A DNA stretch of 64,000 nucleotides from positions 2,884,501-2,948,500 of the forward strand of contig NZ_CP073078.1 in assembly GCF_018135625.1 (NCBI RefSeq), written 5' to 3'. A model generated the notes under the pieces. The model saw only the letters and a program-made list of their open reading frames with translations, had not been told where the DNA came from and ran no database searches. Shown piece after piece: positions 1 to 64,000 of this stretch. Each line of letters opens with the position of its first letter. Position 1 is the stretch's first letter. The stretch comes from Phenylobacterium montanum. GTDB taxonomy: Bacteria > Pseudomonadota > Alphaproteobacteria > Caulobacterales > Caulobacteraceae. The position numbers and the translations under genes are program-made.

Positions 1-158
1 TCGGGCGCGACGCCCGTACCCTTGTAGTCGCGATTGATGGGGAAGTGATAGCCGAGGTCGAGCGCCCCGTACCAGCCGGGTTGAGCCATCTGGGCGGACG
101 CGCCCGTGGCGGCGAAGAGAGCGGCGATCGCCGCACCCGCCATAAGTCCGATCTTCAT
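1..158 (-). CDS. Outer-membrane beta-barrel protein, N-terminal part (cut by window edge)
   Basis: Only the first 52 codons are in the window and the rest lies to the left. The start ATG at 158 follows an AGAGGG ribosome site. The protein opens with a basic n-region, a hydrophobic Ala/Leu core and an AxA-type cleavage site near residue 22 (GASAQ), which is a signal peptide. The mature start contains WYGALDLGYH, which resembles the first strand of OmpA-type 8-stranded barrels from Caulobacterales; this is recognition by eye. It is divergent from lysK. An OmpA-like or general porin-type role in the outer membrane is inferred; the C-terminal domain cannot be seen. Confidence 0.6.
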   Translation of the reverse strand, partial: MKIGLMAGAAIAALFAATGASAQMAQPGWYGALDLGYHFPINRDYKGTGVAP

Positions 159-567
159 TTTCAAGAGCCCTCTCTTGGTCACTTGTTGCGGCCGCGGGGC
201 GGCCTGAGCTTCTTATATCAACCCGGTGCAAGCGACGTGGTGTCGCACATGCAACACTCATCCGCTATTCGCGGGCGTTGAATCACGGTCCACCTATACC
301 GCAAAGCCCTTTCCGCACAACCTTGCCGTTTCAGCGCGCAAGATATTTTGCCGTCTGTGGCGAACGCGTCCCAGGCGCATCCGGATCCGGCCGCAGGATC
401 GCCAGCGCGGGGCTGAGGCGCTCCGCAGGCAGACGATCCCCGAAAGCTCAGCCATAGCCTCTGGTTGCGTGCTCAACGCGCACGGTCAAGCTTGGTTCCC
501 CGGCCTTCGCCCAGAAAACCGCAGCCGGGGATTTGCCCCCGCGCGTGTGCGGCCTATACCGCCTGAC
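159..567. other. Intergenic region between the outer-membrane gene and lysK
   Basis: This 409-bp stretch separates two divergent genes and must hold both promoters. I see no convincing ORF in it: reading frames that extend lysK upstream to 226 use a poor start and have shadow-like composition. I could not place -35/-10 boxes with confidence. Confidence 0.4.
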
Positions 568-2259
568 ATGATCCAAGGTCTGATCCCCCTCGCCCGCGAC
601 GCCCGCTCCTGGCCCTTCGAACAGGCGCGCCTTCTTCTGAACCGCCTCGTCCGCCTGCGCCTGGAAACGGACGCCGAGCGCGACCTCGCCGCGACCCTGT
701 TCGCCGAGGGCCGCTATGCCGAGGCCGTCGCCACCCTACCCGCCCTGGGCCGTCCCGTGGTGCTGCAGGCTGGCTACGGCGCATCGGGCCTGCCGCACCT
801 GGGCACCTTCGGCGAGGTGGCGCGGCCCACCATGGTGCGCAACGCCTTTCGCGCCTTGACCGGCGACGCCATCCCCACCCGTCTTCTGGTGGTCTCGGAC
901 GACATGGACGGCTTTCGCAAGATCCCGGACAATGTCCCCAATCGCCAAATGCTGGAGGAAGACCGGGACAAGCCGGTGACCAGCGTGCGGGACCCGTTTG
1001 GCGAGCACCCGAGCTTCGGCGACCACAACAACGCGAGGCTGCGAGCCTTTCTCGACGGCTTCGGCTTCGACTACGAATTCGTCTCGGCCACCGAATGCTA
1101 CAAGACCGGCCGCTATGACGAGGTGCTGCTGCGCACGCTCGAGCGGTTCGATCAGGTGCAGGCGATCATGCTGCCGACGCTGGGGGAAGAACGGCGCGCC
1201 ACCTACTCGCCCTTCCTGCCGATCAGCCCCAAATCGGGGCGTGTGCTGCAGGCGCCGACCCTGGAGCGGCATGTGGACCGCGGAACCATCGTCTTCGCGG
1301 ACGAAGACGGCGCGCTCACCGAGGTCCCCGTGACCCGCGGCCACGTCAAGCTGCAGTGGCGGCCCGACTGGGCGGCGCGCTGGGTGGCCCTGGGCGTCGA
1401 CTACGAGATGTCGGGCAAGGACCTTGTCGACTCGGTGCGCGTGTCCAACAAGGTCTGCAAGGTGCTGGGCGGCGAGCCGCCGGAGAGCTTCCACTACGAG
1501 CTCTTCATGGACGAGCACAATCAGAAGATATCCAAGTCCAAGGGCAATGGGCTGACCATGGAGGAGTGGCTGCGCTATGGCGCGCCCGAGAGCCTGGCCT
1601 ACTACCTGTTCATGTCGCCGAAGTCGGCCAAGCGCCTGTATTTCGACGTGATCCCGAAGGCGGCGGACGAATATCTGCAGCAGCTCGACGCCTACAACCG
1701 TCCGCCGGCTGAAGGCGGCAACAATGCGCCGAACAAGCTCGACAATCCGGTCTGGCACGTCCACGCAGGCCAGCCGCCATCCAAGGGCTCGCCGGTCAGC
1801 TTCAGCCTGATGCTGAACCTGGTCTCGGCCGCCAACGCCTCGGACGCCGAGATCCTGTGGGGTTTCCTCTCGCGCTACATCCCCGGCGCGACGCCGCAAA
1901 GCGAACCGCTCCTGGACAAGCTGACCGGCTTCGCCCTCCACTACTACGAAGACTTCGTGCGCCCGAACAAGCGCTTCCGCGCCCCCGACGCGCGCGAGCG
2001 GGGCGCGATGGAGGACCTCGTGGCGCGGCTCAAGGCCCTGCCCGCGGGCTGCCAGGACGGCGAGGCGATCCAGAACGAGGTGTACGAGGCCGGCAAGGCG
2101 GGCGGGTTCGAGCCCCTGCGCCTGTGGTTCTCGGCGCTCTACGAGGTGCTGCTGGGCCAGCCGCAGGGCCCGCGCTTCGGCTCCTTCGCCGCCATATTCG
2201 GCCTGGACCGCACCATCGACCTGATCGAGCGGGCGTTGAGGGGCGAGGACCTGGCCTGA
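568..2259 (+). CDS. lysK: Lysine--tRNA ligase, class I
   Basis: This enzyme charges tRNA-Lys with lysine in the cytoplasm. It is the class I (archaeal-type) LysRS that many alphaproteobacteria carry instead of class II LysS. The class I signatures are present: a HIGH-type motif PHLGT at about residues 76-80 after GASGL, and a KMSKS-type loop KISKSKG near residue 320. The length of 563 aa is close to the family's usual 520-560. I chose ATG 568 because the protein homologous to the family begins there (MIQGLIPLARDAR); the open frame upstream to 226 looks non-coding. It is a single gene followed by the MerR/acyl-CoA dehydrogenase pair. Confidence 0.93.
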   Translation: MIQGLIPLARDARSWPFEQARLLLNRLVRLRLETDAERDLAATLFAEGRYAEAVATLPALGRPVVLQAGYGASGLPHLGTFGEVARPTMVRNAFRALTGDAIPTRLLVVSDDMDGFRKIPDNVPNRQMLEEDRDKPVTSVRDPFGEHPSFGDHNNARLRAFLDGFGFDYEFVSATECYKTGRYDEVLLRTLERFDQVQAIMLPTLGEERRATYSPFLPISPKSGRVLQAPTLERHVDRGTIVFADEDGALTEVPVTRGHVKLQWRPDWAARWVALGVDYEMSGKDLVDSVRVSNKVCKVLGGEPPESFHYELFMDEHNQKISKSKGNGLTMEEWLRYGAPESLAYYLFMSPKSAKRLYFDVIPKAADEYLQQLDAYNRPPAEGGNNAPNKLDNPVWHVHAGQPPSKGSPVSFSLMLNLVSAANASDAEILWGFLSRYIPGATPQSEPLLDKLTGFALHYYEDFVRPNKRFRAPDARERGAMEDLVARLKALPAGCQDGEAIQNEVYEAGKAGGFEPLRLWFSALYEVLLGQPQGPRFGSFAAIFGLDRTIDLIERALRGEDLA

Positions 2260-2302
2260 TCCCTTTCCCCAAACGTTAGCCTTCCCTCGCGAAAGCTTAC
2301 GT

Positions 2303-2316
2303 TGACGCTCGCGTCA
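2303..2316. promoter_or_regulatory. Inverted repeat, candidate MerR operator
   Basis: The bases TGACGC and GCGTCA flank a 2-bp centre about 40 bp before the MerR-family start codon. MerR-family regulators of acyl-CoA catabolism usually bind such short dyads in their own promoter, so this is a plausible autoregulatory operator. The site is visible; the binding is inferred. Confidence 0.35.
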
Positions 2317-2355
2317 TCATCGCGTTAGGCTCGCGCAAAACGAGGGAGCCGAGCC

Positions 2356-2820
2356 ATGCCGTCCGACTTGCGCCGTCCGGAACGCACCTTCTCCATCCGC
2401 CAGCTGTGCGTGGAGTTCAAAGTCACCCCGCGCGCCCTGCGCTTCTATGAGGACAAGGGCCTGCTGTCGCCCGGCCGCGACGGCATGAACCGGGTCTACA
2501 GCCACCGGGATCGCGCCCGCCTGGTTCTGATCCTGCGCGGCAAGCGCGTCGGCCTCAGCCTGGCCGAGATCCGCGACATCCTGGAACTCTACAAGGTCGA
2601 CGAGAGCGGCGCCGCCCAGGCGGCCAAGTCGCTGAAGAAGTTCAAGGAACGCATCCTGGCTCTGGAGGCCCAGCGCGAGGACATCGACCACGCTATCGCC
2701 GAACTGCGCGTCGGGGTCGAGCGGATGGAGGCACAGTTGGCCAAGACCCGGCCCGACCTGCTGCCCCAGGCGGAAGACTACGACAGCAAGATGCGCGCGC
2801 GTCTCGACGGCGTGCACTAG
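2356..2820 (+). CDS. MerR-family transcriptional regulator
   Basis: A DNA-binding regulator of 154 aa. Residues about 12-80 form a winged helix-turn-helix of the MerR type, with the typical TPRALRFYEDKGLL helix-turn segment and the NRVYSHRDRARL wing. Residues about 95-140 form an antiparallel coiled coil rich in Glu, Leu and Lys used for dimerisation. No Cys-based metal site is visible, so a metal sensor is unlikely. GAGGGAG precedes the ATG. The acyl-CoA dehydrogenase starts 35 bp downstream on the same strand, so the likely job is control of fatty-acid or branched-chain acyl-CoA breakdown, as for LiuR-like MerR proteins; that role is inferred from context. Confidence 0.87.
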   Translation: MPSDLRRPERTFSIRQLCVEFKVTPRALRFYEDKGLLSPGRDGMNRVYSHRDRARLVLILRGKRVGLSLAEIRDILELYKVDESGAAQAAKSLKKFKERILALEAQREDIDHAIAELRVGVERMEAQLAKTRPDLLPQAEDYDSKMRARLDGVH

Positions 2821-2855
2821 ACCCCGTCTTTTTCGAGACCCTTTGGAGTAGCCCC

Positions 2856-4646
2856 ATGGCCTATCAGGCGCCCGTGCGCGACCAGATGTTCATCCTGCGC
2901 GACGTGCTGGAGATCGAGACCTACGCCAACCTGCCGGGCTTCGCCGACGCGTCGCTGGACACGGTCGAGCAGGTGCTGACCGAGGGCGCCAAGTTCTGCG
3001 AGGAGGTGCTGGCCCCGATCAACCGCAATGGCGACCTGGAGGGCTGCGTCTGGTCGCCGGACAATACGGTCAGGACGCCCAAGGGCTTCAAGGAGGCCTA
3101 TGCGGCCATGGTCGAGGCCGGCTGGCCGGCCCTGGGCTCGGAGCCGGAATACGGCGGCCAGGGGCTGCCGCGGGTGGTCAACCTGGCCTATTCCGAAATG
3201 TCCTCCTCGGCCAACATGGCCTTTTCCATGTATCCCGGCCTGACGCACGGGGCCTATTCGGCGATCCTGGCCGGCGGGTCCGACGCGCAGAAGGACCTCT
3301 ACCTGCCGAAGCTGGCCACCGGCCAGTGGGGCGGGACCATGAACCTGACAGAGCCGCAGTGCGGCACCGACCTGGGCCTCTTGCGCACCAAGGCGGTTCC
3401 TGAGGCCGATGGGACCTATCGCATCAGCGGCCAGAAGATCTGGATCAGCGGCGGCGAGCACGACCTGGCCGAGAACATCGTCCACCTGGTGCTGGCGCGG
3501 ATCGAGGGCGCTCCGGCGGGCGTGCGCGGCATCTCGCTGTTCATCGTGCCCAAATACCTGCCGACCGCGGACGGCGGGGTTGGGCCGCGCAACGAGGGCG
3601 TCAAGTGCGCTGGCCTGGAGCACAAGATGGGCATCCACGGCAACGCCACCTGCGTCATGGCCTATGACGAGGCCAAGGGCTGGCTGATCGGCGAGGCCAA
3701 CGCCGGCCTGAAGCTGATGTTCGTGATGATGAACGAGGCGCGGCTGGGTGTCGGCCTGCAGGGCCTGGCCCAGGCCGAGGCCGCCTATCAGGCCGCCGCC
3801 GCCTTCGCCAAGGACCGGCTGCAGGGCCGCTCGCTGTCGGGGCCGAAGAACGCCGAAGGTCCGGCCGATCCGATCCTGGTGCACCCGGACGTGCGCCGGA
3901 TGCTGATGGATTCGAAAGCGATCCTGGAGGGCGGCCGCGCCTTCCTGCTGTGGGCCGGGCTGCAGGGCGACCTGCTGCACGCGCACCCAGATCCGGCGGT
4001 GCGAGAGAAGGCTTCGGACTACATGGGCCTGATGACCCCGGTGCTGAAGGCCTATTTCACCGACAAGGGCTTCAAGATCTGCTCCGACGCGATGCAGGTG
4101 CACGGCGGCTCGGGCTTCACCGAGCACTTTCCGGCCAGCCAGTACCTGCGCGACGTGCGCATCAGCCTGATCTACGAGGGCACCAACGGCGTCCAGGCCC
4201 TCGACCTGGTAGGCCGCAAGCTTGCGGCCAACGGCGGGCGGGCGGTGATGACCTTCTTCGCCGACGTCGACGCCTTCGTCGCCGAGCATGAGGACGAAGC
4301 GGACCTTGCGCCGTTCATCGAGGGGCTGAAGGGCGCCAAGGCCCAGTTGCAGGAGGCCACCATGTGGCTGATGCAGAACGGCCTGCAGAACCCGGAGAAC
4401 GCCGGCGCGGCCTCGACCGACTATCTGCACCTGTTCGGCCTGACGGGCCTGGCCTGGATGTGGGCCAAGCTGGCCATCGCCGCCGACAAGCGGATCAAGG
4501 CCGGCGACGCCGATCCCTACTATGCGAGGAAGCTGGTCACCGGCCGCTATTTCCTGGAGCGCATCCTGCCCGAGGCCGGCGCCCACCTGGCCAAGCTGAA
4601 GACCGGCTCGGCCCTGGTGATGGCTTTGGACGCGGACGCGTTCTGA
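2856..4646 (+). CDS. Acyl-CoA dehydrogenase (long, DmdC-like subfamily)
   Basis: An FAD-dependent enzyme that oxidises an acyl-CoA to the trans-2-enoyl-CoA. At 596 aa it belongs to the longer subfamily with an extra C-terminal domain, which includes 3-methylmercaptopropionyl-CoA dehydrogenase (DmdC), rather than the 380-aa short-chain group. Visible landmarks are the FAD/substrate segment MNLTEPQCGTDLG, the QKIWISGGEHD loop, the QVHGGSGFTE segment, and IYEGTNGVQALDLVGRK with the region of the catalytic Glu near residue 440. GGAG precedes the ATG. It probably shares a transcript with the MerR gene. The substrate cannot be decided from sequence. Confidence 0.9.
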   Translation: MAYQAPVRDQMFILRDVLEIETYANLPGFADASLDTVEQVLTEGAKFCEEVLAPINRNGDLEGCVWSPDNTVRTPKGFKEAYAAMVEAGWPALGSEPEYGGQGLPRVVNLAYSEMSSSANMAFSMYPGLTHGAYSAILAGGSDAQKDLYLPKLATGQWGGTMNLTEPQCGTDLGLLRTKAVPEADGTYRISGQKIWISGGEHDLAENIVHLVLARIEGAPAGVRGISLFIVPKYLPTADGGVGPRNEGVKCAGLEHKMGIHGNATCVMAYDEAKGWLIGEANAGLKLMFVMMNEARLGVGLQGLAQAEAAYQAAAAFAKDRLQGRSLSGPKNAEGPADPILVHPDVRRMLMDSKAILEGGRAFLLWAGLQGDLLHAHPDPAVREKASDYMGLMTPVLKAYFTDKGFKICSDAMQVHGGSGFTEHFPASQYLRDVRISLIYEGTNGVQALDLVGRKLAANGGRAVMTFFADVDAFVAEHEDEADLAPFIEGLKGAKAQLQEATMWLMQNGLQNPENAGAASTDYLHLFGLTGLAWMWAKLAIAADKRIKAGDADPYYARKLVTGRYFLERILPEAGAHLAKLKTGSALVMALDADAF

Positions 4647-4650
4647 GCCC

Positions 4651-5733
4651 CTACCGCCCCGGCTCGACCACGATCTTGACCTGGGTTTCCGGATCGCCGA
4701 GGGCCTTGAAGGCGCCGGCGACCCCTTCCAGGCCCACCGCGTCGGTGATGACCGGCGCCACGTCGATGCGGCCCTCGGCGATGTCGGAGAGGGTGGCGGC
4801 GAACTCTTCGGGCGTGTAGCCGAGCACGAAGCGGAAATCGATCTGCTTGGCGATCGCCATGAACGGCTCCACCTGGTCGGTCTCCATGCAGACCCCTGCA
4901 ACGATGATCTGCGAGCCGGTGGGCGCCGCGTCGATCAGCTTCTGCAGCATGCCGGGCACGCCGACGCACTCGAAGATGATCGCCCGCTTGACCGCCTGGC
5001 CGCCCATGCGGGCCATGGTCTGCTCCAAGCCGGTCGGCAGCACGCCGACATCGCGCCACTTGTCGTGCGGCGACTCCTTGGACGGATCGACGATCACGTC
5101 GGCGCCCATCTTCTCGGCCATGCGCCGGCGCGCCGGCGAGAAGTCGGCGGCGATGACCGGGCCATAGCCCCTGGCCTTCAGCGAGGCGATCACCGCCAAG
5201 CCCACCGGGCCGCAGCCCACCACCAGGGCCGCGCTCGGCTCGTCGATCGCCGCCTTGGCCACCGCGTGGGCGCCGACGGCGAAGGGCTCGGTCATGGCTG
5301 CCTGGCGGTCCGAAAGACCATTGGGAACCGGCAGCAGCATGGCCTCGGTCAGCAGCATGCGCTCTGCATAGCCGCCCGGGAACTCGTTGGAGTAGCCGAC
5401 CGTGGTCGGCCCCGCCGCGCTCATCATCACCGGCATCGAGACCACCCGGGTCCCAGCCTTCAGCGCCTTTTCCGAACCCGGCCCGTGGTCGAGGATCTCG
5501 GCGCTGAACTCGTGGCCGAACACCACGTCCTTGGCCGCGTCGAGCCCGCCGGAAAGGCCCGGATTAGCGCGCCGGCCCATGTCGACCATGCGGTCGAGAT
5601 GATGCAGGGCGTGCAGGTCCGAGCCGCAGATGCCGCAGCACAGGGTCTTGACCAGCACTTGGCCGGGGCCGGGCTCCAGCTCGGGTATTTCCTCGCAGAC
5701 CAGGTTTCCGCGTCTGGCGACCACCGCTCGCAT
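4651..5733 (-). CDS. Zinc-binding (MDR) alcohol dehydrogenase
   Basis: A medium-chain dehydrogenase/reductase of 360 aa that oxidises or reduces an alcohol with NAD(P). It shows the catalytic zinc ligand segment CCGICGSDLHALHH, the GHE zinc motif (FGHEFSAEI), and a Rossmann motif VVGCGPVGLAVI at about residues 160-172. The Cys cluster of the structural zinc lobe is not evident. GGGAGG precedes ATG 5733; the longer upstream frame has no support. The gene is convergent with the acyl-CoA dehydrogenase, with only 4 bp between stop codons. The substrate is unknown. Confidence 0.86.
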   Translation of the reverse strand: MRAVVARRGNLVCEEIPELEPGPGQVLVKTLCCGICGSDLHALHHLDRMVDMGRRANPGLSGGLDAAKDVVFGHEFSAEILDHGPGSEKALKAGTRVVSMPVMMSAAGPTTVGYSNEFPGGYAERMLLTEAMLLPVPNGLSDRQAAMTEPFAVGAHAVAKAAIDEPSAALVVGCGPVGLAVIASLKARGYGPVIAADFSPARRRMAEKMGADVIVDPSKESPHDKWRDVGVLPTGLEQTMARMGGQAVKRAIIFECVGVPGMLQKLIDAAPTGSQIIVAGVCMETDQVEPFMAIAKQIDFRFVLGYTPEEFAATLSDIAEGRIDVAPVITDAVGLEGVAGAFKALGDPETQVKIVVEPGR

Positions 5734-5914
5734 GTCGTCCTCCCATCCTCGTTTTTCCCAGCATCGGGCGCGCAAAAGCGCGTGGCAATGGCGCCGTAAG
5801 GGAAGGCGATGCGTTGGGGACAAAGCTTCACCGCCCCTTGAGGCCAAGTCGAATCTGGTCCGAAGTGGCGCGCCGCTTCGCCGGAGCCGTCCGCCGCCCC
5901 ATGTCGCCTGCCCC

Positions 5915-7315
5915 ATGACCGCCGAAACCACTGCGCCCGCGACCTGGCGCGAGCTGCTCAGCGGCGATCGGCTGCTGCGTTACGCCCTGATCTGCGCCGG
6001 CACCTGGCTGAATGCGGCCGACACCCTGATGACCGCCACCATCATGCCGAGCGTGGCGCGGGACATAGGCGGCTATGCCTGGTTCGGCTGGACGGTGGCC
6101 GGGTTCCTGCTGGGATCGATCCTGGCCGGGGCGACCGCCGGGCGGCTGTCGATGCGGGCGGGCCTGAGGCGCGCCCTGGTGCTGGGCGGATCGACCTACG
6201 CCCTGGGCTGCCTGATCAGCGCCATCGCGCCCGGCATCGTGGTGTTCCTGGCCGGGCGGATGATGCAGGGCGTCGGCGGCGGCTGGATCGCGGGCCTGGG
6301 CTATGTGGCGGTGACCCGCCTGTTCCCCGAGCGGCTGTGGACCCGGGCCTTGGGCGGGCTTTCGGGGATCTGGGGCGTGGCCACCCTGATGAGCCCCCTG
6401 ATCGGCGGCCTGTTCGCCCAGGCCGGCTTCTGGCGCGGGGCCTTCTGGCTGTTCGGCGGCCAGAGCCTGATCTATGTCGCCGCCGTCGCCTTGCTGATCG
6501 AGCGCGACCGGCCGCGCGGGACGGGCGAGACCACGCCGCCGCCCCTGCTGCAGGTTACGGTGCTGGGTGGCGGAATCGTCGCCGTCGCCAGCGCCGGCCT
6601 GACCGCCAGCACCGCGCTCGCGAGCCTGCTCGGTCTCGCCGGCCTGGGCCTCATGGCCCTGTTCCTGCGGATCGACCGCAACGCGCCTTCGGCCTTGCTG
6701 CCGCGTTCCGCGGGCGACCCGGGCAGTCCGCTGGGCTCCGGTCTCGCCGTCGTCTTCTGCCTGTCCGCCGCCAGCGTCAGTTACACCGTCTATGGCCCGG
6801 CCATGTTCCAGGCTCTCCATGGCGCCAGCCCGGTCGTCGCCGGCTACGTCCTGGGCTGCGAGGCCTTCGCCTGGACAGCGGCGGCCCTGCTCGTCGCCTC
6901 CAGCCACCGGGCGGGCGCGGCGATCCGCGTCGGCGCGGTGCTGGTCACCGCAAGCATCGCCCTGCTCGCCTTCGCCGTGCCCCGCTGGGGCCTGATCGCC
7001 AGTGCGGCCTGCGGCGCCGGCCAGGGGGCGGGCTTCGGCCTCTGTTGGTCGTTCATCGCCAGCCGGGTGACGGCGGTGGCCGGCGAAGGCGAGCAGGCCC
7101 TGGCTTCATCCTCCGTGCCGACGACCCAGATGATCGGCACGGCGGCAGGGGCGGCGGCGGCGGGCGCGGTCGCCAACCTGTTCGGCTTCGGCGCGGGCAT
7201 CACACCCGAGCGGGCCCTGACCGGCGGCTTCTGGCTGTTTGCGGGCTTTGCCCCACTGGCCATCCTGGGCTGCCTCGCCGCATGGCGGTTCACGCGGGAG
7301 GCGGCCAAGGCCTGA
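5915..7315 (+). CDS. MFS transporter (drug:H+ antiporter type)
   Basis: An inner-membrane secondary transporter of 466 aa with about 12-14 hydrophobic segments. The first helices contain LNAADTLMTATIMPSVARDI, typical of the DHA2-like drug export group, followed by a motif A-like loop (GRLSMRAGLRRALVLGG) and a glycine-rich segment near residue 120 (MMQGVGGGWIAGL) that resembles motif C surroundings. ATG 5915 is chosen because the upstream frame is compositionally unlike the protein; the ribosome site is weak. It is convergent with tadC. Export of a toxic small molecule is likely; the substrate is unknown. Confidence 0.85.
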   Translation: MTAETTAPATWRELLSGDRLLRYALICAGTWLNAADTLMTATIMPSVARDIGGYAWFGWTVAGFLLGSILAGATAGRLSMRAGLRRALVLGGSTYALGCLISAIAPGIVVFLAGRMMQGVGGGWIAGLGYVAVTRLFPERLWTRALGGLSGIWGVATLMSPLIGGLFAQAGFWRGAFWLFGGQSLIYVAAVALLIERDRPRGTGETTPPPLLQVTVLGGGIVAVASAGLTASTALASLLGLAGLGLMALFLRIDRNAPSALLPRSAGDPGSPLGSGLAVVFCLSAASVSYTVYGPAMFQALHGASPVVAGYVLGCEAFAWTAAALLVASSHRAGAAIRVGAVLVTASIALLAFAVPRWGLIASAACGAGQGAGFGLCWSFIASRVTAVAGEGEQALASSSVPTTQMIGTAAGAAAAGAVANLFGFGAGITPERALTGGFWLFAGFAPLAILGCLAAWRFTREAAKA

Positions 7316-7321
7316 CCGGCC

Positions 7322-8269
7322 TCAGTGCCCGTGCATGGTCTGCGAGACGCGATAGACCGCCGGGAGGATCAGCACGCCCAGCAAGCACGGGAAGATGAAC
7401 AGGATCAGGGGCACGATCAGCTTGGCCGGCAGCGCCATGGCCTTCTCCTCGGCCCGCAGCATGCGCTTGGCGCGCATGTCGTCGGAGAAGATGCGCAGGG
7501 TTTCGCCCAGGCTGGTGCCCATCTCCTCGGCCTGGCGCAGCATGGTGGCCATGACCCGGGCCTCGTCTATGCCCAGCCGGTCGGCGAAGCTGGCCCAGGC
7601 CTCCTTGCGCGAGCGGCCGGCGCGCAACTCGAGGGTGAGGAAGATCATGTTCTCGGCCAGGTTCGGATAGCGCCGCTCCAGCTCCTCGGTCACCCGGGTG
7701 ACGCCGGCGTCGAGGCTGAGGCCGGCCTCCACAGCAGCGACCAGGAGGTCGAGCATGTCGGGGAAGCCGTCGCGGTATTCCTGCTGCCGCTTGCCCCTGC
7801 GCATGCCGAGATAGTGTTCGGGCCCCAAGAGGGCGATGAGGGTCAGCCCACCGCAGGTGACCGCGCTCATCACCGGCGGCGCCCCGTGCAGGAACCAGGG
7901 GGCCACGGTCAGGGACAACACCGCCGCAGCGATCAGGGCGGCGAAGCGGACGCCCAGATAGACCGCCACCGCCTCGCGGCTGGGAAAGCCGGCATGAATC
8001 AGCTTCTGGCGCGTGACCGAGACCTGAGAGGGGTCCTGGATGGCGATGCGGCCGCCGATGCGGGTCAGGCCGCCCATCACCCCGGCGGCGAGGCCGCTGG
8101 CGGGGGCCTTGCCGCGGGCGCCGGCGGCGGGCGCCTCGGAGAGGCGCGCTCGCACCTTGGCGCCGGCGCGCAACTCGACGGTCACGGCGACGGCCGCGGC
8201 CCCAAGGGCGGCCAGAACCATCAGGCCGGCGATCAGGACGACAGTGGGATTGGCGGCTGCGAGGTCCAT
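7322..8269 (-). CDS. tadC: Tad pilus inner-membrane platform protein TadC
   Basis: One of the two GspF-domain platform proteins of the Tad/Flp type IVc pilus machine (also called CpaH). It is 315 aa with an N-terminal membrane helix, further helices at about residues 110-165, a cytoplasmic T2SSF domain containing FPDMLDLLVAAVEAGLSLDA, and a C-terminal hydrophobic hairpin (LIVPLILFIFPCLLGVLI). It is the last gene of the minus-strand cpaB-C-E-F-tadB-tadC operon, 7 bp after tadB. With TadB it anchors the CpaF motor and passes pilin to the growing fibre. Confidence 0.92.
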   Translation of the reverse strand: MDLAAANPTVVLIAGLMVLAALGAAAVAVTVELRAGAKVRARLSEAPAAGARGKAPASGLAAGVMGGLTRIGGRIAIQDPSQVSVTRQKLIHAGFPSREAVAVYLGVRFAALIAAAVLSLTVAPWFLHGAPPVMSAVTCGGLTLIALLGPEHYLGMRRGKRQQEYRDGFPDMLDLLVAAVEAGLSLDAGVTRVTEELERRYPNLAENMIFLTLELRAGRSRKEAWASFADRLGIDEARVMATMLRQAEEMGTSLGETLRIFSDDMRAKRMLRAEEKAMALPAKLIVPLILFIFPCLLGVLILPAVYRVSQTMHGH

Positions 8270-8276
8270 GGGCGTC

Positions 8277-9242
8277 TCAGATCTTCATCGAGATCATGCG
8301 GTTCATCACCAGGTTGCCGAGGAACATCCAGCCCCCCAGCACCGACAGGCCGACCTGGATCGGCTTCTTGTGGATCACGTCGCCATAGAAGTGCGGGGCC
8401 ATGACCAGAAGGATGGCGAAGACGAAGAACGGCGCCGAGGTCAGGATCATGGCCGAGGTGCGCCCCTCGGACGAGGCGGCCTTGATCTTCATCCGCATCT
8501 TCTGCCGCTCGCGCACGGTGTGGGCGTTCATCTTCAGCAGCCCCACGAGGTTGCCGCCGGCCCGCTCCTGCAGGCGAATGGTGGCGGCGAAGAGGTCGAA
8601 GTCCGGGTGGCGGCAGCGATCGGCCATGCGCGCCACCGCCTGCTCCAGCGTGGCGCCGAAGGAGATCTCGTCGGCGGCCATGCCGAACTCCGAGCCGATC
8701 GGATCGCCCAGCTCGCGGCCCACCAGCGAGATGGCGGTGGGCACCGGGTGGCCGGCCTCCAGGCTGCGGCAGATGATCTCCAGCGCATTGGGCAGCTGCT
8801 GGCCCAGGGCCTTGGCCCGCATGCCGGCGCGGACGTTGAGATAGGCGAAGGGCGCGCCGAGCCCGCCCGCCAGGGCGCCGAGGAGCGCCGCGACCGGGCT
8901 GTGGCCCAGCATCAAGCCCAGGAAGGCGCCGCCGATCGCCAGGCCGGCCCCGATCACGGCCCAGCGGCGCGGGTCATAGGCCACGCCGGAGCGCACGATC
9001 AGGTCCGCCAGCCAGGCGAGGGGCAAGCCTTGCCGGCCCTCGGCGTTCAGGCCACGCTGCTTCCTGAGCTCGACCACGCGGTCGGCCACGTTCTGGATCT
9101 TCTCCGCCACGACCAGACGCTTGTTGACCACCCGCTTGGCCTGGGCCTGGGTCAGGACGCCCCAGATCGCCTGGCCGGCCGAGAATACGGCCCCGAACAG
9201 GAGGATGAAGAAGACCAGCTGGGCGGGATCGGCGGGGATCAC
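8277..9242 (-). CDS. tadB: Tad pilus inner-membrane platform protein TadB
   Basis: The partner platform protein of TadC (also CpaG), 321 aa. It has an N-terminal helix (LVFFILLFGAVFSAGQAIWGV), a middle helical pair, a T2SSF domain with LEIICRSLEAGHPVPTAI, and C-terminal membrane segments. The start is GTG 9242 and overlaps the cpaF stop codon in a GTGA arrangement, which points to translational coupling. It lies in the cytoplasmic membrane and interacts with the CpaF ATPase. Confidence 0.92.
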   Translation of the reverse strand: MIPADPAQLVFFILLFGAVFSAGQAIWGVLTQAQAKRVVNKRLVVAEKIQNVADRVVELRKQRGLNAEGRQGLPLAWLADLIVRSGVAYDPRRWAVIGAGLAIGGAFLGLMLGHSPVAALLGALAGGLGAPFAYLNVRAGMRAKALGQQLPNALEIICRSLEAGHPVPTAISLVGRELGDPIGSEFGMAADEISFGATLEQAVARMADRCRHPDFDLFAATIRLQERAGGNLVGLLKMNAHTVRERQKMRMKIKAASSEGRTSAMILTSAPFFVFAILLVMAPHFYGDVIHKKPIQVGLSVLGGWMFLGNLVMNRMISMKI

Positions 9243-10672
9243 GTCAACGCCTTGCCGGGGTCGAAGTTGGCGGTGTCGTACTTGATCCCTCTGCGCAGCA
9301 TCTCGTCGAGGCAGCGGGGCCGAAGGCCAGAGGCGCGGAACTCGCCATGCACATTGCCGTCGGCGTCGGTGTGGGTGCGATGGAAGGCGAAGATCTCCTG
9401 CATCTGCACCACATTGCCTTCCATGCCGGTGATCTCGGTGATCGAGGTCACCTTCCGCTTGCCGTCGGACAGGCGCATGGCCTGGACGATCAGGCCCACG
9501 GCGGAGGCGATCTGGCCGCGAATGGATTCGGCCGGCAGCTTCATGCCCGACATGGCCACCATCTGCTCCAGGCGGGTGATGGCGTCGCGGGGGGTGTTGG
9601 CGTGGATGGTGGCCATCGAGCCTTCGTGGCCGGTGTTCATGGCCTGGAGCATGTCGAAGGCCTCCTCGCCGCGCACCTCTCCCAGGATCACCCGGTCGGG
9701 ACGCATGCGCAGGGCGTTCTTGACCAGCTCGCGCTGGCGGATCTCGCCCTTGCCCTCGATGTTCGGCGGACGGGTCTCCATGCGCACCACGTGTGGCTGC
9801 TGCATCTGCAGCTCGGCCGCATCCTCGATGGTGATCACCCGTTCCTTCTCGCCGATGGCCTTGGAGAGGGCGTTCAAGAGCGTGGTCTTGCCCGAGCCGG
9901 TGCCGCCGGAGATGACGGTCGAGGTGCGCGCCTTCACGGCGCCGTGCAGGAATTCGGCGGCGCAGGCCGGCATGGCCCCGAACTGGACCAGGCGGTCGAG
10001 GTCGAACGGCTTCTTGGAGAACTTGCGGATCGAGACCACCGCCCCGTCGAGGGTGATGGGGGCGATGGCGGCGTTGACCCGGCTGCCGTCCGCCAGGCGC
10101 GCATCGACCATGGGCGAGGATTCGTCGATCCGCCTGCCGACACCGGAGACGATGCGATTGACGATCCGCAACAGGTGGTCGTTGTCGCGGAAGCGGACGC
10201 CGGACAGTTCCAGTTCACCTCGCCGCTCGACATAGACCTGGAACGGGCCGTTGATCAGGATGTCGGCGATGCTGTCGTCGCCCAGCAGGGGCTCGATCGG
10301 GCCAAGGCCGACCATCTCGTCGAACACCGAGGCGCCCAGGGCGTCGAGTTCGTTGGTGTTCAGGGCCAGGCGCTCGGTCTTGGCGAAGTCGGCCACGAGG
10401 TTTCGGACCTCGCGCCGCATCTGCCCGTCCTCGAGCTTGTCCAGCTTGGAGAGGTCCAGTTCGTCGATCAGTTTCGAGTGCAGCTTGAGGCGCACGTCCA
10501 GCATGCTGTCGCTGGGCGGCGGAGTCTGGGCGTTGCGCACCACCGGCGGGGTCGGCGGCGGCTGGGGCGCCGGCGTAGCGAGCGGCTGGGACGTCAGCGT
10601 GCTGGCCGGATGCTCCGGCGCTGCGGGCTGGGCGGGGGCGGCCGGGGTGTGGCGGAAGCTGAACCGGCTCAT
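9239..10672 (-). CDS. cpaF: Tad pilus assembly ATPase CpaF
   Basis: A secretion ATPase of the PilT/VirB11 superfamily that powers pilus extension and retraction, 477 aa. A Pro/Ala-rich N-terminal tail (about residues 10-55) precedes the ATPase core. Walker A is GGTGSGKTT at residues 256-264; the Asp box (VITIEDAAEL), the Walker B region (RPDRVILGEVRGEEAFD) and the His box (GHEGSMATIHAN) follow in order. ATG 10672 overlaps the cpaE stop in an ATGA arrangement; the longer frame up to 10819 is antisense-like extension within cpaE. Confidence 0.94.
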   Translation of the reverse strand: MSRFSFRHTPAAPAQPAAPEHPASTLTSQPLATPAPQPPPTPPVVRNAQTPPPSDSMLDVRLKLHSKLIDELDLSKLDKLEDGQMRREVRNLVADFAKTERLALNTNELDALGASVFDEMVGLGPIEPLLGDDSIADILINGPFQVYVERRGELELSGVRFRDNDHLLRIVNRIVSGVGRRIDESSPMVDARLADGSRVNAAIAPITLDGAVVSIRKFSKKPFDLDRLVQFGAMPACAAEFLHGAVKARTSTVISGGTGSGKTTLLNALSKAIGEKERVITIEDAAELQMQQPHVVRMETRPPNIEGKGEIRQRELVKNALRMRPDRVILGEVRGEEAFDMLQAMNTGHEGSMATIHANTPRDAITRLEQMVAMSGMKLPAESIRGQIASAVGLIVQAMRLSDGKRKVTSITEITGMEGNVVQMQEIFAFHRTHTDADGNVHGEFRASGLRPRCLDEMLRRGIKYDTANFDPGKALT

Positions 10673-11838
10673 CGGGAGGCCTTGCTGCGCTGTTCGGGCT
10701 CGACTTCGACGGGTGCGAGGAAGTCCACGAGGGCGATCACGTCCTTGACGATCTTGGAGCGTGGCCGGTGCTGGCTGATGGCGCCGCCCAGATTGACCGA
10801 GCAGGCGGCGGCCTCCCAATCCGAGGTGATGGCGCCGTCGACCTTGCGGCCAAGGGCCTTCTCCGCCTCGGCGCGCGAGGGCGCAGGACCGAACACCCGG
10901 GCGGCCATGCGGTTCAGCACAATACGCGGGCGTCGGCCCGAGGGCAGCTCGGCTTCGACCTCGGAAGTCAGGGCGCGGGCGGAAAGCAGCGCCGGCACGG
11001 TCAGCTCGGAGACCAGGATCACCTCGTCCGAACCGGCCAGGACGTCGGCGGTCCAGGGCTGGCGATGCCGCGGCAGGTCGATCAGGATGAAGTCATAGAC
11101 CTCGCAGGCTACTTCCAGCAGGCGGCAGACCGCGGCGGGGGTGACCTTGGAAAAGCCGTGCGGATCGCGCGGGGCGGCGAACAGGTCGAAGCCTGCGCCC
11201 GAGGGCAGGCCAAAGGCCTCCAGCACCGCCGCGTCGATGCGCTCGGGCGTGGCCGCGGCCTCGGCCAGGCGCATGTTGCCCGGCACGCCCAGATAGGCGC
11301 TGGCCGCCCCGTCGGCGAGGTTGAGATCGAACAGCGCCACCCGGCCGGCGTTGCGGGCCGCCAGGCCGCAGGCCAGCTCGATGGCCAGGGTGGTGCCGCC
11401 GGAGCCGCCCACCGCCCCCATCACGCTCCAGCAGCGCGATTGGTGCGTCGGCGTAGGCGCGGCCACCGAAACATTGAGCAGCGGCGCGGCGGCCCGGGCC
11501 AGCTCGATCGCCGACAGCGGCCACGAGAGCACGTCGCTGCGCTCCAGCCGGAACAGAGCCCGGGCCAGGGCGGCGGGCAGATGCTCGCCCAGGAAGATCG
11601 CTGCGGGCGGGCGGCGCCAGGCGGCCATCCCCTCGACCAGCCGGGCCAGGGCGCCCGGATCGGCGGCCTGGGTCTCGATCAGCACCAGGTCCAGGGTCTC
11701 GGGCGCGATGGACGGCGCAACCAGGGCGGCGGCGTCCAGGCTTTCGACGGCGGCGCCGGGAAAGGCCTGTGCGGCCAGGGAACCGAGGGCCTGGCCCACG
11801 GTCAGGATACGAGACTTGGACAAGAGGGGGGCGCTCAT
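10669..11838 (-). CDS. cpaE: Pilus assembly protein CpaE (ParA/MinD-like)
   Basis: A 389-aa protein with an N-terminal atypical receiver-like domain (about residues 1-125) and a C-terminal MinD/ParA-type ATPase domain. The deviant Walker A begins at about residue 140 (GAVGGSGGTTLAIELA) and the later segment DFILIDLPRH is the Walker B. The P-loop lacks the usual GKT lysine pair (GGSGGTT), as in several CpaE proteins, so ATP use may be altered. In Caulobacter CpaE places the pilus secretin at the pole. It lies 11 bp after cpaC. Confidence 0.9.
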   Translation of the reverse strand: MSAPLLSKSRILTVGQALGSLAAQAFPGAAVESLDAAALVAPSIAPETLDLVLIETQAADPGALARLVEGMAAWRRPPAAIFLGEHLPAALARALFRLERSDVLSWPLSAIELARAAAPLLNVSVAAPTPTHQSRCWSVMGAVGGSGGTTLAIELACGLAARNAGRVALFDLNLADGAASAYLGVPGNMRLAEAAATPERIDAAVLEAFGLPSGAGFDLFAAPRDPHGFSKVTPAAVCRLLEVACEVYDFILIDLPRHRQPWTADVLAGSDEVILVSELTVPALLSARALTSEVEAELPSGRRPRIVLNRMAARVFGPAPSRAEAEKALGRKVDGAITSDWEAAACSVNLGGAISQHRPRSKIVKDVIALVDFLAPVEVEPEQRSKASR

Positions 11839-11849
11839 GAGCTGTGCAC

Positions 11850-13196
11850 TCAGGGAATCTGGGGCAGGGTCTTGTGGGACTTGCTGGGCTTTTCGGTGAT
11901 GCCGGCCAGGATCAGGTCGATGGCGCTCGGCTCATCCGCCGACTTCAGAGGATCGGGCAGGTCGTCGAGGTGATCCACCGGCGCGATCAGGTGCGGGGTG
12001 ACGATGATGACGAGCTCGGTCTGCTGGTGCTGCCAGTTGCTGGAGCGGAACAGGGTCCCCAGCACTGGCAGGTCGGCCAGGCCCGGAACCTGGCTCACTG
12101 CGTCGGAATAACCCTGCTGGAACAGGCCGGCGATGGCGAAGCTCTGGCCGTCTCGCAACTCGACCACGGTGGCCGCGCGGCTGACGGTCAGGCCCGGCAG
12201 GGTGAAGTTGTCGATGCGGATCGAGTGGGACTGGTCGAGCTGGCTGACTTCGGGGGCGACCTTCAGTTTGATCTGGCCGTTGTCCTGCAGATAGGGCGTG
12301 ACGTTCAGCTTCACCCCGAATTGGCGGAACTCGATGGTCACCTGGTTCAGCGCCTGGGGCACCGGATAGGGGAACTCGCCACCAGCCAGGAAGCTGGCCT
12401 CCTCGCCGGACATGGCGACCAGGTTCGGCTTGGCCAGGGTGCGCACCACCCCCTTCTGCTCCAGGGCCTGCAGCGTCAGGTCGACCTGGGTGGAGCCGAC
12501 ATTGGTGCCGATGCTCAAGGCTCCGGCCGGGTTGAGGCCGCTTACCAGGCCCGTGCCGGTGCTGAAATTGATGCCGTGGGCGGGGCTCTGAGCCGAGATG
12601 TTGAAACCCATGTCCTTGAGCGAGGTGCGGCTGGCCTCGATGACCCGGACATCGACGCGGATCTGCTTGGCCGCCAGCACCTGGACCTCGTTGGTCACGG
12701 CCTTGGGGGCGTAGCGCTCGGCGATGGCGCCGGCGCGTTCGGCGACCTGCATGGTCGAGGCGACGCCCCTGAGCAGCACGCCGTCGGCGAAGCTGGCCAC
12801 CTCGATATGCTCGCCCGGCAGGGCCTGGTTCAGATCGGCTTGCAGGGCGGCGACGTCATGGCCGATACGCACGTCGATCACCTGGGCCAGGTGGTGCTGG
12901 CGGTCGTAGATCAGAAGATTGGTGGCCCCGATCGCCTTGCCCCGGATGTAGAAGCTGCGGTCCGTGGTGGCCACCAGCTGCAGCATGTCCGGCTGGGCGA
13001 CCACGATCTGGCTGACCGGATAGTCCAGGCGGAAGCCGGCGGACTTGTCCTTGGCCACGAACACGCTGCGCGGGCTCTCCTGGCTGTCGATCGCGCCTTC
13101 GGTGGCGGCGCGGGCGGCGGGAGCCGCGAGCGCCAGGAGGGCGCAGCCGGCGGCGATGGCCGCAGAGCGGCCGAAAAGGTGGATCATTGGGCGCAT
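11850..13196 (-). CDS. cpaC: Tad pilus secretin CpaC (RcpA)
   Basis: The outer-membrane channel of the Tad pilus, 448 aa. It has a signal peptide (cleavage after AARA near residue 31), an N-terminal pilus-secretin domain with the SAGFRLDYPVSQIVVAQP strand, a BON-type segment, and a C-terminal secretin domain including VRTLAKPNLVAMSGEEASFL and the VPGLADLPVLGTLFRS signature. ATG 13196 is preferred over TTG 13199 because it overlaps the cpaB stop in a TGATG arrangement. Confidence 0.93.
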   Translation of the reverse strand: MRPMIHLFGRSAAIAAGCALLALAAPAARAATEGAIDSQESPRSVFVAKDKSAGFRLDYPVSQIVVAQPDMLQLVATTDRSFYIRGKAIGATNLLIYDRQHHLAQVIDVRIGHDVAALQADLNQALPGEHIEVASFADGVLLRGVASTMQVAERAGAIAERYAPKAVTNEVQVLAAKQIRVDVRVIEASRTSLKDMGFNISAQSPAHGINFSTGTGLVSGLNPAGALSIGTNVGSTQVDLTLQALEQKGVVRTLAKPNLVAMSGEEASFLAGGEFPYPVPQALNQVTIEFRQFGVKLNVTPYLQDNGQIKLKVAPEVSQLDQSHSIRIDNFTLPGLTVSRAATVVELRDGQSFAIAGLFQQGYSDAVSQVPGLADLPVLGTLFRSSNWQHQQTELVIIVTPHLIAPVDHLDDLPDPLKSADEPSAIDLILAGITEKPSKSHKTLPQIP

Positions 13197-14095
13197 CAAA
13201 ATCCCGCTCCGGCCTTGTCGAAGGCCACGGACTGCTTGGTGGCGACCTCGCCCTGAACGACGGTCACGGTGGCCTGGACGGGTTCGGTCGGCTTGGAGGC
13301 GGCGCGCTTGCCGGCCGGCTTGCCCGAGCCTGAGATGGTCGGAGCCTCGCCGCCGATCAGGGCCTTGACCGGTGCCATGGCCTGCTCGCCGGTGCGGCGC
13401 AGGGCCAGGGACAATGAGCCGGTCTGCGCCGCCAGGGCCAAGCGCACGGCATCCTGGGCGCTGACCTCCAGCGTCGAGGTGCGGGCCACCACCGCCTGGG
13501 TCGTAGTCGGGTTGGCGTTCTGATCGACGCCCAGCACCCGCACGTCCTGCAGCACCACCTCGGAGGCGATGCGGCGGGTGGCGGGCGACGAATTGGTCCC
13601 GGCGGGGGTGACGTCGCGGGTCAGCACCACATCCACCCGGTCGCCCGGCATGACGTGGCCGCCGCCGCCGGAGACGTCGGTCACGCCGATGGTGTAGGCG
13701 CGCATGTTGGGATCAATCAGGGCGGCCAGGGTCTGGCGCTCGCCGGGACCGGTGATCTTGCCCGGCAGGATCGGATCCTGGGGCGCGAAGTCGGCCAGGG
13801 CCAGGGGCACGCCGCCCGGCTGGCCCATCAGATCATTGACCGAGGCGAAGGCTCCAGGAGGCGCGGTGGCGGCCGGCAACTTGATCACCTTCAGATAACG
13901 GGCGTCGAGCTTGGAGCCATAGGAGATCGGGACAGAAGCCACGACCACGGAGACGCCGTCGCTGACGGCAGGCTTGATCGCTGCGGGGCTCTGGGCGTGA
14001 GCCGGATGGGGCGGCATCCAGATGCGAGCGACGAAGACCGCGCCGACCGCAAACACCGCCGAGGCTCCCAGACTGATGATGGTGGCGGACCGCAT
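13196..14095 (-). CDS. cpaB: Tad pilus assembly protein CpaB (RcpC)
   Basis: A 299-aa periplasmic protein with an N-terminal membrane anchor (about residues 5-25) and an SAF/RcpC domain (VVASVPISYGSKLDARYLKVI, then the PGDRVDVVLTRDV strand). It modifies or supports the secretin pore. GGAG precedes the ATG. It is the first gene of this six-gene operon; the upstream 274 bp must hold the operon promoter and that of the divergent decarboxylase. No pilA or cpaA precedes it, unlike the canonical Caulobacter pil locus. Confidence 0.9.
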   Translation of the reverse strand: MRSATIISLGASAVFAVGAVFVARIWMPPHPAHAQSPAAIKPAVSDGVSVVVASVPISYGSKLDARYLKVIKLPAATAPPGAFASVNDLMGQPGGVPLALADFAPQDPILPGKITGPGERQTLAALIDPNMRAYTIGVTDVSGGGGHVMPGDRVDVVLTRDVTPAGTNSSPATRRIASEVVLQDVRVLGVDQNANPTTTQAVVARTSTLEVSAQDAVRLALAAQTGSLSLALRRTGEQAMAPVKALIGGEAPTISGSGKPAGKRAASKPTEPVQATVTVVQGEVATKQSVAFDKAGAGF

Positions 14096-14369
14096 GGCGC
14101 TCCAAAGGGCAAAGCCGATGTTGAGGCTAAAGGCTGTCGCACCCCCATTGAGGCGCCTTTAAGAACTAACCTAAACGACGATGAACCACGTCGCTCAACC
14201 GACAGGCATTGTTGAGGAATCCAATTTTTCGGGAAATCGGCTGGGGCTTTGACCAGGGCCGCTCTTGAGGCTACAGCCGCGGCGTGTAGCCGCGGCAAAG
14301 CTCGTTATTCCTTAAACGGCGATTAACCGCACCCACCGCCTCTGGAGTCCGACACAGGTAAGGGTCTAG

Positions 14370-15839
14370 ATGACCTCGTCGAGCCGGGAGCCCCCTTTGA
14401 CCACCAGCCTGGACCCCGATGACTGGGACGCTGTGCGGGCCGAGGGCCATCGCATGCTGGACGACATGCTGGACCACCTGCAGGGCCTGCGCGGCCAGCC
14501 GGTATGGAGGCCGATTCCGCAAGCCGTGCGGGACAGCTTCCACGAGCCGCCTCCCGCAGGGCCGACGCCGCTGGGCGACATCCACCGGGACTTCCTGACC
14601 CGGATTCTGCCCTATGGCAGCGGCAATCTGCACCCCGGTTTCATGGGCTGGGTACAGGGTGCGGGCACCCCCTATGGCATGCTGGCCGAGATGCTGGCGG
14701 CGGGGCTGAACGCCAATCTCGGCGGGCGCGACCATGTGCCGATCGCGGTCGAGCGCGAAGTGGCCGGGTGGATGCGCGACCTGATGGGCTTTCCGGGAAC
14801 CGCGGGCGGACAATTCGTCACAGGCGCCTCGATGGCCAATTTCATCGGCGTGATCCTCGCTCGCACCCGCGCCCTGGGCGCGGCGTCACGCCGCAGCGGC
14901 CTGCAGGCCAGACCCGAGCGTCTGACGGCCTATGCCTCGCCAGGCGCCCATGCCTGCGTCGCGCGGGCGATGGAGATGGCCGGGCTGGGCACCGACCATC
15001 TGCGCCTCGTCGACGTGGACGAGGATCACCGGGTCGATCCCCGCGCCATGGCCGAGGCGATCTCACGCGACCGGGCGCGGGGCCTGACCCCGTTCCTGAT
15101 CGTCGGCAACGCCGGGACGGTGGACGTGGGCGCAGTCGACCCCCTGGACGCCCTGGCCGAGCTCGCCGCAGCCGAGGGCTGTTGGTTCCACGTAGACGGG
15201 GCCTATGGCGCCCTGGGGGTCGTAGCCCCGACTGTCGCGCCCATGCTGAGGGGGATCGAGCGGGCCGACTCGGTCGCCTTCGACTTCCACAAGTGGGGCC
15301 AGGTCCCCTATGACGCCGGCTTCATCCTCGTGCGCGACGAGGCTGAGAGCTACGCCGCCTTCAGCCAGGTCCCCGCCTACCTGTCGCGGGAGAGCCGCGG
15401 TCTGGCCGCCGGCGCCTGGTGGCCCTGCGACACCGGGCCGGACCTGTCGCGCGGCTTTCGCGCGCTGAAGACCTGGTTCACGCTGCGGGCGGTGGGCGCC
15501 AACGCCCTGGGCGAGATGATCGACCGCAGTTGCGCCCTGGCGCGCGAACTTGGGGACATGGTCGCCGCCGAGCCCGAGCTGGAACTGCTGGCCCCAGTGC
15601 AACTGAACATCGTCTGCTTCCGCTATCGCTGCGCCGAGCCCGACCGGGTCAACCCGCACATCGTCGCCGACCTGCAGGAGGCGGGCCTGGTGGCGCCGTC
15701 CCTGACCCGGGTCAACGGCCACGCCGCGATCCGCGCCGCCCTGTTCAACCACCGCACGGAGCGAAGCGACATCGAAACCCTGGTCGCCCAGGTGCTGGAG
15801 TTCGGCCGCCAGGCCGTGCAGGCGGAGGCCGCCGAGTGA
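14370..15839 (+). CDS. PLP-dependent group II amino-acid decarboxylase
   Basis: A pyridoxal-phosphate decarboxylase of the aromatic-L-amino-acid/glutamate decarboxylase superfamily, 489 aa, cytosolic. The PLP lysine is K308 in DFHKWGQ, the cofactor Asp/Ala segment is HVDGAYGA (about 272), and the substrate-loop region HPGFMGWV lies near residue 90. It is coupled by a GTGA overlap to the ATP-grasp gene, suggesting that the amine or amino acid handled here is also a substrate of an ATP-dependent ligase. The exact amino acid cannot be read from sequence. Confidence 0.85.
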   Translation: MTSSSREPPLTTSLDPDDWDAVRAEGHRMLDDMLDHLQGLRGQPVWRPIPQAVRDSFHEPPPAGPTPLGDIHRDFLTRILPYGSGNLHPGFMGWVQGAGTPYGMLAEMLAAGLNANLGGRDHVPIAVEREVAGWMRDLMGFPGTAGGQFVTGASMANFIGVILARTRALGAASRRSGLQARPERLTAYASPGAHACVARAMEMAGLGTDHLRLVDVDEDHRVDPRAMAEAISRDRARGLTPFLIVGNAGTVDVGAVDPLDALAELAAAEGCWFHVDGAYGALGVVAPTVAPMLRGIERADSVAFDFHKWGQVPYDAGFILVRDEAESYAAFSQVPAYLSRESRGLAAGAWWPCDTGPDLSRGFRALKTWFTLRAVGANALGEMIDRSCALARELGDMVAAEPELELLAPVQLNIVCFRYRCAEPDRVNPHIVADLQEAGLVAPSLTRVNGHAAIRAALFNHRTERSDIETLVAQVLEFGRQAVQAEAAE

Positions 15840-17053
15840 GCGCCCATCCTCTCGACCCCGCCGCCCCCGACGCCTCGATCGGACTGACCGCCCTGGCGCG
15901 CATGGCCTTCGAGGGCGTGGACCAGCAGCCCCTGTTCGCCCGCCTGATCGAGCGCGCCGAGGGCGGCGACGCCGTCGCGCTGATGGACCTGGCGACCATG
16001 CTGCTCTTGAACAGCCAGACCGAGAACGGGCTGAATGTGCAGGCCCAGGCCCTGGCCGCCCAGCGCATCTATCGACGGCCCTCGCCTGTGGCCGGAGGCT
16101 CGCCCCTTCGCGTGCTGGCGATCATGACCGCCGGGGACATGATGGCCAACACGCCGCTGGACTTCCTGCTGGCCGGAGCCGACGCCGAGCTGATCAGCCT
16201 CTATGTCGACGCTTCTGGCGCCCTGCCCGATCCCCTGCCCGGGCACGATATCGCCTTCCTGGCCATCGGCGAATCCGAGGCTAACCAGCCGGTGCTGCGG
16301 GCGCTCGCCCCGCGCCTCGCCGCCTGGCCGAAACCGCTCCTGAACGCCGACGCCCTGAAGATCGCCAGCTTGACCCGCGACGGCGCCTGCGCCCTGCTGG
16401 AGGGCGCCGAGGGCCTAGTCGCCCCTGCCGCGGCGCGGCTGGACCGGTCGCAGATGCAGGCTCTCGCCGACGGCGCCCTGGCGCCCGCGGACGTGCTGCC
16501 CGGAGCCGCCTGGCCGCTGATCGCCCGGCCGATCGGCTCGCACGCCGGGACCGGCCTGCTCAAGCTGGACGCGGCCACCGCCGTGGCCGCCTATCTGGCC
16601 GAGCAACCGGCCGAACGGTTCTACCTTTCGCCGTTCATCGACTATTCGGGGCCGGACAGCCTGTTCCGCAAACATCGGATCGTGGTGATCGAGGGCCGGC
16701 CGTTCGTCTGCCACATGGCGGTCTCGCCGCGATGGATGGTGCATTACCTGAACGCCGACATGCTGGAGAACGCCAGGAACCGTGAGGAAGAGGCGCGCTT
16801 CTTCGCCGAGTTCGACGCCTTCGCCGCCCGCCATGCGGCGGCGTTCCAGGCCCTGCACCAGCGCCTGGGCCTCGACTATTTCGGCATAGACAGCGGCGAG
16901 ACCGCGGACGGGCGGCTCTTGGTGTTCGAGGTCGATGTGGCCATGATCGTGCACGACATGGATCCGCCGGATCTGTTCCCCTACAAGAAGCCGCAGATGC
17001 GGAAGGTGTTCGACGCCTTCCAGGCGATGCTGAAGCGGCGGGCGGCGGTTTAG
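15836..17053 (+). CDS. ATP-grasp domain protein coupled to the decarboxylase
   Basis: A 405-aa protein that I do not recognise as a named enzyme. The start GTG 15836 overlaps the decarboxylase stop (GTGA); the longer frame to 15419 lies inside that gene. Residues about 1-75 are helical and resemble Sel1/TPR-type repeats (GGDAVALMDLATMLL). The C-terminal half looks like an ATP-grasp fold: RPIGSHAGTGLLKL, then FYLSPFIDYSG, and near the end a metal/ATP-binding strand LLVFEVDVAMIVHDMD. ATP-grasp enzymes join a carboxylate to an amine or thiol, so with its neighbour it may form a small peptide or amide. Function is inferred. Confidence 0.65.
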   Translation: MSAHPLDPAAPDASIGLTALARMAFEGVDQQPLFARLIERAEGGDAVALMDLATMLLLNSQTENGLNVQAQALAAQRIYRRPSPVAGGSPLRVLAIMTAGDMMANTPLDFLLAGADAELISLYVDASGALPDPLPGHDIAFLAIGESEANQPVLRALAPRLAAWPKPLLNADALKIASLTRDGACALLEGAEGLVAPAAARLDRSQMQALADGALAPADVLPGAAWPLIARPIGSHAGTGLLKLDAATAVAAYLAEQPAERFYLSPFIDYSGPDSLFRKHRIVVIEGRPFVCHMAVSPRWMVHYLNADMLENARNREEEARFFAEFDAFAARHAAAFQALHQRLGLDYFGIDSGETADGRLLVFEVDVAMIVHDMDPPDLFPYKKPQMRKVFDAFQAMLKRRAAV

Positions 17054-17123
17054 ACTTCGCCCCTTCCGTCGACCCGGCGGCGTCCCCAAATGCACAGGAA
17101 ACCGGCCGAAAGCAGGATCCCCC

Positions 17124-17810
17124 ATGTCCAAGACCATCGTCGTCATCGGGTTCGGGCCTGGGGTTTCCAACAGCGTCGCCGAAAAGTTCGGCGCCGAGGG
17201 CTTTTCCGTGGCCTTGGTCGCGCGCAACGCAGAGCGCCTGGCCGCGGGCGTCGCGGCGCTGAAGGCCCGGGGCGTCGCTGCGGCCGCCTTCCCCGCCGAC
17301 GCCGGCGATCCCCTTGCCCTGCGCGCGACGATCCGGGCCGCGCAGGCCGAACTCGGGCCCATCAGCGCCTTGCATTGGAACGCCTATGGCGGGGAGCCGA
17401 TCGATCTCGCGACCACCGATCCGGCGAAGATCGCCCGGGTGTTCGACATCCCCATCATCGGCCTGTTGTCCGCCGTGCAGGAGGCGCTGGAGGACCTGAA
17501 GGCGGCCGGCGACGGCGCCGTCCTGATCACCAATGGCGCGTTCGGCGACATCACCCCGATGATGGACCGCTTCGCCACCAGCCTGAACGCGGTCGGTCTC
17601 GCCCTGGGCAACGCGGCAAAGGACAAGCTGGCCGGCCTTTTGGCCGAGCGGCTAAAGGGCGAGGGCGTGCATGTGGCCGAGGTGATCATCGGCGGCGGGG
17701 TCAAGGGCACGGCCACGGCCGGCGACCAGGGAATCGACCCGGCCGACATCGCCGAGGCCTTCTGGCGGCTCTACCAGGGCCGGAGCGAAATTCGCGCCCG
17801 GGTGCCGTAG
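17124..17810 (+). CDS. SDR-fold oxidoreductase-like protein
   Basis: A 228-aa Rossmann-fold protein of the short-chain dehydrogenase/reductase superfamily. The nucleotide-binding start IGFGPGVSNSVA and the ARN/ER segment after strand 2 fit NADP binding. Unusually, the YxxxK catalytic motif is not found where expected (the region reads LNAVGLALGNAAKDKL), so it may be a non-canonical or non-catalytic member. AGGA precedes the ATG. It is convergent with the cupin gene; a short GC hairpin lies between them. Confidence 0.8.
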   Translation: MSKTIVVIGFGPGVSNSVAEKFGAEGFSVALVARNAERLAAGVAALKARGVAAAAFPADAGDPLALRATIRAAQAELGPISALHWNAYGGEPIDLATTDPAKIARVFDIPIIGLLSAVQEALEDLKAAGDGAVLITNGAFGDITPMMDRFATSLNAVGLALGNAAKDKLAGLLAERLKGEGVHVAEVIIGGGVKGTATAGDQGIDPADIAEAFWRLYQGRSEIRARVP

Positions 17811-17812
17811 GG

Positions 17813-17828
17813 GCGCGGCTGGCCGCGC
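17813..17828. terminator. GC-rich hairpin between convergent genes
   Basis: Arms GCGCGGC and GCCGCGC meet around a 2-bp centre directly after the SDR stop codon and before the convergent cupin stop. There is no clear T-run on either side, so an intrinsic terminator is only possible. Confidence 0.25.
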
Positions 17829-18200
17829 TCAGTTCTCCTTCTGTAGCTCCACCACCATCACCTCGATCGGCTTGTCGCCGACATTGACGTCCTGGTGCAG
17901 GGTCCCCGGCGGGTTGGAGGGCAGCCAGTAGGCGTGGCCGGTCTGCCATTCGTGCGTCTCGCGCGCGCCGCTCTGCTCGAGGATCTGCATGGTCCCGCCG
18001 GTGAGGGCGATGATCACCCGCGGGTGCTCGTGCCGGTGAAAGGGCAAGGGATCGTGGGGTAGAACCAAGGATTTCCAGACCTTGACCTCGGCATTGTCGA
18101 ACTGCGGCTCGCGCCCGGTCTTGCCGGCGGTCTGGGCGGCCGCGAACCCGGCGGCGAAGGCGGCTGCGAGCAGGCCCGCAGTGATGATGAACCGTTTCAA
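17829..18200 (-). CDS. Secreted cupin-domain protein
   Basis: A 123-aa protein with a signal peptide (hydrophobic residues about 4-20, cleavage near AAAQ) and a single small beta-barrel cupin domain. The metal-type motif is visible as FHRHEHPRVIIALTGG. The start is an uncommon TTG at 18200, well supported by GGGAGGG six bases upstream. Single-domain cupins bind small molecules or metals; a periplasmic role is inferred and no substrate can be named. Confidence 0.8.
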   Translation of the reverse strand: MKRFIITAGLLAAAFAAGFAAAQTAGKTGREPQFDNAEVKVWKSLVLPHDPLPFHRHEHPRVIIALTGGTMQILEQSGARETHEWQTGHAYWLPSNPPGTLHQDVNVGDKPIEVMVVELQKEN

Positions 18201-18358
18201 GGCTTCCCTCCCTGGCGCGCAGGCATTGTCCGGCGGCGCCGGGCACGGTCAACGAACAGTTTTGACCGCTCGCAAAGGGGGGGCGATTGCGCCCGGCCTC
18301 GCTTCCGCGTCACGCCGGCTCGCGCTATTCCGTGAAGCCTGGGATGGAGATTTGCGGC

Positions 18359-18889
18359 ATGGCCAAGCTCTTCGTCGGGATGAACCAGTCCCTGGACGGC
18401 TATGTCGACCATCAGGAATTCACGCCGGACACCCCGCTGTTTCGCCACTTCTGCGATCTGGTGCGCGGCTTGGCCGGCAGCGTCTACGGCCGGCGCCTGT
18501 ACGAGGTGATGCGGTATTGGGACGAGGACCGCCCCGAGTGGGGGGCGGACGAACGCGACTTCGCGGCGGCATGGCGGGGGCATCCGAAGTGGGTCGTGTC
18601 GCGTACGTTGAAGTCTGTCGGCCCCAACGCCACACTGGTCGCGGCTGACGTCGAGGCGGTGATCCGTAGGCTGAAGGCTGAGCTCGTCGGGGAGATTGAA
18701 GTCGGCGGGCCCGACCTGGCGCATAGCCTGGGCGAGCTTGGTCTCATCGACGAGTACCGCCTCTACCTCCGCCCAGTCGTGCTGGGTCGCGGCAAGCCCT
18801 TCTTCGCCGGCGCCCGGCCGCCGTTACGCCTTGTAGCCAACGATCTGGTCGGCGAGGACGCAATCAGACTGACCTACGTTCCCGTCTGA
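18359..18889 (+). CDS. Dihydrofolate reductase-family protein (RibD C-terminal type)
   Basis: A 176-aa protein of the DHFR-like RibD C-terminal family (YwjB/YyaP type). It starts MAKLFVGMNQSLDGYV, the usual first strand of this family, and has GSVYGRRLYEVM and the nucleotide-binding GEIEVGGPDLAHSL segment, plus PVVLGRGKPFF near the end. GGAG precedes ATG 18359. It is probably an NADPH-dependent reductase of unknown substrate, not the folate enzyme. It is followed by a VOC-family gene, a common pairing among small detoxification genes. Confidence 0.85.
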   Translation: MAKLFVGMNQSLDGYVDHQEFTPDTPLFRHFCDLVRGLAGSVYGRRLYEVMRYWDEDRPEWGADERDFAAAWRGHPKWVVSRTLKSVGPNATLVAADVEAVIRRLKAELVGEIEVGGPDLAHSLGELGLIDEYRLYLRPVVLGRGKPFFAGARPPLRLVANDLVGEDAIRLTYVPV

Positions 18890-18938
18890 TCGCGCACCGC
18901 GCCGATGACTTGTTCATGTCCGCAGTAGGAATGCGCCC

Positions 18939-19304
18939 ATGCCTGGTTGGTACTCGAGGCCCGTCCTGGCCGTTCGGCACACACCCCTTGCGCTAGAGTT
19001 CTACAAAGAGAAGCTCGGCTTCCAAGAGGACTGGCGCCATGAGGAAGAGGGGCGCCTCCGGATCGTCCAGGTCTCGCGTGCCGGATGCGAGTTGATCCTT
19101 TCCGACCAGTGGCCTGAGGACGCAGGCTGGGGGCGGATATTTATTTCTCTCGACGCCGAAGATTTTGATTTTCTCGTTGCAGACTTGCTCGCGCGAGGCG
19201 TCCGGTTGCAGGCTGGCTATTGGGGCTACGATCTGACGGTCGTGAAGGACCCCGACGGGAACAGTCTCTGGTTCCCGCACCCCTCCAGCCCGATCAAAGG
19301 GTAG
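18939..19304 (+). CDS. VOC-family protein (glyoxalase/bleomycin-resistance fold)
   Basis: A 121-aa single VOC-fold protein. The first beta-alpha unit is VRHTPLALEFYKEKLGF and the final strand is KDPDGNSLWFPHP, both typical of the family. Members bind a metal and small ligands and act as isomerases, dioxygenases or antibiotic-sequestering proteins; this one has the size and ends of bleomycin-resistance-like members. AGGA precedes the ATG. The base composition is slightly lower in GC than the neighbours. Confidence 0.82.
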   Translation: MPGWYSRPVLAVRHTPLALEFYKEKLGFQEDWRHEEEGRLRIVQVSRAGCELILSDQWPEDAGWGRIFISLDAEDFDFLVADLLARGVRLQAGYWGYDLTVVKDPDGNSLWFPHPSSPIKG

Positions 19305-19328
19305 GTCTGCAAATGAGGGCAAACGGCC

Positions 19329-19853
19329 CTACCCCGCCGCCGCCGCCACCACCGAAATATCGACCATGATCTCGGCCGAGATTTCCTCCAGGGCGGCCTG
19401 GACCCGGGCTGCGTCCAACTCGGGCGGAAGGCGCAGGCGGGCGTCCATGTGGAACAGGGCGGCGCCCGAGTGGGGCTCGGGGGCGATCCAGGTCTTGAAG
19501 GCCTCGATATTGGCGCCGAGGTCGCTGAGGGCCGCAGTCACCTGGTTGACGATCCCCGGCCGGTCCTGACCCACCAGGCCGAACTGCAGGGTCTCGCCCG
19601 CCGAACCGTCCGCCTCGGCGGCGGGGGCGATGCGAACCTCGAGCCCTTCGGCGTCCACCGCGCCCGCGGCGGCGCGCAGGGCCTCGACGCGGTCGGCCGC
19701 CAGCTCGACCAGCACCGAGCCGACATAGAGCCCGCCCAGCCGGCTGAGATGGCTCTCCAGCCAGTTGCCGCCCGCCGAGAGCACGGCGGCCGCGAGCGCC
19801 TTGGTAAGTCCGGGCCGGTCGCTGCCGACCACGCTCAAGACCATCAACGCCAT
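19329..19853 (-). CDS. ACT-domain regulatory protein (GcvR-like)
   Basis: A 174-aa protein made of two ACT domains. Each has the characteristic start: VVGSDRPGLTKALA at about residue 8 and LVGQDRPGIVNQVT at about residue 95. This architecture matches GcvR, the accessory repressor of the glycine cleavage system, and related amino-acid sensing proteins. GGGAGAGG precedes ATG 19853. No glycine-cleavage gene is nearby, so the regulated pathway is unknown. Confidence 0.78.
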   Translation of the reverse strand: MALMVLSVVGSDRPGLTKALAAAVLSAGGNWLESHLSRLGGLYVGSVLVELAADRVEALRAAAGAVDAEGLEVRIAPAAEADGSAGETLQFGLVGQDRPGIVNQVTAALSDLGANIEAFKTWIAPEPHSGAALFHMDARLRLPPELDAARVQAALEEISAEIMVDISVVAAAAG

Positions 19854-19903
19854 GGGCGCCTCTCCCAGTGTGGCTAGACGCCCCACTGTTAGTACAGGAC
19901 GGC

Positions 19904-21616
19904 TCAGGCCGCCATGCCGCCCTGGGTGAGCGCCCGTACGCGGTCGACCAGATCGGGGTACTGGGCCAGGGCCTCGCGGGCCTCAGGCAGGCGGATCAGC
20001 CGCCCCGCTTCGCCACGGGCGCGATCGGCGGCGGGACCGAAGGGAGCGGCCTCGCCCGAGCCCAGGCGCAGCAGCACGTTCAGCCGGCCGGCGAGCGGCA
20101 GGTTGGCGCGGGCGATAGTGGCGGTGACCTTGCAGTCCGCTTCGATGGCGCCGCCGACCTCGCCGATCTTGGCGGCGATCGGGCCGCTATCCTCGCGCAC
20201 CATGCCGGCGCCCATGACCCGGCGCTGCAGGTCCGCCAGGGCGGCCAGGCGCGTGGTCGGGGCCTCGGCGGACTGGCGCAGCTCGGTCTCGAAGCGCAAG
20301 GAGGCGACGTTGCCGGCGATCCAGCGGTTGGCCTGGCGCTTGTTGGCCGCGCCGGCGACATTCTCGGCGAGCCACAGCAGGCCCTGGATTTCCTCGATCG
20401 CCGAGCGCTTGGTCTCGCCCAGGAACGCCTCGACAAAGTCGCTGCGCACCAGCAACTGCGAACGGGCGACGAAGGCCTCCTGCACTTCTTCCGGGGTCAG
20501 GAGTTTGCCCGCCGCCGCAGTCAGGGTCATGGCCAGGGCGCGCAGAAGCTCTATCTCCGAGGTGGCGTCGGTGGGGCGCAGGCGCCGCGGGCCGGTCAGT
20601 TCGGCCATCACCCGGCGGAGAATGGCCTTGCGCACGCCTTCGAAATGCGAGCCCTCGAGCCAGTTGGCGAGGCGGGCGGCCGGGCCTTCCAGCGGCGGCA
20701 TCACCCGGGCCACGGTGGGCTCGATGCGGGTCAGGGCCTCGACCGCGTCGGCGGCCACCAAGCGGGTCATCGCCGCGATCATGCCGCCAAGGTCGAGGTC
20801 GCTCCCCAGCAGCTCGGCCATGCCGGCGCGGGTTCCAAGGATCTCGGCCAGGGGCTGTTCCAGCACCTGGAAGGCCAGCAGCCGCGCGGTCGGAGAGGAT
20901 GGCGCCGCGTCGGCAAGGTCGAGCAGGCGGTTGACCTTGTCGCTCCAACTGGTCGCGGGACCGATGTTCACGGCCACGGCGCCGCCCAGCAGGTAGTGGC
21001 GATCCGGATCGCCGGTCAGGCGCTCCGCGGTGCGATCGAAGCCTTCCTTGGCGATGTCGGGGAAGACGCCCTTGCGCCCGTCCTTCAGCACCCGGTCGAT
21101 GGTGGCCTGGGCCAGCTTCTGGAAGGCGCGGATCAGCTCGTGCACCGAGACGCCGCGCTCGGCGGCCTCGGGGATGGCCACCTTCTGGATGGCGTGCTGC
21201 AGGTCCATGCCTGCCGCATCCAGCTTTTCGGCCAGGTCGGCGCGATGCAGCAGTTCGAACGGCGTGGCCTTGTTGCGCGACAGGAAGCCTTCCAGCAGGC
21301 GGCCGATGCGGTCGCGGGCGTGCAGGCTGTAGAGGTCCTGGGGCGAGACGCAGAGGGGCTCGAGGTTCTCGCGCGGGGCCTTTTTCTTCTTCTGCTCGAC
21401 CTCGCCTTGGCTGAAGATCGAGATCGACTTGAACTCGCGGGTCTCGGCGTCCAGCGTCTCCTTGCTGACGCGCGCTCCCACCGCCTTGCCGGTCTTGAGC
21501 AGCTCCTCGGCCAGCTTCAGGGCCGCGGCGCGATCCTCGGTAGCCAACTCCAGCTTCCATGGATCGCCTGACTTGCGGCGGATGAAGACTTCGAAATGTA
21601 TCTGGTCGAGTTCCAT
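19904..21616 (-). CDS. Conserved alphaproteobacterial hypothetical protein (570 aa)
   Basis: I do not recognise a named family. The protein is soluble, largely helical and has no signal peptide. Residues 1-55 form a small alpha/beta start (FEVFIRRKSGDPWKLEL), followed by a lysine run (KKKK near residue 78), and then long amphipathic helices rich in Ala, Leu and Arg. It ends AQYPDLVDRVRALTQGG. It is divergent from chvI with 151 bp between the starts, so the two may share a regulatory region. Coding is supported by a GGGG ribosome site and the third-position GC pattern. Confidence 0.7.
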   Translation of the reverse strand: MELDQIHFEVFIRRKSGDPWKLELATEDRAAALKLAEELLKTGKAVGARVSKETLDAETREFKSISIFSQGEVEQKKKKAPRENLEPLCVSPQDLYSLHARDRIGRLLEGFLSRNKATPFELLHRADLAEKLDAAGMDLQHAIQKVAIPEAAERGVSVHELIRAFQKLAQATIDRVLKDGRKGVFPDIAKEGFDRTAERLTGDPDRHYLLGGAVAVNIGPATSWSDKVNRLLDLADAAPSSPTARLLAFQVLEQPLAEILGTRAGMAELLGSDLDLGGMIAAMTRLVAADAVEALTRIEPTVARVMPPLEGPAARLANWLEGSHFEGVRKAILRRVMAELTGPRRLRPTDATSEIELLRALAMTLTAAAGKLLTPEEVQEAFVARSQLLVRSDFVEAFLGETKRSAIEEIQGLLWLAENVAGAANKRQANRWIAGNVASLRFETELRQSAEAPTTRLAALADLQRRVMGAGMVREDSGPIAAKIGEVGGAIEADCKVTATIARANLPLAGRLNVLLRLGSGEAAPFGPAADRARGEAGRLIRLPEAREALAQYPDLVDRVRALTQGGMAA

Positions 21617-21767
21617 CGCCCCAATCCTTCTTGGTGAACGAGGCTAATCCTCGAGGACTTAAGACGGGGTTGAAGCGTTTTCGCCACAGTTTCGCCAGCC
21701 TGCGTTGCTCCAAGGCGGACGCGTGACTAGCTTGGGGCCTGCGGCCCTTCCCTTACGAGATCGAGCG

Positions 21768-22478
21768 ATGGCTAAGATTACTCTGGTCGATGACGACGAG
21801 AACATCGTCGCCTCCATTTCCCTGGCGCTGGAGAGCCATGGCCATAAGGTCAAGGCCTATCACGACGGCGCCTCGGGCCTGGCGGGACTGGAAAGCGACC
21901 CGCCTGACCTGGCCATCCTGGACGTGAAGATGCCGCGCATGGACGGGATGGAGGTGCTGCGCCGGCTGCGCCAGACCTCGGAAGTACCGGTGATCATTCT
22001 GACCTCGAAGGACGACGAGATCGACGAGATCCTGGGCTTCAACCTGGGCGCCGACGACTACATCCACAAGCCGTTCAGTCAGAGGCTGCTGATCGAGCGG
22101 GTCAAGGCGGTGCTGCGCCGGGCCGAACCTTCCGACTCCGAACCGACGGCTGCGAACGCGGCCGCGGCCGGCGCCAAGGCGATCAAGCGCGGTCGCCTGA
22201 CCCTGGACCCGGCGCGCCACGACTGTCTGTGGGACGAGAAGCCGGTCAAGCTGACCGTGACCGAGTTCCTGCTGCTGCAGTCTTTGGCCCAGCGCCCGGG
22301 CTTCGTCAAAAGCCGCGACAACCTGATGGACGCGGCCTATGACGATCAGGTCTATGTCGACGACCGCACCATCGACAGCCACATCAAGCGCATGCGGCGC
22401 AAGTTCCGCCAGGTCGACCCCGAATTCGACGCGATCGAAACCCTGTATGGCGTCGGCTACCGATACCGCGAGGCCTGA
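21768..22478 (+). CDS. chvI: Two-component response regulator ChvI
   Basis: An OmpR/PhoB-type regulator of 236 aa. The receiver domain has the acidic pocket VDDDEN and the phosphoacceptor D52 in [12 protein letters not shown]104 or thereabouts follows in the IHKPF loop. The C-terminal winged helix ends with the [12 protein letters not shown] signature. With ChvG it forms the acid/envelope-stress system of alphaproteobacteria, controlling exopolysaccharide and membrane genes. ATG 21768 fits the family N-terminus. Confidence 0.94.
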
Positions 22479-24063
22479 GGCGGCGGGCGTAGAGGCGCGG
22501 GCCAGGCCCTGGCGGGTCGCCGGCTCGCGGCTCGGCCGGCTGATCCTGGTGCTGAACCTTCTGGGCCTAGCGATCCTGATCGCTGGGGCCTTGGTGCTGA
22601 ACGAGACCCGCCAGGGCCTGATCAACGCCAAGATCGACAGCCTGTCGACCCAGGGCGAGTTCATCGCCAACGTGATCGAGAAGGCGGCCACCCAGGGCGA
22701 CCCCGAGCCTGCCCTGGACCCCGACCTGGCGCGCAAGACCATCGACCTCTTGTTCATCCCCAAGGCGCAGCGGGCGCGAGTGTTCGACGCGCACGGGGCT
22801 CTGGTGGCCGATAGCTATGTGCTGGGCGACCGGGTCGAGCTGAAGCCGCTGCCGCCGGTGCGCCGACCGGGCGAGGTGCGGCTGCAGGACCTGTTGCAGG
22901 ACAAGGACGCCCAGCCCCAGGCGATCGAGAAGGCTCGCCACGACCTGCAGGCCGAGGTCACGACCGCCCTGCACGGCCAGCAGGTGCGGCGCCTGCGCCG
23001 GGCGCAGAACGGCGACCGGGTGGTCTCGGTCTCGATCCCGATCCAGTACGTGCATGCGGTGTTGGGGGTGCTGACCCTGGAGTCGGGGGATGTGGACCAG
23101 ATCGTCGCCGCCCAGCGCCGGGCCCTGTTCCCCTTCATCGCCATCGCCATCGCCGTGACCCTGGCCTCGTCGCTGCTCCTCAGCCGGCTGGTGGCCGAGC
23201 CGGTTCTGCGCCTGGCCCGTGCCGCCGACCGGGTCACGGCGGCGCGAGCGCGGGCGATCTCCCTGCCCCGCGTCGCCCGGCGTGACGACGAGCTGGGCGA
23301 CCTGGCCCGCTCGCTGGAGACCATGACCTCGACCCTGTCCGAGCGGATGGACGCCATCGAGCGCTTCGCCGCCGACGTGGCGCACGAGATCCGAAATCCC
23401 CTCACCTCGATTCGTTCGGCGGTGGAGACTCTGGACCTGATCAGCGACCCTGCCGCGCGCGAGCGGCTGACCGGCATACTGAAGCAGGACGTGCAGCGGC
23501 TGGACCGGCTGATCACCGACATCTCCAACGCCTCGCGCCTGGACGCGGAGCTGTCGCGCGACGCCCCGCGGGTGCTGGACCTGGAGCGTCTGCTGTCAGA
23601 CATCGCCGGCCTTTACCAGCAGTCCGCCAGACCGGGCGAGCCGGCGGTGCGGTTCATCGGCCTGAGCGGGCTCGGCGCGGCCCAGGTGCTGGGCCGCGAA
23701 GGTCCCTTGAGCCAGGTGTTCCGCAACCTGATCGACAACGCCCGCTCCTTCTCGGTGCTGGACCCGGAGCACCCGGGCGAGGTGCGCGTACGGCTGGAGA
23801 AGAACGGCCGCGACATCAGCGCCACCGTGGAGGATGATGGACCCGGCATACCGCCGGAGAACCTGGAGACGGTGTTCGAGCGCTTCTATACCGCCCGGCC
23901 CAAGGGCGCGGCCTTTGGCGGCCACTCGGGCCTGGGCCTGTCCATCGCCCGCCAGATCATCAGCGCCCACGAAGGGACCATCCGCGCGGAGAACCGCACC
24001 GATGCTGACGGCAAGATCCTGGGCGCGCGTTTCGTGGTCGTGCTGCCGGAGCGTCGGCCATGA
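22447..24063 (+). CDS. chvG: Sensor histidine kinase ChvG
   Basis: A membrane histidine kinase of 538 aa and partner of ChvI. It has a first membrane helix at about residues 25-50, a periplasmic sensor region, a second helix near residue 225, a HAMP domain, a HisKA box with H313 in VAHEIRNP, and an ATPase domain with N-box NLIDNARSF and G-box [12 protein letters not shown]. The start ATG 22447 lies inside the end of chvI, a 32-bp overlap; I see no later ATG, GTG or TTG before the first membrane helix. In other alphaproteobacteria ChvG is held inactive by periplasmic ExoR; no exoR is in this window. Confidence 0.93.
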
Positions 24064-24494
24064 TGGCGCGCCATGCCGGGCTGATAGCGCGCTGGGACGC
24101 CGGGATCTGGCGCGGCGTGCTGCTGGAGGGCGAATCCGGGTCCGGCAAGAGCGACCTGATGCTGCGCGCCCTGGAGCGCGGCTGGGCCCTGGTGGCGGAC
24201 GACCGGGTGATGCTGTGGGAGAGCGGCGGGCGCGTCTATGGCCGCGCGCCGGACACCCTGGCGGGGCTGATGGAGATTCGCGGGCTGGATGTGGCGCCGA
24301 CGCCATACCGCAGTTTCGCCCGGATCGACCTTGTGGCGCGCTGCGTCGCCGCAGCCCTGGTCGAAAGGATGCCCGAACAGGCCCAGGTTTCGCTGCTGAA
24401 TCAAGCCATTCCAGCCCTGCCCCTGGTCGCGGTGGAGCCATCCGCTCCGGCCAAGCTCGCCCGGGCCTTGAGTCATCTTGGCCTGAAGCCTTAA
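24060..24494 (+). CDS. hprK: HPr kinase/phosphorylase, short alphaproteobacterial form
   Basis: A 144-aa protein equal to the C-terminal catalytic half of HPrK/P. The P-loop is GESGSGKSD at about residues 24-32 and VADDRVML follows. The N-terminal domain of Firmicutes enzymes is absent, as is usual in alphaproteobacteria. It phosphorylates a serine of HPr (ptsH, two genes downstream), linking the regulatory PTS to the ChvG-ChvI system. It overlaps chvG by ATGA. Confidence 0.9.
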   Translation: MMARHAGLIARWDAGIWRGVLLEGESGSGKSDLMLRALERGWALVADDRVMLWESGGRVYGRAPDTLAGLMEIRGLDVAPTPYRSFARIDLVARCVAAALVERMPEQAQVSLLNQAIPALPLVAVEPSAPAKLARALSHLGLKP

Positions 24495-24563
24495 CCGGCG
24501 TATCAAGCCGCGGCGCCGGCGAAGTCCGTCCGGTTGCGGGAGGGGTCCCGTGAGTCTTGCTGC

Positions 24564-24968
24564 ATGATTGGCCTGGTGATCGTCACGCATGGGCGGCTGG
24601 CCGAGGAATTCGTGTTCGCCATGGAGCATGTGGTCGGCCCGCAGTCCGGCGTCGTCGCCATCTGCATCGGGCCTGACGACGACATGGAGCAGCGCCGCCG
24701 CGACATCCTGCGCGCGGTGGGCGAGGTCGACACCGGCGACGGGGTGATCCTGCTGACCGATATGTTCGGCGGCACGCCCTCGAACCTGGCCATCTCGGTG
24801 ATGGACCAGACCCGGGCCGAGGTCATCGCCGGACTGAACCTGCCGATGCTGATCAAGCTGGCCAGCGTGCGCGCCCGCGAGGACCTGCCGACCAGCGTCG
24901 CCCACGCCCAGGAGGCCGGGCGCAAATATATCTCGGTCGCCTCCTACCTGCTCGCCGGCGAAAAGTGA
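24564..24968 (+). CDS. PTS EIIA component, mannose family
   Basis: A cytosolic phosphocarrier of 134 aa. It starts MIGLVIVTHG with the active-site His at residue 9, and has the DMFGGTPSNLA loop typical of EIIA-Man (ManX-type). No sugar permease (EIIC/EIID) is nearby, so in this setting the protein is regulatory rather than transport-linked, receiving phosphate from HPr. It lies between hprK and ptsH, the usual alphaproteobacterial order. Confidence 0.92.
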   Translation: MIGLVIVTHGRLAEEFVFAMEHVVGPQSGVVAICIGPDDDMEQRRRDILRAVGEVDTGDGVILLTDMFGGTPSNLAISVMDQTRAEVIAGLNLPMLIKLASVRAREDLPTSVAHAQEAGRKYISVASYLLAGEK

Positions 24969-24981
24969 TCTCCTGCACGCC

Positions 24982-25254
24982 ATGAAGGTCACGCGCACGG
25001 TCGAAATCTGCAACGAACGCGGGCTGCACGCCCGGGCCTCGGCCAAGTTCGTCAAGCTGGCCGGCGATTTCGACGCCGAGGTCAGCGTCAGCCGCGAGGG
25101 CCAGACGGTGGACGCGCGCTCGATCATGGGCCTGATGATGCTGGCCGCCGGCATCGGCTCGACCATCGAAATCAGCGCCGAGGGCCCGGAGGCCAAGGCC
25201 GCGATCCAGGCTCTGGGCGACCTGGTGGCCGCGCGGTTCGACGAAGAGCGCTAG
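24982..25254 (+). CDS. ptsH: Phosphocarrier protein HPr
   Basis: A 90-aa HPr protein. The phosphoacceptor is H16 in GLHARASAKF, and the regulatory serine segment is DARSIMGLMMLAAG. It accepts phosphate from EI and passes it to the EIIA just upstream; HprK can phosphorylate the serine. It is the last gene of the chvI-chvG-hprK-EIIA-ptsH run; EI (ptsP) is not in the window. Confidence 0.93.
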   Translation: MKVTRTVEICNERGLHARASAKFVKLAGDFDAEVSVSREGQTVDARSIMGLMMLAAGIGSTIEISAEGPEAKAAIQALGDLVAARFDEER

Positions 25255-25366
25255 ATCACGTCGAATTCGGATCGACTCGATCCGAATTCGAAAAACGTGA
25301 TCGATACTAAAAGTGAGAGCGGGTTGCGGGCGGAAAACCGCTTCGCACTTTTCCTCAACCCGCTCT
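25254..25366. repeat. Pair of palindromes after ptsH (REP-like intergenic repeat)
   Basis: Two hairpins fill the space between ptsH and the convergent lipoprotein gene. The first has perfect 14-bp arms (25262-25275 and 25277-25290) around one base, nested in GATCACG/CGTGATC (25254 and 25296). The second has 11-bp arms (25316-25326 and 25356-25366) enclosing GCGG/CCGC. The layout resembles REP/BIME-type repeats found between Caulobacterales genes and may also end transcription from both sides. The structure is seen; the repeat family is inferred. Confidence 0.6.
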
Positions 25367-25886
25367 AGATCTTCGGCCCCTTCAGCATTTTCGTGTCCCC
25401 TTCGAAGCCCACAAGCCGCCACGTTCCCTGCTCGTTGCGGAACACCAGGATGCAGGGGCTGTCCTTCTTCTTGGCGGCGCAGACGGTTGCGTCGTCGATG
25501 CGGCGCAAGCCAGAGGCGATGACGAAGGAATTGGGGATCGGGGTGTCGGCTGAGTAGCCGAAATACTCGGCCACGGCCCGGAACACGTCGGGCTGGATCA
25601 GGGCGTCGGAGACGGAATCCAGCAGCGGCCGGGCCAGGACTACGCCCAGCGCCGCGATCTCGCCGTCCCGGTCGCCGCGCTTGGCGGCCGAAGCCATCAG
25701 GCGGGCGCGAATCTGCTCTTTCAGCGCCGGGCGGTCGACGTGGGCGTTGAAGCCCTGCTTATCCCCGTCTCGGATCGCGATCAGGAAGGCGTGGATGTCG
25801 CCCGCCGCGTCGATCTTGGTGGTCTCGGCGCAACTGGCCAGGCCGAGGCCCAGCAGCGCAAGCAGGGAAAGACGCCAGGAACGCAT
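25365..25886 (-). CDS. Lipoprotein, DUF2939-like
   Basis: A 173-aa protein with a lipoprotein signal: basic MRSWR, a Leu-rich core and a lipobox-like GLASC ending at the acylated Cys near residue 19. The body (AGDIHAFLIAIRDGDKQGF then HVDRPALKEQIRARL) resembles DUF2939 proteins, a family of unknown function common in Caulobacterales. ATG 25886 is preferred over TTG 25904 because GGAG lies 7 bases upstream. The C-terminus carries two Cys (CAAKKKDSPC) that may form a disulfide in the periplasm. The stop codon falls within the downstream palindromic repeat. Confidence 0.75.
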   Translation of the reverse strand: MRSWRLSLLALLGLGLASCAETTKIDAAGDIHAFLIAIRDGDKQGFNAHVDRPALKEQIRARLMASAAKRGDRDGEIAALGVVLARPLLDSVSDALIQPDVFRAVAEYFGYSADTPIPNSFVIASGLRRIDDATVCAAKKKDSPCILVFRNEQGTWRLVGFEGDTKMLKGPKI

Positions 25887-25909
25887 ACCAAATCTCCGCA
25901 ACAACGACG

Positions 25910-26701
25910 CTACGCCCCCACCCTTTGCTTGAAGAACGCGATCACCCGCTCTTCGGCCATGCGGGTCGCCGAGCCGGGCTCGTCGGCCAGGTGGATGGTC
26001 AGCACGGAATGGGGGGCCATGCCCGTGCCCGGGCGGGCGTCTTCGGGTTCCAGCTCGATGGCCTCGAAGCGATCGCCGAAGGTTTGCTTCAAGGTCTCGA
26101 ACCGCTCTTCGGGCACGAAGGCGTCGCCCTTGAAGCGCAGGCCCATCAGGGTCAGATCCTCAGCCTCCAGGCGTTGCTTGGCGCAGGCGATCTCGGCCGG
26201 GCTGGCGTCGACCATGGCCCGCCCTTTCTTGCCGAACGGCAGCGAGGGCTGGGACAGCACAGGCGCGACCACCGAGGGCTCGGTCATCATGGCCAAGGCG
26301 AATCCGCCGGTGAAGCACATGCCCAGCGCCCCCACCCCCTTGCCGCCGCACTCGGCATGGGCGTGGCGCGCCAGGGCTCGCAGCCAATCGACGATCGGGC
26401 TCGACCTGCCGTTGGCCCAGACGTTGAATTCGCGGCGAATGCAGATCCCCTGCAGGATCTGGCCCATGGCGTAGGCCTTGGTGGGCGTGCGGCCATCCTC
26501 GCCGAACAGGCTGGGCAGATAGACCGTCATGCCGGCCGCCGCGACCCGGTCGGCGAAGCGGACCACCAGGGGGTGCAGGTTGGGCATTTCGTGGATGATG
26601 ATCACCGCCGGACCCTGGCCCTTGCGATAGACCGGGCGGATCCAGCGAGTGTCCTCGAACTCGTGGCGCTCGTAGCCCGCCAGGGCCTCTGGAATGTTCA
26701 T
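25910..26701 (-). CDS. Dienelactone hydrolase family protein
   Basis: A 263-aa alpha/beta hydrolase. The nucleophile is a cysteine in the elbow GMCFTGGFAL, which is the hallmark of dienelactone hydrolases (Cys-Asp-His triad). VIIIHEMPNLHP forms the usual early strand with the HE motif. GGAGGGG precedes the ATG. In aromatic degradation such enzymes open dienelactone to maleylacetate, but there is no catabolic cluster here, so a general carboxyl-ester hydrolase role is just as possible. Confidence 0.87.
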   Translation of the reverse strand: MNIPEALAGYERHEFEDTRWIRPVYRKGQGPAVIIIHEMPNLHPLVVRFADRVAAAGMTVYLPSLFGEDGRTPTKAYAMGQILQGICIRREFNVWANGRSSPIVDWLRALARHAHAECGGKGVGALGMCFTGGFALAMMTEPSVVAPVLSQPSLPFGKKGRAMVDASPAEIACAKQRLEAEDLTLMGLRFKGDAFVPEERFETLKQTFGDRFEAIELEPEDARPGTGMAPHSVLTIHLADEPGSATRMAEERVIAFFKQRVGA

Positions 26702-26766
26702 GTCCCCTCCGCCACCTTGCCGGCGCCGCGCGAGCTTAGCCGATGATCGAGGATTGTCGCGCCCGA

Positions 26767-27345
26767 TCAGTGCGGCGTACCCGTGATCACCGGTCCGCCG
26801 GCCAGGGTGTTGTTCGGCGCGTCATTATAGGGGTCGCTGCGGTCGGGCTGGGCCATGGGCGCCACCGGCAGGGCCCACTGGCCGTGGAAGGCGTAGTCCA
26901 GGGTCACGCACAGACGGCCCTTGCCGGTCTCGGGATCGAAGGCCACGGCGTGAACGCGCAGGTTCTCGCCATTGCGGATCGGGCCGAACGCCAGGAAGGC
27001 GCGCTCGGTGTGGCACAGGGCGCGCTTGAGCGCCTTGCCGTCGTTCTGGTCGGTGATCTCGTAGAGGTCGCGCTCGGGCGCCGGCCCCAGCACGGCCGCA
27101 AGCCCGCCGCGGCCCAGCACGGCGTCGGACACCGGCTTCACCTCGGCCGAGCCGATATCGTGGGTTTCGACCAGCTTGGTCACCCGGGTGGAGAACAGCG
27201 ACTTTTCGAACACGAAGGTCAGGCCGCCTTCGGTCATCTTCTGGGTGATCGGGGTGACCGAGTCGTAGGAATAGATCCGCGTGGCGGCCTGGGCGGCGAC
27301 CGGGGCCAGGAGAAGGGCGGCGGCGAGCAAAGCTTTGCGGGTCAT
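26767..27345 (-). CDS. Secreted protein of unknown function
   Basis: A 192-aa protein with a clean signal peptide (TRKALLAAALLLAPVAAQAA). I recognise no domain. The mature part contains ATRIYSYDSVTPITQKM and two Cys (ALCHTER and RLCVTLDY) that may pair. A second in-frame ATG at 27354 is closer to a GGGGCGG ribosome site and is an equally possible start. It ends with a Pro/Asp/Asn-rich tail. It lies 43 bp downstream of the polysaccharide flippase gene on the same strand. Confidence 0.7.
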   Translation of the reverse strand: MTRKALLAAALLLAPVAAQAATRIYSYDSVTPITQKMTEGGLTFVFEKSLFSTRVTKLVETHDIGSAEVKPVSDAVLGRGGLAAVLGPAPERDLYEITDQNDGKALKRALCHTERAFLAFGPIRNGENLRVHAVAFDPETGKGRLCVTLDYAFHGQWALPVAPMAQPDRSDPYNDAPNNTLAGGPVITGTPH

Positions 27346-27388
27346 GCGGCGCATTTCCGCCCCGATATCGGCCTTTTGATGGCCTTCC

Positions 27389-28690
27389 TCAACCGCGGGC
27401 CGGCTCCTCAGAACGCAGCATGGCGGCGAGGAGCGCCAGGGCGGCGAGGCCCACGACGCCAAAGCTGACGGTGAAAGCCCAGATGCCCTGGACCACGCTC
27501 AGACGTGCGACGAGGGCGTAGAGGGCGAAGGCGGCGGTGGACACCATGGCTACGATCATCAGCCGGCGGATGGCGCGCGGGTGGCCGCTGTGGCCGACCA
27601 GGTGCGAGCCCACGGCGAAGGCCGCGCCCGACAGGATGGCCAAGGCCGCGGGCATGCCGGCGCCCGGCGGCACGACATTGTTGTGACCGAGCAGGAGGTT
27701 GAAGGTCCGCTCCTGCTGGAACGCCACCGCCGCGGCCACCACGGCCGAGGCGCCGCCGCCGGCCAGCAGGGCCGCCGCCGCCGGCAGGCGGGCCTTGTGC
27801 GGCTGGTGGCTGAAGATGGCGTGGGAAACCCTGGGCAGGGCGATCTCGGACAGGTTGCGGGTGACCAGCACCGTCATGCGCAGCAGCTTGAGCACCGAGT
27901 CCAGGGCCACCAGGCCCGGGCCGATGCCGAAGCGGGCGGCGAATACGGCGTAGGGGCCGTTCATGGTCAGCCACTCGGCGAAGGTCGCCTGCAGCGACAC
28001 CCACAGGCGCTGGACGTGCTGCCAGGCCTTGACCCGCGTCAGGCCGCGCGGCCAGTGGAACAGGTCGCTCTCGCGCCCCACCAGCAGCAGCAGCCAGGCG
28101 TGGAAGACGACCGTCACTGCGGCCATCACCAGGTTGAAGCCCAGATAGTCGTGGGCGAAGAACAGCCAGGCCAGGACGGCGTAGGTGATCACCCGGCGGG
28201 CGAAGGTCACCGCCTCGAACTGCATGGCCCGGCCCGTGGCCATCATGGTCATCTGCAGTTCCGAGTACCAGACGTTGTTGAAGGTGGCGGTGAACAGCAG
28301 CGCGGCCATGGTGGCGTAGGCGCGCAGGTCCAGGGCTCCCACCAGCGGCGGTATGGCCAGGGAGGCCAGGAGCAGGACGCCCTGGCTCGCCTGCAGCGCC
28401 GCGGCGGCTTCCGGCGAGCTGTCGGCCCGCGATGTCTTCACCAGCCGCTCGCGCAGCAGCACGAAATTGGCCCGGGAGACCGCCTGGTTGATCGGCAGCA
28501 GGTACATGCTGGCCGCCTGGATCGCCACGGTCATCTGGTAGGTCGGATGGTCCACCACCCGGGCGATCACCAGGATCTGCGCCAGGGAATAGAGAATGGT
28601 CAGGGCGGCGTTGGCGGCGTGCACGCCGGCGAAACCCGTGGCGAAGGCCCAGGCGCGGCGCGCCAGGCCCGGGTTGGCGTCGTCCTTCAC
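27389..28690 (-). CDS. Polysaccharide flippase-like membrane protein
   Basis: A 433-aa inner-membrane protein with about 12 hydrophobic segments in the pattern of Wzx/MOP-superfamily exporters, starting with GVHAANAALTILYSLAQILV. It starts with GTG at 28690 and overlaps the glycosyltransferase stop (GTGA). Its neighbours are a glycosyltransferase, a sugar-nucleotide enzyme and ugd. The likely role is to flip a lipid-linked sugar unit across the inner membrane; assignment rests on topology and context, since no catalytic motif exists in this family. Confidence 0.7.
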   Translation of the reverse strand: MKDDANPGLARRAWAFATGFAGVHAANAALTILYSLAQILVIARVVDHPTYQMTVAIQAASMYLLPINQAVSRANFVLLRERLVKTSRADSSPEAAAALQASQGVLLLASLAIPPLVGALDLRAYATMAALLFTATFNNVWYSELQMTMMATGRAMQFEAVTFARRVITYAVLAWLFFAHDYLGFNLVMAAVTVVFHAWLLLLVGRESDLFHWPRGLTRVKAWQHVQRLWVSLQATFAEWLTMNGPYAVFAARFGIGPGLVALDSVLKLLRMTVLVTRNLSEIALPRVSHAIFSHQPHKARLPAAAALLAGGGASAVVAAAVAFQQERTFNLLLGHNNVVPPGAGMPAALAILSGAAFAVGSHLVGHSGHPRAIRRLMIVAMVSTAAFALYALVARLSVVQGIWAFTVSFGVVGLAALALLAAMLRSEEPARG

Positions 28691-29856
28691 GGCCGCTGCG
28701 CGCGCAACTGCTGGATGAAGGCGTGCAGGGTCCGGCCGCGGTCGGCCCAGTCATAGGCCTTGTCGCAGTGCTCGTAGGCCGCAGCCTGCACTGCGTTCAG
28801 GGTGTCGAAGTCGTCGATCAGGGCGGGAATGGCCTTGGCCATGTCGTCGACCGTCTCGACGCCCACGAAGTGCACGCCGGCGGTGAAGCCCATGCCGGCC
28901 AGGGCCTTGTGCACCGCCAGCATCGGCGTGCGGTGGAAGGCGTGGGTCAGGGCGCGGTGCTTGAAGCCGCCGCCGATCTCGTCCGGGATCAGGGCGATGC
29001 GCACGGTCTGCAGATAGGCGCCGGCGTCCTCGACATAGCCGACGAAATTGAAGTCAGGATACTTGCGGCTCAGCGCCTCCTTGTCGCCGGGGCCGACGAT
29101 ATCGACCTGGCAGACCGACTGGACCTTGTGGCGCGCCAGCGCCTCCAGCACCCGCTCGAGCACCATGCGCTTGTGGTGCGCCTGGTGGCCGCCCATGACG
29201 CAGACCCGGCGGGGCACGCTGTCATCCACCACCCGCGGCGGCGAGCGCTGGCCCTTGTAGCCGGGCATGACAACCACGCCGGGGGTGTCGACGATGGCGG
29301 CGAAGCTCAGCCGGTCCGCCTCGGTGTTGGCCACCAGGCCATCGGCCGCCTGGTTGGCCCTGCGCTCGAGGCGGCCGGCCTTCCAGGTGTCGAGCGCCAA
29401 GGCAGCCTTCATCAGCGGCGACCGCTCGGCCTGAACCATCTGGCGGCGGACATTGTGCTCGTTGTTGTGGTCGATCACCAGGATCGGCGGGTGACCCGGC
29501 CCCAGCCGCCGGATCAAAGGCTCGACGATCCAGAACATGCCGATGAAGTCGACCAGGATCGCTTCGACTCCGGCCGAGGCCTTCACCGCTGCGTCGAGAT
29601 AGGGCGCGCAGTCGTGGCGGAAGGCCACGTTCGGCAGGGTCGAGAACAGGCTGAGCAGCCTCGGCGGCGCGTTGCGGCTGACGAACGACCAGCTGATTTC
29701 GGGCCGCTGCGGCGGAACCAGGTCTGGGCTGGCGAAGGCCAGGGCGCGCACGGGTTCGCAGTCGGCGAGGCTGTGCAGCAGTTCGCGCGTGTAGTCGATG
29801 TCGCCGCCCAGCATCGGCGGGTAGGGAGCCCAGCGGGTCAGCCAGAGATAGGTCAT
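28687..29856 (-). CDS. Glycosyltransferase (GT4-like)
   Basis: A 389-aa GT-B fold protein. It begins LWLTRWAPYPPMLGGDIDYTREL, the usual acceptor-side start of family 4 enzymes with the P-x-x-GG-x-x-x-Y pattern. The second domain contains VCVMGGHQAHHKR and FVGYVEDAGAYL. It uses a nucleotide sugar to extend a lipid-linked glycan at the cytoplasmic face. Four-base overlaps with both neighbours (ATGA upstream, GTGA downstream) make it part of a tight operon. Confidence 0.78.
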   Translation of the reverse strand: MTYLWLTRWAPYPPMLGGDIDYTRELLHSLADCEPVRALAFASPDLVPPQRPEISWSFVSRNAPPRLLSLFSTLPNVAFRHDCAPYLDAAVKASAGVEAILVDFIGMFWIVEPLIRRLGPGHPPILVIDHNNEHNVRRQMVQAERSPLMKAALALDTWKAGRLERRANQAADGLVANTEADRLSFAAIVDTPGVVVMPGYKGQRSPPRVVDDSVPRRVCVMGGHQAHHKRMVLERVLEALARHKVQSVCQVDIVGPGDKEALSRKYPDFNFVGYVEDAGAYLQTVRIALIPDEIGGGFKHRALTHAFHRTPMLAVHKALAGMGFTAGVHFVGVETVDDMAKAIPALIDDFDTLNAVQAAAYEHCDKAYDWADRGRTLHAFIQQLRAQRP

Positions 29857-31082
29857 GGCGCTCCGCAGGCGCGATCGAGCAGGGGCGCGAGCGCGTCGAG
29901 CAGGTCGCCGCCCTGATAGAGGCGAGAGCCGATTCCGGCGGCCTCGGCGGCCTGAATATCAGTAGGGTTGTCGCCGATCAGCTGGCTGCGGCCGAGATCG
30001 ACCGGCCAACGGGCGGCGAGGTCCAGGATCATGCCGGCCCCGGGCTTTCGCCAGTCGCAGGCCTTTGCATAGGCCTCGACCGCGCCCTCGGGGTGGTGCG
30101 GACAGTGGCGGATGTCGTCCAGATGGGCGCCGTGGGCGCGCAGGGTCTGTTGCACATGGGCGTGCAGGGCGCGCACCGCGGCCTCGTCGTAATAGCCGCG
30201 CGCCACCCCGGCCTGGTTGGTCACCAGAAAGGCGAACAGGCCGCGGTCGTTGGCGGCCTTGACCGCAGCGATAGCGCCGGGCGTCCACTCGAAGTCCTCG
30301 GGCTTGTGCACATAGCCGTGGTCGATGTTCAACACCCCGTCCCGGTCGAAGAAGATCGCCGGGCGCCCGAGGCTGCCGGGGACCAGGGCCTGGGCTGCGT
30401 CGAGGGCGTCAGGGATGCCAATATCGAGAAAGAAGCCCTGCTGCGGCCGGCCGGCGACCTTGCCCCGGGCGGCCAGGGCCGGCAGCACCTCGGCCTCGAA
30501 GGAGCCCTTTTCCGGCGCGCCTTCGGCGACGCTGCGGTCCAGCAGATAAACTCCGCCGTTGATCAGGCCGCCGCCGGCGTCGCCGCGCTCGCGAAAACCG
30601 CGGATGACCTCGCCGTCCAGGTCGACCACGCCGAAGCGGGAGGCGTCGTCCACCCGCCGCAGGCTCAGCACCGCCGCAGCGTCCGGATTGCGGGCGGCGA
30701 CCGACACAAGATCCAGCCAATTGAAATCGAACACCGAGTCGCCGTTCAGCAGCACGAACCGCTCATCCAGCCGGTCGGCGGCGAAACGCAGGGCCCCGCC
30801 GGTGCCCATGGGCTGCGGCTCGACCACCAGCTCGACCTGGAAGTCGGGATCCTCGGGCAGGCTTTCGATGAAATTGACGATGGCTTCCGAGCGGTGGCCG
30901 GCCAGGAGCAGCACGCGGCTGAAGCCGAACCGGCGGGCGTGCCACAACAGGTAGTCCAGGAAGGGCTTGCCCCCGACCGGAACCAGCGGCTTGGGCAGGC
31001 CGGCCAGACGGTCGCCCAGGCGGGTGCCCAGGCCGCCGACCAGGATCACGCATTGGCTCGGCGCTGGCCCTTTCGGGGTCAT
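29853..31082 (-). CDS. Bifunctional sugar nucleotidyltransferase / heptose-bisphosphate phosphatase fusion
   Basis: A two-domain cytosolic protein of 409 aa. Residues about 1-225 form a nucleotidyltransferase (HddC/GlmU-like: VILVGGLGTRLGDRL, then KPLVPVGGKPFLDYLL). Residues about 235-400 form a HAD phosphatase of the GmhB type: FDRDGVLNIDHGYV, LVTNQAGVARGYY, a zinc-loop-like CPHHPEGAVEAYAKAC, and IGDNPTDIQAA. Separate enzymes in other bacteria make ADP- or GDP-heptose; their fusion suggests a heptose-type sugar in this polysaccharide. ATG 31082 has no good ribosome site, and a GTG at 31169 is an alternative start. Confidence 0.82.
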   Translation of the reverse strand: MTPKGPAPSQCVILVGGLGTRLGDRLAGLPKPLVPVGGKPFLDYLLWHARRFGFSRVLLLAGHRSEAIVNFIESLPEDPDFQVELVVEPQPMGTGGALRFAADRLDERFVLLNGDSVFDFNWLDLVSVAARNPDAAAVLSLRRVDDASRFGVVDLDGEVIRGFRERGDAGGGLINGGVYLLDRSVAEGAPEKGSFEAEVLPALAARGKVAGRPQQGFFLDIGIPDALDAAQALVPGSLGRPAIFFDRDGVLNIDHGYVHKPEDFEWTPGAIAAVKAANDRGLFAFLVTNQAGVARGYYDEAAVRALHAHVQQTLRAHGAHLDDIRHCPHHPEGAVEAYAKACDWRKPGAGMILDLAARWPVDLGRSQLIGDNPTDIQAAEAAGIGSRLYQGGDLLDALAPLLDRACGAP

Positions 31083-31276
31083 CTGAGGGGTCCGGTCGAT
31101 CGCCAGCTCGAAAGCTCCCTTGGTACGCCCCTGCTGTATGACTTCGATTTCGAAAACGTCACACCGCACACGATTCTCGCCGCGCCCCGGGCCGTTTCTA
31201 ACGACCCGGGGAACGGAGTGTCCAGCCTGGCCGGACGGTCAGGCCGAGCTGTAAGCCACTGTTATGACCAGATCCT

Positions 31277-32575
31277 TCACCGCCCGACGGAGGTGTACCG
31301 GAAGCCGCGGCCCTGCAACTCGGCCGGGCGATAGATGTTGCGCAGGTCGATCAGGGCCGAGCCGTTCATCAGTTCCTTGACCCGGCCGAGGTCGAGGGCG
31401 CGGAACTGGTCCCACTCGGTGAGGATCACCAGGCCGTCCGCGCCGGCGCAGGCCTCGTAGGGACCTTCCGTCAGCTCGATCTGGGGCAGCAGATGGCGCG
31501 CCTCGTGCCCCTCGGGATCGAAGGCCCGGACCTTGGCTCCCTGTGCGATCAGGGCGGGAATGATCTCGAGGCTGGGCGCGTCGCGCATGTCGTCGGTGTT
31601 CGGCTTGAAGGTCAGGCCCAGCACGCCGATGGTCTTGCCCTCGACAGAGCCGCCCATCGCCCGGACGATCTTGTCGGCCATGGCCTTCTTGCGTGCGTCG
31701 TTGACCTGGACGGTGGTCTCGATCAGGCGCACCGGGCTGCCGGCGTCGGCCGCCGTGCGCACCAGGGCCAGGGTGTCCTTCGGAAAGCAGGAACCGCCAT
31801 AGCCAGGCCCGGCGTGCAGGAACTTGGAGCCGATGCGGCCGTCGAGGCCGATGCCACGAGCCACCTGCTGCACGTCGGCGCCGACAGCTTCGCAGAGGTC
31901 GGCCATTTCGTTGATGAAGGTGATCTTCATCGCCAGAAAGGCGTTAGCGGCGTACTTGATCAGCTCCGATGTGCGCCGGCCGGTGAACAGGATCGGGGTC
32001 TCGTTCAGGTTCAGCGGACGGTAGAGTTCGCTCATCACCGCCCGGGCGCGCTCGTCCTCGATACCCACCACCACCCGGTCCGGGCGCTTGAAATCGTTGA
32101 TCGCAGCACCCTCACGCAGGAATTCGGGGTTGGAGACGACCGCGACATCGGCGGCGGGACGGATCTTCTTGATGATCGCCTCGATCTCGTCGCCAGTGCC
32201 GACCGGGACGGTCGACTTGGTGACCACCACGGTGAAGCCATCGACCAGGGTCGCGATCTCCTCGGCCACGGCATAGACGTAGGACAGGTCCGCATGGCCG
32301 TCGCCGCGGCGGCTGGGCGTGCCCACGGCGATGAACACGGCGTCGGCGGCGGCGACCGCCGCGGCCGCGTCGGTGGCGAACTTCAGCCGGCCTGCCTTGA
32401 CGTTATTGGCGACCAAAAGGTCCAGGCCCGGCTCGTAGATCGGCATGATCCCGTCTTCGAGGCGGCCGATCTTGCCGGCGTCCTTGTCGATGCAGACCAC
32501 CTCATGGCCGAAGTCGGCGAAGCACGCCCCCGACACCAGACCCACATAGCCCGTACCAATCATCGCAACGCGCAT
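31277..32575 (-). CDS. ugd: UDP-glucose 6-dehydrogenase
   Basis: This enzyme oxidises UDP-glucose to UDP-glucuronate with two NAD. It is 432 aa, the family's usual length. The N-terminal NAD-binding motif is GTGYVGLVSGACFADFGHEV, and the catalytic Cys lies in YGGSCFPKDTLAL near residue 260. TFKPNTDDMRDAPS marks the C-terminal UDP-binding domain. AGGGA precedes the ATG. In this locus it supplies the acidic sugar for the exopolysaccharide. Confidence 0.94.
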   Translation of the reverse strand: MRVAMIGTGYVGLVSGACFADFGHEVVCIDKDAGKIGRLEDGIMPIYEPGLDLLVANNVKAGRLKFATDAAAAVAAADAVFIAVGTPSRRGDGHADLSYVYAVAEEIATLVDGFTVVVTKSTVPVGTGDEIEAIIKKIRPAADVAVVSNPEFLREGAAINDFKRPDRVVVGIEDERARAVMSELYRPLNLNETPILFTGRRTSELIKYAANAFLAMKITFINEMADLCEAVGADVQQVARGIGLDGRIGSKFLHAGPGYGGSCFPKDTLALVRTAADAGSPVRLIETTVQVNDARKKAMADKIVRAMGGSVEGKTIGVLGLTFKPNTDDMRDAPSLEIIPALIAQGAKVRAFDPEGHEARHLLPQIELTEGPYEACAGADGLVILTEWDQFRALDLGRVKELMNGSALIDLRNIYRPAELQGRGFRYTSVGR

Positions 32576-32738
32576 ACGCCATATTCCCTGTTAAGCGCCC
32601 CGCAGGCCGAAGGGCGCGCCAGGCTGGCACGATCCCGCGACATCGATGCGACGCTGATGGCCCCGTCCGAAAGTTCCCGGAAAAACACGGTCCGCCGCCA
32701 AGCGTTCCCGCTCCAGCAAAGCTCGCGCCAGATTTAGC

Positions 32739-33419
32739 TCAATATGAGCCCCGACGCAGCAGCACGGCGGGTATCGTCGCCAGCAGGATCTTCAGGTCCA
32801 GCAGGAAGGATTTGGACCGAGCATAGGTGACGTCCAGCGCCACCCGGCGGCGATAGCTGACATCGTTGCGCCCGCTGACCTGCCACAGGCCGGTGATGCC
32901 GGGGTTCACGGAGCAGTAGTGGCGCATATAGTGGCCATAGCGCTTGGCCTCGGCGGCCACGATCGGGCGCGGCCCCACTAGGCTCATCTCCCCACGGAGC
33001 ACATTGATCAACTGGGGGATCTCATCGACGCTGGAGCGGCGCAGGAAGGTTCCGAGACCGGTGATGCGCGGATCGTCACGCAGCTTGTGGTCGCGATCCC
33101 ATTCGGCCCGGGCCGCCGGGTCCTGGGTCAGGAGCAGCTGCAGGCGCTGGTCGGCGTCCACCAGCATCGAGCGGAACTTCAGGCACTTGAACGCCACCCC
33201 GCCCCGGCCGATGCGGGTCTGGGCGTAGATGATCGGTCCGCCGTCCTGCAGCCAGATGGCCAGGGCCACCAGGGCCATCATCGGGGCCAGGAACACCAGG
33301 GCGAAGCAAGACACGGAGATGTCGACGAGCCGCCCGAGGCTTTCGCCGCGCTGGACTTCGCCGCCGGTGATACCGGACGGGCGACCTAGTCCGGACGATA
33401 TGTTCGTCTCGACGCTCAT
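32739..33419 (-). CDS. Initiating sugar-phosphate transferase (polyprenyl-phosphate type)
   Basis: A 226-aa protein of the bacterial sugar transferase family (WbaP/RfbP/PssY catalytic domain). It has one membrane segment at about residues 33-60 and then the conserved core: FKCLKFRSM, LGTFLRRSSVDEIPQLINVL, GEMSLVGPRP, and NPGITGLWQVSGR. It moves a sugar phosphate from a nucleotide sugar to undecaprenyl phosphate, the first step of repeat-unit assembly. It is the short form without the extra N-terminal membrane domain. In Caulobacter such proteins start holdfast or capsule polysaccharide synthesis. Confidence 0.92.
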   Translation of the reverse strand: MSVETNISSGLGRPSGITGGEVQRGESLGRLVDISVSCFALVFLAPMMALVALAIWLQDGGPIIYAQTRIGRGGVAFKCLKFRSMLVDADQRLQLLLTQDPAARAEWDRDHKLRDDPRITGLGTFLRRSSVDEIPQLINVLRGEMSLVGPRPIVAAEAKRYGHYMRHYCSVNPGITGLWQVSGRNDVSYRRRVALDVTYARSKSFLLDLKILLATIPAVLLRRGSY

Positions 33420-33594
33420 CTCAGCCCCAGCCGCGTGGTCTTTCGACGGTTAAGGAATATCAAAGCTTGATCCGTCGATCCATACACGGCCGATTGATTG
33501 GGGAAAGTCTGCATCTGTAGCGCGCTAAAGATGCACTTCGGGGCGATAAAGCGCCCGATTCTCCGGCGATACTGCGGCACGACGGCGACTTCGC

Positions 33595-34941
33595 TCAGGA
33601 AACGGCGACGCCGGCCGCCTCGGCTTCCCCGACGCGGACCGGCGAATAGCCGCGCGCGGCGATCGCTTCCGACACGCGCAGGTTGATCAGGTTGAACAGT
33701 TGCGAGGCGGCGATGGCGCCCGCGGTTCCCATCAGCCCCCACTGGCGGCTGCCCCACCAGATGAAGGCCACCGAGACGACCGCGGTCAGCATGCGGCCGA
33801 TGAACATCAGCCGCCCGGCCCGGAGCACGATCAGATAGGTCTCGGAGGGCAGGTTGAGGCACATCATGAAGAAGCCCAGGGCCAGAACCCGCACCTCCTG
33901 GGCGTGGCCGGCATAGGCCTCACCGAAGGCGACCTTCAGGACCGGCCCGGCGAAAAGGACGATCAGGCCGAGATAGGCGCCGGTGAGCGTGGCCAGGAGC
34001 AGCCGCGTGCGGTTGACCGAGCCCCTGAGCCCCGGCAGGCCGCCGCTGACCAAGGCGCGGGCGGCCCTGGGCTTGTCCAGGGAATCCACCGCCGTCACCG
34101 TGCTGATCGCCGGATTGCACAGGGTGCGGGTGGCGGTGAAGCTCGCGGCGGCGGTCGGTCCCGCCAGGGCCCCGACCAGAACCACCAGGGAGGAATTGTA
34201 GACGGCGAAGGGGATGTGGGCCATGCCCTGCCAGAAGGCGAAATGGGCGTGGGTCCGCCAGCGGCGATAGCTTTCGCGCCAGTCGGGCATGCCGGGCCAC
34301 AGGGCGATGGCGCCCGGCAGCATGCCCAGCACCCCGCCCAGGGTCCAGGCCGAGGCGCTGATCGCCCCATTGTGCATCCCGCGGGTGGCTATGATCACCG
34401 CCAGGCCCGACAGGGAATAGAGCACCGAAGTCAGGGCCGCGGTCGCCGGCAGCTTGGCCTGGTAGAGCCAGCGCCGCGCGAACTCGGCCAGCATCATCGC
34501 CGGGGCGGCGAAGGTGGCGTAGGCCAGCGCGCGCACCGCCCAGTCGATGCTGGGGTTCCACAGCGTGGCGACCAGGGCGAGCGCGCCAGTGATCAGGGCC
34601 AGAGCGACCAGGCTGAGGCCGGCGAAGGCGGTCGACGCCCACCACCAGGCCCCCGAGGTGCGGCCGTGCTTCTCGTCCTCGGCGGCGGCGACGATGAACG
34701 GCAGGATGACATTGGCCCGGTGCAGGCCGAAGGCGAAGTAGTTGACCCCCAGCATCACCCCGATGGAGGCGAACTGCTCGTGGCTGAGGCTGCGGGCCAG
34801 CAGCGCGCTCATCAGGATGTTGGCGACGCCCTGCAGCCCCTGGTCGGCGAAAGAGGCCAGCCGGTCTTTGGCGGCCAGAAGGCGCGCCGAGCCCGGCAGG
34901 CGGGAAAGGGTGTCGACGACGAGGGCTTCGAAGCGGGCCAT
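33595..34941 (-). CDS. Polysaccharide flippase-like membrane protein (second copy type)
   Basis: A 448-aa protein with about 12 hydrophobic segments of the MOP/Wzx type. It is different in sequence from the protein at 27,389-28,690, so the locus holds two unlike flippase candidates. The N-terminus (LQGVANILMSALLARSLSHEQF) matches the first helix and loop of this superfamily. No clear ribosome site is seen before the ATG. It probably exports a lipid-linked sugar unit; one of the two flippases may act on another glycan. Confidence 0.72.
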   Translation of the reverse strand: MARFEALVVDTLSRLPGSARLLAAKDRLASFADQGLQGVANILMSALLARSLSHEQFASIGVMLGVNYFAFGLHRANVILPFIVAAAEDEKHGRTSGAWWWASTAFAGLSLVALALITGALALVATLWNPSIDWAVRALAYATFAAPAMMLAEFARRWLYQAKLPATAALTSVLYSLSGLAVIIATRGMHNGAISASAWTLGGVLGMLPGAIALWPGMPDWRESYRRWRTHAHFAFWQGMAHIPFAVYNSSLVVLVGALAGPTAAASFTATRTLCNPAISTVTAVDSLDKPRAARALVSGGLPGLRGSVNRTRLLLATLTGAYLGLIVLFAGPVLKVAFGEAYAGHAQEVRVLALGFFMMCLNLPSETYLIVLRAGRLMFIGRMLTAVVSVAFIWWGSRQWGLMGTAGAIAASQLFNLINLRVSEAIAARGYSPVRVGEAEAAGVAVS

Positions 34942-34999
34942 GGAGGCGATGATCTACCGGCTGTTCCCGACCATTCGGTGAAGATTGCGACGCCGCCGT

Positions 35000-35842
35000 C
35001 TAGGAACAGGCGGCGGCCAGGGCGTCCAGGTGGTGGGGGCTGCTGGTGCCGGCGATGACGCAGGTCACGTCGGGGCGCGCCGCCGCCGCGGCCACCGCCT
35101 CCACCGGCTTCAGCGAGGGCTGCAGGCGGATCACCTCTCGGGCGAAGACGCCGATGCCGCGGTCGGCGATGGCCTTGGCCATGCCGTTGGCCTGGGCGCG
35201 CTCGATCACGTCCATGGGCAGTTGCAGGAGGCTGAGACCCGGCACGGCCAGGGCCGCCTCCAGACAGGCGTCGTCGTCGCAGCTTATGCCGAAATAGCCG
35301 GTCTTGCCGGCGGTCTTCAGGGCCATCAGCGCCTCGGCCACGCCCGGCTGGCGCACGGTCGCCGCCGACGGGCTGTGCATCAGGACCGCGTCCACGTGGT
35401 CCAGGCCCAGCCGGCGCAGCGAGGCGTCGAGCGCAGCGGCGTAGCGGGTCGGCGTGAAGTCCTCGGCCATGGATCCGTCCCGCTGGGCGGCGACCTGGGC
35501 GCCCGCCTTCATCGCCTGCACCAGCGGCTTCAGCACCGGCTTGAAGGGCGCCATCAGCCGCATCTTGGCCGAGAACAGCTTGCCGAACTTGGTGACCACG
35601 AAGGCCTGGTCGCGCCGGCCGCGGATGGCTCGGCCGATTTCGCGCTCGCTGTCGCCCTGGCCATAGATGTCGGCGGTGTCGAACACGGTCACCCCGAGAT
35701 CGAGGGCATGGGCCAGGACCTGGCGGATCTGCGACATGGGGGCGGGGTTGTTGAACGAGCCGACCTTGCTGCAGCCCAGGCCCAGCTTGGAGAGCCCGAC
35801 CTCGGCCCCGGTGTCGGGATCCCTGAACACACCCGTTCGCAT
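35000..35842 (-). CDS. Aldo/keto reductase
   Basis: A 280-aa NADPH-dependent TIM-barrel reductase. The catalytic tetrad can be traced: Asp and Tyr in FDTADIYGQGDSE, Lys in VVTKFGK, and His in VLMHSPS. ATG 35842 follows GGAG; TTG 35845 is less likely. The fold often reduces sugar or steroid carbonyls; in this polysaccharide locus it may act on a sugar intermediate, but that is only context. Confidence 0.86.
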   Translation of the reverse strand: MRTGVFRDPDTGAEVGLSKLGLGCSKVGSFNNPAPMSQIRQVLAHALDLGVTVFDTADIYGQGDSEREIGRAIRGRRDQAFVVTKFGKLFSAKMRLMAPFKPVLKPLVQAMKAGAQVAAQRDGSMAEDFTPTRYAAALDASLRRLGLDHVDAVLMHSPSAATVRQPGVAEALMALKTAGKTGYFGISCDDDACLEAALAVPGLSLLQLPMDVIERAQANGMAKAIADRGIGVFAREVIRLQPSLKPVEAVAAAAARPDVTCVIAGTSSPHHLDALAAACS

Positions 35843-36144
35843 CAATGGCTCCGATCGTCTCGCAAAGGCCCTCGCCCCGGCCCCCGGGGCTCTTAGCGGA
35901 TCAGGCTTTGGACTAGAAGCTGCAACTGAGCAGGAGGTTCCAGCGATCGAATCATGCCGACGCGCCCATCCCGGCCGCGCGCGCCGCCGCGAAATCGATC
36001 ACGATCGCGCCACACGGGCGACGGCCACTTCCGTGATGGGAGAAATTGCAGGTCAATGCAGATTGACTCTGTATATGGAACCGCTGGTCGAGGACAGGTA
36101 TTGACGTCAGGCGGGAAAGCGGGCGGCAATCTCGAAAGGATTGG
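35843..36144. other. Intergenic region before the glycosyltransferase
   Basis: A 302-bp stretch between the divergent aldo/keto reductase and glycosyltransferase genes. It has lower GC around 36,040-36,090, as expected of a promoter region, and contains TTGACT (36063-36068) and TTGACG (about 36110), but I cannot match a -10 box at proper spacing. No ORF is supported. Confidence 0.35.
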
Positions 36145-37497
36145 ATGGTCCATCTGGGCGCTGAACAGGGGATGGGCGCGATTGTCGACACGAAGGCCGC
36201 GCGGGCCGACGGGGTTGAGCAGGCCCGTGCGCCCACCTCCCTGGGCGCGGCGGCCGGTGCGCGCATGAGCGAAGCCGGCAGGAAGGCCTCCGGCCCCAAG
36301 CTGGCCCTGGTCTGGACCCGCAACCTGGACGGCGAACCCATGGCCGGGCGCCTGCGCGTGGCCCACGCCATCCGCGCGGCCCTGAAGCCCTGCGCCGAAC
36401 TGATGAGCTTCCGTCTGCCTTCGGTGGTCACCGACCGCAACCTGCGCCGCATCATCGGCGCCGGCCTGGCCCTGGCGGGCAGCTGGCTGCGCGGCCAGCC
36501 CCTGCCGATCCAGTGCGCCATCTTCGCCGCCGGCCGGGACCTGAGGGCCATGAGCAAGGCCATCCCCGAGGACGTTGAGACGGTCTATCTGGACGGCATC
36601 CGCTGCTATGGCCTGCTGCGTCTCCTGCGCCGCCAGCGGCCGAACCAGCGCATCGTGGTCGATTTCGACGACCTGATGTCGCGGCGCATGGAGCTCCTGC
36701 TCGCAGCCGGCGAGCCCCTGTCGCCGGGCTACATGACCCAGCGCCTGCCGCCCTTCCTGCGCCGCCTGGCGACCAGCAGCGCCATCGGCCGCACCATCGT
36801 GCTCTACGAGTACCTGACGCTGAAGGCGCTGGAGCGCAAGGTGCTGACCCTGGCCGACACCATCGTCCTGCTGTCGTCCGAAGACGCCGCCGCCCTGGAC
36901 GCCATCCGCGCCCTGACCCCAGGCGCGCGGGCCGAGATCGCCACCGTGCCGCCCTCGGTCGACCTGGCCGAGGCCAAGCGGATGACCGAACCCCTGCGGT
37001 TCATCTTCGTCGGCACCGACGCCCTGACTCAGAACCGCCTCACCATCGACTACCTCCTGGACCTGTGGCGGCGGCGAAACATCGCCGCGCCCCTGGCCAT
37101 TTTCGGCCATCAGGTGCGCGGCGTGTCCCTGCCGCCCAACGTGACCACCCCGGGCTATGTCAATAGCCTGGACGAGATCTATGACGGGCGCAGCGTGATG
37201 CTGACGCCCTCCTTCCTGCGCGGCGGCATCAAGACCAAGGTCCTGGAAGCGTTCAGCTTCGGCGCGCCGGTGATCGGCAACAACCAGACCTTCGAGTCCA
37301 TGCCGGTGGGCGCCTACCCGCTGCGCATCAACGACGAGCCCGAACTGGTCGCCATCCTGCGCGACCCCGACGGCCACCTGGCCATGCTGCAGGCCGCGGC
37401 CGACCAGGGCCGGGCCTATGTGCAGAGCCACCACGCCCCGGCCGTGTTCGCCGGCCGCTGGCGCCAATTGATGGGCGTGCCGACTCCGGCGGAATAA
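36145..37497 (+). CDS. Glycosyltransferase, GT-B fold
   Basis: A 450-aa protein. The C-terminal half shows the GT4-type donor domain: FIFVGTDALTQNRL, PGYVNSLDEIYDG and SFLRGGIKTKVLEAFSFGAPVIGN, which contains the E-x7-E-like nucleotide-sugar loop. The first 40 residues are low in conservation; ATG 36145 has AAAGGA in front, while ATG 36265 is an alternative that would remove them. It is the only plus-strand gene of the polysaccharide locus and so may be regulated on its own. Confidence 0.8.
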   Translation: MVHLGAEQGMGAIVDTKAARADGVEQARAPTSLGAAAGARMSEAGRKASGPKLALVWTRNLDGEPMAGRLRVAHAIRAALKPCAELMSFRLPSVVTDRNLRRIIGAGLALAGSWLRGQPLPIQCAIFAAGRDLRAMSKAIPEDVETVYLDGIRCYGLLRLLRRQRPNQRIVVDFDDLMSRRMELLLAAGEPLSPGYMTQRLPPFLRRLATSSAIGRTIVLYEYLTLKALERKVLTLADTIVLLSSEDAAALDAIRALTPGARAEIATVPPSVDLAEAKRMTEPLRFIFVGTDALTQNRLTIDYLLDLWRRRNIAAPLAIFGHQVRGVSLPPNVTTPGYVNSLDEIYDGRSVMLTPSFLRGGIKTKVLEAFSFGAPVIGNNQTFESMPVGAYPLRINDEPELVAILRDPDGHLAMLQAAADQGRAYVQSHHAPAVFAGRWRQLMGVPTPAE

Positions 37498-37502
37498 CCG
37501 CC

Positions 37503-38141
37503 TCAGAGCGGACTTTGCGGCTCGCGCCACATGGCCCAGTTCTTCGGCGCATCGGGCCGGGGATGGAACTCCGCCGTCACCTCGAACCCATGGCGCGAAT
37601 AGAGCCGCACATTGGCCTCGGTCGCCGTCTCCAGATAGGCAGGCCGGCGCGACGCATCAAGCCGCGCCGTGCGGGCCCGCAGCAGGCGCGAGCCGATCCC
37701 GTGCCCCTGCGCCTCTGGCGTGACCCCCAGGAAGAACAGGTAGTCGTGCGCCCGGTCGGTGGGGTGCAGCCGGTCCATCGCCGCGCGCATGGCCGCCAGC
37801 CGGCCGAAGCGGTCCCAGCCGGTCAGGGCCAAGAGCGTCGGCAGGGCCATCAGCTCGCGAACCAGCGGCGTCGGCCCCAGCCGCTCCGAGGCCATCCACA
37901 CGGCCGCGGCCCCGCCCATCGGCGGGCGCTCGATCTCGCCGACGCCATAGACCAGCTCGCGCAGGATAAAGCGGAAGAAGCGCCCGCGGGCCTCGTCCCG
38001 CCGCGCGTCGGGCCGGCTGAACCAGTCGAACATGGGGTCGGCGGCGAAGGCCGCGGCCAGGTCGGCCGCCACCCCGTTCAGCGCCTGCTTGCCCGCGACC
38101 TCGGGCGCCTCGGCCCCCCGCCGCATCGCTTCGAAATCCAA
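37503..38141 (-). CDS. GNAT-family N-acetyltransferase
   Basis: A 212-aa acetyl-CoA-dependent acetyltransferase. The acetyl-CoA loop is visible as FFLGVTPEAQGHGIGSRLL (R/Q-x-x-G-x-G/A type), followed by the late strand YSRHGFEVTAEF. The start is probably TTG 38141, supported by GGGGAGGGG upstream; ATG 38126 is an alternative. The substrate is unknown. Confidence 0.85.
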   Translation of the reverse strand: MDFEAMRRGAEAPEVAGKQALNGVAADLAAAFAADPMFDWFSRPDARRDEARGRFFRFILRELVYGVGEIERPPMGGAAAVWMASERLGPTPLVRELMALPTLLALTGWDRFGRLAAMRAAMDRLHPTDRAHDYLFFLGVTPEAQGHGIGSRLLRARTARLDASRRPAYLETATEANVRLYSRHGFEVTAEFHPRPDAPKNWAMWREPQSPL

Positions 38142-38187
38142 ACCGCCCCTCCCCCCGAACGGGCCAGCCTTGTCGCGCGGCCGGCCT

Positions 38188-38763
38188 CTATAGTTTCTCG
38201 CTGATCTTGATCGCGGCCCGGCAACCGGCGCGGATCACCGCGGCCAGCACCGGATAGGCCGCCGCCTCGCGCGCGCCCTCCTCCCGGGCGATGTCGCGGT
38301 GGGCCAGCTCCTCCTCGCGGAAGCGGGCCAGGTCGGCGGCCAGCGCCGGCTCGTGCGCCTCCAGCTCGGCGATCTGGCCGGCATAGTGCTCCTCGATGAC
38401 CGTCTCCACCGCCTCGGTGCAGGCATGGGCGGCCTTTTCGCCCATCAGGGCCGTGCCGGCGCCCAGGGCGAAGCCGGCCAGCCGCCACAGGGGCGCCATC
38501 AGGGTCGGGCGCACCCGCCGCTCGGTCAACAGCCGGTCGAAGGCGGCCAGGTGCTCGGCCTCGTGCCCCTCCATCTCCTGCAGCTGGAAGGCGATGCGGT
38601 CCTTGCCCGGGGCGCGGTTCAACACCGCCCGCTGGCCGCGATAGATGTGCACCGCGCCCAGTTCGCCCGCATGATCGACGCGCAGGATCTCGCCCAGCCG
38701 CGTGCGCTCGCCGCCCGGACCGGGGCGCGGCGGAATCGGGGTCTTGGCGGCGGCCTCAGTCAC
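38188..38763 (-). CDS. coq7: Demethoxyubiquinone hydroxylase (Coq7 type)
   Basis: A di-iron monooxygenase that adds the last hydroxyl group in ubiquinone synthesis. It is 191 aa, with the ferritin-like iron ligands in DHAGELGAVHIY, QEMEGHEAEHL, VIEEHY and EELAHRDIA. It is membrane-associated. The GTG start at 38763 overlaps the dsbB stop region by 8 bp. Alphaproteobacteria such as Caulobacter use Coq7 rather than UbiF for this step. Confidence 0.93.
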   Translation of the reverse strand: MTEAAAKTPIPPRPGPGGERTRLGEILRVDHAGELGAVHIYRGQRAVLNRAPGKDRIAFQLQEMEGHEAEHLAAFDRLLTERRVRPTLMAPLWRLAGFALGAGTALMGEKAAHACTEAVETVIEEHYAGQIAELEAHEPALAADLARFREEELAHRDIAREEGAREAAAYPVLAAVIRAGCRAAIKISEKL

Positions 38764-39271
38764 GGGCCAGCGCCTTGACGGCGGCCAGGCCGGAGAAGCC
38801 GGCGAAGATCAGCGAGGCCAGCACGTTCCAGCCGGCCATGGACAGGCCCAGCATGCGCCAGGCCGCCTCGTCGCAGCGCGGCGCCGCCACCTTGGCCCCG
38901 TGCATCAGGGCCTGCAGCGAGGCGAGGCTGGCCTTGCCCCCGCCGCCCGAACAGGCCTGGGGCCCGGGCCACCATTTCCACTCCGCGCCGGCGTGATAGG
39001 CGGCGATCCCGGCGCCCCAGAGAAAGATCAGGGCCAGGGCGGCCAGCACCAGGGGCTTCAACCGCGCGCCCGGCGGGGCCAGGCTGACCGCAAGGCCGGC
39101 GCCGGAAACCCCCAGCGCCCACCAGTAGACCTCGCGCTGGCGCAGGCAGAGGGTGCAGGGCGCCAGGCCGCCAAAGGTCTGGAAGGCGTGGGCGATCGCC
39201 AGCATGGCCGCCGAGGCCAGGAAGGCCAGCACCAGCCAGTGGCGGACGACAGGACGGGTCAAAGCGGTCAT
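38756..39271 (-). CDS. dsbB: Disulfide bond formation protein B
   Basis: An inner-membrane quinone-linked oxidase of 171 aa that reoxidises DsbA. It has four membrane helices and the two redox Cys pairs: C39 and C42 (APCTLCLRQ) and C106 and C132 (QACSGG and PRCDE). The R after CTLC (LRQREVYW) is the quinone-site segment. It overlaps coq7, whose product makes the ubiquinone that DsbB uses, a sensible pairing. Confidence 0.9.
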   Translation of the reverse strand: MTALTRPVVRHWLVLAFLASAAMLAIAHAFQTFGGLAPCTLCLRQREVYWWALGVSGAGLAVSLAPPGARLKPLVLAALALIFLWGAGIAAYHAGAEWKWWPGPQACSGGGGKASLASLQALMHGAKVAAPRCDEAAWRMLGLSMAGWNVLASLIFAGFSGLAAVKALARD

Positions 39272-39329
39272 GGCCCAGATATGGCGCGAAATTGCGTCAC
39301 GCCCAAGGCCCAAGGCTGCGCTTTGCGCC

Positions 39330-39917
39330 TCACTTCCCCGCGTGGGTCTCGACCAGCTTGAGCAGCACCAGGGCCACCACGATCAGGATGACGCCGGCGA
39401 TGGCCAGGACGGTCAGGTTGCGGTCGACGAAGTCCTTGGCCTTGGGGTGCTGCATCAGGGCCGCGCCCAGGAAGAAGCGCCCGCCGCGGGTGACCAGCGA
39501 GGCGCCGATGAACACCGGCAGGCTGAAATGGGCGATGCCCGAGGCCCAGGTCACCACCATGAACGGCACCGGCGTCAGCCCCTTGATCAGGATCACCGCC
39601 AGCCCGACCTTGGCGTAGAGGGCGTTGAAGGCGTCCAGCGCCTGGGCCCGGCCGATGCTGGCCAGGAAATGCCGCGCCCATTCCGAGGCCGTGGCGCCCA
39701 GCGCATAGGCCACGCAGCCGCCGGCCACCGAGCCCAGGGTGCACAGGGCGGCGTAGAACCAGGCCCGCTCGCGCCGGGCCAGAACCATGGCCGCCAGCAT
39801 CACGTCGGGCGGCACGAACGGCGCCACCGCCTCGATGGCGGCGTTGACGGGCAGGGCCAAGGGGGCGTAGCGGCTGGCGGCGAGGCGCATGGCCCACGCA
39901 TAGAGGGAACGCAGCAT
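39330..39917 (-). CDS. DedA/YqaA-family (VTT-domain) membrane protein
   Basis: A 195-aa inner-membrane protein with a VTT (SNARE-associated) domain. The conserved glycine-rich loop is GSVAGGCVAYALG and the re-entrant motif is KGLTPVPFMVVTWASG. Members are thought to move phospholipids or undecaprenyl phosphate across the membrane. It belongs to the shorter YqaA group. It ends with a hydrophobic helix and a short polar tail. Confidence 0.85.
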   Translation of the reverse strand: MLRSLYAWAMRLAASRYAPLALPVNAAIEAVAPFVPPDVMLAAMVLARRERAWFYAALCTLGSVAGGCVAYALGATASEWARHFLASIGRAQALDAFNALYAKVGLAVILIKGLTPVPFMVVTWASGIAHFSLPVFIGASLVTRGGRFFLGAALMQHPKAKDFVDRNLTVLAIAGVILIVVALVLLKLVETHAGK

Positions 39918-40004
39918 TGCGGCTCCGGAAGGGGAAGGGTGGCGGGCTGCTAGCAGACTTCATGCCATACGTCTCGAAAAGCGCGCCGATACGGACCCGA
40001 TTTG

Positions 40005-40280
40005 ATGACCAGCTTCCCGATCGACCCGGAACTCGAGGCCGCCGCCCAAGAGGAGCTGAAGGCCGCGGCGCGACTGTCGTGGAAGGAACTGTCCGGCCTG
40101 ATCCCCTGGGGCGACACGTTCGAAGCCTTCGGCCCCGGCGGCGGCGAGCTGATGCTGGAGCGCAGCTATATCTGGCGCGAAGCCCCCGGCGGCGACATCC
40201 TGTGCGAAGTGACCGCCTATCGCGGCCCCTCGCGCTACGACCGCGGCGTCAAGGCGAGTTGCGTCATCCGCCGCCCTTGA
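40005..40280 (+). CDS. Small conserved protein of unknown function
   Basis: A 91-aa soluble protein without a recognised domain. It begins MTSFPIDPELEAAAQ with an acidic helix and continues as an alpha/beta segment with LERSYIWREAPGGDILCEVTAY. ATG 40005 fits better than TTG 40002. Codon use matches the chromosome, so it is likely a real core gene. It is the last chromosomal gene before the island. Confidence 0.65.
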   Translation: MTSFPIDPELEAAAQEELKAAARLSWKELSGLIPWGDTFEAFGPGGGELMLERSYIWREAPGGDILCEVTAYRGPSRYDRGVKASCVIRRP

Positions 40281-40474
40281 AAGCGTCGCCCATCCCTTCT
40301 CCTCCCCTGTTTCGCGAAGCGACCCGGGGGAGGGGGGCCGCCGCACTATCAGCGCGGTGGTGGAGGGGGCGAACCGGCCGCCCAATGCTCGCGCCTTCCG
40401 TTGACGAACCCCGCGCCATGGCTAGAGTGCGCGCCTTCCGCTTCGGGGACCGGCCCAGCCGCCTCCCGCTCGGA
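40281..40474. other. Chromosomal spacer with GC-rich inverted repeat
   Basis: A CTCCCC/GGGGAG-type imperfect hairpin lies at about 40300-40340, followed by a purine-rich GGTGGTGGAGGGGG stretch. This looks like a dispersed intergenic repeat of high-GC alphaproteobacteria and may end transcription of the small gene. No ORF is supported. Confidence 0.35.
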
Positions 40475-40512
40475 GCCCCAGTGGCGAAATGGTAGACGCG
40501 GCAGACTCAAAA
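40475..40512 (+). pseudogene. 5' half of a tRNA-Leu(CAA), cut at the anticodon loop
   Basis: The bases from GCCCCAG (acceptor arm) through the D arm (GCGAAATGGTAGACGC) to the anticodon stem GCAGA and loop CTCAAAA are a normal tRNA-Leu start with anticodon CAA. The next base should open the 3' stem (TCTGC), but the sequence changes to unrelated AT-rich DNA at 40513. The 3' half, which should end CTGGGGC, is not found in the next few hundred bases. The cut sits exactly at the end of the 7-base loop, a classic tyrosine-recombinase crossover place, so this is probably one end (attL or attR) of the island. Confidence 0.75.
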
Positions 40513-40529
40513 AGGGTTGTGTCGACCAT

Positions 40530-40544
40530 GCGACATATTGTCGC
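40530..40544. other. 15-bp perfect dyad next to the tRNA junction
   Basis: GCGACA and TGTCGC flank TAT, 18 bp inside the junction at 40512. The position suits a recombination accessory site for integrase or the excisionase-like protein. Function is inferred from position only. Confidence 0.3.
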
Positions 40545-40620
40545 GAAAGCTGGAAAAAAGTGTTTGATTTTATAGGGTTGCAAAAGTAGGAAATTGACCG
40601 TCGAACCGGCCTGAAAACGC

Positions 40621-40641
40621 TCCAGGTGCATTCCAGGTGCA
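40621..40641. repeat. Two 10-bp direct repeats one helical turn apart
   Basis: TCCAGGTGCA occurs at 40621-40630 and 40632-40641. The 11-bp period and the place between the tRNA junction and the second tRNA suggest arm-type binding sites of the recombinase. This is an observation without experimental support. Confidence 0.35.
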
Positions 40642-40671
40642 GTCCGGGAGAGAAGGATCGGCGGCGATAGC

Positions 40672-40756
40672 GCGGGCGTGGCGGAATTGGCAGACGCGCC
40701 GGACTCAAAATCCGGTTCCGAGAGGAGTGTCGGTTCGACCCCGACCGCCCGCACCA
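40672..40756 (+). tRNA. tRNA-Leu (anticodon CAA)
   Basis: An 85-nt complete tRNA. The acceptor GCGGGCG (40672) pairs with CGCCCGC (40746-40752), followed by discriminator A and an encoded CCA (40754-40756). The D arm, the anticodon stem CCGGA/TCCGG with loop CTCAAAA, a long class II variable arm and the T arm with GTTCGAC are all present. It reads the TTG codon. Its body differs from the split tRNA-Leu 160 bp upstream, although both have anticodon CAA. Confidence 0.93.
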
Positions 40757-40919
40757 ACCCCTTTTCGGGGGCAGTCACTTCGAAAAAATCTAATAGCTCG
40801 CTCGCGGCCGAGAATCTCCTTTTCGGCGGCGAAGCCAGCACCTCGCGCGGCGAATAAAGCGCCTGATCGCCGCATAATTTGCGGCGAATACGCGGGCGCG
40901 CCGCGCGACGAACGTCCAG

Positions 40920-41447
40920 CTAGCGCCTCGGTCGCCTCTTCGGGGCAGGCGCTTCAGCCGGTGGCGCGGCGTCTCTTGGCCGGGATGCGAGCAACTCGTC
41001 GATCTCGGACCTTAGGAATAGCGCGCGCTTTCCGATCTTCACGGTTCGCAACTGGCCATCCTTGGCCATCTTCCAAAGCGTGCTTCGGCTGAGGCCGATC
41101 AGGCTTGCGGCTTCGGCGATGCTCATGGCCAGTTTCTCGGGTCGCTTGATCCGCTCCTGAACGCGCAGAATGAGGCGCTCAAGGGCCTCTTCGTCCAGGC
41201 CGCCGGACTGCGGCTGCGCGAGCGGCGGCGCCTGAACCTTGAGCGGCAGGCCGGAGACCAGCCGGTCCAGGTCGCGTCGACGCCAACGATGAAGGTCGAG
41301 CCCCAGATCGACCGGATGAATGCCAGCCGCCGCGGTTACGACGCCCAGGCTATTTTCATCGAGTGACAGGTAGCGCGCCGCCATTTCCGCCGACATCAGC
41401 GCGGGCCAGTCCGGCAGAAGCGTTCCGTTCCATTTTTCAACGGCCAT
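40920..41447 (-). CDS. Excisionase-like helix-turn-helix protein
   Basis: A 175-aa protein. Residues about 107-155 form an AlpA/excisionase-type winged helix (MSIAEAASLIGLSRSTLWKMA, then VKIGKRALFLRSEIDELL). The N-terminal part contains a second helix-turn-helix-like stretch (MSAEMAARYLSL). The C-terminus is a Pro/Arg-rich tail. It is next to and downstream of the integrase on the same strand, 80 bp away, which suits a recombination directionality factor or an element regulator. Confidence 0.72.
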   Translation of the reverse strand: MAVEKWNGTLLPDWPALMSAEMAARYLSLDENSLGVVTAAAGIHPVDLGLDLHRWRRRDLDRLVSGLPLKVQAPPLAQPQSGGLDEEALERLILRVQERIKRPEKLAMSIAEAASLIGLSRSTLWKMAKDGQLRTVKIGKRALFLRSEIDELLASRPRDAAPPAEAPAPKRRPRR

Positions 41448-41527
41448 GCGCGGAGCCTTCCATTTTGCTGAGTTGATAAATCGAACGTTCCCAGGCCCCT
41501 CGCGGGGCCTGGGCTATGGTCACCGCA

Positions 41528-43534
41528 TCAGGCGGCTTCCCAAACCTTGTTGAGGACCTGGGCGGCCAGGGCGGCCTTGTCCTGCGGCAGGAAGCGGCCG
41601 TAGTGGTTGGCCACGGTTTCAGGTGTGTCCTGGATCGCGTAGCTGGCCTGCTCATAGGAGCCGGTCTGCTTGAGGATGTGGGTGGCCAGCACGTCGCGCA
41701 CATTGTGCGGGCCATGCGGTAGGAGGCCCTTGATCACGCCCCGGCCCGTGAAGGGATTGAAGATCCCGTAGCGTTGGATGATCAGCCGCCAGGCCTCGTA
41801 GAAGGTGTGCTGGTCGAAGGCCGCGTTGCGACTGGTCGTCTTCGCCGTCTTGATGAAGAACGTGCCAGGGTCGGCGGCGCCATTGAGGAGCCTACCCCGG
41901 TGGACCTTCAGATAGGCCTCTATCTCGGCATAGAGGCCGGCGAGGTCTGGAAGCACGACCCTGAACGGCCTGCCGCTGAAATAGGATGACCCCGCATTTT
42001 TGAAGGCGGAGGCGGGGATGAGAACCTCCCAGCCAAGGTCACGCTCGCTCCAGCGCAGCTCACCGCGGCGCAGCGTCTCCAAGGTTCGCTCCGGCGTCGG
42101 CGCGCGACCGCGCGGGCAGACCAGGAGCTGGCGAAGGTTTTTCTGGCGAAGGCCGAGATGGAGGCCAAGACGGATGATCAGGAACGACCGTGTAGCCTCG
42201 GCGGCGTCGCGTGGGTAGCGCCGGGCGTCGGGCCGGCGCCGCAGGACCTCGTCGGCGATCTTGCGGTACTCCCCGACGGGGCTGTCGGCCTCGAGGATCG
42301 GCAGGATCGGCTCGAACGGATCGCGGTGAACGCGCGCCACCCGTTCGATTTCCTTGGCCCGTGTCAGGACGTGACGGTGCAACCGCTCGCACGTGGCGTC
42401 CCAATCGGATTGGGCGTCGTGGATCTCTCTGGCGCTCAGGAGTCCCGGGACCGCCTGAAGGCGGCGGGCCAGATCCGGCCGTTGCCGCAGCCAGCCGGTC
42501 TCTTTCCGGGTCATGGCCGCCCCAATGAGCAGCTGGTCGACTTCCCAGGACGTATAGAATCCACGCCTCTGTTCCCGCCACTGCACGTACCAGTCCCAGA
42601 CCTGCGGAAAGACCAGGAGAGCGAAACAGAGCCGAGGAGTGGGCACCCCCCTCCCCTTCACGGCCGAATTCGGCGATGCGGTCAGAGCGCCAAATAGAAG
42701 GCCCAGGTGTTCGACCTTCTGGGCGGCCGTCTCGCTCCCCCAGACGCCCTGCCGCTGAAAGCCGATGTCGGTCAGGGTGCTGGTCTTGAAGCGGAGGAGT
42801 TCACTCATCTCCTGGTCAAGGCGCGCTGGCGCGGGGACCGCGCCATAGCGCCAATCCAGGTCAACATCTGAGAGTTCCGAAGGGTCGCTGTCCTCTCCGT
42901 CCAGGCCAGCTGTCGACTGGCGGGCCGTGGCGGCCGTCCCTGAGAATCTGAGGCCGAAGCGCTGCTTGACGGCGCTGGCGTGATAGCGGCGATACTCAGT
43001 CGTCCCCGAGATGATGTTCGTTCGCACCCAATCCAGGATTTTATCGCGTTCGGCTCGCGGGCGCTTGTTGAAATCATCCGGCAGATGCCAGGCTAGACGC
43101 CTGCTCTCCGCAGCTTCGACGCCTGGAAGATTGTATCCTACCGCGGCCCGCGCCGGGTGGGGCTGCTTCGCCTGAAAGTAGCCCGGCGGCAGTCGGTATC
43201 GTCGCTCGATCGCCTTGAGGATGGACAAGCTTTCAAGGGATCGCGGCGCCTTCGTGCCGGAACGCCAGGTCTTCAGCGACGAAAGCTCCAGGGCGAAGCC
43301 CTGGCTGACCAGCGTCTTGTGCAATCGATATGTCGTGTCGGCATGCCGGCGCATGTGCAGGTCCAGCGCGTCGGCGAGACCCTTTGGATCTTCCCAAACC
43401 TCCCAGAGCGCTTCCGGAAATTCGACAATCGGGTCCGGCTTGCGTCCCCGGTGGTTCATGCGCCCCTTCTGGCTGGCGCGCTTTTGGGAATGGCGATCTG
43501 AACCGGTTGCGGCCGGCTTGGACTTCGAAGGCAT
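41528..43534 (-). CDS. Tyrosine-type site-specific recombinase (integrase)
   Basis: A long integrase of 668 aa. The catalytic residues of the tyrosine recombinase fold can be traced: the first Arg region is LHLGLRQKNLRQL near residue 450-460, then H610-x-x-R613 in HNVRDVLATH, and the nucleophile Tyr645 in NHYGRFLP. The N-terminal about 110 residues contain a helix-turn-helix-like region (SLKTWRSGTKAPRS) followed by YRLPPGYFQ, which is not part of the standard integrase and explains the length. ATG 43534 has a weak ribosome site. With the excisionase-like gene and the split tRNA it forms the integration module of the island. Confidence 0.85.
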   Translation of the reverse strand: MPSKSKPAATGSDRHSQKRASQKGRMNHRGRKPDPIVEFPEALWEVWEDPKGLADALDLHMRRHADTTYRLHKTLVSQGFALELSSLKTWRSGTKAPRSLESLSILKAIERRYRLPPGYFQAKQPHPARAAVGYNLPGVEAAESRRLAWHLPDDFNKRPRAERDKILDWVRTNIISGTTEYRRYHASAVKQRFGLRFSGTAATARQSTAGLDGEDSDPSELSDVDLDWRYGAVPAPARLDQEMSELLRFKTSTLTDIGFQRQGVWGSETAAQKVEHLGLLFGALTASPNSAVKGRGVPTPRLCFALLVFPQVWDWYVQWREQRRGFYTSWEVDQLLIGAAMTRKETGWLRQRPDLARRLQAVPGLLSAREIHDAQSDWDATCERLHRHVLTRAKEIERVARVHRDPFEPILPILEADSPVGEYRKIADEVLRRRPDARRYPRDAAEATRSFLIIRLGLHLGLRQKNLRQLLVCPRGRAPTPERTLETLRRGELRWSERDLGWEVLIPASAFKNAGSSYFSGRPFRVVLPDLAGLYAEIEAYLKVHRGRLLNGAADPGTFFIKTAKTTSRNAAFDQHTFYEAWRLIIQRYGIFNPFTGRGVIKGLLPHGPHNVRDVLATHILKQTGSYEQASYAIQDTPETVANHYGRFLPQDKAALAAQVLNKVWEAA

Positions 43535-43739
43535 GAGGCTTGGAACTCGTCAATGAAACCGCCGCGACTGTGCGGCAGCCTCTTTGACGGCCAATGCAAG
43601 GCCTACCTCAATGCGAACTGCTGACCATCAGATGTTGGGTCACCTCGCGGGCTCACGCAACGCGAAGCTCGCCAAGCAAATTCAACGTTGGCGGGTGCTG
43701 TCGCCCGGGAAATCGAGCGATAGCCGTCAGCTGATCCAC

Positions 43740-44180
43740 ACCCCCTCCGGCCGGCCAACCGCTTTCGAACCCAGTCCCGCTAGCGGCGCTCAGTGTTGGC
43801 GGCATGACGAAAGAGATGATTTGCGTCTGGAGTTAGGGGCACGGCTCCGGCGCTAGCGAGATCTACGTGCGCCTGTGAAAGGCCGACCATTGCGTCTGCT
43901 TCGCTTCTGCGAAGTCTGCAGTGAACGCCAAAGGCGCCTGAGTCGGCAATGGGGTTTCCCGGCACGCGAATGTGGCCGGTATCGCCGCGGCGAGCACAGG
44001 CCCAGCGAAATCGAAGGTGTTGGCGATCGCCCAGAGATCGAAGAAGTCCTTCATTCGGGAATTGACCATTCCGAGCGCGGCCTCGGCCTGGAACTTCTCA
44101 GCCACAACCGTCTCGGGCGGATAGGCGCGGAGCCTCGGCGGTGGCAAGTCGAGCAGAGACGGATATGCCGAGTCGGACCT
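43740..44180 (-). pseudogene. AbiEii-type nucleotidyltransferase toxin remnant
   Basis: Read on the minus strand, the frame gives LLDLPPPRLRAYPPETVVAE, then LGMVNSRMKDFFDLW, which are the C-terminal motifs of AbiEii/DUF1814 toxins. The frame continues through a TAG at 43863-43865 and a TAA at 43833-43835 into IISFVMPPTLSAAS and WPAGGGV, the usual end of that family. The N-terminal catalytic half with the GS(x)DxD-type motif is missing upstream of about 44174. No partner antitoxin (AbiEi) is seen. So this is a decayed, truncated toxin. Confidence 0.7.
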
Positions 44181-44218
44181 GTTAGTCTTTGCCGTCCTTG
44201 GCCCCCGGTCACTCTTAG

Positions 44219-44246
44219 TTGAAGTTCGCCATATTGACCTTATGAA
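44219..44246 (+). promoter_or_regulatory. Possible sigma70-type promoter of the AT-rich secreted gene
   Basis: TTGAAG (44219-44224) and TATGAA (44241-44246) are separated by 16 bp and lie 40 bp before the ATG. The region is AT-rich for this genome. The match is modest. Confidence 0.3.
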
Positions 44247-44285
44247 TGGTTAACCTCATTCTCCGACCGGCAATGGGGGGCGTAC

Positions 44286-46157
44286 ATGCGCGCGAACGCC
44301 GCCGGTTCGGCATGGAAAATCACTTTATTGGCAGGGTATTCTTGGTGCGCGGCACAGAGCTCCGCCTGCGCAGGGACGGCATCATCGCAAGCGGACTCGT
44401 CCGGTGTAGCGACGGCAACATGCCAGTCGCAAACCCAGACCTACTTTGGCACTTCGCTGTGCCTGATAAAGATGGCCGACGTGCCCGCATCCGACCCGGT
44501 ACAATTTCCTGCCGAGGCGGCATTTCAGGATTACTACGGTTATATCGATCTTCAAAATTACGGATCAATTCAAATTAACGACGCGACAGTGATTGACCAC
44601 GTTAAGGGCTTAATCGGCGTAAAAGACAATTCCTCAATTTTAATATCGATCGAGATCGATCGCCTATCAAAAGGAAAATCAACAGCCATTGCTACCGTAC
44701 CAATCTATGGATATTCTGTTCAAAACGGTAATCTCCAATCTGGAGCTGCCCTTTCGCTACACAGCGGAATCATAACCCCCCTCTTCCCCCTTCAAAGCAC
44801 CGACAACATTGAGCTACATTATAAGGCGTCCATCTACCACAATATCAATTTAGACACTTTGAAAGCGAATATCGCAGCCATTCCAGCTGGAAGCTACGGT
44901 TGGCTCTTGTCGCCGATTTCTGACGCGCTACCTTCGGTGGCAAACGCAATCAATGCATCGATCGGACAATCCTATGACATCCCCATAGATGTGAGCCTGG
45001 GATACAATTCAACACAATACGCCAAAGCGCGTATCTATACACAAAACAACACCGGGGGTGGGGCGACTGCGACAATAGACGTGATTCTAGAGCATACAAA
45101 GACCCTTTTTAAACCATATAAGGCGGAGAGCTATCCTAGATTTGACTCCACCGCACAAATGCAAAATTTGATTACACTCTCTTCATCCGGTTCGACTTTA
45201 AGTCAGGTATTCAAGGACGTCGGAGTGCCTGTTGTTGGTGTGCAAATAAGCTCTACGAAGACGACTTTAGGCCTGGGCACCGCTGCAACCGACCCGGCAT
45301 CGGTTGTCAACAATGCCTGCCAGGTCATCAGAGACGCGTTATCAAATCCGGAATATGTCGTCCTGACCACCTATGATAGGGAGAGAGTGGTTTACGACTA
45401 CATGTCAAACGCGAACCTAACGGATGGAGAAAGGCAGGCCCGCTGCATTCAATCCAACAGTTGGTCGAGTTATGGTTTTGACATGAAACCATTTCTGCTC
45501 GCCGGCACTCAGATCGTTACCCAATCTTCGGCCCAACGAACTGCCAAACCTATGTTCATTGAGTTACAATCTGGCGCGGCCGAAGGCCTAAAATTCAACG
45601 ATTATACTAATGGAATTTTGTCTGTAAACCAAACGGCGAGTCATGATTTTAAAGTGAGCGTGCAGAGAAAAGTATTGGCGGGTAGCGGTGCAGACAATGC
45701 TTGGCTTAACGCCACGTGCCCGGGCGACGACGGCACAGTTTGTGGACTTACCAACACGGTAGCATTCACGGCGCTATCGAAGCTAAAAGCATGTGCCGCG
45801 AGTGTCATTTTTAAGAATTTCGATGCCAATGATCCAGCTTATAGCGACTATACCGTGACCCAGCAAAACGGCACCATTGAACAATCTTCCGCTAGCGCGC
45901 TCATCATACTCAAGGGCGTAGCGCAGCCCATGTTCGTTCGGATGGAGTTTGACCCATCATCTGGAAATATCAATAGCGTAACCTTTAAGCAAAGAACAAA
46001 AGATGAAGAACAAGTAAGAATTGAGACTAAGGACGCAGCGAATGGCACTACAGTGCTGCAATGGGGAAAATTTTCCGGCTCGCCCGACGGGCAGACGTTC
46101 TTTGCGTTAGATTCGGTGAAGAACCTAAGCGCTACACCCGTCATCCCGTGTAGTTAG
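44286..46157 (+). CDS. Large AT-rich secreted protein of unknown function
   Basis: A 623-aa protein that I cannot place in any family. Its base composition is far lower in GC than everything around it, so it was probably acquired separately. The N-terminus is basic then hydrophobic (ITLLAGYSWCAAQSSACA), like a signal peptide, and the body is rich in Ser, Thr, Asn and beta-strand patterns with few charged runs, as in exported or surface proteins. Cys occur in pairs (TCQSQTQTYFGTSLC and CPGDDGTVC), consistent with disulfides. GGGGGG precedes the ATG by five bases. It is convergent with rdrB. Adhesin, surface or phage-related roles are guesses only. Confidence 0.65.
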   Translation: MRANAAGSAWKITLLAGYSWCAAQSSACAGTASSQADSSGVATATCQSQTQTYFGTSLCLIKMADVPASDPVQFPAEAAFQDYYGYIDLQNYGSIQINDATVIDHVKGLIGVKDNSSILISIEIDRLSKGKSTAIATVPIYGYSVQNGNLQSGAALSLHSGIITPLFPLQSTDNIELHYKASIYHNINLDTLKANIAAIPAGSYGWLLSPISDALPSVANAINASIGQSYDIPIDVSLGYNSTQYAKARIYTQNNTGGGATATIDVILEHTKTLFKPYKAESYPRFDSTAQMQNLITLSSSGSTLSQVFKDVGVPVVGVQISSTKTTLGLGTAATDPASVVNNACQVIRDALSNPEYVVLTTYDRERVVYDYMSNANLTDGERQARCIQSNSWSSYGFDMKPFLLAGTQIVTQSSAQRTAKPMFIELQSGAAEGLKFNDYTNGILSVNQTASHDFKVSVQRKVLAGSGADNAWLNATCPGDDGTVCGLTNTVAFTALSKLKACAASVIFKNFDANDPAYSDYTVTQQNGTIEQSSASALIILKGVAQPMFVRMEFDPSSGNINSVTFKQRTKDEEQVRIETKDAANGTTVLQWGKFSGSPDGQTFFALDSVKNLSATPVIPCS

Positions 46158-46352
46158 GATGGCTCTATAAGGGCTGAATAGGTCAATGTAACTCCAGTCT
46201 GTCGAATTATCAAAGGTGCGGACGACTATCGCCCTGCACCAACTCGCGGTCACTGCCCCGCGTGAATTTCGCCTCGGCACCGACTGCGCCTCGGGTTTGA
46301 CGGGGATTGCCCCCAACGTTGAGCGCTGCGAACAGCAAGAGGTTCGAGGTCT

Positions 46353-48899
46353 TTAGGCACTTCCGAGCCGCCGAGGCGGCGGCTGGAGGAGCGGCCGAAA
46401 GCGGAACGCAAAGCCGGTGGCGTTCAACCGGCTAATGATTTCGATCGCCTCGTCCGCAGGCCTCCCGTAGTGGCCGGTCAGGACCTCGAAAATCGCCGCG
46501 TGCTCATTGCGTAAGCTGGTCGCGAAGATGCCGGTATCATCGCTGCCGACACAAACCGCTGGTCGGTTCGACAGGTCGCTGGTTGCAATTCCGAGCCACC
46601 GAAACAAATGATGGTCCGCCAAGCCTCGGTATGCGGCGATACGCACGTTACTAGTAGGCAGTGTCTCAATGACCACACCGGCGCCGTTAGTGTCGCCGAG
46701 CACGAGGTCTTGCATGGCGGTCAGGTCCCGCTCGTCCAACTCTGTAGTCTTCACCTCAACGAGTTGGTCCGCTACCACTTGCTCGCGATGGCGCTGGCGA
46801 AAAAGGCGAAAAGCGAGCGGGTGCTCGCGGCCGGCTCGAGCTAACCGGCGAAGCTCGTCCTGCCGGCTGGGACTCGCGATGGCCTCGGCTCGGAAATTCG
46901 CCGCGGCCGCCGTCGCCATCGCATCCCCAGGCTCGAGGTCGCAGATGCGCTCGAGTTCCAGGAGTTCGAGGATGTCCAGACCGCGTAGGCGCCACGCCTC
47001 GTGGAGGAGATGGGGGCCGTGCTCTTCGCCAAGGATTTCGGCCGAGCGACGGGCGATGACGTCGCGCAGATTACTGAGCGCTCGCTCATGTCCGCGGCGC
47101 TGAGAGAGGAGCGCATGTGCGAACGTAGCGTTGTCGAGATGCTCACCGCGCGAGATGACCAACCGCTCGCCGGTGCGGCCAAGCCAGAGCGCTGGCGCGA
47201 TACCCAAGGCTGTCGCGTGTCCCAATCGGTCGCCTGACCCCAGGCCGAGATAGGCGAGCGCCTCAGCCGAAGCACGAATCCCGGAGACCAAATGGATGAA
47301 ATCCTCGCCTACATGGTATGTCGCGTGCAGGTCGCGGTCGCGTCGCAGACGCCGGAAGATGGGCCCAAAGACTTCAGGGGACGCGTGCAGCTCATTGGCA
47401 GCTGCGTCGATGCCGCGCAGGATTTGCGCAGCAAAGGGATGGCGCTGGCGCAGCGCGTGGACGACGTCCGCCTGGCGCGCAAGGTCTGCCCTGAGGGGCC
47501 CGTCGCGGCACTCAGGAATCCGGCCCGATGGCGGAGCCAGCTTGCGCTTGATGAAGTGCACCACCAGCGATAGCTCTGAATTATCGCGGCCGGTGGATGG
47601 CCCTCCAGCGCAGCCCTCGCCACAAAATTGACCGGTCATGCAGCGCGGTGCCGCACCTCGTAGGCCCCGCGCTTCGCTAAGCCTTGGACACCCGCGAAAC
47701 CGGAGCCAGCCCTGCGAGATCGAGTCTACCAGTTTGGCCAATTCCTCTACCGAGTTCTTGGGCGCAAGCCGGCCTTCAAGGTGCGTCAAGACTCGGTGTG
47801 GCGGGCCTATGTTGAGCTGGCTGAAGCGCTTCTCGTAGGCGCGCTCGAGCCGCTCCCGCACCCCGATAACAGTGTATTTCTGAAACTGGTCGAAGCCGAC
47901 CTCGTCGACCTGCTGCATTGAAATGCGGCCCACAAGCGTTTGCACTAGCAGATTGAAGTAAAGTCCGAGACCCATGACCTCCTGCAGCGGCCCTGGCTGG
48001 GAGGCCGCCGAGAGGCAGGCGAGGAGAAAGGCGCCTTCATCAATCAAGGCGGTGCTTGTGCCCGCCCAAATGGCGGTGACAGGTGGGTCTGACGCCGGGG
48101 CTATCGGTTCAAAATCAGCTTCTCGATCGTCGAGCTCGACGTTCATCAGCGTCAATAAGCGCGACATATTGAGGGGCGCTTGACCGCGGTCCTGCGGCTG
48201 CCGGAACGCCTCGGCCATCGCGTGCCGCACGCGCCGAGCAGCGCGCAGGCGCCGGAATATTTCGTACGGGGTGAGACCCAGTTCGATCTGATCGTAGAGC
48301 TGGCTCGTCAGGCCGTGCGCCCTAATCTGCGCCGCCATCAGCTCATCATGGTACTCCCTTGGATAGCGCACCGCGTCCGCCCAGAGGATGTCAGCCTCGG
48401 TCGCCCCATTGAGATGCATGTGCATTTCATTGAGCCCATCCCGCTCGATCAGCGTGGCCAGAAGGGGATTGCTCGGCGAGAGCAGCGCAGTGTCTCCAAG
48501 ATCATCCGTAAGGCGAGTTCGGGGGTCGTCGTCGCCCGCTATCCGGCCTTCCGCCACGAGAAAGGCCACGATGACGGCAATGGGGGAAATCATTGGTAGC
48601 GCTTCCCGCCAATCCTCGAACGTCCCAGCCCGGATGCATAGCTTACCATTCCGGCGCTCGATGAACCGCTCCGCAAGCGCGCTTAAGACGCGCCAGGGCA
48701 ACGCTGCGACGCTGCTCAGCCGACCCAGTCTGACTTCAAGATAGTTCTTGTAGAAGTGATCCGGCCGATCCACAGCTGACCGCCGCTCGGTGATGAAAAT
48801 GCGGCGTTTTACACTCTCTAGGTCAGGGACCTCGCCGCCCGCGAATGTCCGGAGCCCGAACGTGTCGGTGAACGCTCGGCGATAGATCAGGGCGCTCAT
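46353..48899 (-). CDS. rdrB: RADAR adenosine deaminase RdrB
   Basis: An 848-aa divergent adenosine deaminase, the effector of the RADAR antiphage system. The metal and catalytic residues of the ADA fold are in order: H160 and H162 in EMHMHLNG, H529 and the proton-relay E532 in HVGEDF, H561 in RLGHATALGI, LPTSN at about 747-751, and D787/D788 in VGSDDTGIFATSLRNEH. Between the first and second motifs lies an insertion of more than 350 residues including a Cys-rich stretch (410-430), which is also seen as a long insertion in RdrB. In characterised RADAR systems RdrB deaminates adenosine or ATP to inosine forms with RdrA during phage attack. It starts 21 bp after the rdrA stop. Confidence 0.85.
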   Translation of the reverse strand: MSALIYRRAFTDTFGLRTFAGGEVPDLESVKRRIFITERRSAVDRPDHFYKNYLEVRLGRLSSVAALPWRVLSALAERFIERRNGKLCIRAGTFEDWREALPMISPIAVIVAFLVAEGRIAGDDDPRTRLTDDLGDTALLSPSNPLLATLIERDGLNEMHMHLNGATEADILWADAVRYPREYHDELMAAQIRAHGLTSQLYDQIELGLTPYEIFRRLRAARRVRHAMAEAFRQPQDRGQAPLNMSRLLTLMNVELDDREADFEPIAPASDPPVTAIWAGTSTALIDEGAFLLACLSAASQPGPLQEVMGLGLYFNLLVQTLVGRISMQQVDEVGFDQFQKYTVIGVRERLERAYEKRFSQLNIGPPHRVLTHLEGRLAPKNSVEELAKLVDSISQGWLRFRGCPRLSEARGLRGAAPRCMTGQFCGEGCAGGPSTGRDNSELSLVVHFIKRKLAPPSGRIPECRDGPLRADLARQADVVHALRQRHPFAAQILRGIDAAANELHASPEVFGPIFRRLRRDRDLHATYHVGEDFIHLVSGIRASAEALAYLGLGSGDRLGHATALGIAPALWLGRTGERLVISRGEHLDNATFAHALLSQRRGHERALSNLRDVIARRSAEILGEEHGPHLLHEAWRLRGLDILELLELERICDLEPGDAMATAAAANFRAEAIASPSRQDELRRLARAGREHPLAFRLFRQRHREQVVADQLVEVKTTELDERDLTAMQDLVLGDTNGAGVVIETLPTSNVRIAAYRGLADHHLFRWLGIATSDLSNRPAVCVGSDDTGIFATSLRNEHAAIFEVLTGHYGRPADEAIEIISRLNATGFAFRFRPLLQPPPRRLGSA

Positions 48900-48920
48900 G
48901 ATGATCTGCCCGCCACGGAA

Positions 48921-51900
48921 TCAGGGCGATCCGTCTTCACTGTCAGCCTCGTCCGCTGCGGGACCGGGCCGCCGGCGAATTTTTGGTTTCTGCTGGTCCA
49001 TGAAAGATTTCAGTCGCCCTCCGGCCCGACCATTGATATCCCCACCTCCCTGCAGCTGCACGGTGTTGAGTGGGAAGAATAGACCTTCAAATTTCGCAGT
49101 CGACTCCGATGGCTTTGGTGATCCCATTAGCACTTTCGCGAATTCGATATCAGATTCCAAATACTGCCCGACTCGCATGGAGTAGTGTTGGAATATACTG
49201 TCATTCGGTTCACCTCGGCGCGGCTTATCCACTTCCTCCTCTTCATTACGAGCGAGGAAGTAGGCCCAGATAGGGCAGGAAAAGATCGCGTCAAAAAAGT
49301 CAAATTCCGGCGTCGCCTGGAAGGTTCGGTCGTCCGAATCGTAGATTTCCGAGAGGAGCCGGACGAACACCTCGCCGGACCGGACTGGATTGTTTGCCAG
49401 GCTCCGCCCCGGCGCAAAGTTGGCTGCCCTCAGCGCCTCGAAACCAACTGCATGCAGAAAGGCGATAATGGTGCGGTGAAAAAACACGCCGAGGTAGCGG
49501 CTCTGGCCATGCACGAGCTCATCGCGCATATTGCCGAACGCGTACGTGAATCGGGTCCACATCCGCGAGAGCGTTATCGGCGCGAGCGCCACATTCTTCA
49601 ATGAATGCGCGTCCAGCCACGCAACGATTAGATCCTCAAGCTCATCTCCCACCGAAGGGGCGAATTGGCCTGGTCCGGAATCGCTTTCGAGCTCCTCGTC
49701 CGGCTCATAGTCCGCAGCGGCCTGCCGCCGCTCGGCCTCGACTGCGCTGGGAGTGGGATAGCTGCGCGCCTGGCTAAGGGCCGTAATGGTCTGAGCCACC
49801 CGCTGACGGCGCTCTGCGGCGTCCGTGACGGATGTTGCGTCCAACAGCTCGGCGATGACTCCGAGCAGCCTTAGGAACGAGTAATTGCCGTAATCCGCTT
49901 GCTGACTGCTGACGATCCGACTGGACGGCAGCAGGGCCACCAGTCGCGCGTTGCGGTCGAGCCTCTCGGCCAGATCCTCAATCCCGTTAGCGAAATAGAC
50001 CTGGAAGCCGGCCTCGGCACCGCGCCGAGAGTCGTAGGACCAACCTGCGCGGATCAGTGCAGAGTGATAGCCTCGGAGCGGGGGCGGCAGCGCCTGAAAG
50101 AGGCGTTTTTGATATGCTTCTTGCTTGTCCGCGACGTTGCGGAAGGCTTCGCGGTCCAGGGCTGCCCCTCGTCCCGGCGCATACTCGAGGCCGTAGAGCT
50201 CAATCGTGGCTGCTCGTGTCTCGCGGATTCTTGCGATCGGCACCGTGGCTCCGCTTAGTCGGGTGCTAGGCACGATGCGGCGTATACGATCGCGGCCACC
50301 TTCGGTCACCTCCCAGGCCGCCAACCGGCTCACGAATTGCGCTGCGTTTTCAACCGTGTTGGCATTGAGATGATCCATCAGGCGGGGGAGGCTTCCACCC
50401 CGCGCGCCATCATCGCCTACCTCGCCCCGGTCAATCTTCTCCCGCAGCGTCGCGATTTTCAGCCAGAACTCGAGCATCCGGCCCGGCGAGCGGCGGAAGA
50501 CTTCGGTCAGCACCGCGGCTAGATAGATGGCAACAAGATTCCGGTCCGGATCTGTCGTGTCTGGATGAAACCGCGCAAGATCCAGCCAGCGGTTAGATTG
50601 CGTTAGCCAGCGGGCGAGCAGCCCGAGAATAAGATCGGGCGAGGGGTCGCGCGTAGCGTCGATGTCTATCCCAAGCCCCATCAGTGAGGTCCAGGCGACG
50701 TGGCGGAAGGTGTCTACCGCCCGCCTCACGACGGAAGAGTCGGCGCTTGCGCCGCAGAGTTCGACCGCACCGGCCAAGGCCTGCAGGCTGCTCCTTGTGG
50801 GCAAGCTTAGGAGCTGCTGGCGAAAGAGAGCCACATCCGGTTTTGCGTTCAGACCCAGGAGGCGACCCGCCATTCGCTCGATAAACTCGCCCTCCGGCAT
50901 CGGCGCCGAAAGGCGATTGCTCTCGAGCTCGAGGCTCGCCTGGCGCACGTGATACTCAAGCGGACGTAGATCGATCCGGTTCTCCGGGGGGGCCACCTTA
51001 ACAAGATATTGATCTTGCAGGGCGTCCACCATGTGGCCAATCTTAGAGACCTGCGACATCCCGGCATCGACATTGCCCCGCGACTCCTCAGCCGTGATGA
51101 AATCCTTACCCATCTGTGCCCATTGCTGGCGACGGATCAGCAGAGAGTAGAGATTCAAGTCTCCGGATAGTATAATGCGCAACTGCGGCGTTGCCAGATA
51201 TTTGCGAAGCGCTTCTAGGACTGGCCATCCCTTCTCAAACCACGTATCGACGTCGTCAATGGCAAGAACGAACGCATCACACCCAACGTAATGGGCTGCC
51301 TTCGCGACGTAGTGCCGGAAGCTTCGCTCAAAATCATGAGCAGCCGAGGCATTCAACAGACCTTGATCCAGTATGAAATCGGGATCCAGCCATTCACGGC
51401 CCCCGTACAGAGAGTCGCCAATCCCATCGAGGAGGGAAAGGCCCTGCGCAAGTTTGCGCAAAGATTTCTTTACGGCCGCATACTCGTCGGCCAGGTTGCT
51501 ATAGTGCTTCCGCCGATGCTCCGTCGCAATCCGGATTCGGTCGATCACGACAATGACGATATTTTGTTTAGTCTCAATCAGAGTCGGATCGATGACGCCC
51601 AAACTGTAGAGGTTTTTGGCGGGGTTCGCCGCAGCGGGCGCGCTCTGGTCGAGTAGAATGCGATAGGTCCCATCCTGGATCGATTCCAGAACATTCGTCA
51701 GGAAGGTAGTCTTGCCTTCGCCGCGGCGTGCCGACACCAAGATCGCATCATGTCGGCGATCTTTGATAATATCGAGTTCCCGTGGACGGGCAGCATCGTC
51801 CTGACTCTCGGTCACCGGAGTGTCGAAGTTGACGAGAGCAGAAAAGACCCGCTGGCGGGCCTCATGCTGGATGAACCCCTCGCCGCGCGGCGCAATAGCC

Positions 51901-51950
51901 GGGTTGCCGATCTGGTCGAGGTTTATCCGGATTGATCTCGTTGAATTCAC
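48921..51950 (-). CDS. rdrA: RADAR ATPase RdrA
   Basis: A 1009-aa P-loop ATPase. The start is GTG 51950, directly after AGGGGGG with good spacing; the open frame up to 52403 looks non-coding. Walker A is ARRGEGKTT at about residues 74-82, Walker B is AFVLAIDDVD at about 226-235, and LSGD at about 261-264 sits where sensor 1 belongs. Large helical regions follow, which suit a STAND/AAA+-type oligomer. In RADAR, RdrA forms a ring that senses phage and feeds RdrB. Gene order rdrA then rdrB, spacing and the RdrB match make the assignment strong even though RdrA itself is weakly conserved. Confidence 0.8.
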   Translation of the reverse strand: MNSTRSIRINLDQIGNPAIAPRGEGFIQHEARQRVFSALVNFDTPVTESQDDAARPRELDIIKDRRHDAILVSARRGEGKTTFLTNVLESIQDGTYRILLDQSAPAAANPAKNLYSLGVIDPTLIETKQNIVIVVIDRIRIATEHRRKHYSNLADEYAAVKKSLRKLAQGLSLLDGIGDSLYGGREWLDPDFILDQGLLNASAAHDFERSFRHYVAKAAHYVGCDAFVLAIDDVDTWFEKGWPVLEALRKYLATPQLRIILSGDLNLYSLLIRRQQWAQMGKDFITAEESRGNVDAGMSQVSKIGHMVDALQDQYLVKVAPPENRIDLRPLEYHVRQASLELESNRLSAPMPEGEFIERMAGRLLGLNAKPDVALFRQQLLSLPTRSSLQALAGAVELCGASADSSVVRRAVDTFRHVAWTSLMGLGIDIDATRDPSPDLILGLLARWLTQSNRWLDLARFHPDTTDPDRNLVAIYLAAVLTEVFRRSPGRMLEFWLKIATLREKIDRGEVGDDGARGGSLPRLMDHLNANTVENAAQFVSRLAAWEVTEGGRDRIRRIVPSTRLSGATVPIARIRETRAATIELYGLEYAPGRGAALDREAFRNVADKQEAYQKRLFQALPPPLRGYHSALIRAGWSYDSRRGAEAGFQVYFANGIEDLAERLDRNARLVALLPSSRIVSSQQADYGNYSFLRLLGVIAELLDATSVTDAAERRQRVAQTITALSQARSYPTPSAVEAERRQAAADYEPDEELESDSGPGQFAPSVGDELEDLIVAWLDAHSLKNVALAPITLSRMWTRFTYAFGNMRDELVHGQSRYLGVFFHRTIIAFLHAVGFEALRAANFAPGRSLANNPVRSGEVFVRLLSEIYDSDDRTFQATPEFDFFDAIFSCPIWAYFLARNEEEEVDKPRRGEPNDSIFQHYSMRVGQYLESDIEFAKVLMGSPKPSESTAKFEGLFFPLNTVQLQGGGDINGRAGGRLKSFMDQQKPKIRRRPGPAADEADSEDGSP

Positions 51951-52492
51951 GCGCCCCCCTGGCTGCAGATTCTGCGGTTGTCCTGAAGAGTTGCGCACTC
52001 GATGGTGGATTTGGCAACTGCCTCCCACTCCGGATGGGACGGTCGGGTCAGCGATAGGGCAGTACTGGCACGGCTTAGCCGCTTTTGAGGGTCGCCAACG
52101 TGGCCCGCACGCGGACGTGTCCGAGCCCGGGCTGAGAGCCAATGAAAGTCGCTTGCTCTGACCGCCCTTCGGCCTGCTTAACTTTCGCTCAGGGATCTGG
52201 AGCGAGAGGGCCAGATCGAACTCTTCTCGCCGCACTGGCTCCAGTCCCGAGGCCATAAAGATGCGGCTCCGGTTCACTTGGCGCGGTTCCGCTCTGCCTG
52301 TTGAACGCCGCCTTGAAGTTCCCGACGGCCCTCCCCACTTCCCACTGGCTACGCATGGCGGCTTGACCGTCAGCCCCGGCGACGGGGTCCCGCGCTTCTC
52401 CACTGGGTGAAGTTAGCCGGCGTGCCCCGTGAAGGGGTGCGTCGGAATTGGCCGCCGCTCCACGGGCTCAGAAGCACAACGGAGCATCCATC
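51951..52492. other. Divergent regulatory region between rdrA and the 71-aa gene
   Basis: This 542-bp region should hold the RADAR promoter (minus strand) and the promoter of the small plus-strand gene. Long open frames across it are high-GC shadows. I found no clear operator or hairpin. Confidence 0.35.
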
Positions 52493-52708
52493 ATGACTTA
52501 CGACATCAACGAATATTACGGCGTGACGATTAGCCAGGCGCGGGTAGGTAAGCCCTACATCGCGGTCGGCGAGATCTTCTCGCGGAAAACCATGCAAAAC
52601 GTCGGGATCACGGTCCAGGGAGAAGGCCGGACGTGGTCGGCGGCTGTAGGTCGCGCCATGGCCGAGGCACATTCAAACTGTCCGACTGATCTGCCTGACG
52701 ACATCTGA
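52493..52708 (+). CDS. Small orphan protein (71 aa)
   Basis: ATG 52493 follows GGAG by eight bases. The product (MTYDINEYYGVTISQARVG...) is a small, mostly beta protein with a conserved-looking VGEIFSRKTMQNVGITVQ stretch and an acidic end. I recognise no family. It diverges from rdrA and might be a small regulator, an anti-defence gene or an unrelated cargo gene. The coding call rests on the ribosome site and composition. Confidence 0.5.
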   Translation: MTYDINEYYGVTISQARVGKPYIAVGEIFSRKTMQNVGITVQGEGRTWSAAVGRAMAEAHSNCPTDLPDDI

Positions 52709-53020
52709 CCAGAGACGGTGGGCTCGCGGTTCTGGCCGGGCTCAAAGGCTCGGCCAGACTTCCACCGCCGGGGCAACGAGCTGAGCGCAGTCGGCAGTCC
52801 ATCGAACCGCCAATCACCAATCCTCTCGGCCTATGTCTCAACGGCCATATGGTTCGGGTGCTCGGCGTAGTCGAGGAAGCCAAGACCGAAGACGAAGAAC
52901 ACACCTTGCATGTGCGCGCAGATGCCTATTGGGGCGTCTATCATTCGGATGGTGCCAACCCTATTTGCACTCAGCAACCATCGTCGCCGCCAATTCGGCT
53001 ACCCGTAATCGGCGATGGCA
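52709..53020. other. Spacer between the 71-aa gene and the nucleotidyltransferase-HEPN gene
   Basis: This 312-bp stretch contains a plus-strand frame at 52849-53070 (MVRVLGVVEEAKTEDEEH...) that overlaps the end of the convergent gene. It has no ribosome site and I do not support it as a gene. No repeat or hairpin is evident. Confidence 0.35.
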
Positions 53021-53932
53021 CTATGCGCCCGCCATCAGCGCAGCCAATTTGTCGGTGCAGACCACGTTGACTACGTCCTTCAGGGTCGACACCCGCTCCC
53101 CAAGCCAAGCCAACTCCTCAGGCGTGATCTTGTATTGCGGCGAGTAGCGGGCATCGACGTAGGCGCGTCGCAGTAGCTCGAAGCATCTCTGGTCGGAGCG
53201 GGTCGCGCGAGGCCACACTGTTGCCAATCGTGAATCCAGCTGCTCGGCTTGAGAGCGGAGGAAATTCAGCCTGTGCGACTTTGGGCTCCAGAGTGTCAGG
53301 GTCAGCAGGAGGCAATGGTAGAGGCGTTCAGCGGCTTGATGCAGGTCGAAGGCGGCTTTGTTCAGGTCGCCGTCGTTGAGGGCGTACTGATATCCGCGGT
53401 AGAAGCCGCCGACGCTCTGGAACCATTTGTCGAAATACCCCTGCGCCTCCTTCAGCGCCTCGGCCGGCTCCAGCGTCTTGGGCTGGTCAAACGGGAAACC
53501 CTCGGCCTCATAGAGCGCAACCCCATCGCGAACGATGTCGGTGAAAAAGTAGCGCCCCATTCGCAGACGCTGATTCACGTCATTGAGGTCATGGACGATG
53601 AAGTTCACCGGCGCCGTCAGCCGATGGCTGATCGCATATTCCCGAAGCAGATGATCGTCGGCCTTGGCCCAGGTCTCGATCGGGTCGGTGAGCTTGTCGC
53701 TGTTGACCACCACCAGGAGGTCGTAGTCGCTGACGTAGCCGCCTTTCGGGTCCTCGACCCAATCCCCACGGGCGTATGAGCCGAACAGGATGATCTTGAG
53801 GATACGGCCCTTGCGCTTGAACGGCTGGGTGCCGCCGGCGATGGCCTCCTCGAATTCGGCGAACAGGATCTCCACCACCCGCGACAGCTCGCGGCGTTTG
53901 GCTTCCGGCAGATGATCCAGCGAGGTCTTCAT
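53021..53932 (-). CDS. Nucleotidyltransferase-HEPN fusion protein
   Basis: A 303-aa protein. Residues about 40-130 form a minimal nucleotidyltransferase: GSYARGDW at 51-58 and the metal-binding SDYDLLVVV with D69 and D71. Residues about 160-290 form a HEPN domain (LHQAAERLYHCLLLTL, then YVDARYSPQY). The common HEPN RNase motif R-x4-6-H is not evident, so an RNase role is uncertain. In MNT-HEPN toxin-antitoxin pairs these are two separate proteins; here they are fused, as in some NTase-HEPN singletons. GGGA precedes ATG 53932; the extra upstream frame of 56 codons is not supported. Confidence 0.82.
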   Translation of the reverse strand: MKTSLDHLPEAKRRELSRVVEILFAEFEEAIAGGTQPFKRKGRILKIILFGSYARGDWVEDPKGGYVSDYDLLVVVNSDKLTDPIETWAKADDHLLREYAISHRLTAPVNFIVHDLNDVNQRLRMGRYFFTDIVRDGVALYEAEGFPFDQPKTLEPAEALKEAQGYFDKWFQSVGGFYRGYQYALNDGDLNKAAFDLHQAAERLYHCLLLTLTLWSPKSHRLNFLRSQAEQLDSRLATVWPRATRSDQRCFELLRRAYVDARYSPQYKITPEELAWLGERVSTLKDVVNVVCTDKLAALMAGA

Positions 53933-54145
53933 CACGTCCCTTGTGTCCCCTGATCCAGCCAGGGTTGCAAGCCGGCGCGCACGCCGTGCGCGCGAGGCCC
54001 GGCCTCGCGCCCATGCCGGCTTCATCGCCAGGCGGGGCTTGAGGCGGTCCAGGGTGGGCGCCAGCGGCGCCCATGGCCGAAGGCCACGGCGCAGCCGCAC
54101 AGCGGCGGAGTCGCCCTTGACGGCCTCAAGGCCCGTCTGGCCTCC

Positions 54146-56257
54146 TCAGAGGCTGAGGCCCAGGTCGCGCTTGCGTCCCAGCATCCAGTCGATCCCACCG
54201 CCCGGCAGGGCTATGCCGGAAACCTCGCGGCCCACGTGCGGCTCGAGGACGTGCCGCCAGGGAACGAGGCTGAAGCCGAGGCCGTCGTCGATCATGGCGA
54301 AGCGTCCGCTGGCGAGCTGAACCGAGCCGGTGAGCTTGCCGGTGACGGATTGGCCGGGAATGGAAGGGGACCAGCTGCGGCCCCGCTCTGCGGCGAGCGC
54401 CTTGCCGGCCTTGTCGATCTCGATCGCCTCCAGGCGCTGGATCAGATCCTTCGGCGCGCTCATCCGGCCGCCGCCGAGATCGCGGACGTGGCCGGCGTCG
54501 AGCAGGGTCCGTCGCCGCTGCTCCAGGGCGACCTGCACGTCGTGGCCGAAGCCCCGGTCGCTGAGCGGCGTCGGCCGGCCGGCGACAAGCTCCCGGTCCA
54601 GCCAAGTCGCGCCCTCATGGCGGACCTGCCGATCCAGCCCGAAGGGCGAGAGGATGCGCACGCGAAGGTCGGACGGGTCTCTGGCCTGGTCGTAGGCCTG
54701 GCCACGGGCCACGAGGTCGCGTGGAACCTCCCAGACCCCATCGTCCATGCGCAGCACGATGCCGGCCCGCCTCAGGGCCTCCAGCCTTCGGACATGGGAC
54801 TGAACGAAGGCTTCGGGATCGACGCCCCGGCTGACAAGATCTTCGCGCGCGAAGAGGAGGTGGTCATCGGTGCGATAGATGCCCTGGAGGCCGGCGATCT
54901 CAGCGATGTTGCGGTCTGACGGTCTCGGCCCCTCGGGGCCTGAGCCGGCGGCGATGACCATGCCCTTGGCGATCTCTTCGGCGCGGGCGGCGTCCAGCTC
55001 CAAGTGATGGATCTTGCCGTCCACCCCGTCGATCACAAGCCGCACCCGCTCGCCCAGCTCGTCGCTGGCCAGGCCCTTGTCCAGCACCCGCCCGGTGATC
55101 CGCTCCTCGGTCCTTTCCCGGTGAAGGACGTAGGACCCTGGCGCGCGCTCCTCGGCCAGGCCCGCCCGCTCCAGGGCCTTGTGCATGGTCTTGATGATGT
55201 CGCGCTGCTGGCCGAGGTCACGAAGCGTATCCTCGGCTTCGGGGAACACGATCCAGCGGCCGGGCTCAGCCTCGGCGGCGAGGCCCATCTGCTCAAGCAC
55301 CCTGGCCCGCTGAATCAGGAGGGCGCGGTTCTGGCGCAAGGTCTCCAGCATGTCCTTGTCGGGCCGAAGGTCGGCCCACTCGTCACTGGCCTGCTGCTCG
55401 GCGATCAGCATCCGGTCGAGCCGGGTGAAGCGCTCGGCCTCGACCTCTGGCTCCAGGCTCTTCGTCACCTCCTTCTCGGTCTGTCTTCCCAGCTCCAGGG
55501 TGACGATCTCGCTGGCCCGCTCCCTGATCCCGTGGGCGATGTAGTCGCCGGCGATGTTGAGGATCTTGCCGTCGTCGGTGATCCCTCTTACCAGCACGTG
55601 AGTATGGGGATGGCCGGTGTTGAAGTGATCGACCGCCACCCAATCGAGCTTGGTCCCGAGGTCGGCCTCCATCTGCCGCATCAAGGCCCTGGTGGTCTCC
55701 ATCGGGTCGGCCAGATCGGCGCCGTCCTCGGGCGAGACGATGAAGCGGAATTGATGCCGATCTTCCCGGCCGCGATCGAGGAACGCCTGGCCGTCCTCGA
55801 CGTCTCGCCCGGCGGAATAGAGCCGCCCCTTCTCTCCGTTTCGGTCGACCCCATCGCGCTCCAGATAGCGCAGGTGCGCAACGACCGCCTTAGCGCTGAC
55901 GAAGCCTCGTCCCCTCGCCGCCCCGCGCTGCGGGTTCAGCTTCACCACCCGGGCCTTGACCGCCACCCGCCGCGCGCGCGTGCGAACGCCGCTCGCCTCG
56001 CGGCGCCACGGGCTCCGGTCCTTCATCGCGGCGCTGATCGCAGCGCCCCGGCCACGGGCATTGAACCGGCCCTTGGCCTTCGCTCCCGGCGGACGGTTCG
56101 GATCGCCGCCGGCCCGGCGAATGGCCGCGTGAACTTGGCCGATGAAGGTCTGCGACCCGCGCTTCGACCGGCCGGCGCCGCGGCCTCTTCCCAGCCCGCC
56201 GCCGCAGTCCCTTACCTGGCCCAGGCGGATGCGGAAATCGTCGTCATCCTTGCTCAT
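54146..56257 (-). CDS. VirD2-type relaxase (DUF3363)
   Basis: A conjugative relaxase of 703 aa that nicks DNA at an origin of transfer. It starts MSKDDDDFRIRLGQ, the family's usual beginning, and the upstream frame to 56485 is not conserved in type. The HUH metal site is visible in VDHFNTGHPHTHVLVRG, and an earlier motif (AHLRYLERDG) carries candidate Tyr. The C-terminal half is the DUF3363 region. No mating-pair genes are seen in the window, so the element is mobilizable or the transfer genes lie further right. It shows the island can move by conjugation. Confidence 0.88.
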   Translation of the reverse strand: MSKDDDDFRIRLGQVRDCGGGLGRGRGAGRSKRGSQTFIGQVHAAIRRAGGDPNRPPGAKAKGRFNARGRGAAISAAMKDRSPWRREASGVRTRARRVAVKARVVKLNPQRGAARGRGFVSAKAVVAHLRYLERDGVDRNGEKGRLYSAGRDVEDGQAFLDRGREDRHQFRFIVSPEDGADLADPMETTRALMRQMEADLGTKLDWVAVDHFNTGHPHTHVLVRGITDDGKILNIAGDYIAHGIRERASEIVTLELGRQTEKEVTKSLEPEVEAERFTRLDRMLIAEQQASDEWADLRPDKDMLETLRQNRALLIQRARVLEQMGLAAEAEPGRWIVFPEAEDTLRDLGQQRDIIKTMHKALERAGLAEERAPGSYVLHRERTEERITGRVLDKGLASDELGERVRLVIDGVDGKIHHLELDAARAEEIAKGMVIAAGSGPEGPRPSDRNIAEIAGLQGIYRTDDHLLFAREDLVSRGVDPEAFVQSHVRRLEALRRAGIVLRMDDGVWEVPRDLVARGQAYDQARDPSDLRVRILSPFGLDRQVRHEGATWLDRELVAGRPTPLSDRGFGHDVQVALEQRRRTLLDAGHVRDLGGGRMSAPKDLIQRLEAIEIDKAGKALAAERGRSWSPSIPGQSVTGKLTGSVQLASGRFAMIDDGLGFSLVPWRHVLEPHVGREVSGIALPGGGIDWMLGRKRDLGLSL

Positions 56258-56525
56258 AGGGCCGACGTCGGGGCGGAAAATCGCGCCCGCAAGGCCGCAT
56301 CGGTCGCCGGCGAGCCCTGGCGCACGATCGCCTGTCAGGGCGTTGAGACGGCGAAATCGTCGGGCCAAGCACTGGCGCTTAGCGTCGGCCAGCGTATTGA
56401 AAACATAGAAGAAAGCCGCCCGGGCGGCGCGCCTTGCCTTCAAAGTAAAGCTTGCCCGAACTAGCCCAACCCATTGTGCAGACAAACAAAACCGGCCCGA
56501 CAGGGACCGAGCGGGGAAACCCGCT

Positions 56526-57401
56526 TTATCTTGCCGTCTGAGATATAGGCTGGATTCTTTGGTCGACTTCTCGCTTCAGGTATTGCTCGCGGTGGATCGC
56601 GAGGTACGCCCGGGTCTTGACGTTCAGATTTTTGATTGGTGGTAGGTCGTCCAAACCAAGTCTGCGCATGAGCTCCGAGGAGAGCATGGGCGATCGAAGG
56701 ATGGCCCCATCGTCATCGAAGGAGATCAGGCCACGATCGAACAGGCCATCGACATGAACCGCGAGAAGAAGTCCGTTATCCGGGTCGAGGCGCTCCTGGG
56801 GCGAGCTGTGTCTCCACGGCTTGATGTGGGATGCGCGCAATAGCTCGGGGAGCGCCAAGCCAGTCACAGCGCACTGGCGGTCCCATAGGTCCATCAGGTC
56901 CTGACGGAATTTGGATTGCCCAAGCCGGGCCGCCCGGACGGCTTCGGTCTCGGTGACAGGATCCGCCTCGTCGGCAGTTGGCTCTATGTTGACGCGCTCG
57001 ACGTGGTCGGTCGACGGGACGCCGAACGCCCAGACCACGCCCACGGGCGAGGTGTCCATGATGGTGAGCGGCGTGGCGAGGCCGCGATAGGTCCACGAAA
57101 GCCGCTCGTCCTCGCGGGTGAAAAGATGGATGGGGTACGCACCGCTTAAGAGTTCCTGGATCTGCCGGTCCCGCAGCTTGGTGTTGTTGCGAGCCTGCCA
57201 AACCAGCGTCTCGCCTTTCCAATGGTTGTCGTAGTTGTGACCGGTTCTCCCCGGGATGCCCACGCCAGCGAAGATGAAGAACTCCCCACGCCAACGTCGG
57301 TAGCCGGTGTCCCACGCGCCACCCTTTTGATTGGGATCTCCCACCAGGGCGCGGATCTCAGGGCGGGTGTAGCCTTCGCCCAGAGCAAACACGGTAGCCA
57401 T
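56526..57401 (-). CDS. HNH endonuclease with N-terminal DUF3427-like domain
   Basis: A 291-aa protein. The N-terminal half resembles DUF3427 (GEGYTRPEIRALVG, LVWQARNNTKLRD, PIHLFTREDE), a domain found on restriction-type and helicase proteins. The C-terminal half is an HNH nuclease: CAVTGL, ASHIKPW, DPDNGLLL and HVDGLFDRG. The frame opens with GTG 57413 overlapping the helicase stop by one base (TAGTG); ATG 57401 is preferred because GGGG lies seven bases before it. Coupling to the helicase suggests the nuclease is the effector of that system, cutting DNA recognised through the N-terminal domain. Confidence 0.78.
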   Translation of the reverse strand: MATVFALGEGYTRPEIRALVGDPNQKGGAWDTGYRRWRGEFFIFAGVGIPGRTGHNYDNHWKGETLVWQARNNTKLRDRQIQELLSGAYPIHLFTREDERLSWTYRGLATPLTIMDTSPVGVVWAFGVPSTDHVERVNIEPTADEADPVTETEAVRAARLGQSKFRQDLMDLWDRQCAVTGLALPELLRASHIKPWRHSSPQERLDPDNGLLLAVHVDGLFDRGLISFDDDGAILRSPMLSSELMRRLGLDDLPPIKNLNVKTRAYLAIHREQYLKREVDQRIQPISQTAR

Positions 57402-57412
57402 CGCCATCCCCA

Positions 57413-60400
57413 CTAGAACGATAGTCTCGAGATCGCGTGGAACGGTCTTCGCGCCAACTCAAAGCTGTCGATCAACCTCACCGGTCCGCGATGCTCGTTG
57501 TGCATCTGGGCGACAAGCGGCGAGATTGTCCCCTCGATCCGCCAGAGCGGGTGATGGATCGCGATCACCGCGTCGCCTCCTGTTCGCTTTAGACGAAGGG
57601 CCGGCAGGGGAGCGCCATTGATAACCTCAAGATCACCCGAACCCCGCGCGACCCGCGCCAAGGCGTCCTCGGCCATCAACCGCCAGTCCACCAGTTCGGG
57701 CGCGCTGAAATCGCCATTCGCGCCAGCGCTGTGCGTGGGATCAATCAGCGCCCGAGCGAACGAGAGACCGAGGCGCCAGTCCAGCAGGCCGTGGTAGCTT
57801 CGGTTTCCGTAGCGCTGCAGGCACTCGTAGCAGGCCTGGTCGCACGAGGCCCGGTGCGACGGCGTGGCGAACTCGCGGAGCGGCCAAGCAGCCCCATCTT
57901 CCACAATGCTCTTGAGCAAGTCGATCGCCCAGGGACGGTCGGGCGTCTGTGCCAAGCGACGTGATAGCCCGGATCCATTCACCAGCGTGTCAGCGATCTG
58001 CAGCATCGGACGCTTGACGCCATCCGGCTGATAGAGCCGCGGCGGCAGGATGTCGAACTCACCTGGATCAACATCCAGTTCCAGCGCCGCGCGGTCCACG
58101 AGGAGGAAACACGACGTCAATGCAGCAGCGCGAACCGACACACGCGCGTCGGAACCGGCGACCCGCGAGATGTCGAGGAGCGGGTTCATCGCACACGGCG
58201 CGAGGAACAAGCTGTCCGTGGTCTTGCGCGACGCCAGCCACCCCGAAAGCGGTCCGAGATCAGCAGTCCAGTCCGGGCTTCGCAAGGTGGATTGGTAATC
58301 GGATTCCAAGGCTTGGTTAGCGAAGGTCATCCACACGCCGCGTCGTGGCGCCGCGCGCTGTCGGCCTTGCTCGAAGCTGAACCCAGCCGATTGCATGGGA
58401 TCCGCGTCGTAGCCTGGATTGAGCCTGACGATGCGCGCGGTGCGCTCGAGGCTTATGGCGACATTGGTCCCTTGTGCCCGGGATGGCCGCACGTCGGTCG
58501 CTTCGGCACAAACAATACGGGACCGGATGATCCGAAGTTCTCCCTCGCCAGTTCGTTTCGGATCGAAGTCCGTTCGGTAGGCCGCTGGGGATAGGCAATG
58601 CTTAAAATCTCCGCCGGGTATCGCGGAACCGCACGCGGCGCATGAAACGTCTCCGGGTTGATCAACACGCGTCCAGCCGCCGCAGCCCCGACAAAGGGCC
58701 ATCCACCACTCGTCGTCCAACGGGGCTCGTTGATCCTGGCCGTGCATGATCCAGGCGCCGTGCTTCCGGGGCTTGGGCAGCGAGGGGGTCAGCCCAACGG
58801 CCGTGTGCACGCGCTTGTCGCGAACGAGGGAAGCACCGGGCGAGAATTCGTAGATCGCCAAGTCCGAGTCGCGATCGGTTGTATCCCAGTCAACGTCGTC
58901 AGGCCCGTTCGAGTGCAGGCCCAGATAGAGGGGGCGCACCCGGGTCGGCATCCCGTACATCGGAAGCAATCCGCCCTCGGCCAGGGCGTGCGCCACCCCG
59001 ATATCCCAGCGCCCTTCACGCGCGATGACGTCGGAGATCGCCGCCATCAGGATATCCACCTCCAACGCCGACCTGAGCTTGCTGGCGAGATCGGGCGCCA
59101 GGTCCGCCGCTAGCAAGGCGACCGCCGCCTCACGGGCCTTTAGCGTCGCCTCGAGGGCTTCCCTAAGCTCATCCCGCCAGGGAGAGTCTTCGTCCTTGTA
59201 GTCAGCGACGTAGACGAATTCACCGTGGATGTCGGGCGGAAGTACGTCATACCCGCGATAGGCGCCCTGGTGCTTCAGCCGGAGATACTTGAACGCCGCT
59301 TGCAGCCAAGCCTTCCGGACGACCCGCAAGGGAATGTCCTCGTAGCCCGCCGCAAGGAACGGTGGCGGCGGAGCATCGCCGGTGATCCGCTCGGGATGGC
59401 GGAAATAATGCAAGTCGTGGCTGCGGCTACGGCAAACCGTCACGACGACCGAAAACGCCTGGCCGCGCCGTCCCGCGCGCCCGACACGTTGCTGATAGTT
59501 GAACCGCTGGGGCGGCATATTCGCCTGATAGACGGCTTGAAGCGGCCCAATATCGATGCCGACCTCCATCGTTGTCGTCACGCTGAGGAGGTCGATTTCC
59601 TTGCCAAGCCTCGGAAGACGGGCGTCCTCACCTGCCCCGTCCTCCACCAGGATGCCACGGAACCGCCGAAGCCGTTCGGCGCCGTCACGGGTTTGGCCCG
59701 TGAGCTCCTCGCTTCGCAACCGGAACGGCTGCTCCGCCCCCGTCTCTGCACGATCGACCCGGTGGGCGAGGAAATTGTGCCGCCAAAGATCCTTCGCCAC
59801 ACCCGCGGTAGCGGCCGGGAGTGGATCGCCGCATCGGGTGCACACGTTCGCGCCCCTATGGAGGTGCGCGCGGTCGCAGCGAGCGCACCTCCAGAATGGT
59901 GTGTCGGCCTTGGCCAGCCTTACCCCAAGCGAGAATAGCCGGACGATGCCGCCAGTATGCCCAAGGTCGGCCTGGCGCAATCGATCCAACGCGTCGTTCA
60001 GATACTGATCGCCGTTGCCTGGGGACGCGGCCTCGCAGAAACGACGAACCCGGTTGTCGAGGGGCACGTCGGCCGCCGTCGTCCATTGCTTGATTTGCGT
60101 GAGGTCGACGTAACGCGAGCCGTCCACGCGGTAGGCGTCCGCCAGCACCCGAAGCAGGGCGTCGAGTTCATCGCGGTCCGCCGTGTAGTCCCCGCGCGTG
60201 AAGAAGGTGGGATAACCAAGTCCTGCTTCTTCGAACGAGAAATAGGTCTTATTGAAGAGCGTGTCGTGCAATGCTTCGCGCTGTTCCTCCGCGATCTCGC
60301 GTCGCTTGGCTTGGATCGCGTTGCCATCCAGCGTCGCGGATGGTCCGGTCCATTTGACAGCCTCGCCCTCGAGCTTGAACAGCCGCCACCAGATATCGTC

Positions 60401-63277
60401 GGGCGCGACGCTGGAGTCACTTGGGTGGATGCCTAGGCTGACCAGTCTCGAGATGAGCAGCGCCATCGGCGGATCAGCGGTGGGCGTTGTCGCGAGGTAT
60501 GCGGTGTCGTCCGGGTCCTGCGCGAGGGCGACGAGAGGTTCGGTCTCCACCGCCAGCGATTGCATGTCGGCTAGGCGAACCTTCAGCCGGGCCGCCTCCG
60601 CGTAGTCCATGTTGGCGGCCGCGGCTTTCATCGCCGCCTCGACCGCCGCTCGGTCCTCCTCCCGGAACTCCGTGTCGATCCGCTCTCGCGTCAAGCGGAC
60701 GATGACGTCACGGATCAGGGCTCTGAAGTGATCGGCCTCAAGCTCGACCGCCGCCCGGGCGGCGTCTTGCCGGCTGTCCGAGAACACGATCGCCTTCGGC
60801 GCCGTAGAGGGCTTGGGCGCGTGCAGCACTTCGAACAGCTCAGTCGCCAGAAGCTGCGAGGTCTTGGCGAAGCCGGTTCTAAAGTTACGAAGGGGGGAGG
60901 AACGGCCCTGGGACCGCAAGACGTAGGATGTCCCGCACGCCGGGCAGGCCGCCGGCGTCGCGGAGCCCCGATCTCCACTCACACGCCCCCGGGCGTCCTT
61001 GTGCGACGGATTGGTCGAGCGCTTGAAGACGAAACCGTGAATTGCGTCTTCGTTCATTGGACCACGCCAGACCCTGGCCCCGAACGGATCAAGGAAGGCC
61101 TCCTCCCAACGAGGTTGGCTGCCGTCGCGACCGCTGACCGTCTCTGGAGGCTCCGCGCCCGCGCGGTTGGTGGGCCAGAATACCGCGTAATCGTCGTAGG
61201 TCAGATCCTCGAACTCGGTGCCGGACGCTCCGAACGGGAGCGCTTCCAGTTTCGCCGACGACGGCAGCAGATCGATCGCGGCGCCTGGGCCGTTCGATGA
61301 GCGCATTCCGCCGACGAACAGTTCGCCGCAGGATTCGCAGTAGAGGGTCTCGATGAGGCGTCGCGCCGGCCCCTCGCCACCGACCCGCGCCAGGCCGGAT
61401 CCGCGTTCGATCGAAAGCGATGAATAGGCCACCTCGCCGTCTGGAGCCTTCTCGAGCACGGCGAACAGACCTTCCAACGCCCGGAAGAAGAAGTGCACCC
61501 GGAAGGACGGCGTGGTCTGAGCTACGCGGGTCTTGTGGCCCGGTTCGGCGGCGAGAACGTCGCCCAAGGCGCGCGCGAGCAGCAGGCCGCGCAAGGGTTC
61601 AAGATCCGCGGCGCCAAAAATGCTCCGCGCCAAATCGCTGGCGGCTCGCGCGCGGATTCCGTCCTCGCGTCGGCAAGCGGACAGCAGCACGGCCGCGGCG
61701 GCTTCCGCTAGATCACGCGCTTTCTCGTCTAGGCTGACGGCACCCCCCCCCATTGCGGCCAGTGCCCGGCTGATCTCATCTTCGATCTCGGCGAGGCACG
61801 GAGGAGCCAGGACCGCGTTGGCGTCGGCCCTCGCGGCGCCGAGCAAGGCGACGAACGGCTCTGGGGCCAAGGCACCAGTCCGCTCGGCATCGATTTCCGG
61901 TTCGCCGGCCACCACGCAATCGTTCCAGAAGCTGGCGTCCTTCGCGCCGGCCCCACCGGGGGAGAACGTCCCGTTCGCGCCAAAGAAGTCCCATAGGTAT
62001 TTCAGCGAAGCGGCGGCTCCCGCCCCGTCCAGCGGCAAGGACGCACTGGAGGCCAGGATCCGCAGCTTGTGGCGATGCGCGGGGTCATCGAGCCCAAGGC
62101 GATTGATGAGCATGCGCAGGAGGCCGGCGACCTCCGAGCCGGACGAACCGCGAACGAGGTGCAGCTCATCAATCACCAGGTAGAAGTAGGCCTCGTCGTC
62201 GCTGTGCAGCCATGCCTTGGTCTGCTCGAGGATCGGGTCCTCCACCTCCCGCGCCATCATCGCGTTGAGCATGGAGGAGTTCGTGACCAGGACGTCCGGT
62301 GGCGTTGCCTGGATGTCCCACCGTGTGTTGAGCTCGGCGCCGTCGATTGCGGGGAATAGGAAGCGCGTCTCCTCCTCGTGGTCCCGGCCTTGTTTGGCCG
62401 CCTGCTCGCGATCGTAGGCCTCAGCCATCGCTTGCCCCTTCGCGACGGCTCGAAGATGCTCCCGATTGGTCTCCAGCCTACGTCTGCGGACGCGCTTCTC
62501 CCCGGCGTCCCCCGCGCGATAGGGGTGGCGGTTGAAGCCCGTGCTCGGCGTCTGACTATTGTATCGACCGAAAAAGATCAGATTGCCGTTGAAGCGACGC
62601 CGGCAAGTATCCCTCGCCTCTTTCGAGTCCAAAGCCTTCCGCAGTCTTGTTAGCTGATCCTCCACGAGCGCGTTCATCGGGTAGAGGATGAGCGCGCGGA
62701 CCGCTTTGGGCCGGCCAGGGTCTTCCGCGCTCCGCGCCGACTTGAAGTCGGTGTTGTCGGAACGCCACCAGTCTTCCTCGCCGAGCGGTCGCGAGGGCGC
62801 GGGCCAATTCACCGCCTCCTGCGATATTCGAGCCAGAATTGGCAACAGGAAGCTCTCGGTCTTCCCCGAGCCGGTGCCGGACGTGACGATGCCGGGCGTT
62901 CCGTACCCAAGGCCGCGCTCCAGCATGCGCGCCTGATGCTCGTAGGGCGCGAAGGCCGGCCGCCTACACCATGGCTTTCCAGAGACCTTCTGACCTTCAA
63001 AAAGTCCCGAGCCGGCCAGCTCCGTGAAGGCGATTTGGGCCTCGCGACCAAGACTCTCGAGGGGGCCGGAGCGGTCGATCATGTCCTCGATCCGGTGCGG
63101 CCAGGATCGATATCGTAGAACCGGCTCGATCATCGCCTCGGCGCACATCTGGCCGGCGGTGGAGAGCAGATCGCGCCGCGCGTTGGTGACGGCGGGCGAC
63201 CGGATCTTGAAGGCGGTGTCCAGGTAGGCGACGAAAAAGTCCCGCATGCGCTCGAAGGCGCCGATTGGATCGTACAT
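57413..63277 (-). CDS. Giant DEAD/DEAH-box helicase with DUF1998 domain
   Basis: A 1954-aa superfamily 2 helicase. Motif I is TSGTGSGKTESF (about 133-144), motif Ia is ALILYPMNALVEDQL, motif II is DELH (about 370-373), a SSAS segment acts as motif III, and FSDSRQDAA and MEVGIDIGPLQA with QQRVGRAGRRGQ are motifs IV to VI. Zinc-type CxxC pairs occur (CARCDRAH...CTRCGDPL and CRGCGG...CAACGSAI). The C-terminal DUF1998 domain has CYECLQRYGN at about 1816. This layout fits YprA/MrfA-type helicases enlarged as in Druantia DruE. ATG 63277 overlaps the upstream ATPase stop (TGATG). Confidence 0.85.
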   Translation of the reverse strand: MYDPIGAFERMRDFFVAYLDTAFKIRSPAVTNARRDLLSTAGQMCAEAMIEPVLRYRSWPHRIEDMIDRSGPLESLGREAQIAFTELAGSGLFEGQKVSGKPWCRRPAFAPYEHQARMLERGLGYGTPGIVTSGTGSGKTESFLLPILARISQEAVNWPAPSRPLGEEDWWRSDNTDFKSARSAEDPGRPKAVRALILYPMNALVEDQLTRLRKALDSKEARDTCRRRFNGNLIFFGRYNSQTPSTGFNRHPYRAGDAGEKRVRRRRLETNREHLRAVAKGQAMAEAYDREQAAKQGRDHEEETRFLFPAIDGAELNTRWDIQATPPDVLVTNSSMLNAMMAREVEDPILEQTKAWLHSDDEAYFYLVIDELHLVRGSSGSEVAGLLRMLINRLGLDDPAHRHKLRILASSASLPLDGAGAAASLKYLWDFFGANGTFSPGGAGAKDASFWNDCVVAGEPEIDAERTGALAPEPFVALLGAARADANAVLAPPCLAEIEDEISRALAAMGGGAVSLDEKARDLAEAAAAVLLSACRREDGIRARAASDLARSIFGAADLEPLRGLLLARALGDVLAAEPGHKTRVAQTTPSFRVHFFFRALEGLFAVLEKAPDGEVAYSSLSIERGSGLARVGGEGPARRLIETLYCESCGELFVGGMRSSNGPGAAIDLLPSSAKLEALPFGASGTEFEDLTYDDYAVFWPTNRAGAEPPETVSGRDGSQPRWEEAFLDPFGARVWRGPMNEDAIHGFVFKRSTNPSHKDARGRVSGDRGSATPAACPACGTSYVLRSQGRSSPLRNFRTGFAKTSQLLATELFEVLHAPKPSTAPKAIVFSDSRQDAARAAVELEADHFRALIRDVIVRLTRERIDTEFREEDRAAVEAAMKAAAANMDYAEAARLKVRLADMQSLAVETEPLVALAQDPDDTAYLATTPTADPPMALLISRLVSLGIHPSDSSVAPDDIWWRLFKLEGEAVKWTGPSATLDGNAIQAKRREIAEEQREALHDTLFNKTYFSFEEAGLGYPTFFTRGDYTADRDELDALLRVLADAYRVDGSRYVDLTQIKQWTTAADVPLDNRVRRFCEAASPGNGDQYLNDALDRLRQADLGHTGGIVRLFSLGVRLAKADTPFWRCARCDRAHLHRGANVCTRCGDPLPAATAGVAKDLWRHNFLAHRVDRAETGAEQPFRLRSEELTGQTRDGAERLRRFRGILVEDGAGEDARLPRLGKEIDLLSVTTTMEVGIDIGPLQAVYQANMPPQRFNYQQRVGRAGRRGQAFSVVVTVCRSRSHDLHYFRHPERITGDAPPPPFLAAGYEDIPLRVVRKAWLQAAFKYLRLKHQGAYRGYDVLPPDIHGEFVYVADYKDEDSPWRDELREALEATLKAREAAVALLAADLAPDLASKLRSALEVDILMAAISDVIAREGRWDIGVAHALAEGGLLPMYGMPTRVRPLYLGLHSNGPDDVDWDTTDRDSDLAIYEFSPGASLVRDKRVHTAVGLTPSLPKPRKHGAWIMHGQDQRAPLDDEWWMALCRGCGGWTRVDQPGDVSCAACGSAIPGGDFKHCLSPAAYRTDFDPKRTGEGELRIIRSRIVCAEATDVRPSRAQGTNVAISLERTARIVRLNPGYDADPMQSAGFSFEQGRQRAAPRRGVWMTFANQALESDYQSTLRSPDWTADLGPLSGWLASRKTTDSLFLAPCAMNPLLDISRVAGSDARVSVRAAALTSCFLLVDRAALELDVDPGEFDILPPRLYQPDGVKRPMLQIADTLVNGSGLSRRLAQTPDRPWAIDLLKSIVEDGAAWPLREFATPSHRASCDQACYECLQRYGNRSYHGLLDWRLGLSFARALIDPTHSAGANGDFSAPELVDWRLMAEDALARVARGSGDLEVINGAPLPALRLKRTGGDAVIAIHHPLWRIEGTISPLVAQMHNEHRGPVRLIDSFELARRPFHAISRLSF

Positions 63278-64000
63278 CAAATTTCCCCAGCGGTTCCGTT
63301 GCGCAGACTATTGGCCGACTTCGCGAGAAGGGCGGCGAGCGATCCATCGGCCTTCGGCGACGCGCCGGTGCCCTTACAGTGCTGTAGGAAGTCCGAGAAA
63401 CCATCGGCCAGGGACTTGGCGTCATCCGGCTTGAATGTGATCGCGAGCGCGGCTTCGAAGGCTGCCAGCCGGGCGGGCCAGCTCGTGGACGATGCTGGTT
63501 CCGCGACAAGTCCCGGAGCGAGATCGAACGGCACGGCGGGTCGCTCCGGCGTGGCTCCTGTCGGATGACAGTCATCGAACAGGAGTGGGAAAAGCTCGCC
63601 GGCACGGAGGCGCGTGAGGTTCATCTGCGAGGGATCGGCTTCGATCACCGCCATGAACAGGAGATTGGACGGAAATCCGTAGCGTTGCGGGTTGCGCTGG
63701 CAGCGCGCGAGCTCCGGGAGCCAGAAGCCCGCCGCCGCAGGATCCAGGTCGTCCAGGATTACCACGACCGGCTCCGAGCGGGACCGCGCGCGAACGAACG
63801 CGTCATGCAGTGGAGCCTTCTCCCCTCTCTGCCCGGTCGGGGTTAGGTCGTTGACTGAGAGCAGAGTGGGATCGGTCATGATGGTCACGGGAGTCGCGCC
63901 ACCGACGACCGACAACCATGCCTCGGCGAACTCCCGGGCGAATGGGCCGATGAGCACTGGCAGTTCGCGGGCCCGGAGGGCGGCGTCGAGGACAAGGAGG
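63277..64000 (-). CDS. ATPase-like defence protein, C-terminal part (cut by window edge)
   Basis: The last 241 codons of a gene that continues beyond the right edge. It contains a Walker B-like strand VVVILDDLDPAAA and an earlier VLIGPFAREFAEAW, LL...TDPTLLSVNDL segment, which resemble the end of large AAA+-type proteins. No Walker A is in view. The stop codon overlaps the helicase ATG (TGATG), so the two are translated together. It might be a DruH-like or other partner of the helicase; that cannot be decided from this part. Confidence 0.6.
   Translation of the reverse strand, partial: LLVLDAALRARELPVLIGPFAREFAEAWLSVVGGATPVTIMTDPTLLSVNDLTPTGQRGEKAPLHDAFVRARSRSEPVVVILDDLDPAAAGFWLPELARCQRNPQRYGFPSNLLFMAVIEADPSQMNLTRLRAGELFPLLFDDCHPTGATPERPAVPFDLAPGLVAEPASSTSWPARLAAFEAALAITFKPDDAKSLADGFSDFLQHCKGTGASPKADGSLAALLAKSANSLRNGTAGEI

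Follow-up and report, generated by a model that had tools for sequence, protein, structure and literature searches.

Introduction

Islander-type islands enter tRNA genes by an anticodon-centred crossover, and the gene is rebuilt there from the part of the tRNA that lies in attP (PMC4383910, in the accessible part of that paper). The outcome is different in tRNA-dependent lysogeny, which has been demonstrated with experiments in the actinobacteriophages Fionnbharth, Gaia and others; according to the accessible portion of the report, Gaia targets tRNA-Leu-CAA through an 8-bp core (Guerrero-Bustamante and Hatfull, mBio 2024, PMC10865867). In Sinorhizobium meliloti, two prophages inactivate tRNA-Leu(UAG) and carry another tRNA-Leu(UAG) (PMC11476347), and prophages are also reported without a tRNA-replacement mode (PMC12429752), as far as the accessible sections of these two papers go. 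No published report of such an arrangement in conjugative, mobilisable or defence islands was found among the sources consulted, which include the accessible part of PMC9897764 and leave most subscription papers outside their scope.

This article describes a 32.3-kb defence island of Phenylobacterium montanum (Caulobacteraceae; assembly GCF_018135625.1, contig NZ_CP073078.1). Its left part lies in the window, that is, the whole stretch of 64,000 nucleotides that was analysed (positions 2,884,501 to 2,948,500, forward strand). The reading favored here, with a rough probability of 0.88, is that a tyrosine integrase recombined the attP of the island with the anticodon loop CTCAAAA of the only tRNA-Leu(CAA) gene of the host and so inserted the island, with a foreign replacement tRNA aboard.

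The locus shares several features with tRNA-dependent lysogeny: attB in a host tRNA gene, a short core, no rebuilt tRNA and a complete tRNA of the same isotype carried by the element. The actinobacteriophage systems are phages studied by experiment, whereas the elements scanned here carry conjugation, mobilisation or defence genes and are known from sequence alone; moreover, in one of the integrase families described below the replacement sits some 150 bp in from an end of the element, and the loop of the replacement is often changed. The S. meliloti prophages resemble the present case in that they occur in Alphaproteobacteria and replace a split tRNA-Leu by a foreign tRNA of the same anticodon, but they concern another isoacceptor, and the paper describes prophages rather than conjugative or mobilisable islands. 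An anticodon-loop crossover and a tyrosine integrase are shared with Islander-type islands; their attP, however, restores the tRNA and that of the present element does not. The split tRNA with a carried replacement is already known in phages, and what is new is its occurrence in conjugative or mobilisable islands, the use of one loop by two integrase lineages and a replacement that differs from the target arm.

Organization of the Island

The element measures 32.3 kb between its two core sites and its right part extends beyond the window. The features are listed below in window coordinates unless otherwise stated.

40401..40427, + strand: promoter-like TTGACG ... CTAGAG upstream of the split host tRNA gene (read from sequence)
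40475..40512, + strand: 5' half of the host tRNA-Leu(CAA), ending with the anticodon loop CTCAAAA (read from sequence)
40506..40512, + strand: left core CTCAAAA (attL); the right core, genome 2957295-2957301, would be at window position 72795
40513..40671, + strand: left arm, from core to replacement tRNA, 159 bp (146-159 bp in 5/5 elements of this integrase family)
40620..40641, + strand: two direct repeats CCAGGTGCA, putative arm-type integrase sites (by eye)
40672..40756, + strand: complete element-borne replacement tRNA-Leu(CAA) with encoded CCA (ARAGORN; Rfam 57.6 bits over 40672-40753)
40920..41447, - strand: HTH_17/excisionase-family DNA-binding protein (profile matches)
41528..43534, - strand: Int668, 668 aa, with a tyrosine-recombinase-like C-terminus (by eye) and no Pfam, NCBIfam or PHROG match
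44286-46157: 623-aa ORF in the lowest-GC stretch of the island (about 47-53%), with no Pfam or PADLOC match
46353..48899, - strand: RdrB-like adenosine deaminase (RADAR defence), cargo, below the NCBIfam curated cut-off
48921..52403, - strand: RdrA-like ATPase (RADAR defence), cargo, below the NCBIfam curated cut-off
53021..54100, - strand: nucleotidyltransferase and HEPN protein, cargo
54146..56485, - strand: RlxS/DUF3363-type relaxase (mobilisation), above the Pfam DUF3363 cut-off and below the NCBIfam RlxS cut-off
56526..57413, - strand: HNH endonuclease
57413..63280, - strand: DruE2-like helicase (Druantia defence), cargo
63277..63999, - strand: part of a DruG-like protein, which runs on beyond the window
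Genome 2955720-2957117, outside the window: Int465, P4-type integrase at the right end, start 178 bp from the right core

Beyond the window, the island also encodes Vsr, Eco29kI-type and C5-methyltransferase genes and a second HTH protein, followed by Int465, which shows Phage_integrase and Arm-DNA-bind_3 domains. In related elements, TAGGTGCA-like repeats are found near both ends (by eye). The RADAR-like and Druantia-like defence genes share one island (46353-63999), with the relaxase between them.

When 15 island proteins were compared with PHROGs (1e-6), a test for a temperate phage, only integrases, the excisionase, methyltransferases, an endonuclease and unknowns were matched, and no T4SS family occurs among the island proteins scanned. 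An integrase accompanied by a DUF3363/RlxS-type relaxase, with no full conjugation apparatus found, is the composition of an integrative mobilisable element, and this gene content describes an integrative, defence-carrying and probably mobilisable island.

The Split Host tRNA Gene

It had been noted from the window that a first tRNA-Leu(CAA) stops exactly at the last base of the loop CTCAAAA, and the observation of a split gene is confirmed. The 5' half occupies 40475-40512, where neither ARAGORN nor Rfam calls a tRNA, and is preceded by a motif that we take to resemble alphaproteobacterial promoters (40401..40427). Its GCCCCAG-type 5' end is present in a single exact copy in the genome searched (5.65 Mb, two contigs), with one extra match at two mismatches (GCCGCCG...); no unbroken CAA gene of this type was found elsewhere in the genome. 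The 3' half was located where the original prediction had proposed to look for it, at the right end of the island: the expected 3' end, CTGGGGCACC, occurs at 17 places in the genome, and one of the two same-strand places downstream of the window is the complete 3' half, with its core CTCAAAA at genome 2957295, at a core-to-core distance of 32,289 bp. The direct repeat comprises the 7-nt anticodon loop only, present at both junctions. Chance is not a candidate, since the right-hand 7-bp repeat runs into 46 bases that complete the tRNA.

Joining the island flanks by script gives a complete tRNA-Leu(CAA) according to ARAGORN, and neither junction alone yields a tRNA. The joined sequence is identical (84/84) to the intact tRNA gene of a genome of the same genus (G004, 80% complete) in which neither Int668 nor Int465 has a match at the thresholds used. 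Neither of the two findings named beforehand as refuting, the same truncation in island-free relatives or an unbroken GCCCCAG-type gene elsewhere, was obtained from G004 and the present genome. The left flank of the island aligns with G004 at 71.7% over 1421 bp, and on the right nothing matched beyond the tRNA half in the ~1.4-1.5 kb compared. The CAA pattern has one hit in G004 and one in each of the other three same-genus genomes, and a family-wide search for the exact left junction, one mismatch allowed, returned the own genome and one unrelated hit only.

Two readings had been offered for this arrangement. Entry of the island into the first tRNA at its anticodon loop, with a replacement carried along, accords with the 3' half at the other end of the island, with a join that reproduces the same-genus gene, and with an intact tRNA that sits between both cores and matches another genus. 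The second reading, in which the 3' end of the intact tRNA was the target and the first tRNA an old relic, finds no support, as both halves are undamaged and flank the island exactly.

The Probable Integrase of the Insertion

Two integrase-like genes, Int668 and Int465, lie within the island, and the P4-type Int465 at the right end is, by association, the likely integrase of the insertion. All six of the relatives found at 61-68% identity adjoin a bare CTCAAAA followed by a tRNA 3' half; no such half lies beside the integrase of L209 (58% identity). Plasmid integrases of several genera are about 59-60% identical to Int465 (best 20 of 120 records). Tn4371-type ICEs may be compared here; near the four plasmid-borne relatives opened (~60% identity; 4/120 records), however, no tRNA half or replacement tRNA was found, and T4SS genes were seen in only one of the elements described here (G475). 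Against 50,697 phage records (1e-10), Int465 gives five weak matches at 24-31% identity.

Int668 is the integrase-like protein nearest the replacement tRNA, and together with the excisionase-type HTH protein it sits closest to the left end; as composite islands seem to exist (e.g., G300), it might be thought to have made the insertion, with Int465 belonging to a second, fused element. We consider this improbable. Int668 was found in 50/299 family genomes, the present one counted, and at no fewer than 80 loci in public genomes whose titles point almost exclusively to Alphaproteobacteria. No tRNA-Leu half was found when the flanking text of 80 Int668 loci (up to 6 kb, in some cases shorter) was scanned, two flags proving by eye not to be tRNA. 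In a half-pattern scan of all loci, including the Int668 loci of the family, the own locus alone was flagged among Int668 loci. In L076, an intact tRNA-Leu(CAA) adjoins another integrase-like gene (by eye), and the 3' half stands beside every Int465 relative of at least 61% identity. In L076 (3721-5190, Rhodopseudomonas rhenobacensis), the order is the intact tRNA, directly the other integrase-like gene, then the Int668 relative.

Related Elements

Elements with Int465-like integrases (family I). Int465 matches 11/299 family genomes (own included) at E <= 1e-60; three non-self matches, all in genus g3, are 63-68% identical and the remaining ones 33-37%. Genus g3 is Brevundimonas, as two other g3 genomes have loci identical to records bearing that genus name. 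Among 385 genomes sampled across the class, one non-self match at E <= 1e-90 was found (G475, 62%, family f38), and IMG/VR contains three (58-65%). The left ends in G246, G162, G300 and G475 consist of a 5' half ending in CTCAAAA, 146-157 bp and a complete tRNA-Leu(CAA); in G300 the 5' half and the left arm are separated by another element. In G475 both element ends are on one 4.9-Mb contig, 92.3 kb apart, and in G246, G162 and G300 they are on different contigs. The joined flanks give a complete tRNA in 5/5 cases (own included). G475 encodes VirD4-, TrbL-, TrbI- and CagX-type proteins as well as DUF3363 proteins, as would an integrative conjugative element.

Elements with a second type of integrase (family II). 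In nine genomes (G208, G010, G217, G138, G205, G235, G301, G056 and G091), a 5' half ending in CTCAAAA is not continued by a 3' half, and 1.1 to 13.8 kb inward stands a complete tRNA-Leu(CAA) (on the opposite strand in G056). The separated 3' half was located in 8/9 genomes (not in G056), on the same contig in G010 (111 kb), G138 (39.5 kb), G205 (138 kb) and G301 (46 kb); ARAGORN calls a tRNA in 8/8 joins, that of G091 being damaged. The integrase adjoins the 5' half. With the G138 integrase as the sole query, matches of 54-74% in the best segments were obtained in G301, G235, G208, G205, G010, G217, G105, G056 and the second element of G300; the G091 integrase is similar by eye and broken. 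Int465 has no match to the G138 integrase at 1e-3. The integrases of G138, G301 and the second G300 element match a PHROG integrase family, and for that of G138 nothing in 50,697 phage records matched at 1e-10. G138 and G301 encode MobA/MobL relaxases and VirD4-type coupling proteins.

Both integrase families apparently lie in tandem in one split tRNA-Leu in G300, with two complete tRNA-Leu(CAA) genes, if the adjacency of its contigs (L204, L205) is assumed. In the viral contig L286, a 5' half reaching through the anticodon stem stands before a relative of the family II integrase, and a complete tRNA-Leu(CAA) comes after this integrase. Three plasmids (L287, L288 and L290; three of four opened, 15 records) have 3' halves of other tRNAs upstream of a family II-type integrase (by eye), which suggests that the canonical restoring mode occurs within the same family of integrases.

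Frequency and scope. The split gene with a replacement was found in at least 13 of 299 sampled family genomes, an even draw from a larger group, and in one genome outside the family (G475). The survey pattern (CAA 5' halves, one mismatch allowed) matched 281/299 family genomes. Those followed were all genomes with at least two hits except G087, and in addition G105, 47 in all, G162, G246 and G300 having been treated earlier. The figure of 13 is a lower bound, as only part of the pattern matches was listed, regions were read for 12 of the 47 genomes and pairs on different contigs (e.g., G024, G070, G085, G153, G201, G310) stand outside the count. A 3'-half search over 15 genomes gave a match in 12, those of G201 and G310 not being used. 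G175 and G105 were excluded from the counts: no 3' half was matched in the G175 genome, and in G105 a 5' half is present and no replacement was found with the survey pattern. G307, considered as a split case, was rejected because both of its CAA genes, separated by 1.3 kb, are intact.

In the 6 elements with both ends on a single contig, 32 to 138 kb separate the two halves. The stems of the split genes differ between hosts (GCAGA, CCGGA, CTGGA, GTCGA) and the loop is identical. Pfam scans of three related elements (G475, G138 and G301; minimum ORF length 150 or 200 aa; G301 up to position 375,000 of 382,275) show no phage structural family among the families listed (25 of 41, 25 of 26 and 22 of 22), and all four elements scanned for content carry conjugation, mobilisation or defence genes.

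Two further arrangements were seen. G175 (L265) has, on one strand and 3.2 kb from each other, two tRNA-Leu(CAA) 5' halves that both run into similar non-tRNA sequence, and G085 (L185) has a tRNA-Leu(CAA)-like sequence devoid of its first bases, possibly a displaced part of another type of insertion.

The Replacement tRNA

The second tRNA had been noted to share the anticodon and loop of the first and to differ in body, and it does so; it lies at 40672-40756, 159 bp past the loop. A count of the CAA genes of the genome had also been proposed. Among 42 Rfam tRNA matches, all ten of >=82 bases were read and five are tRNA-Leu, one each with the anticodons CAA, TAA, TAG, CAG and GAG. As there is one gene per anticodon, the intact tRNA is the only CAA tRNA-Leu found in the genome.

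The REPLACEMENTS of the island is identical over 85/85 positions to a gene of G078, which belongs to another genus (g21), and that of G217 is identical to genes of genus g15. This foreign identity bears on the idea that the host formerly had two tandem tRNA-Leu(CAA) genes, that the island struck one and that the intact copy is host DNA. The closeness of both tRNAs on the same strand, and the pair of intact genes in G307, would fit; this history is nevertheless very improbable, because the intact tRNA is enclosed by the two cores, G004 (80% complete) has a single CAA-pattern hit, the exact match is to another genus, and a tRNA at this place within the left end is seen again in elements of other genera and of the other integrase family.

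Still less credible is a canonical island that restores its target with a carried 3' half, the truncated piece being a displaced fragment. This is the usual arrangement (Islander, PMC4383910, in its accessible part) and the integrases here are of the same broad class; however, the two junctions already contradict it: past the 5' half on the left, the sequence rebuilds neither stem nor T arm nor acceptor, and the 3' half that belongs to it stands on the right. Besides, the intact tRNA differs in body, no tRNA fragment restoring the target was found in the island, and in all 14 elements tabulated the 5' half is followed by non-tRNA sequence. That the undamaged halves are transcribed separately and joined in trans, leaving the intact tRNA as a spare, is hardly conceivable with the halves 32 to 138 kb apart; split tRNAs occur in some archaea, and we know of no bacterial precedent.

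The 17-nt anticodon arms of the replacement and of the split host gene differ in 14/14 elements (the host arm of G056 being known only in its 5' part); a random draw from 33 distinct native sequences, relatedness ignored, gives a rough probability of 0.018 for this result. The loop of the replacement is TTCAAAA, not CTCAAAA, in 10/14 elements; the own island and G162 keep CTCAAAA, so the core is not changed in every case. Without the core, the replacement, and the element itself, would be shielded from the integrase. Among 56 native loci compared, meaning genes not known as replacements and with the G007 gene counted twice, TTCAAAA occurs in 12/13 loci of genus g15 and in 0/43 elsewhere, and about nine g3 genomes have it as their sole hit among the matches listed. 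TTCAAAA by itself is thus no mark of a replacement, and with such a native loop genus g15 may be naturally resistant to these integrases. A claim on promoters of the replacements was dropped: a simple promoter expression hits 10/56 native loci and 0/15 replacements, and is thus uninformative.

Proposed Mechanism and Significance

The genomes themselves establish the cut at the loop, the 7-bp core at both junctions, the lack of restoration, the foreign complete tRNA inside and the recurrence of this arrangement. In the mechanism proposed, Int465 would recombine the attP of the element with the 7-bp loop CTCAAAA of the host tRNA-Leu(CAA), and the island tRNA would be expressed and charged and take over UUG decoding from the split gene. 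If excised precisely, the island would take the replacement with it and leave the host gene restored, and loss of the island by any other route would deprive the cell of its CAA tRNA; the replacement presumably works, and the host would then depend on the island. tRNA-Leu(TAA) may read UUG by wobble, and since this tRNA is present the CAA tRNA may not be strictly essential. Carriage of a whole tRNA would widen the host range, as only the loop, and not the stems, must match; the differing stems of the split genes are in line with this. The mechanism is further supported by an unrelated integrase family that produces the same outcome in nine genomes, and by the experimental precedent in phages.

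A wider proposal is put forward tentatively, with somewhat less than an even chance of holding. In Caulobacteraceae and another alphaproteobacterial family, conjugative or mobilisable islands with unrelated integrases would have converged on the tRNA-Leu(CAA) loop, each with a whole replacement tRNA that frees it from stem matching and opens hosts of different genera or families. The arm of the replacement would have been selected to differ (often by C32U) against recutting, and the cell would be dependent unless excision is precise, a form of tRNA-based addiction.

A principle demonstrated in phages is hereby extended to conjugative and mobilisable islands, and the split gene with a replacement is not rare in one bacterial family (at least 13/299 genomes). 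The locus marks a class of islands that finders built on a rebuilt tRNA plus its own fragment should miss. It suggests a way for islands to use one tRNA across hosts whose tRNA stems differ, and a route for the horizontal replacement of a basic translation gene across genera.
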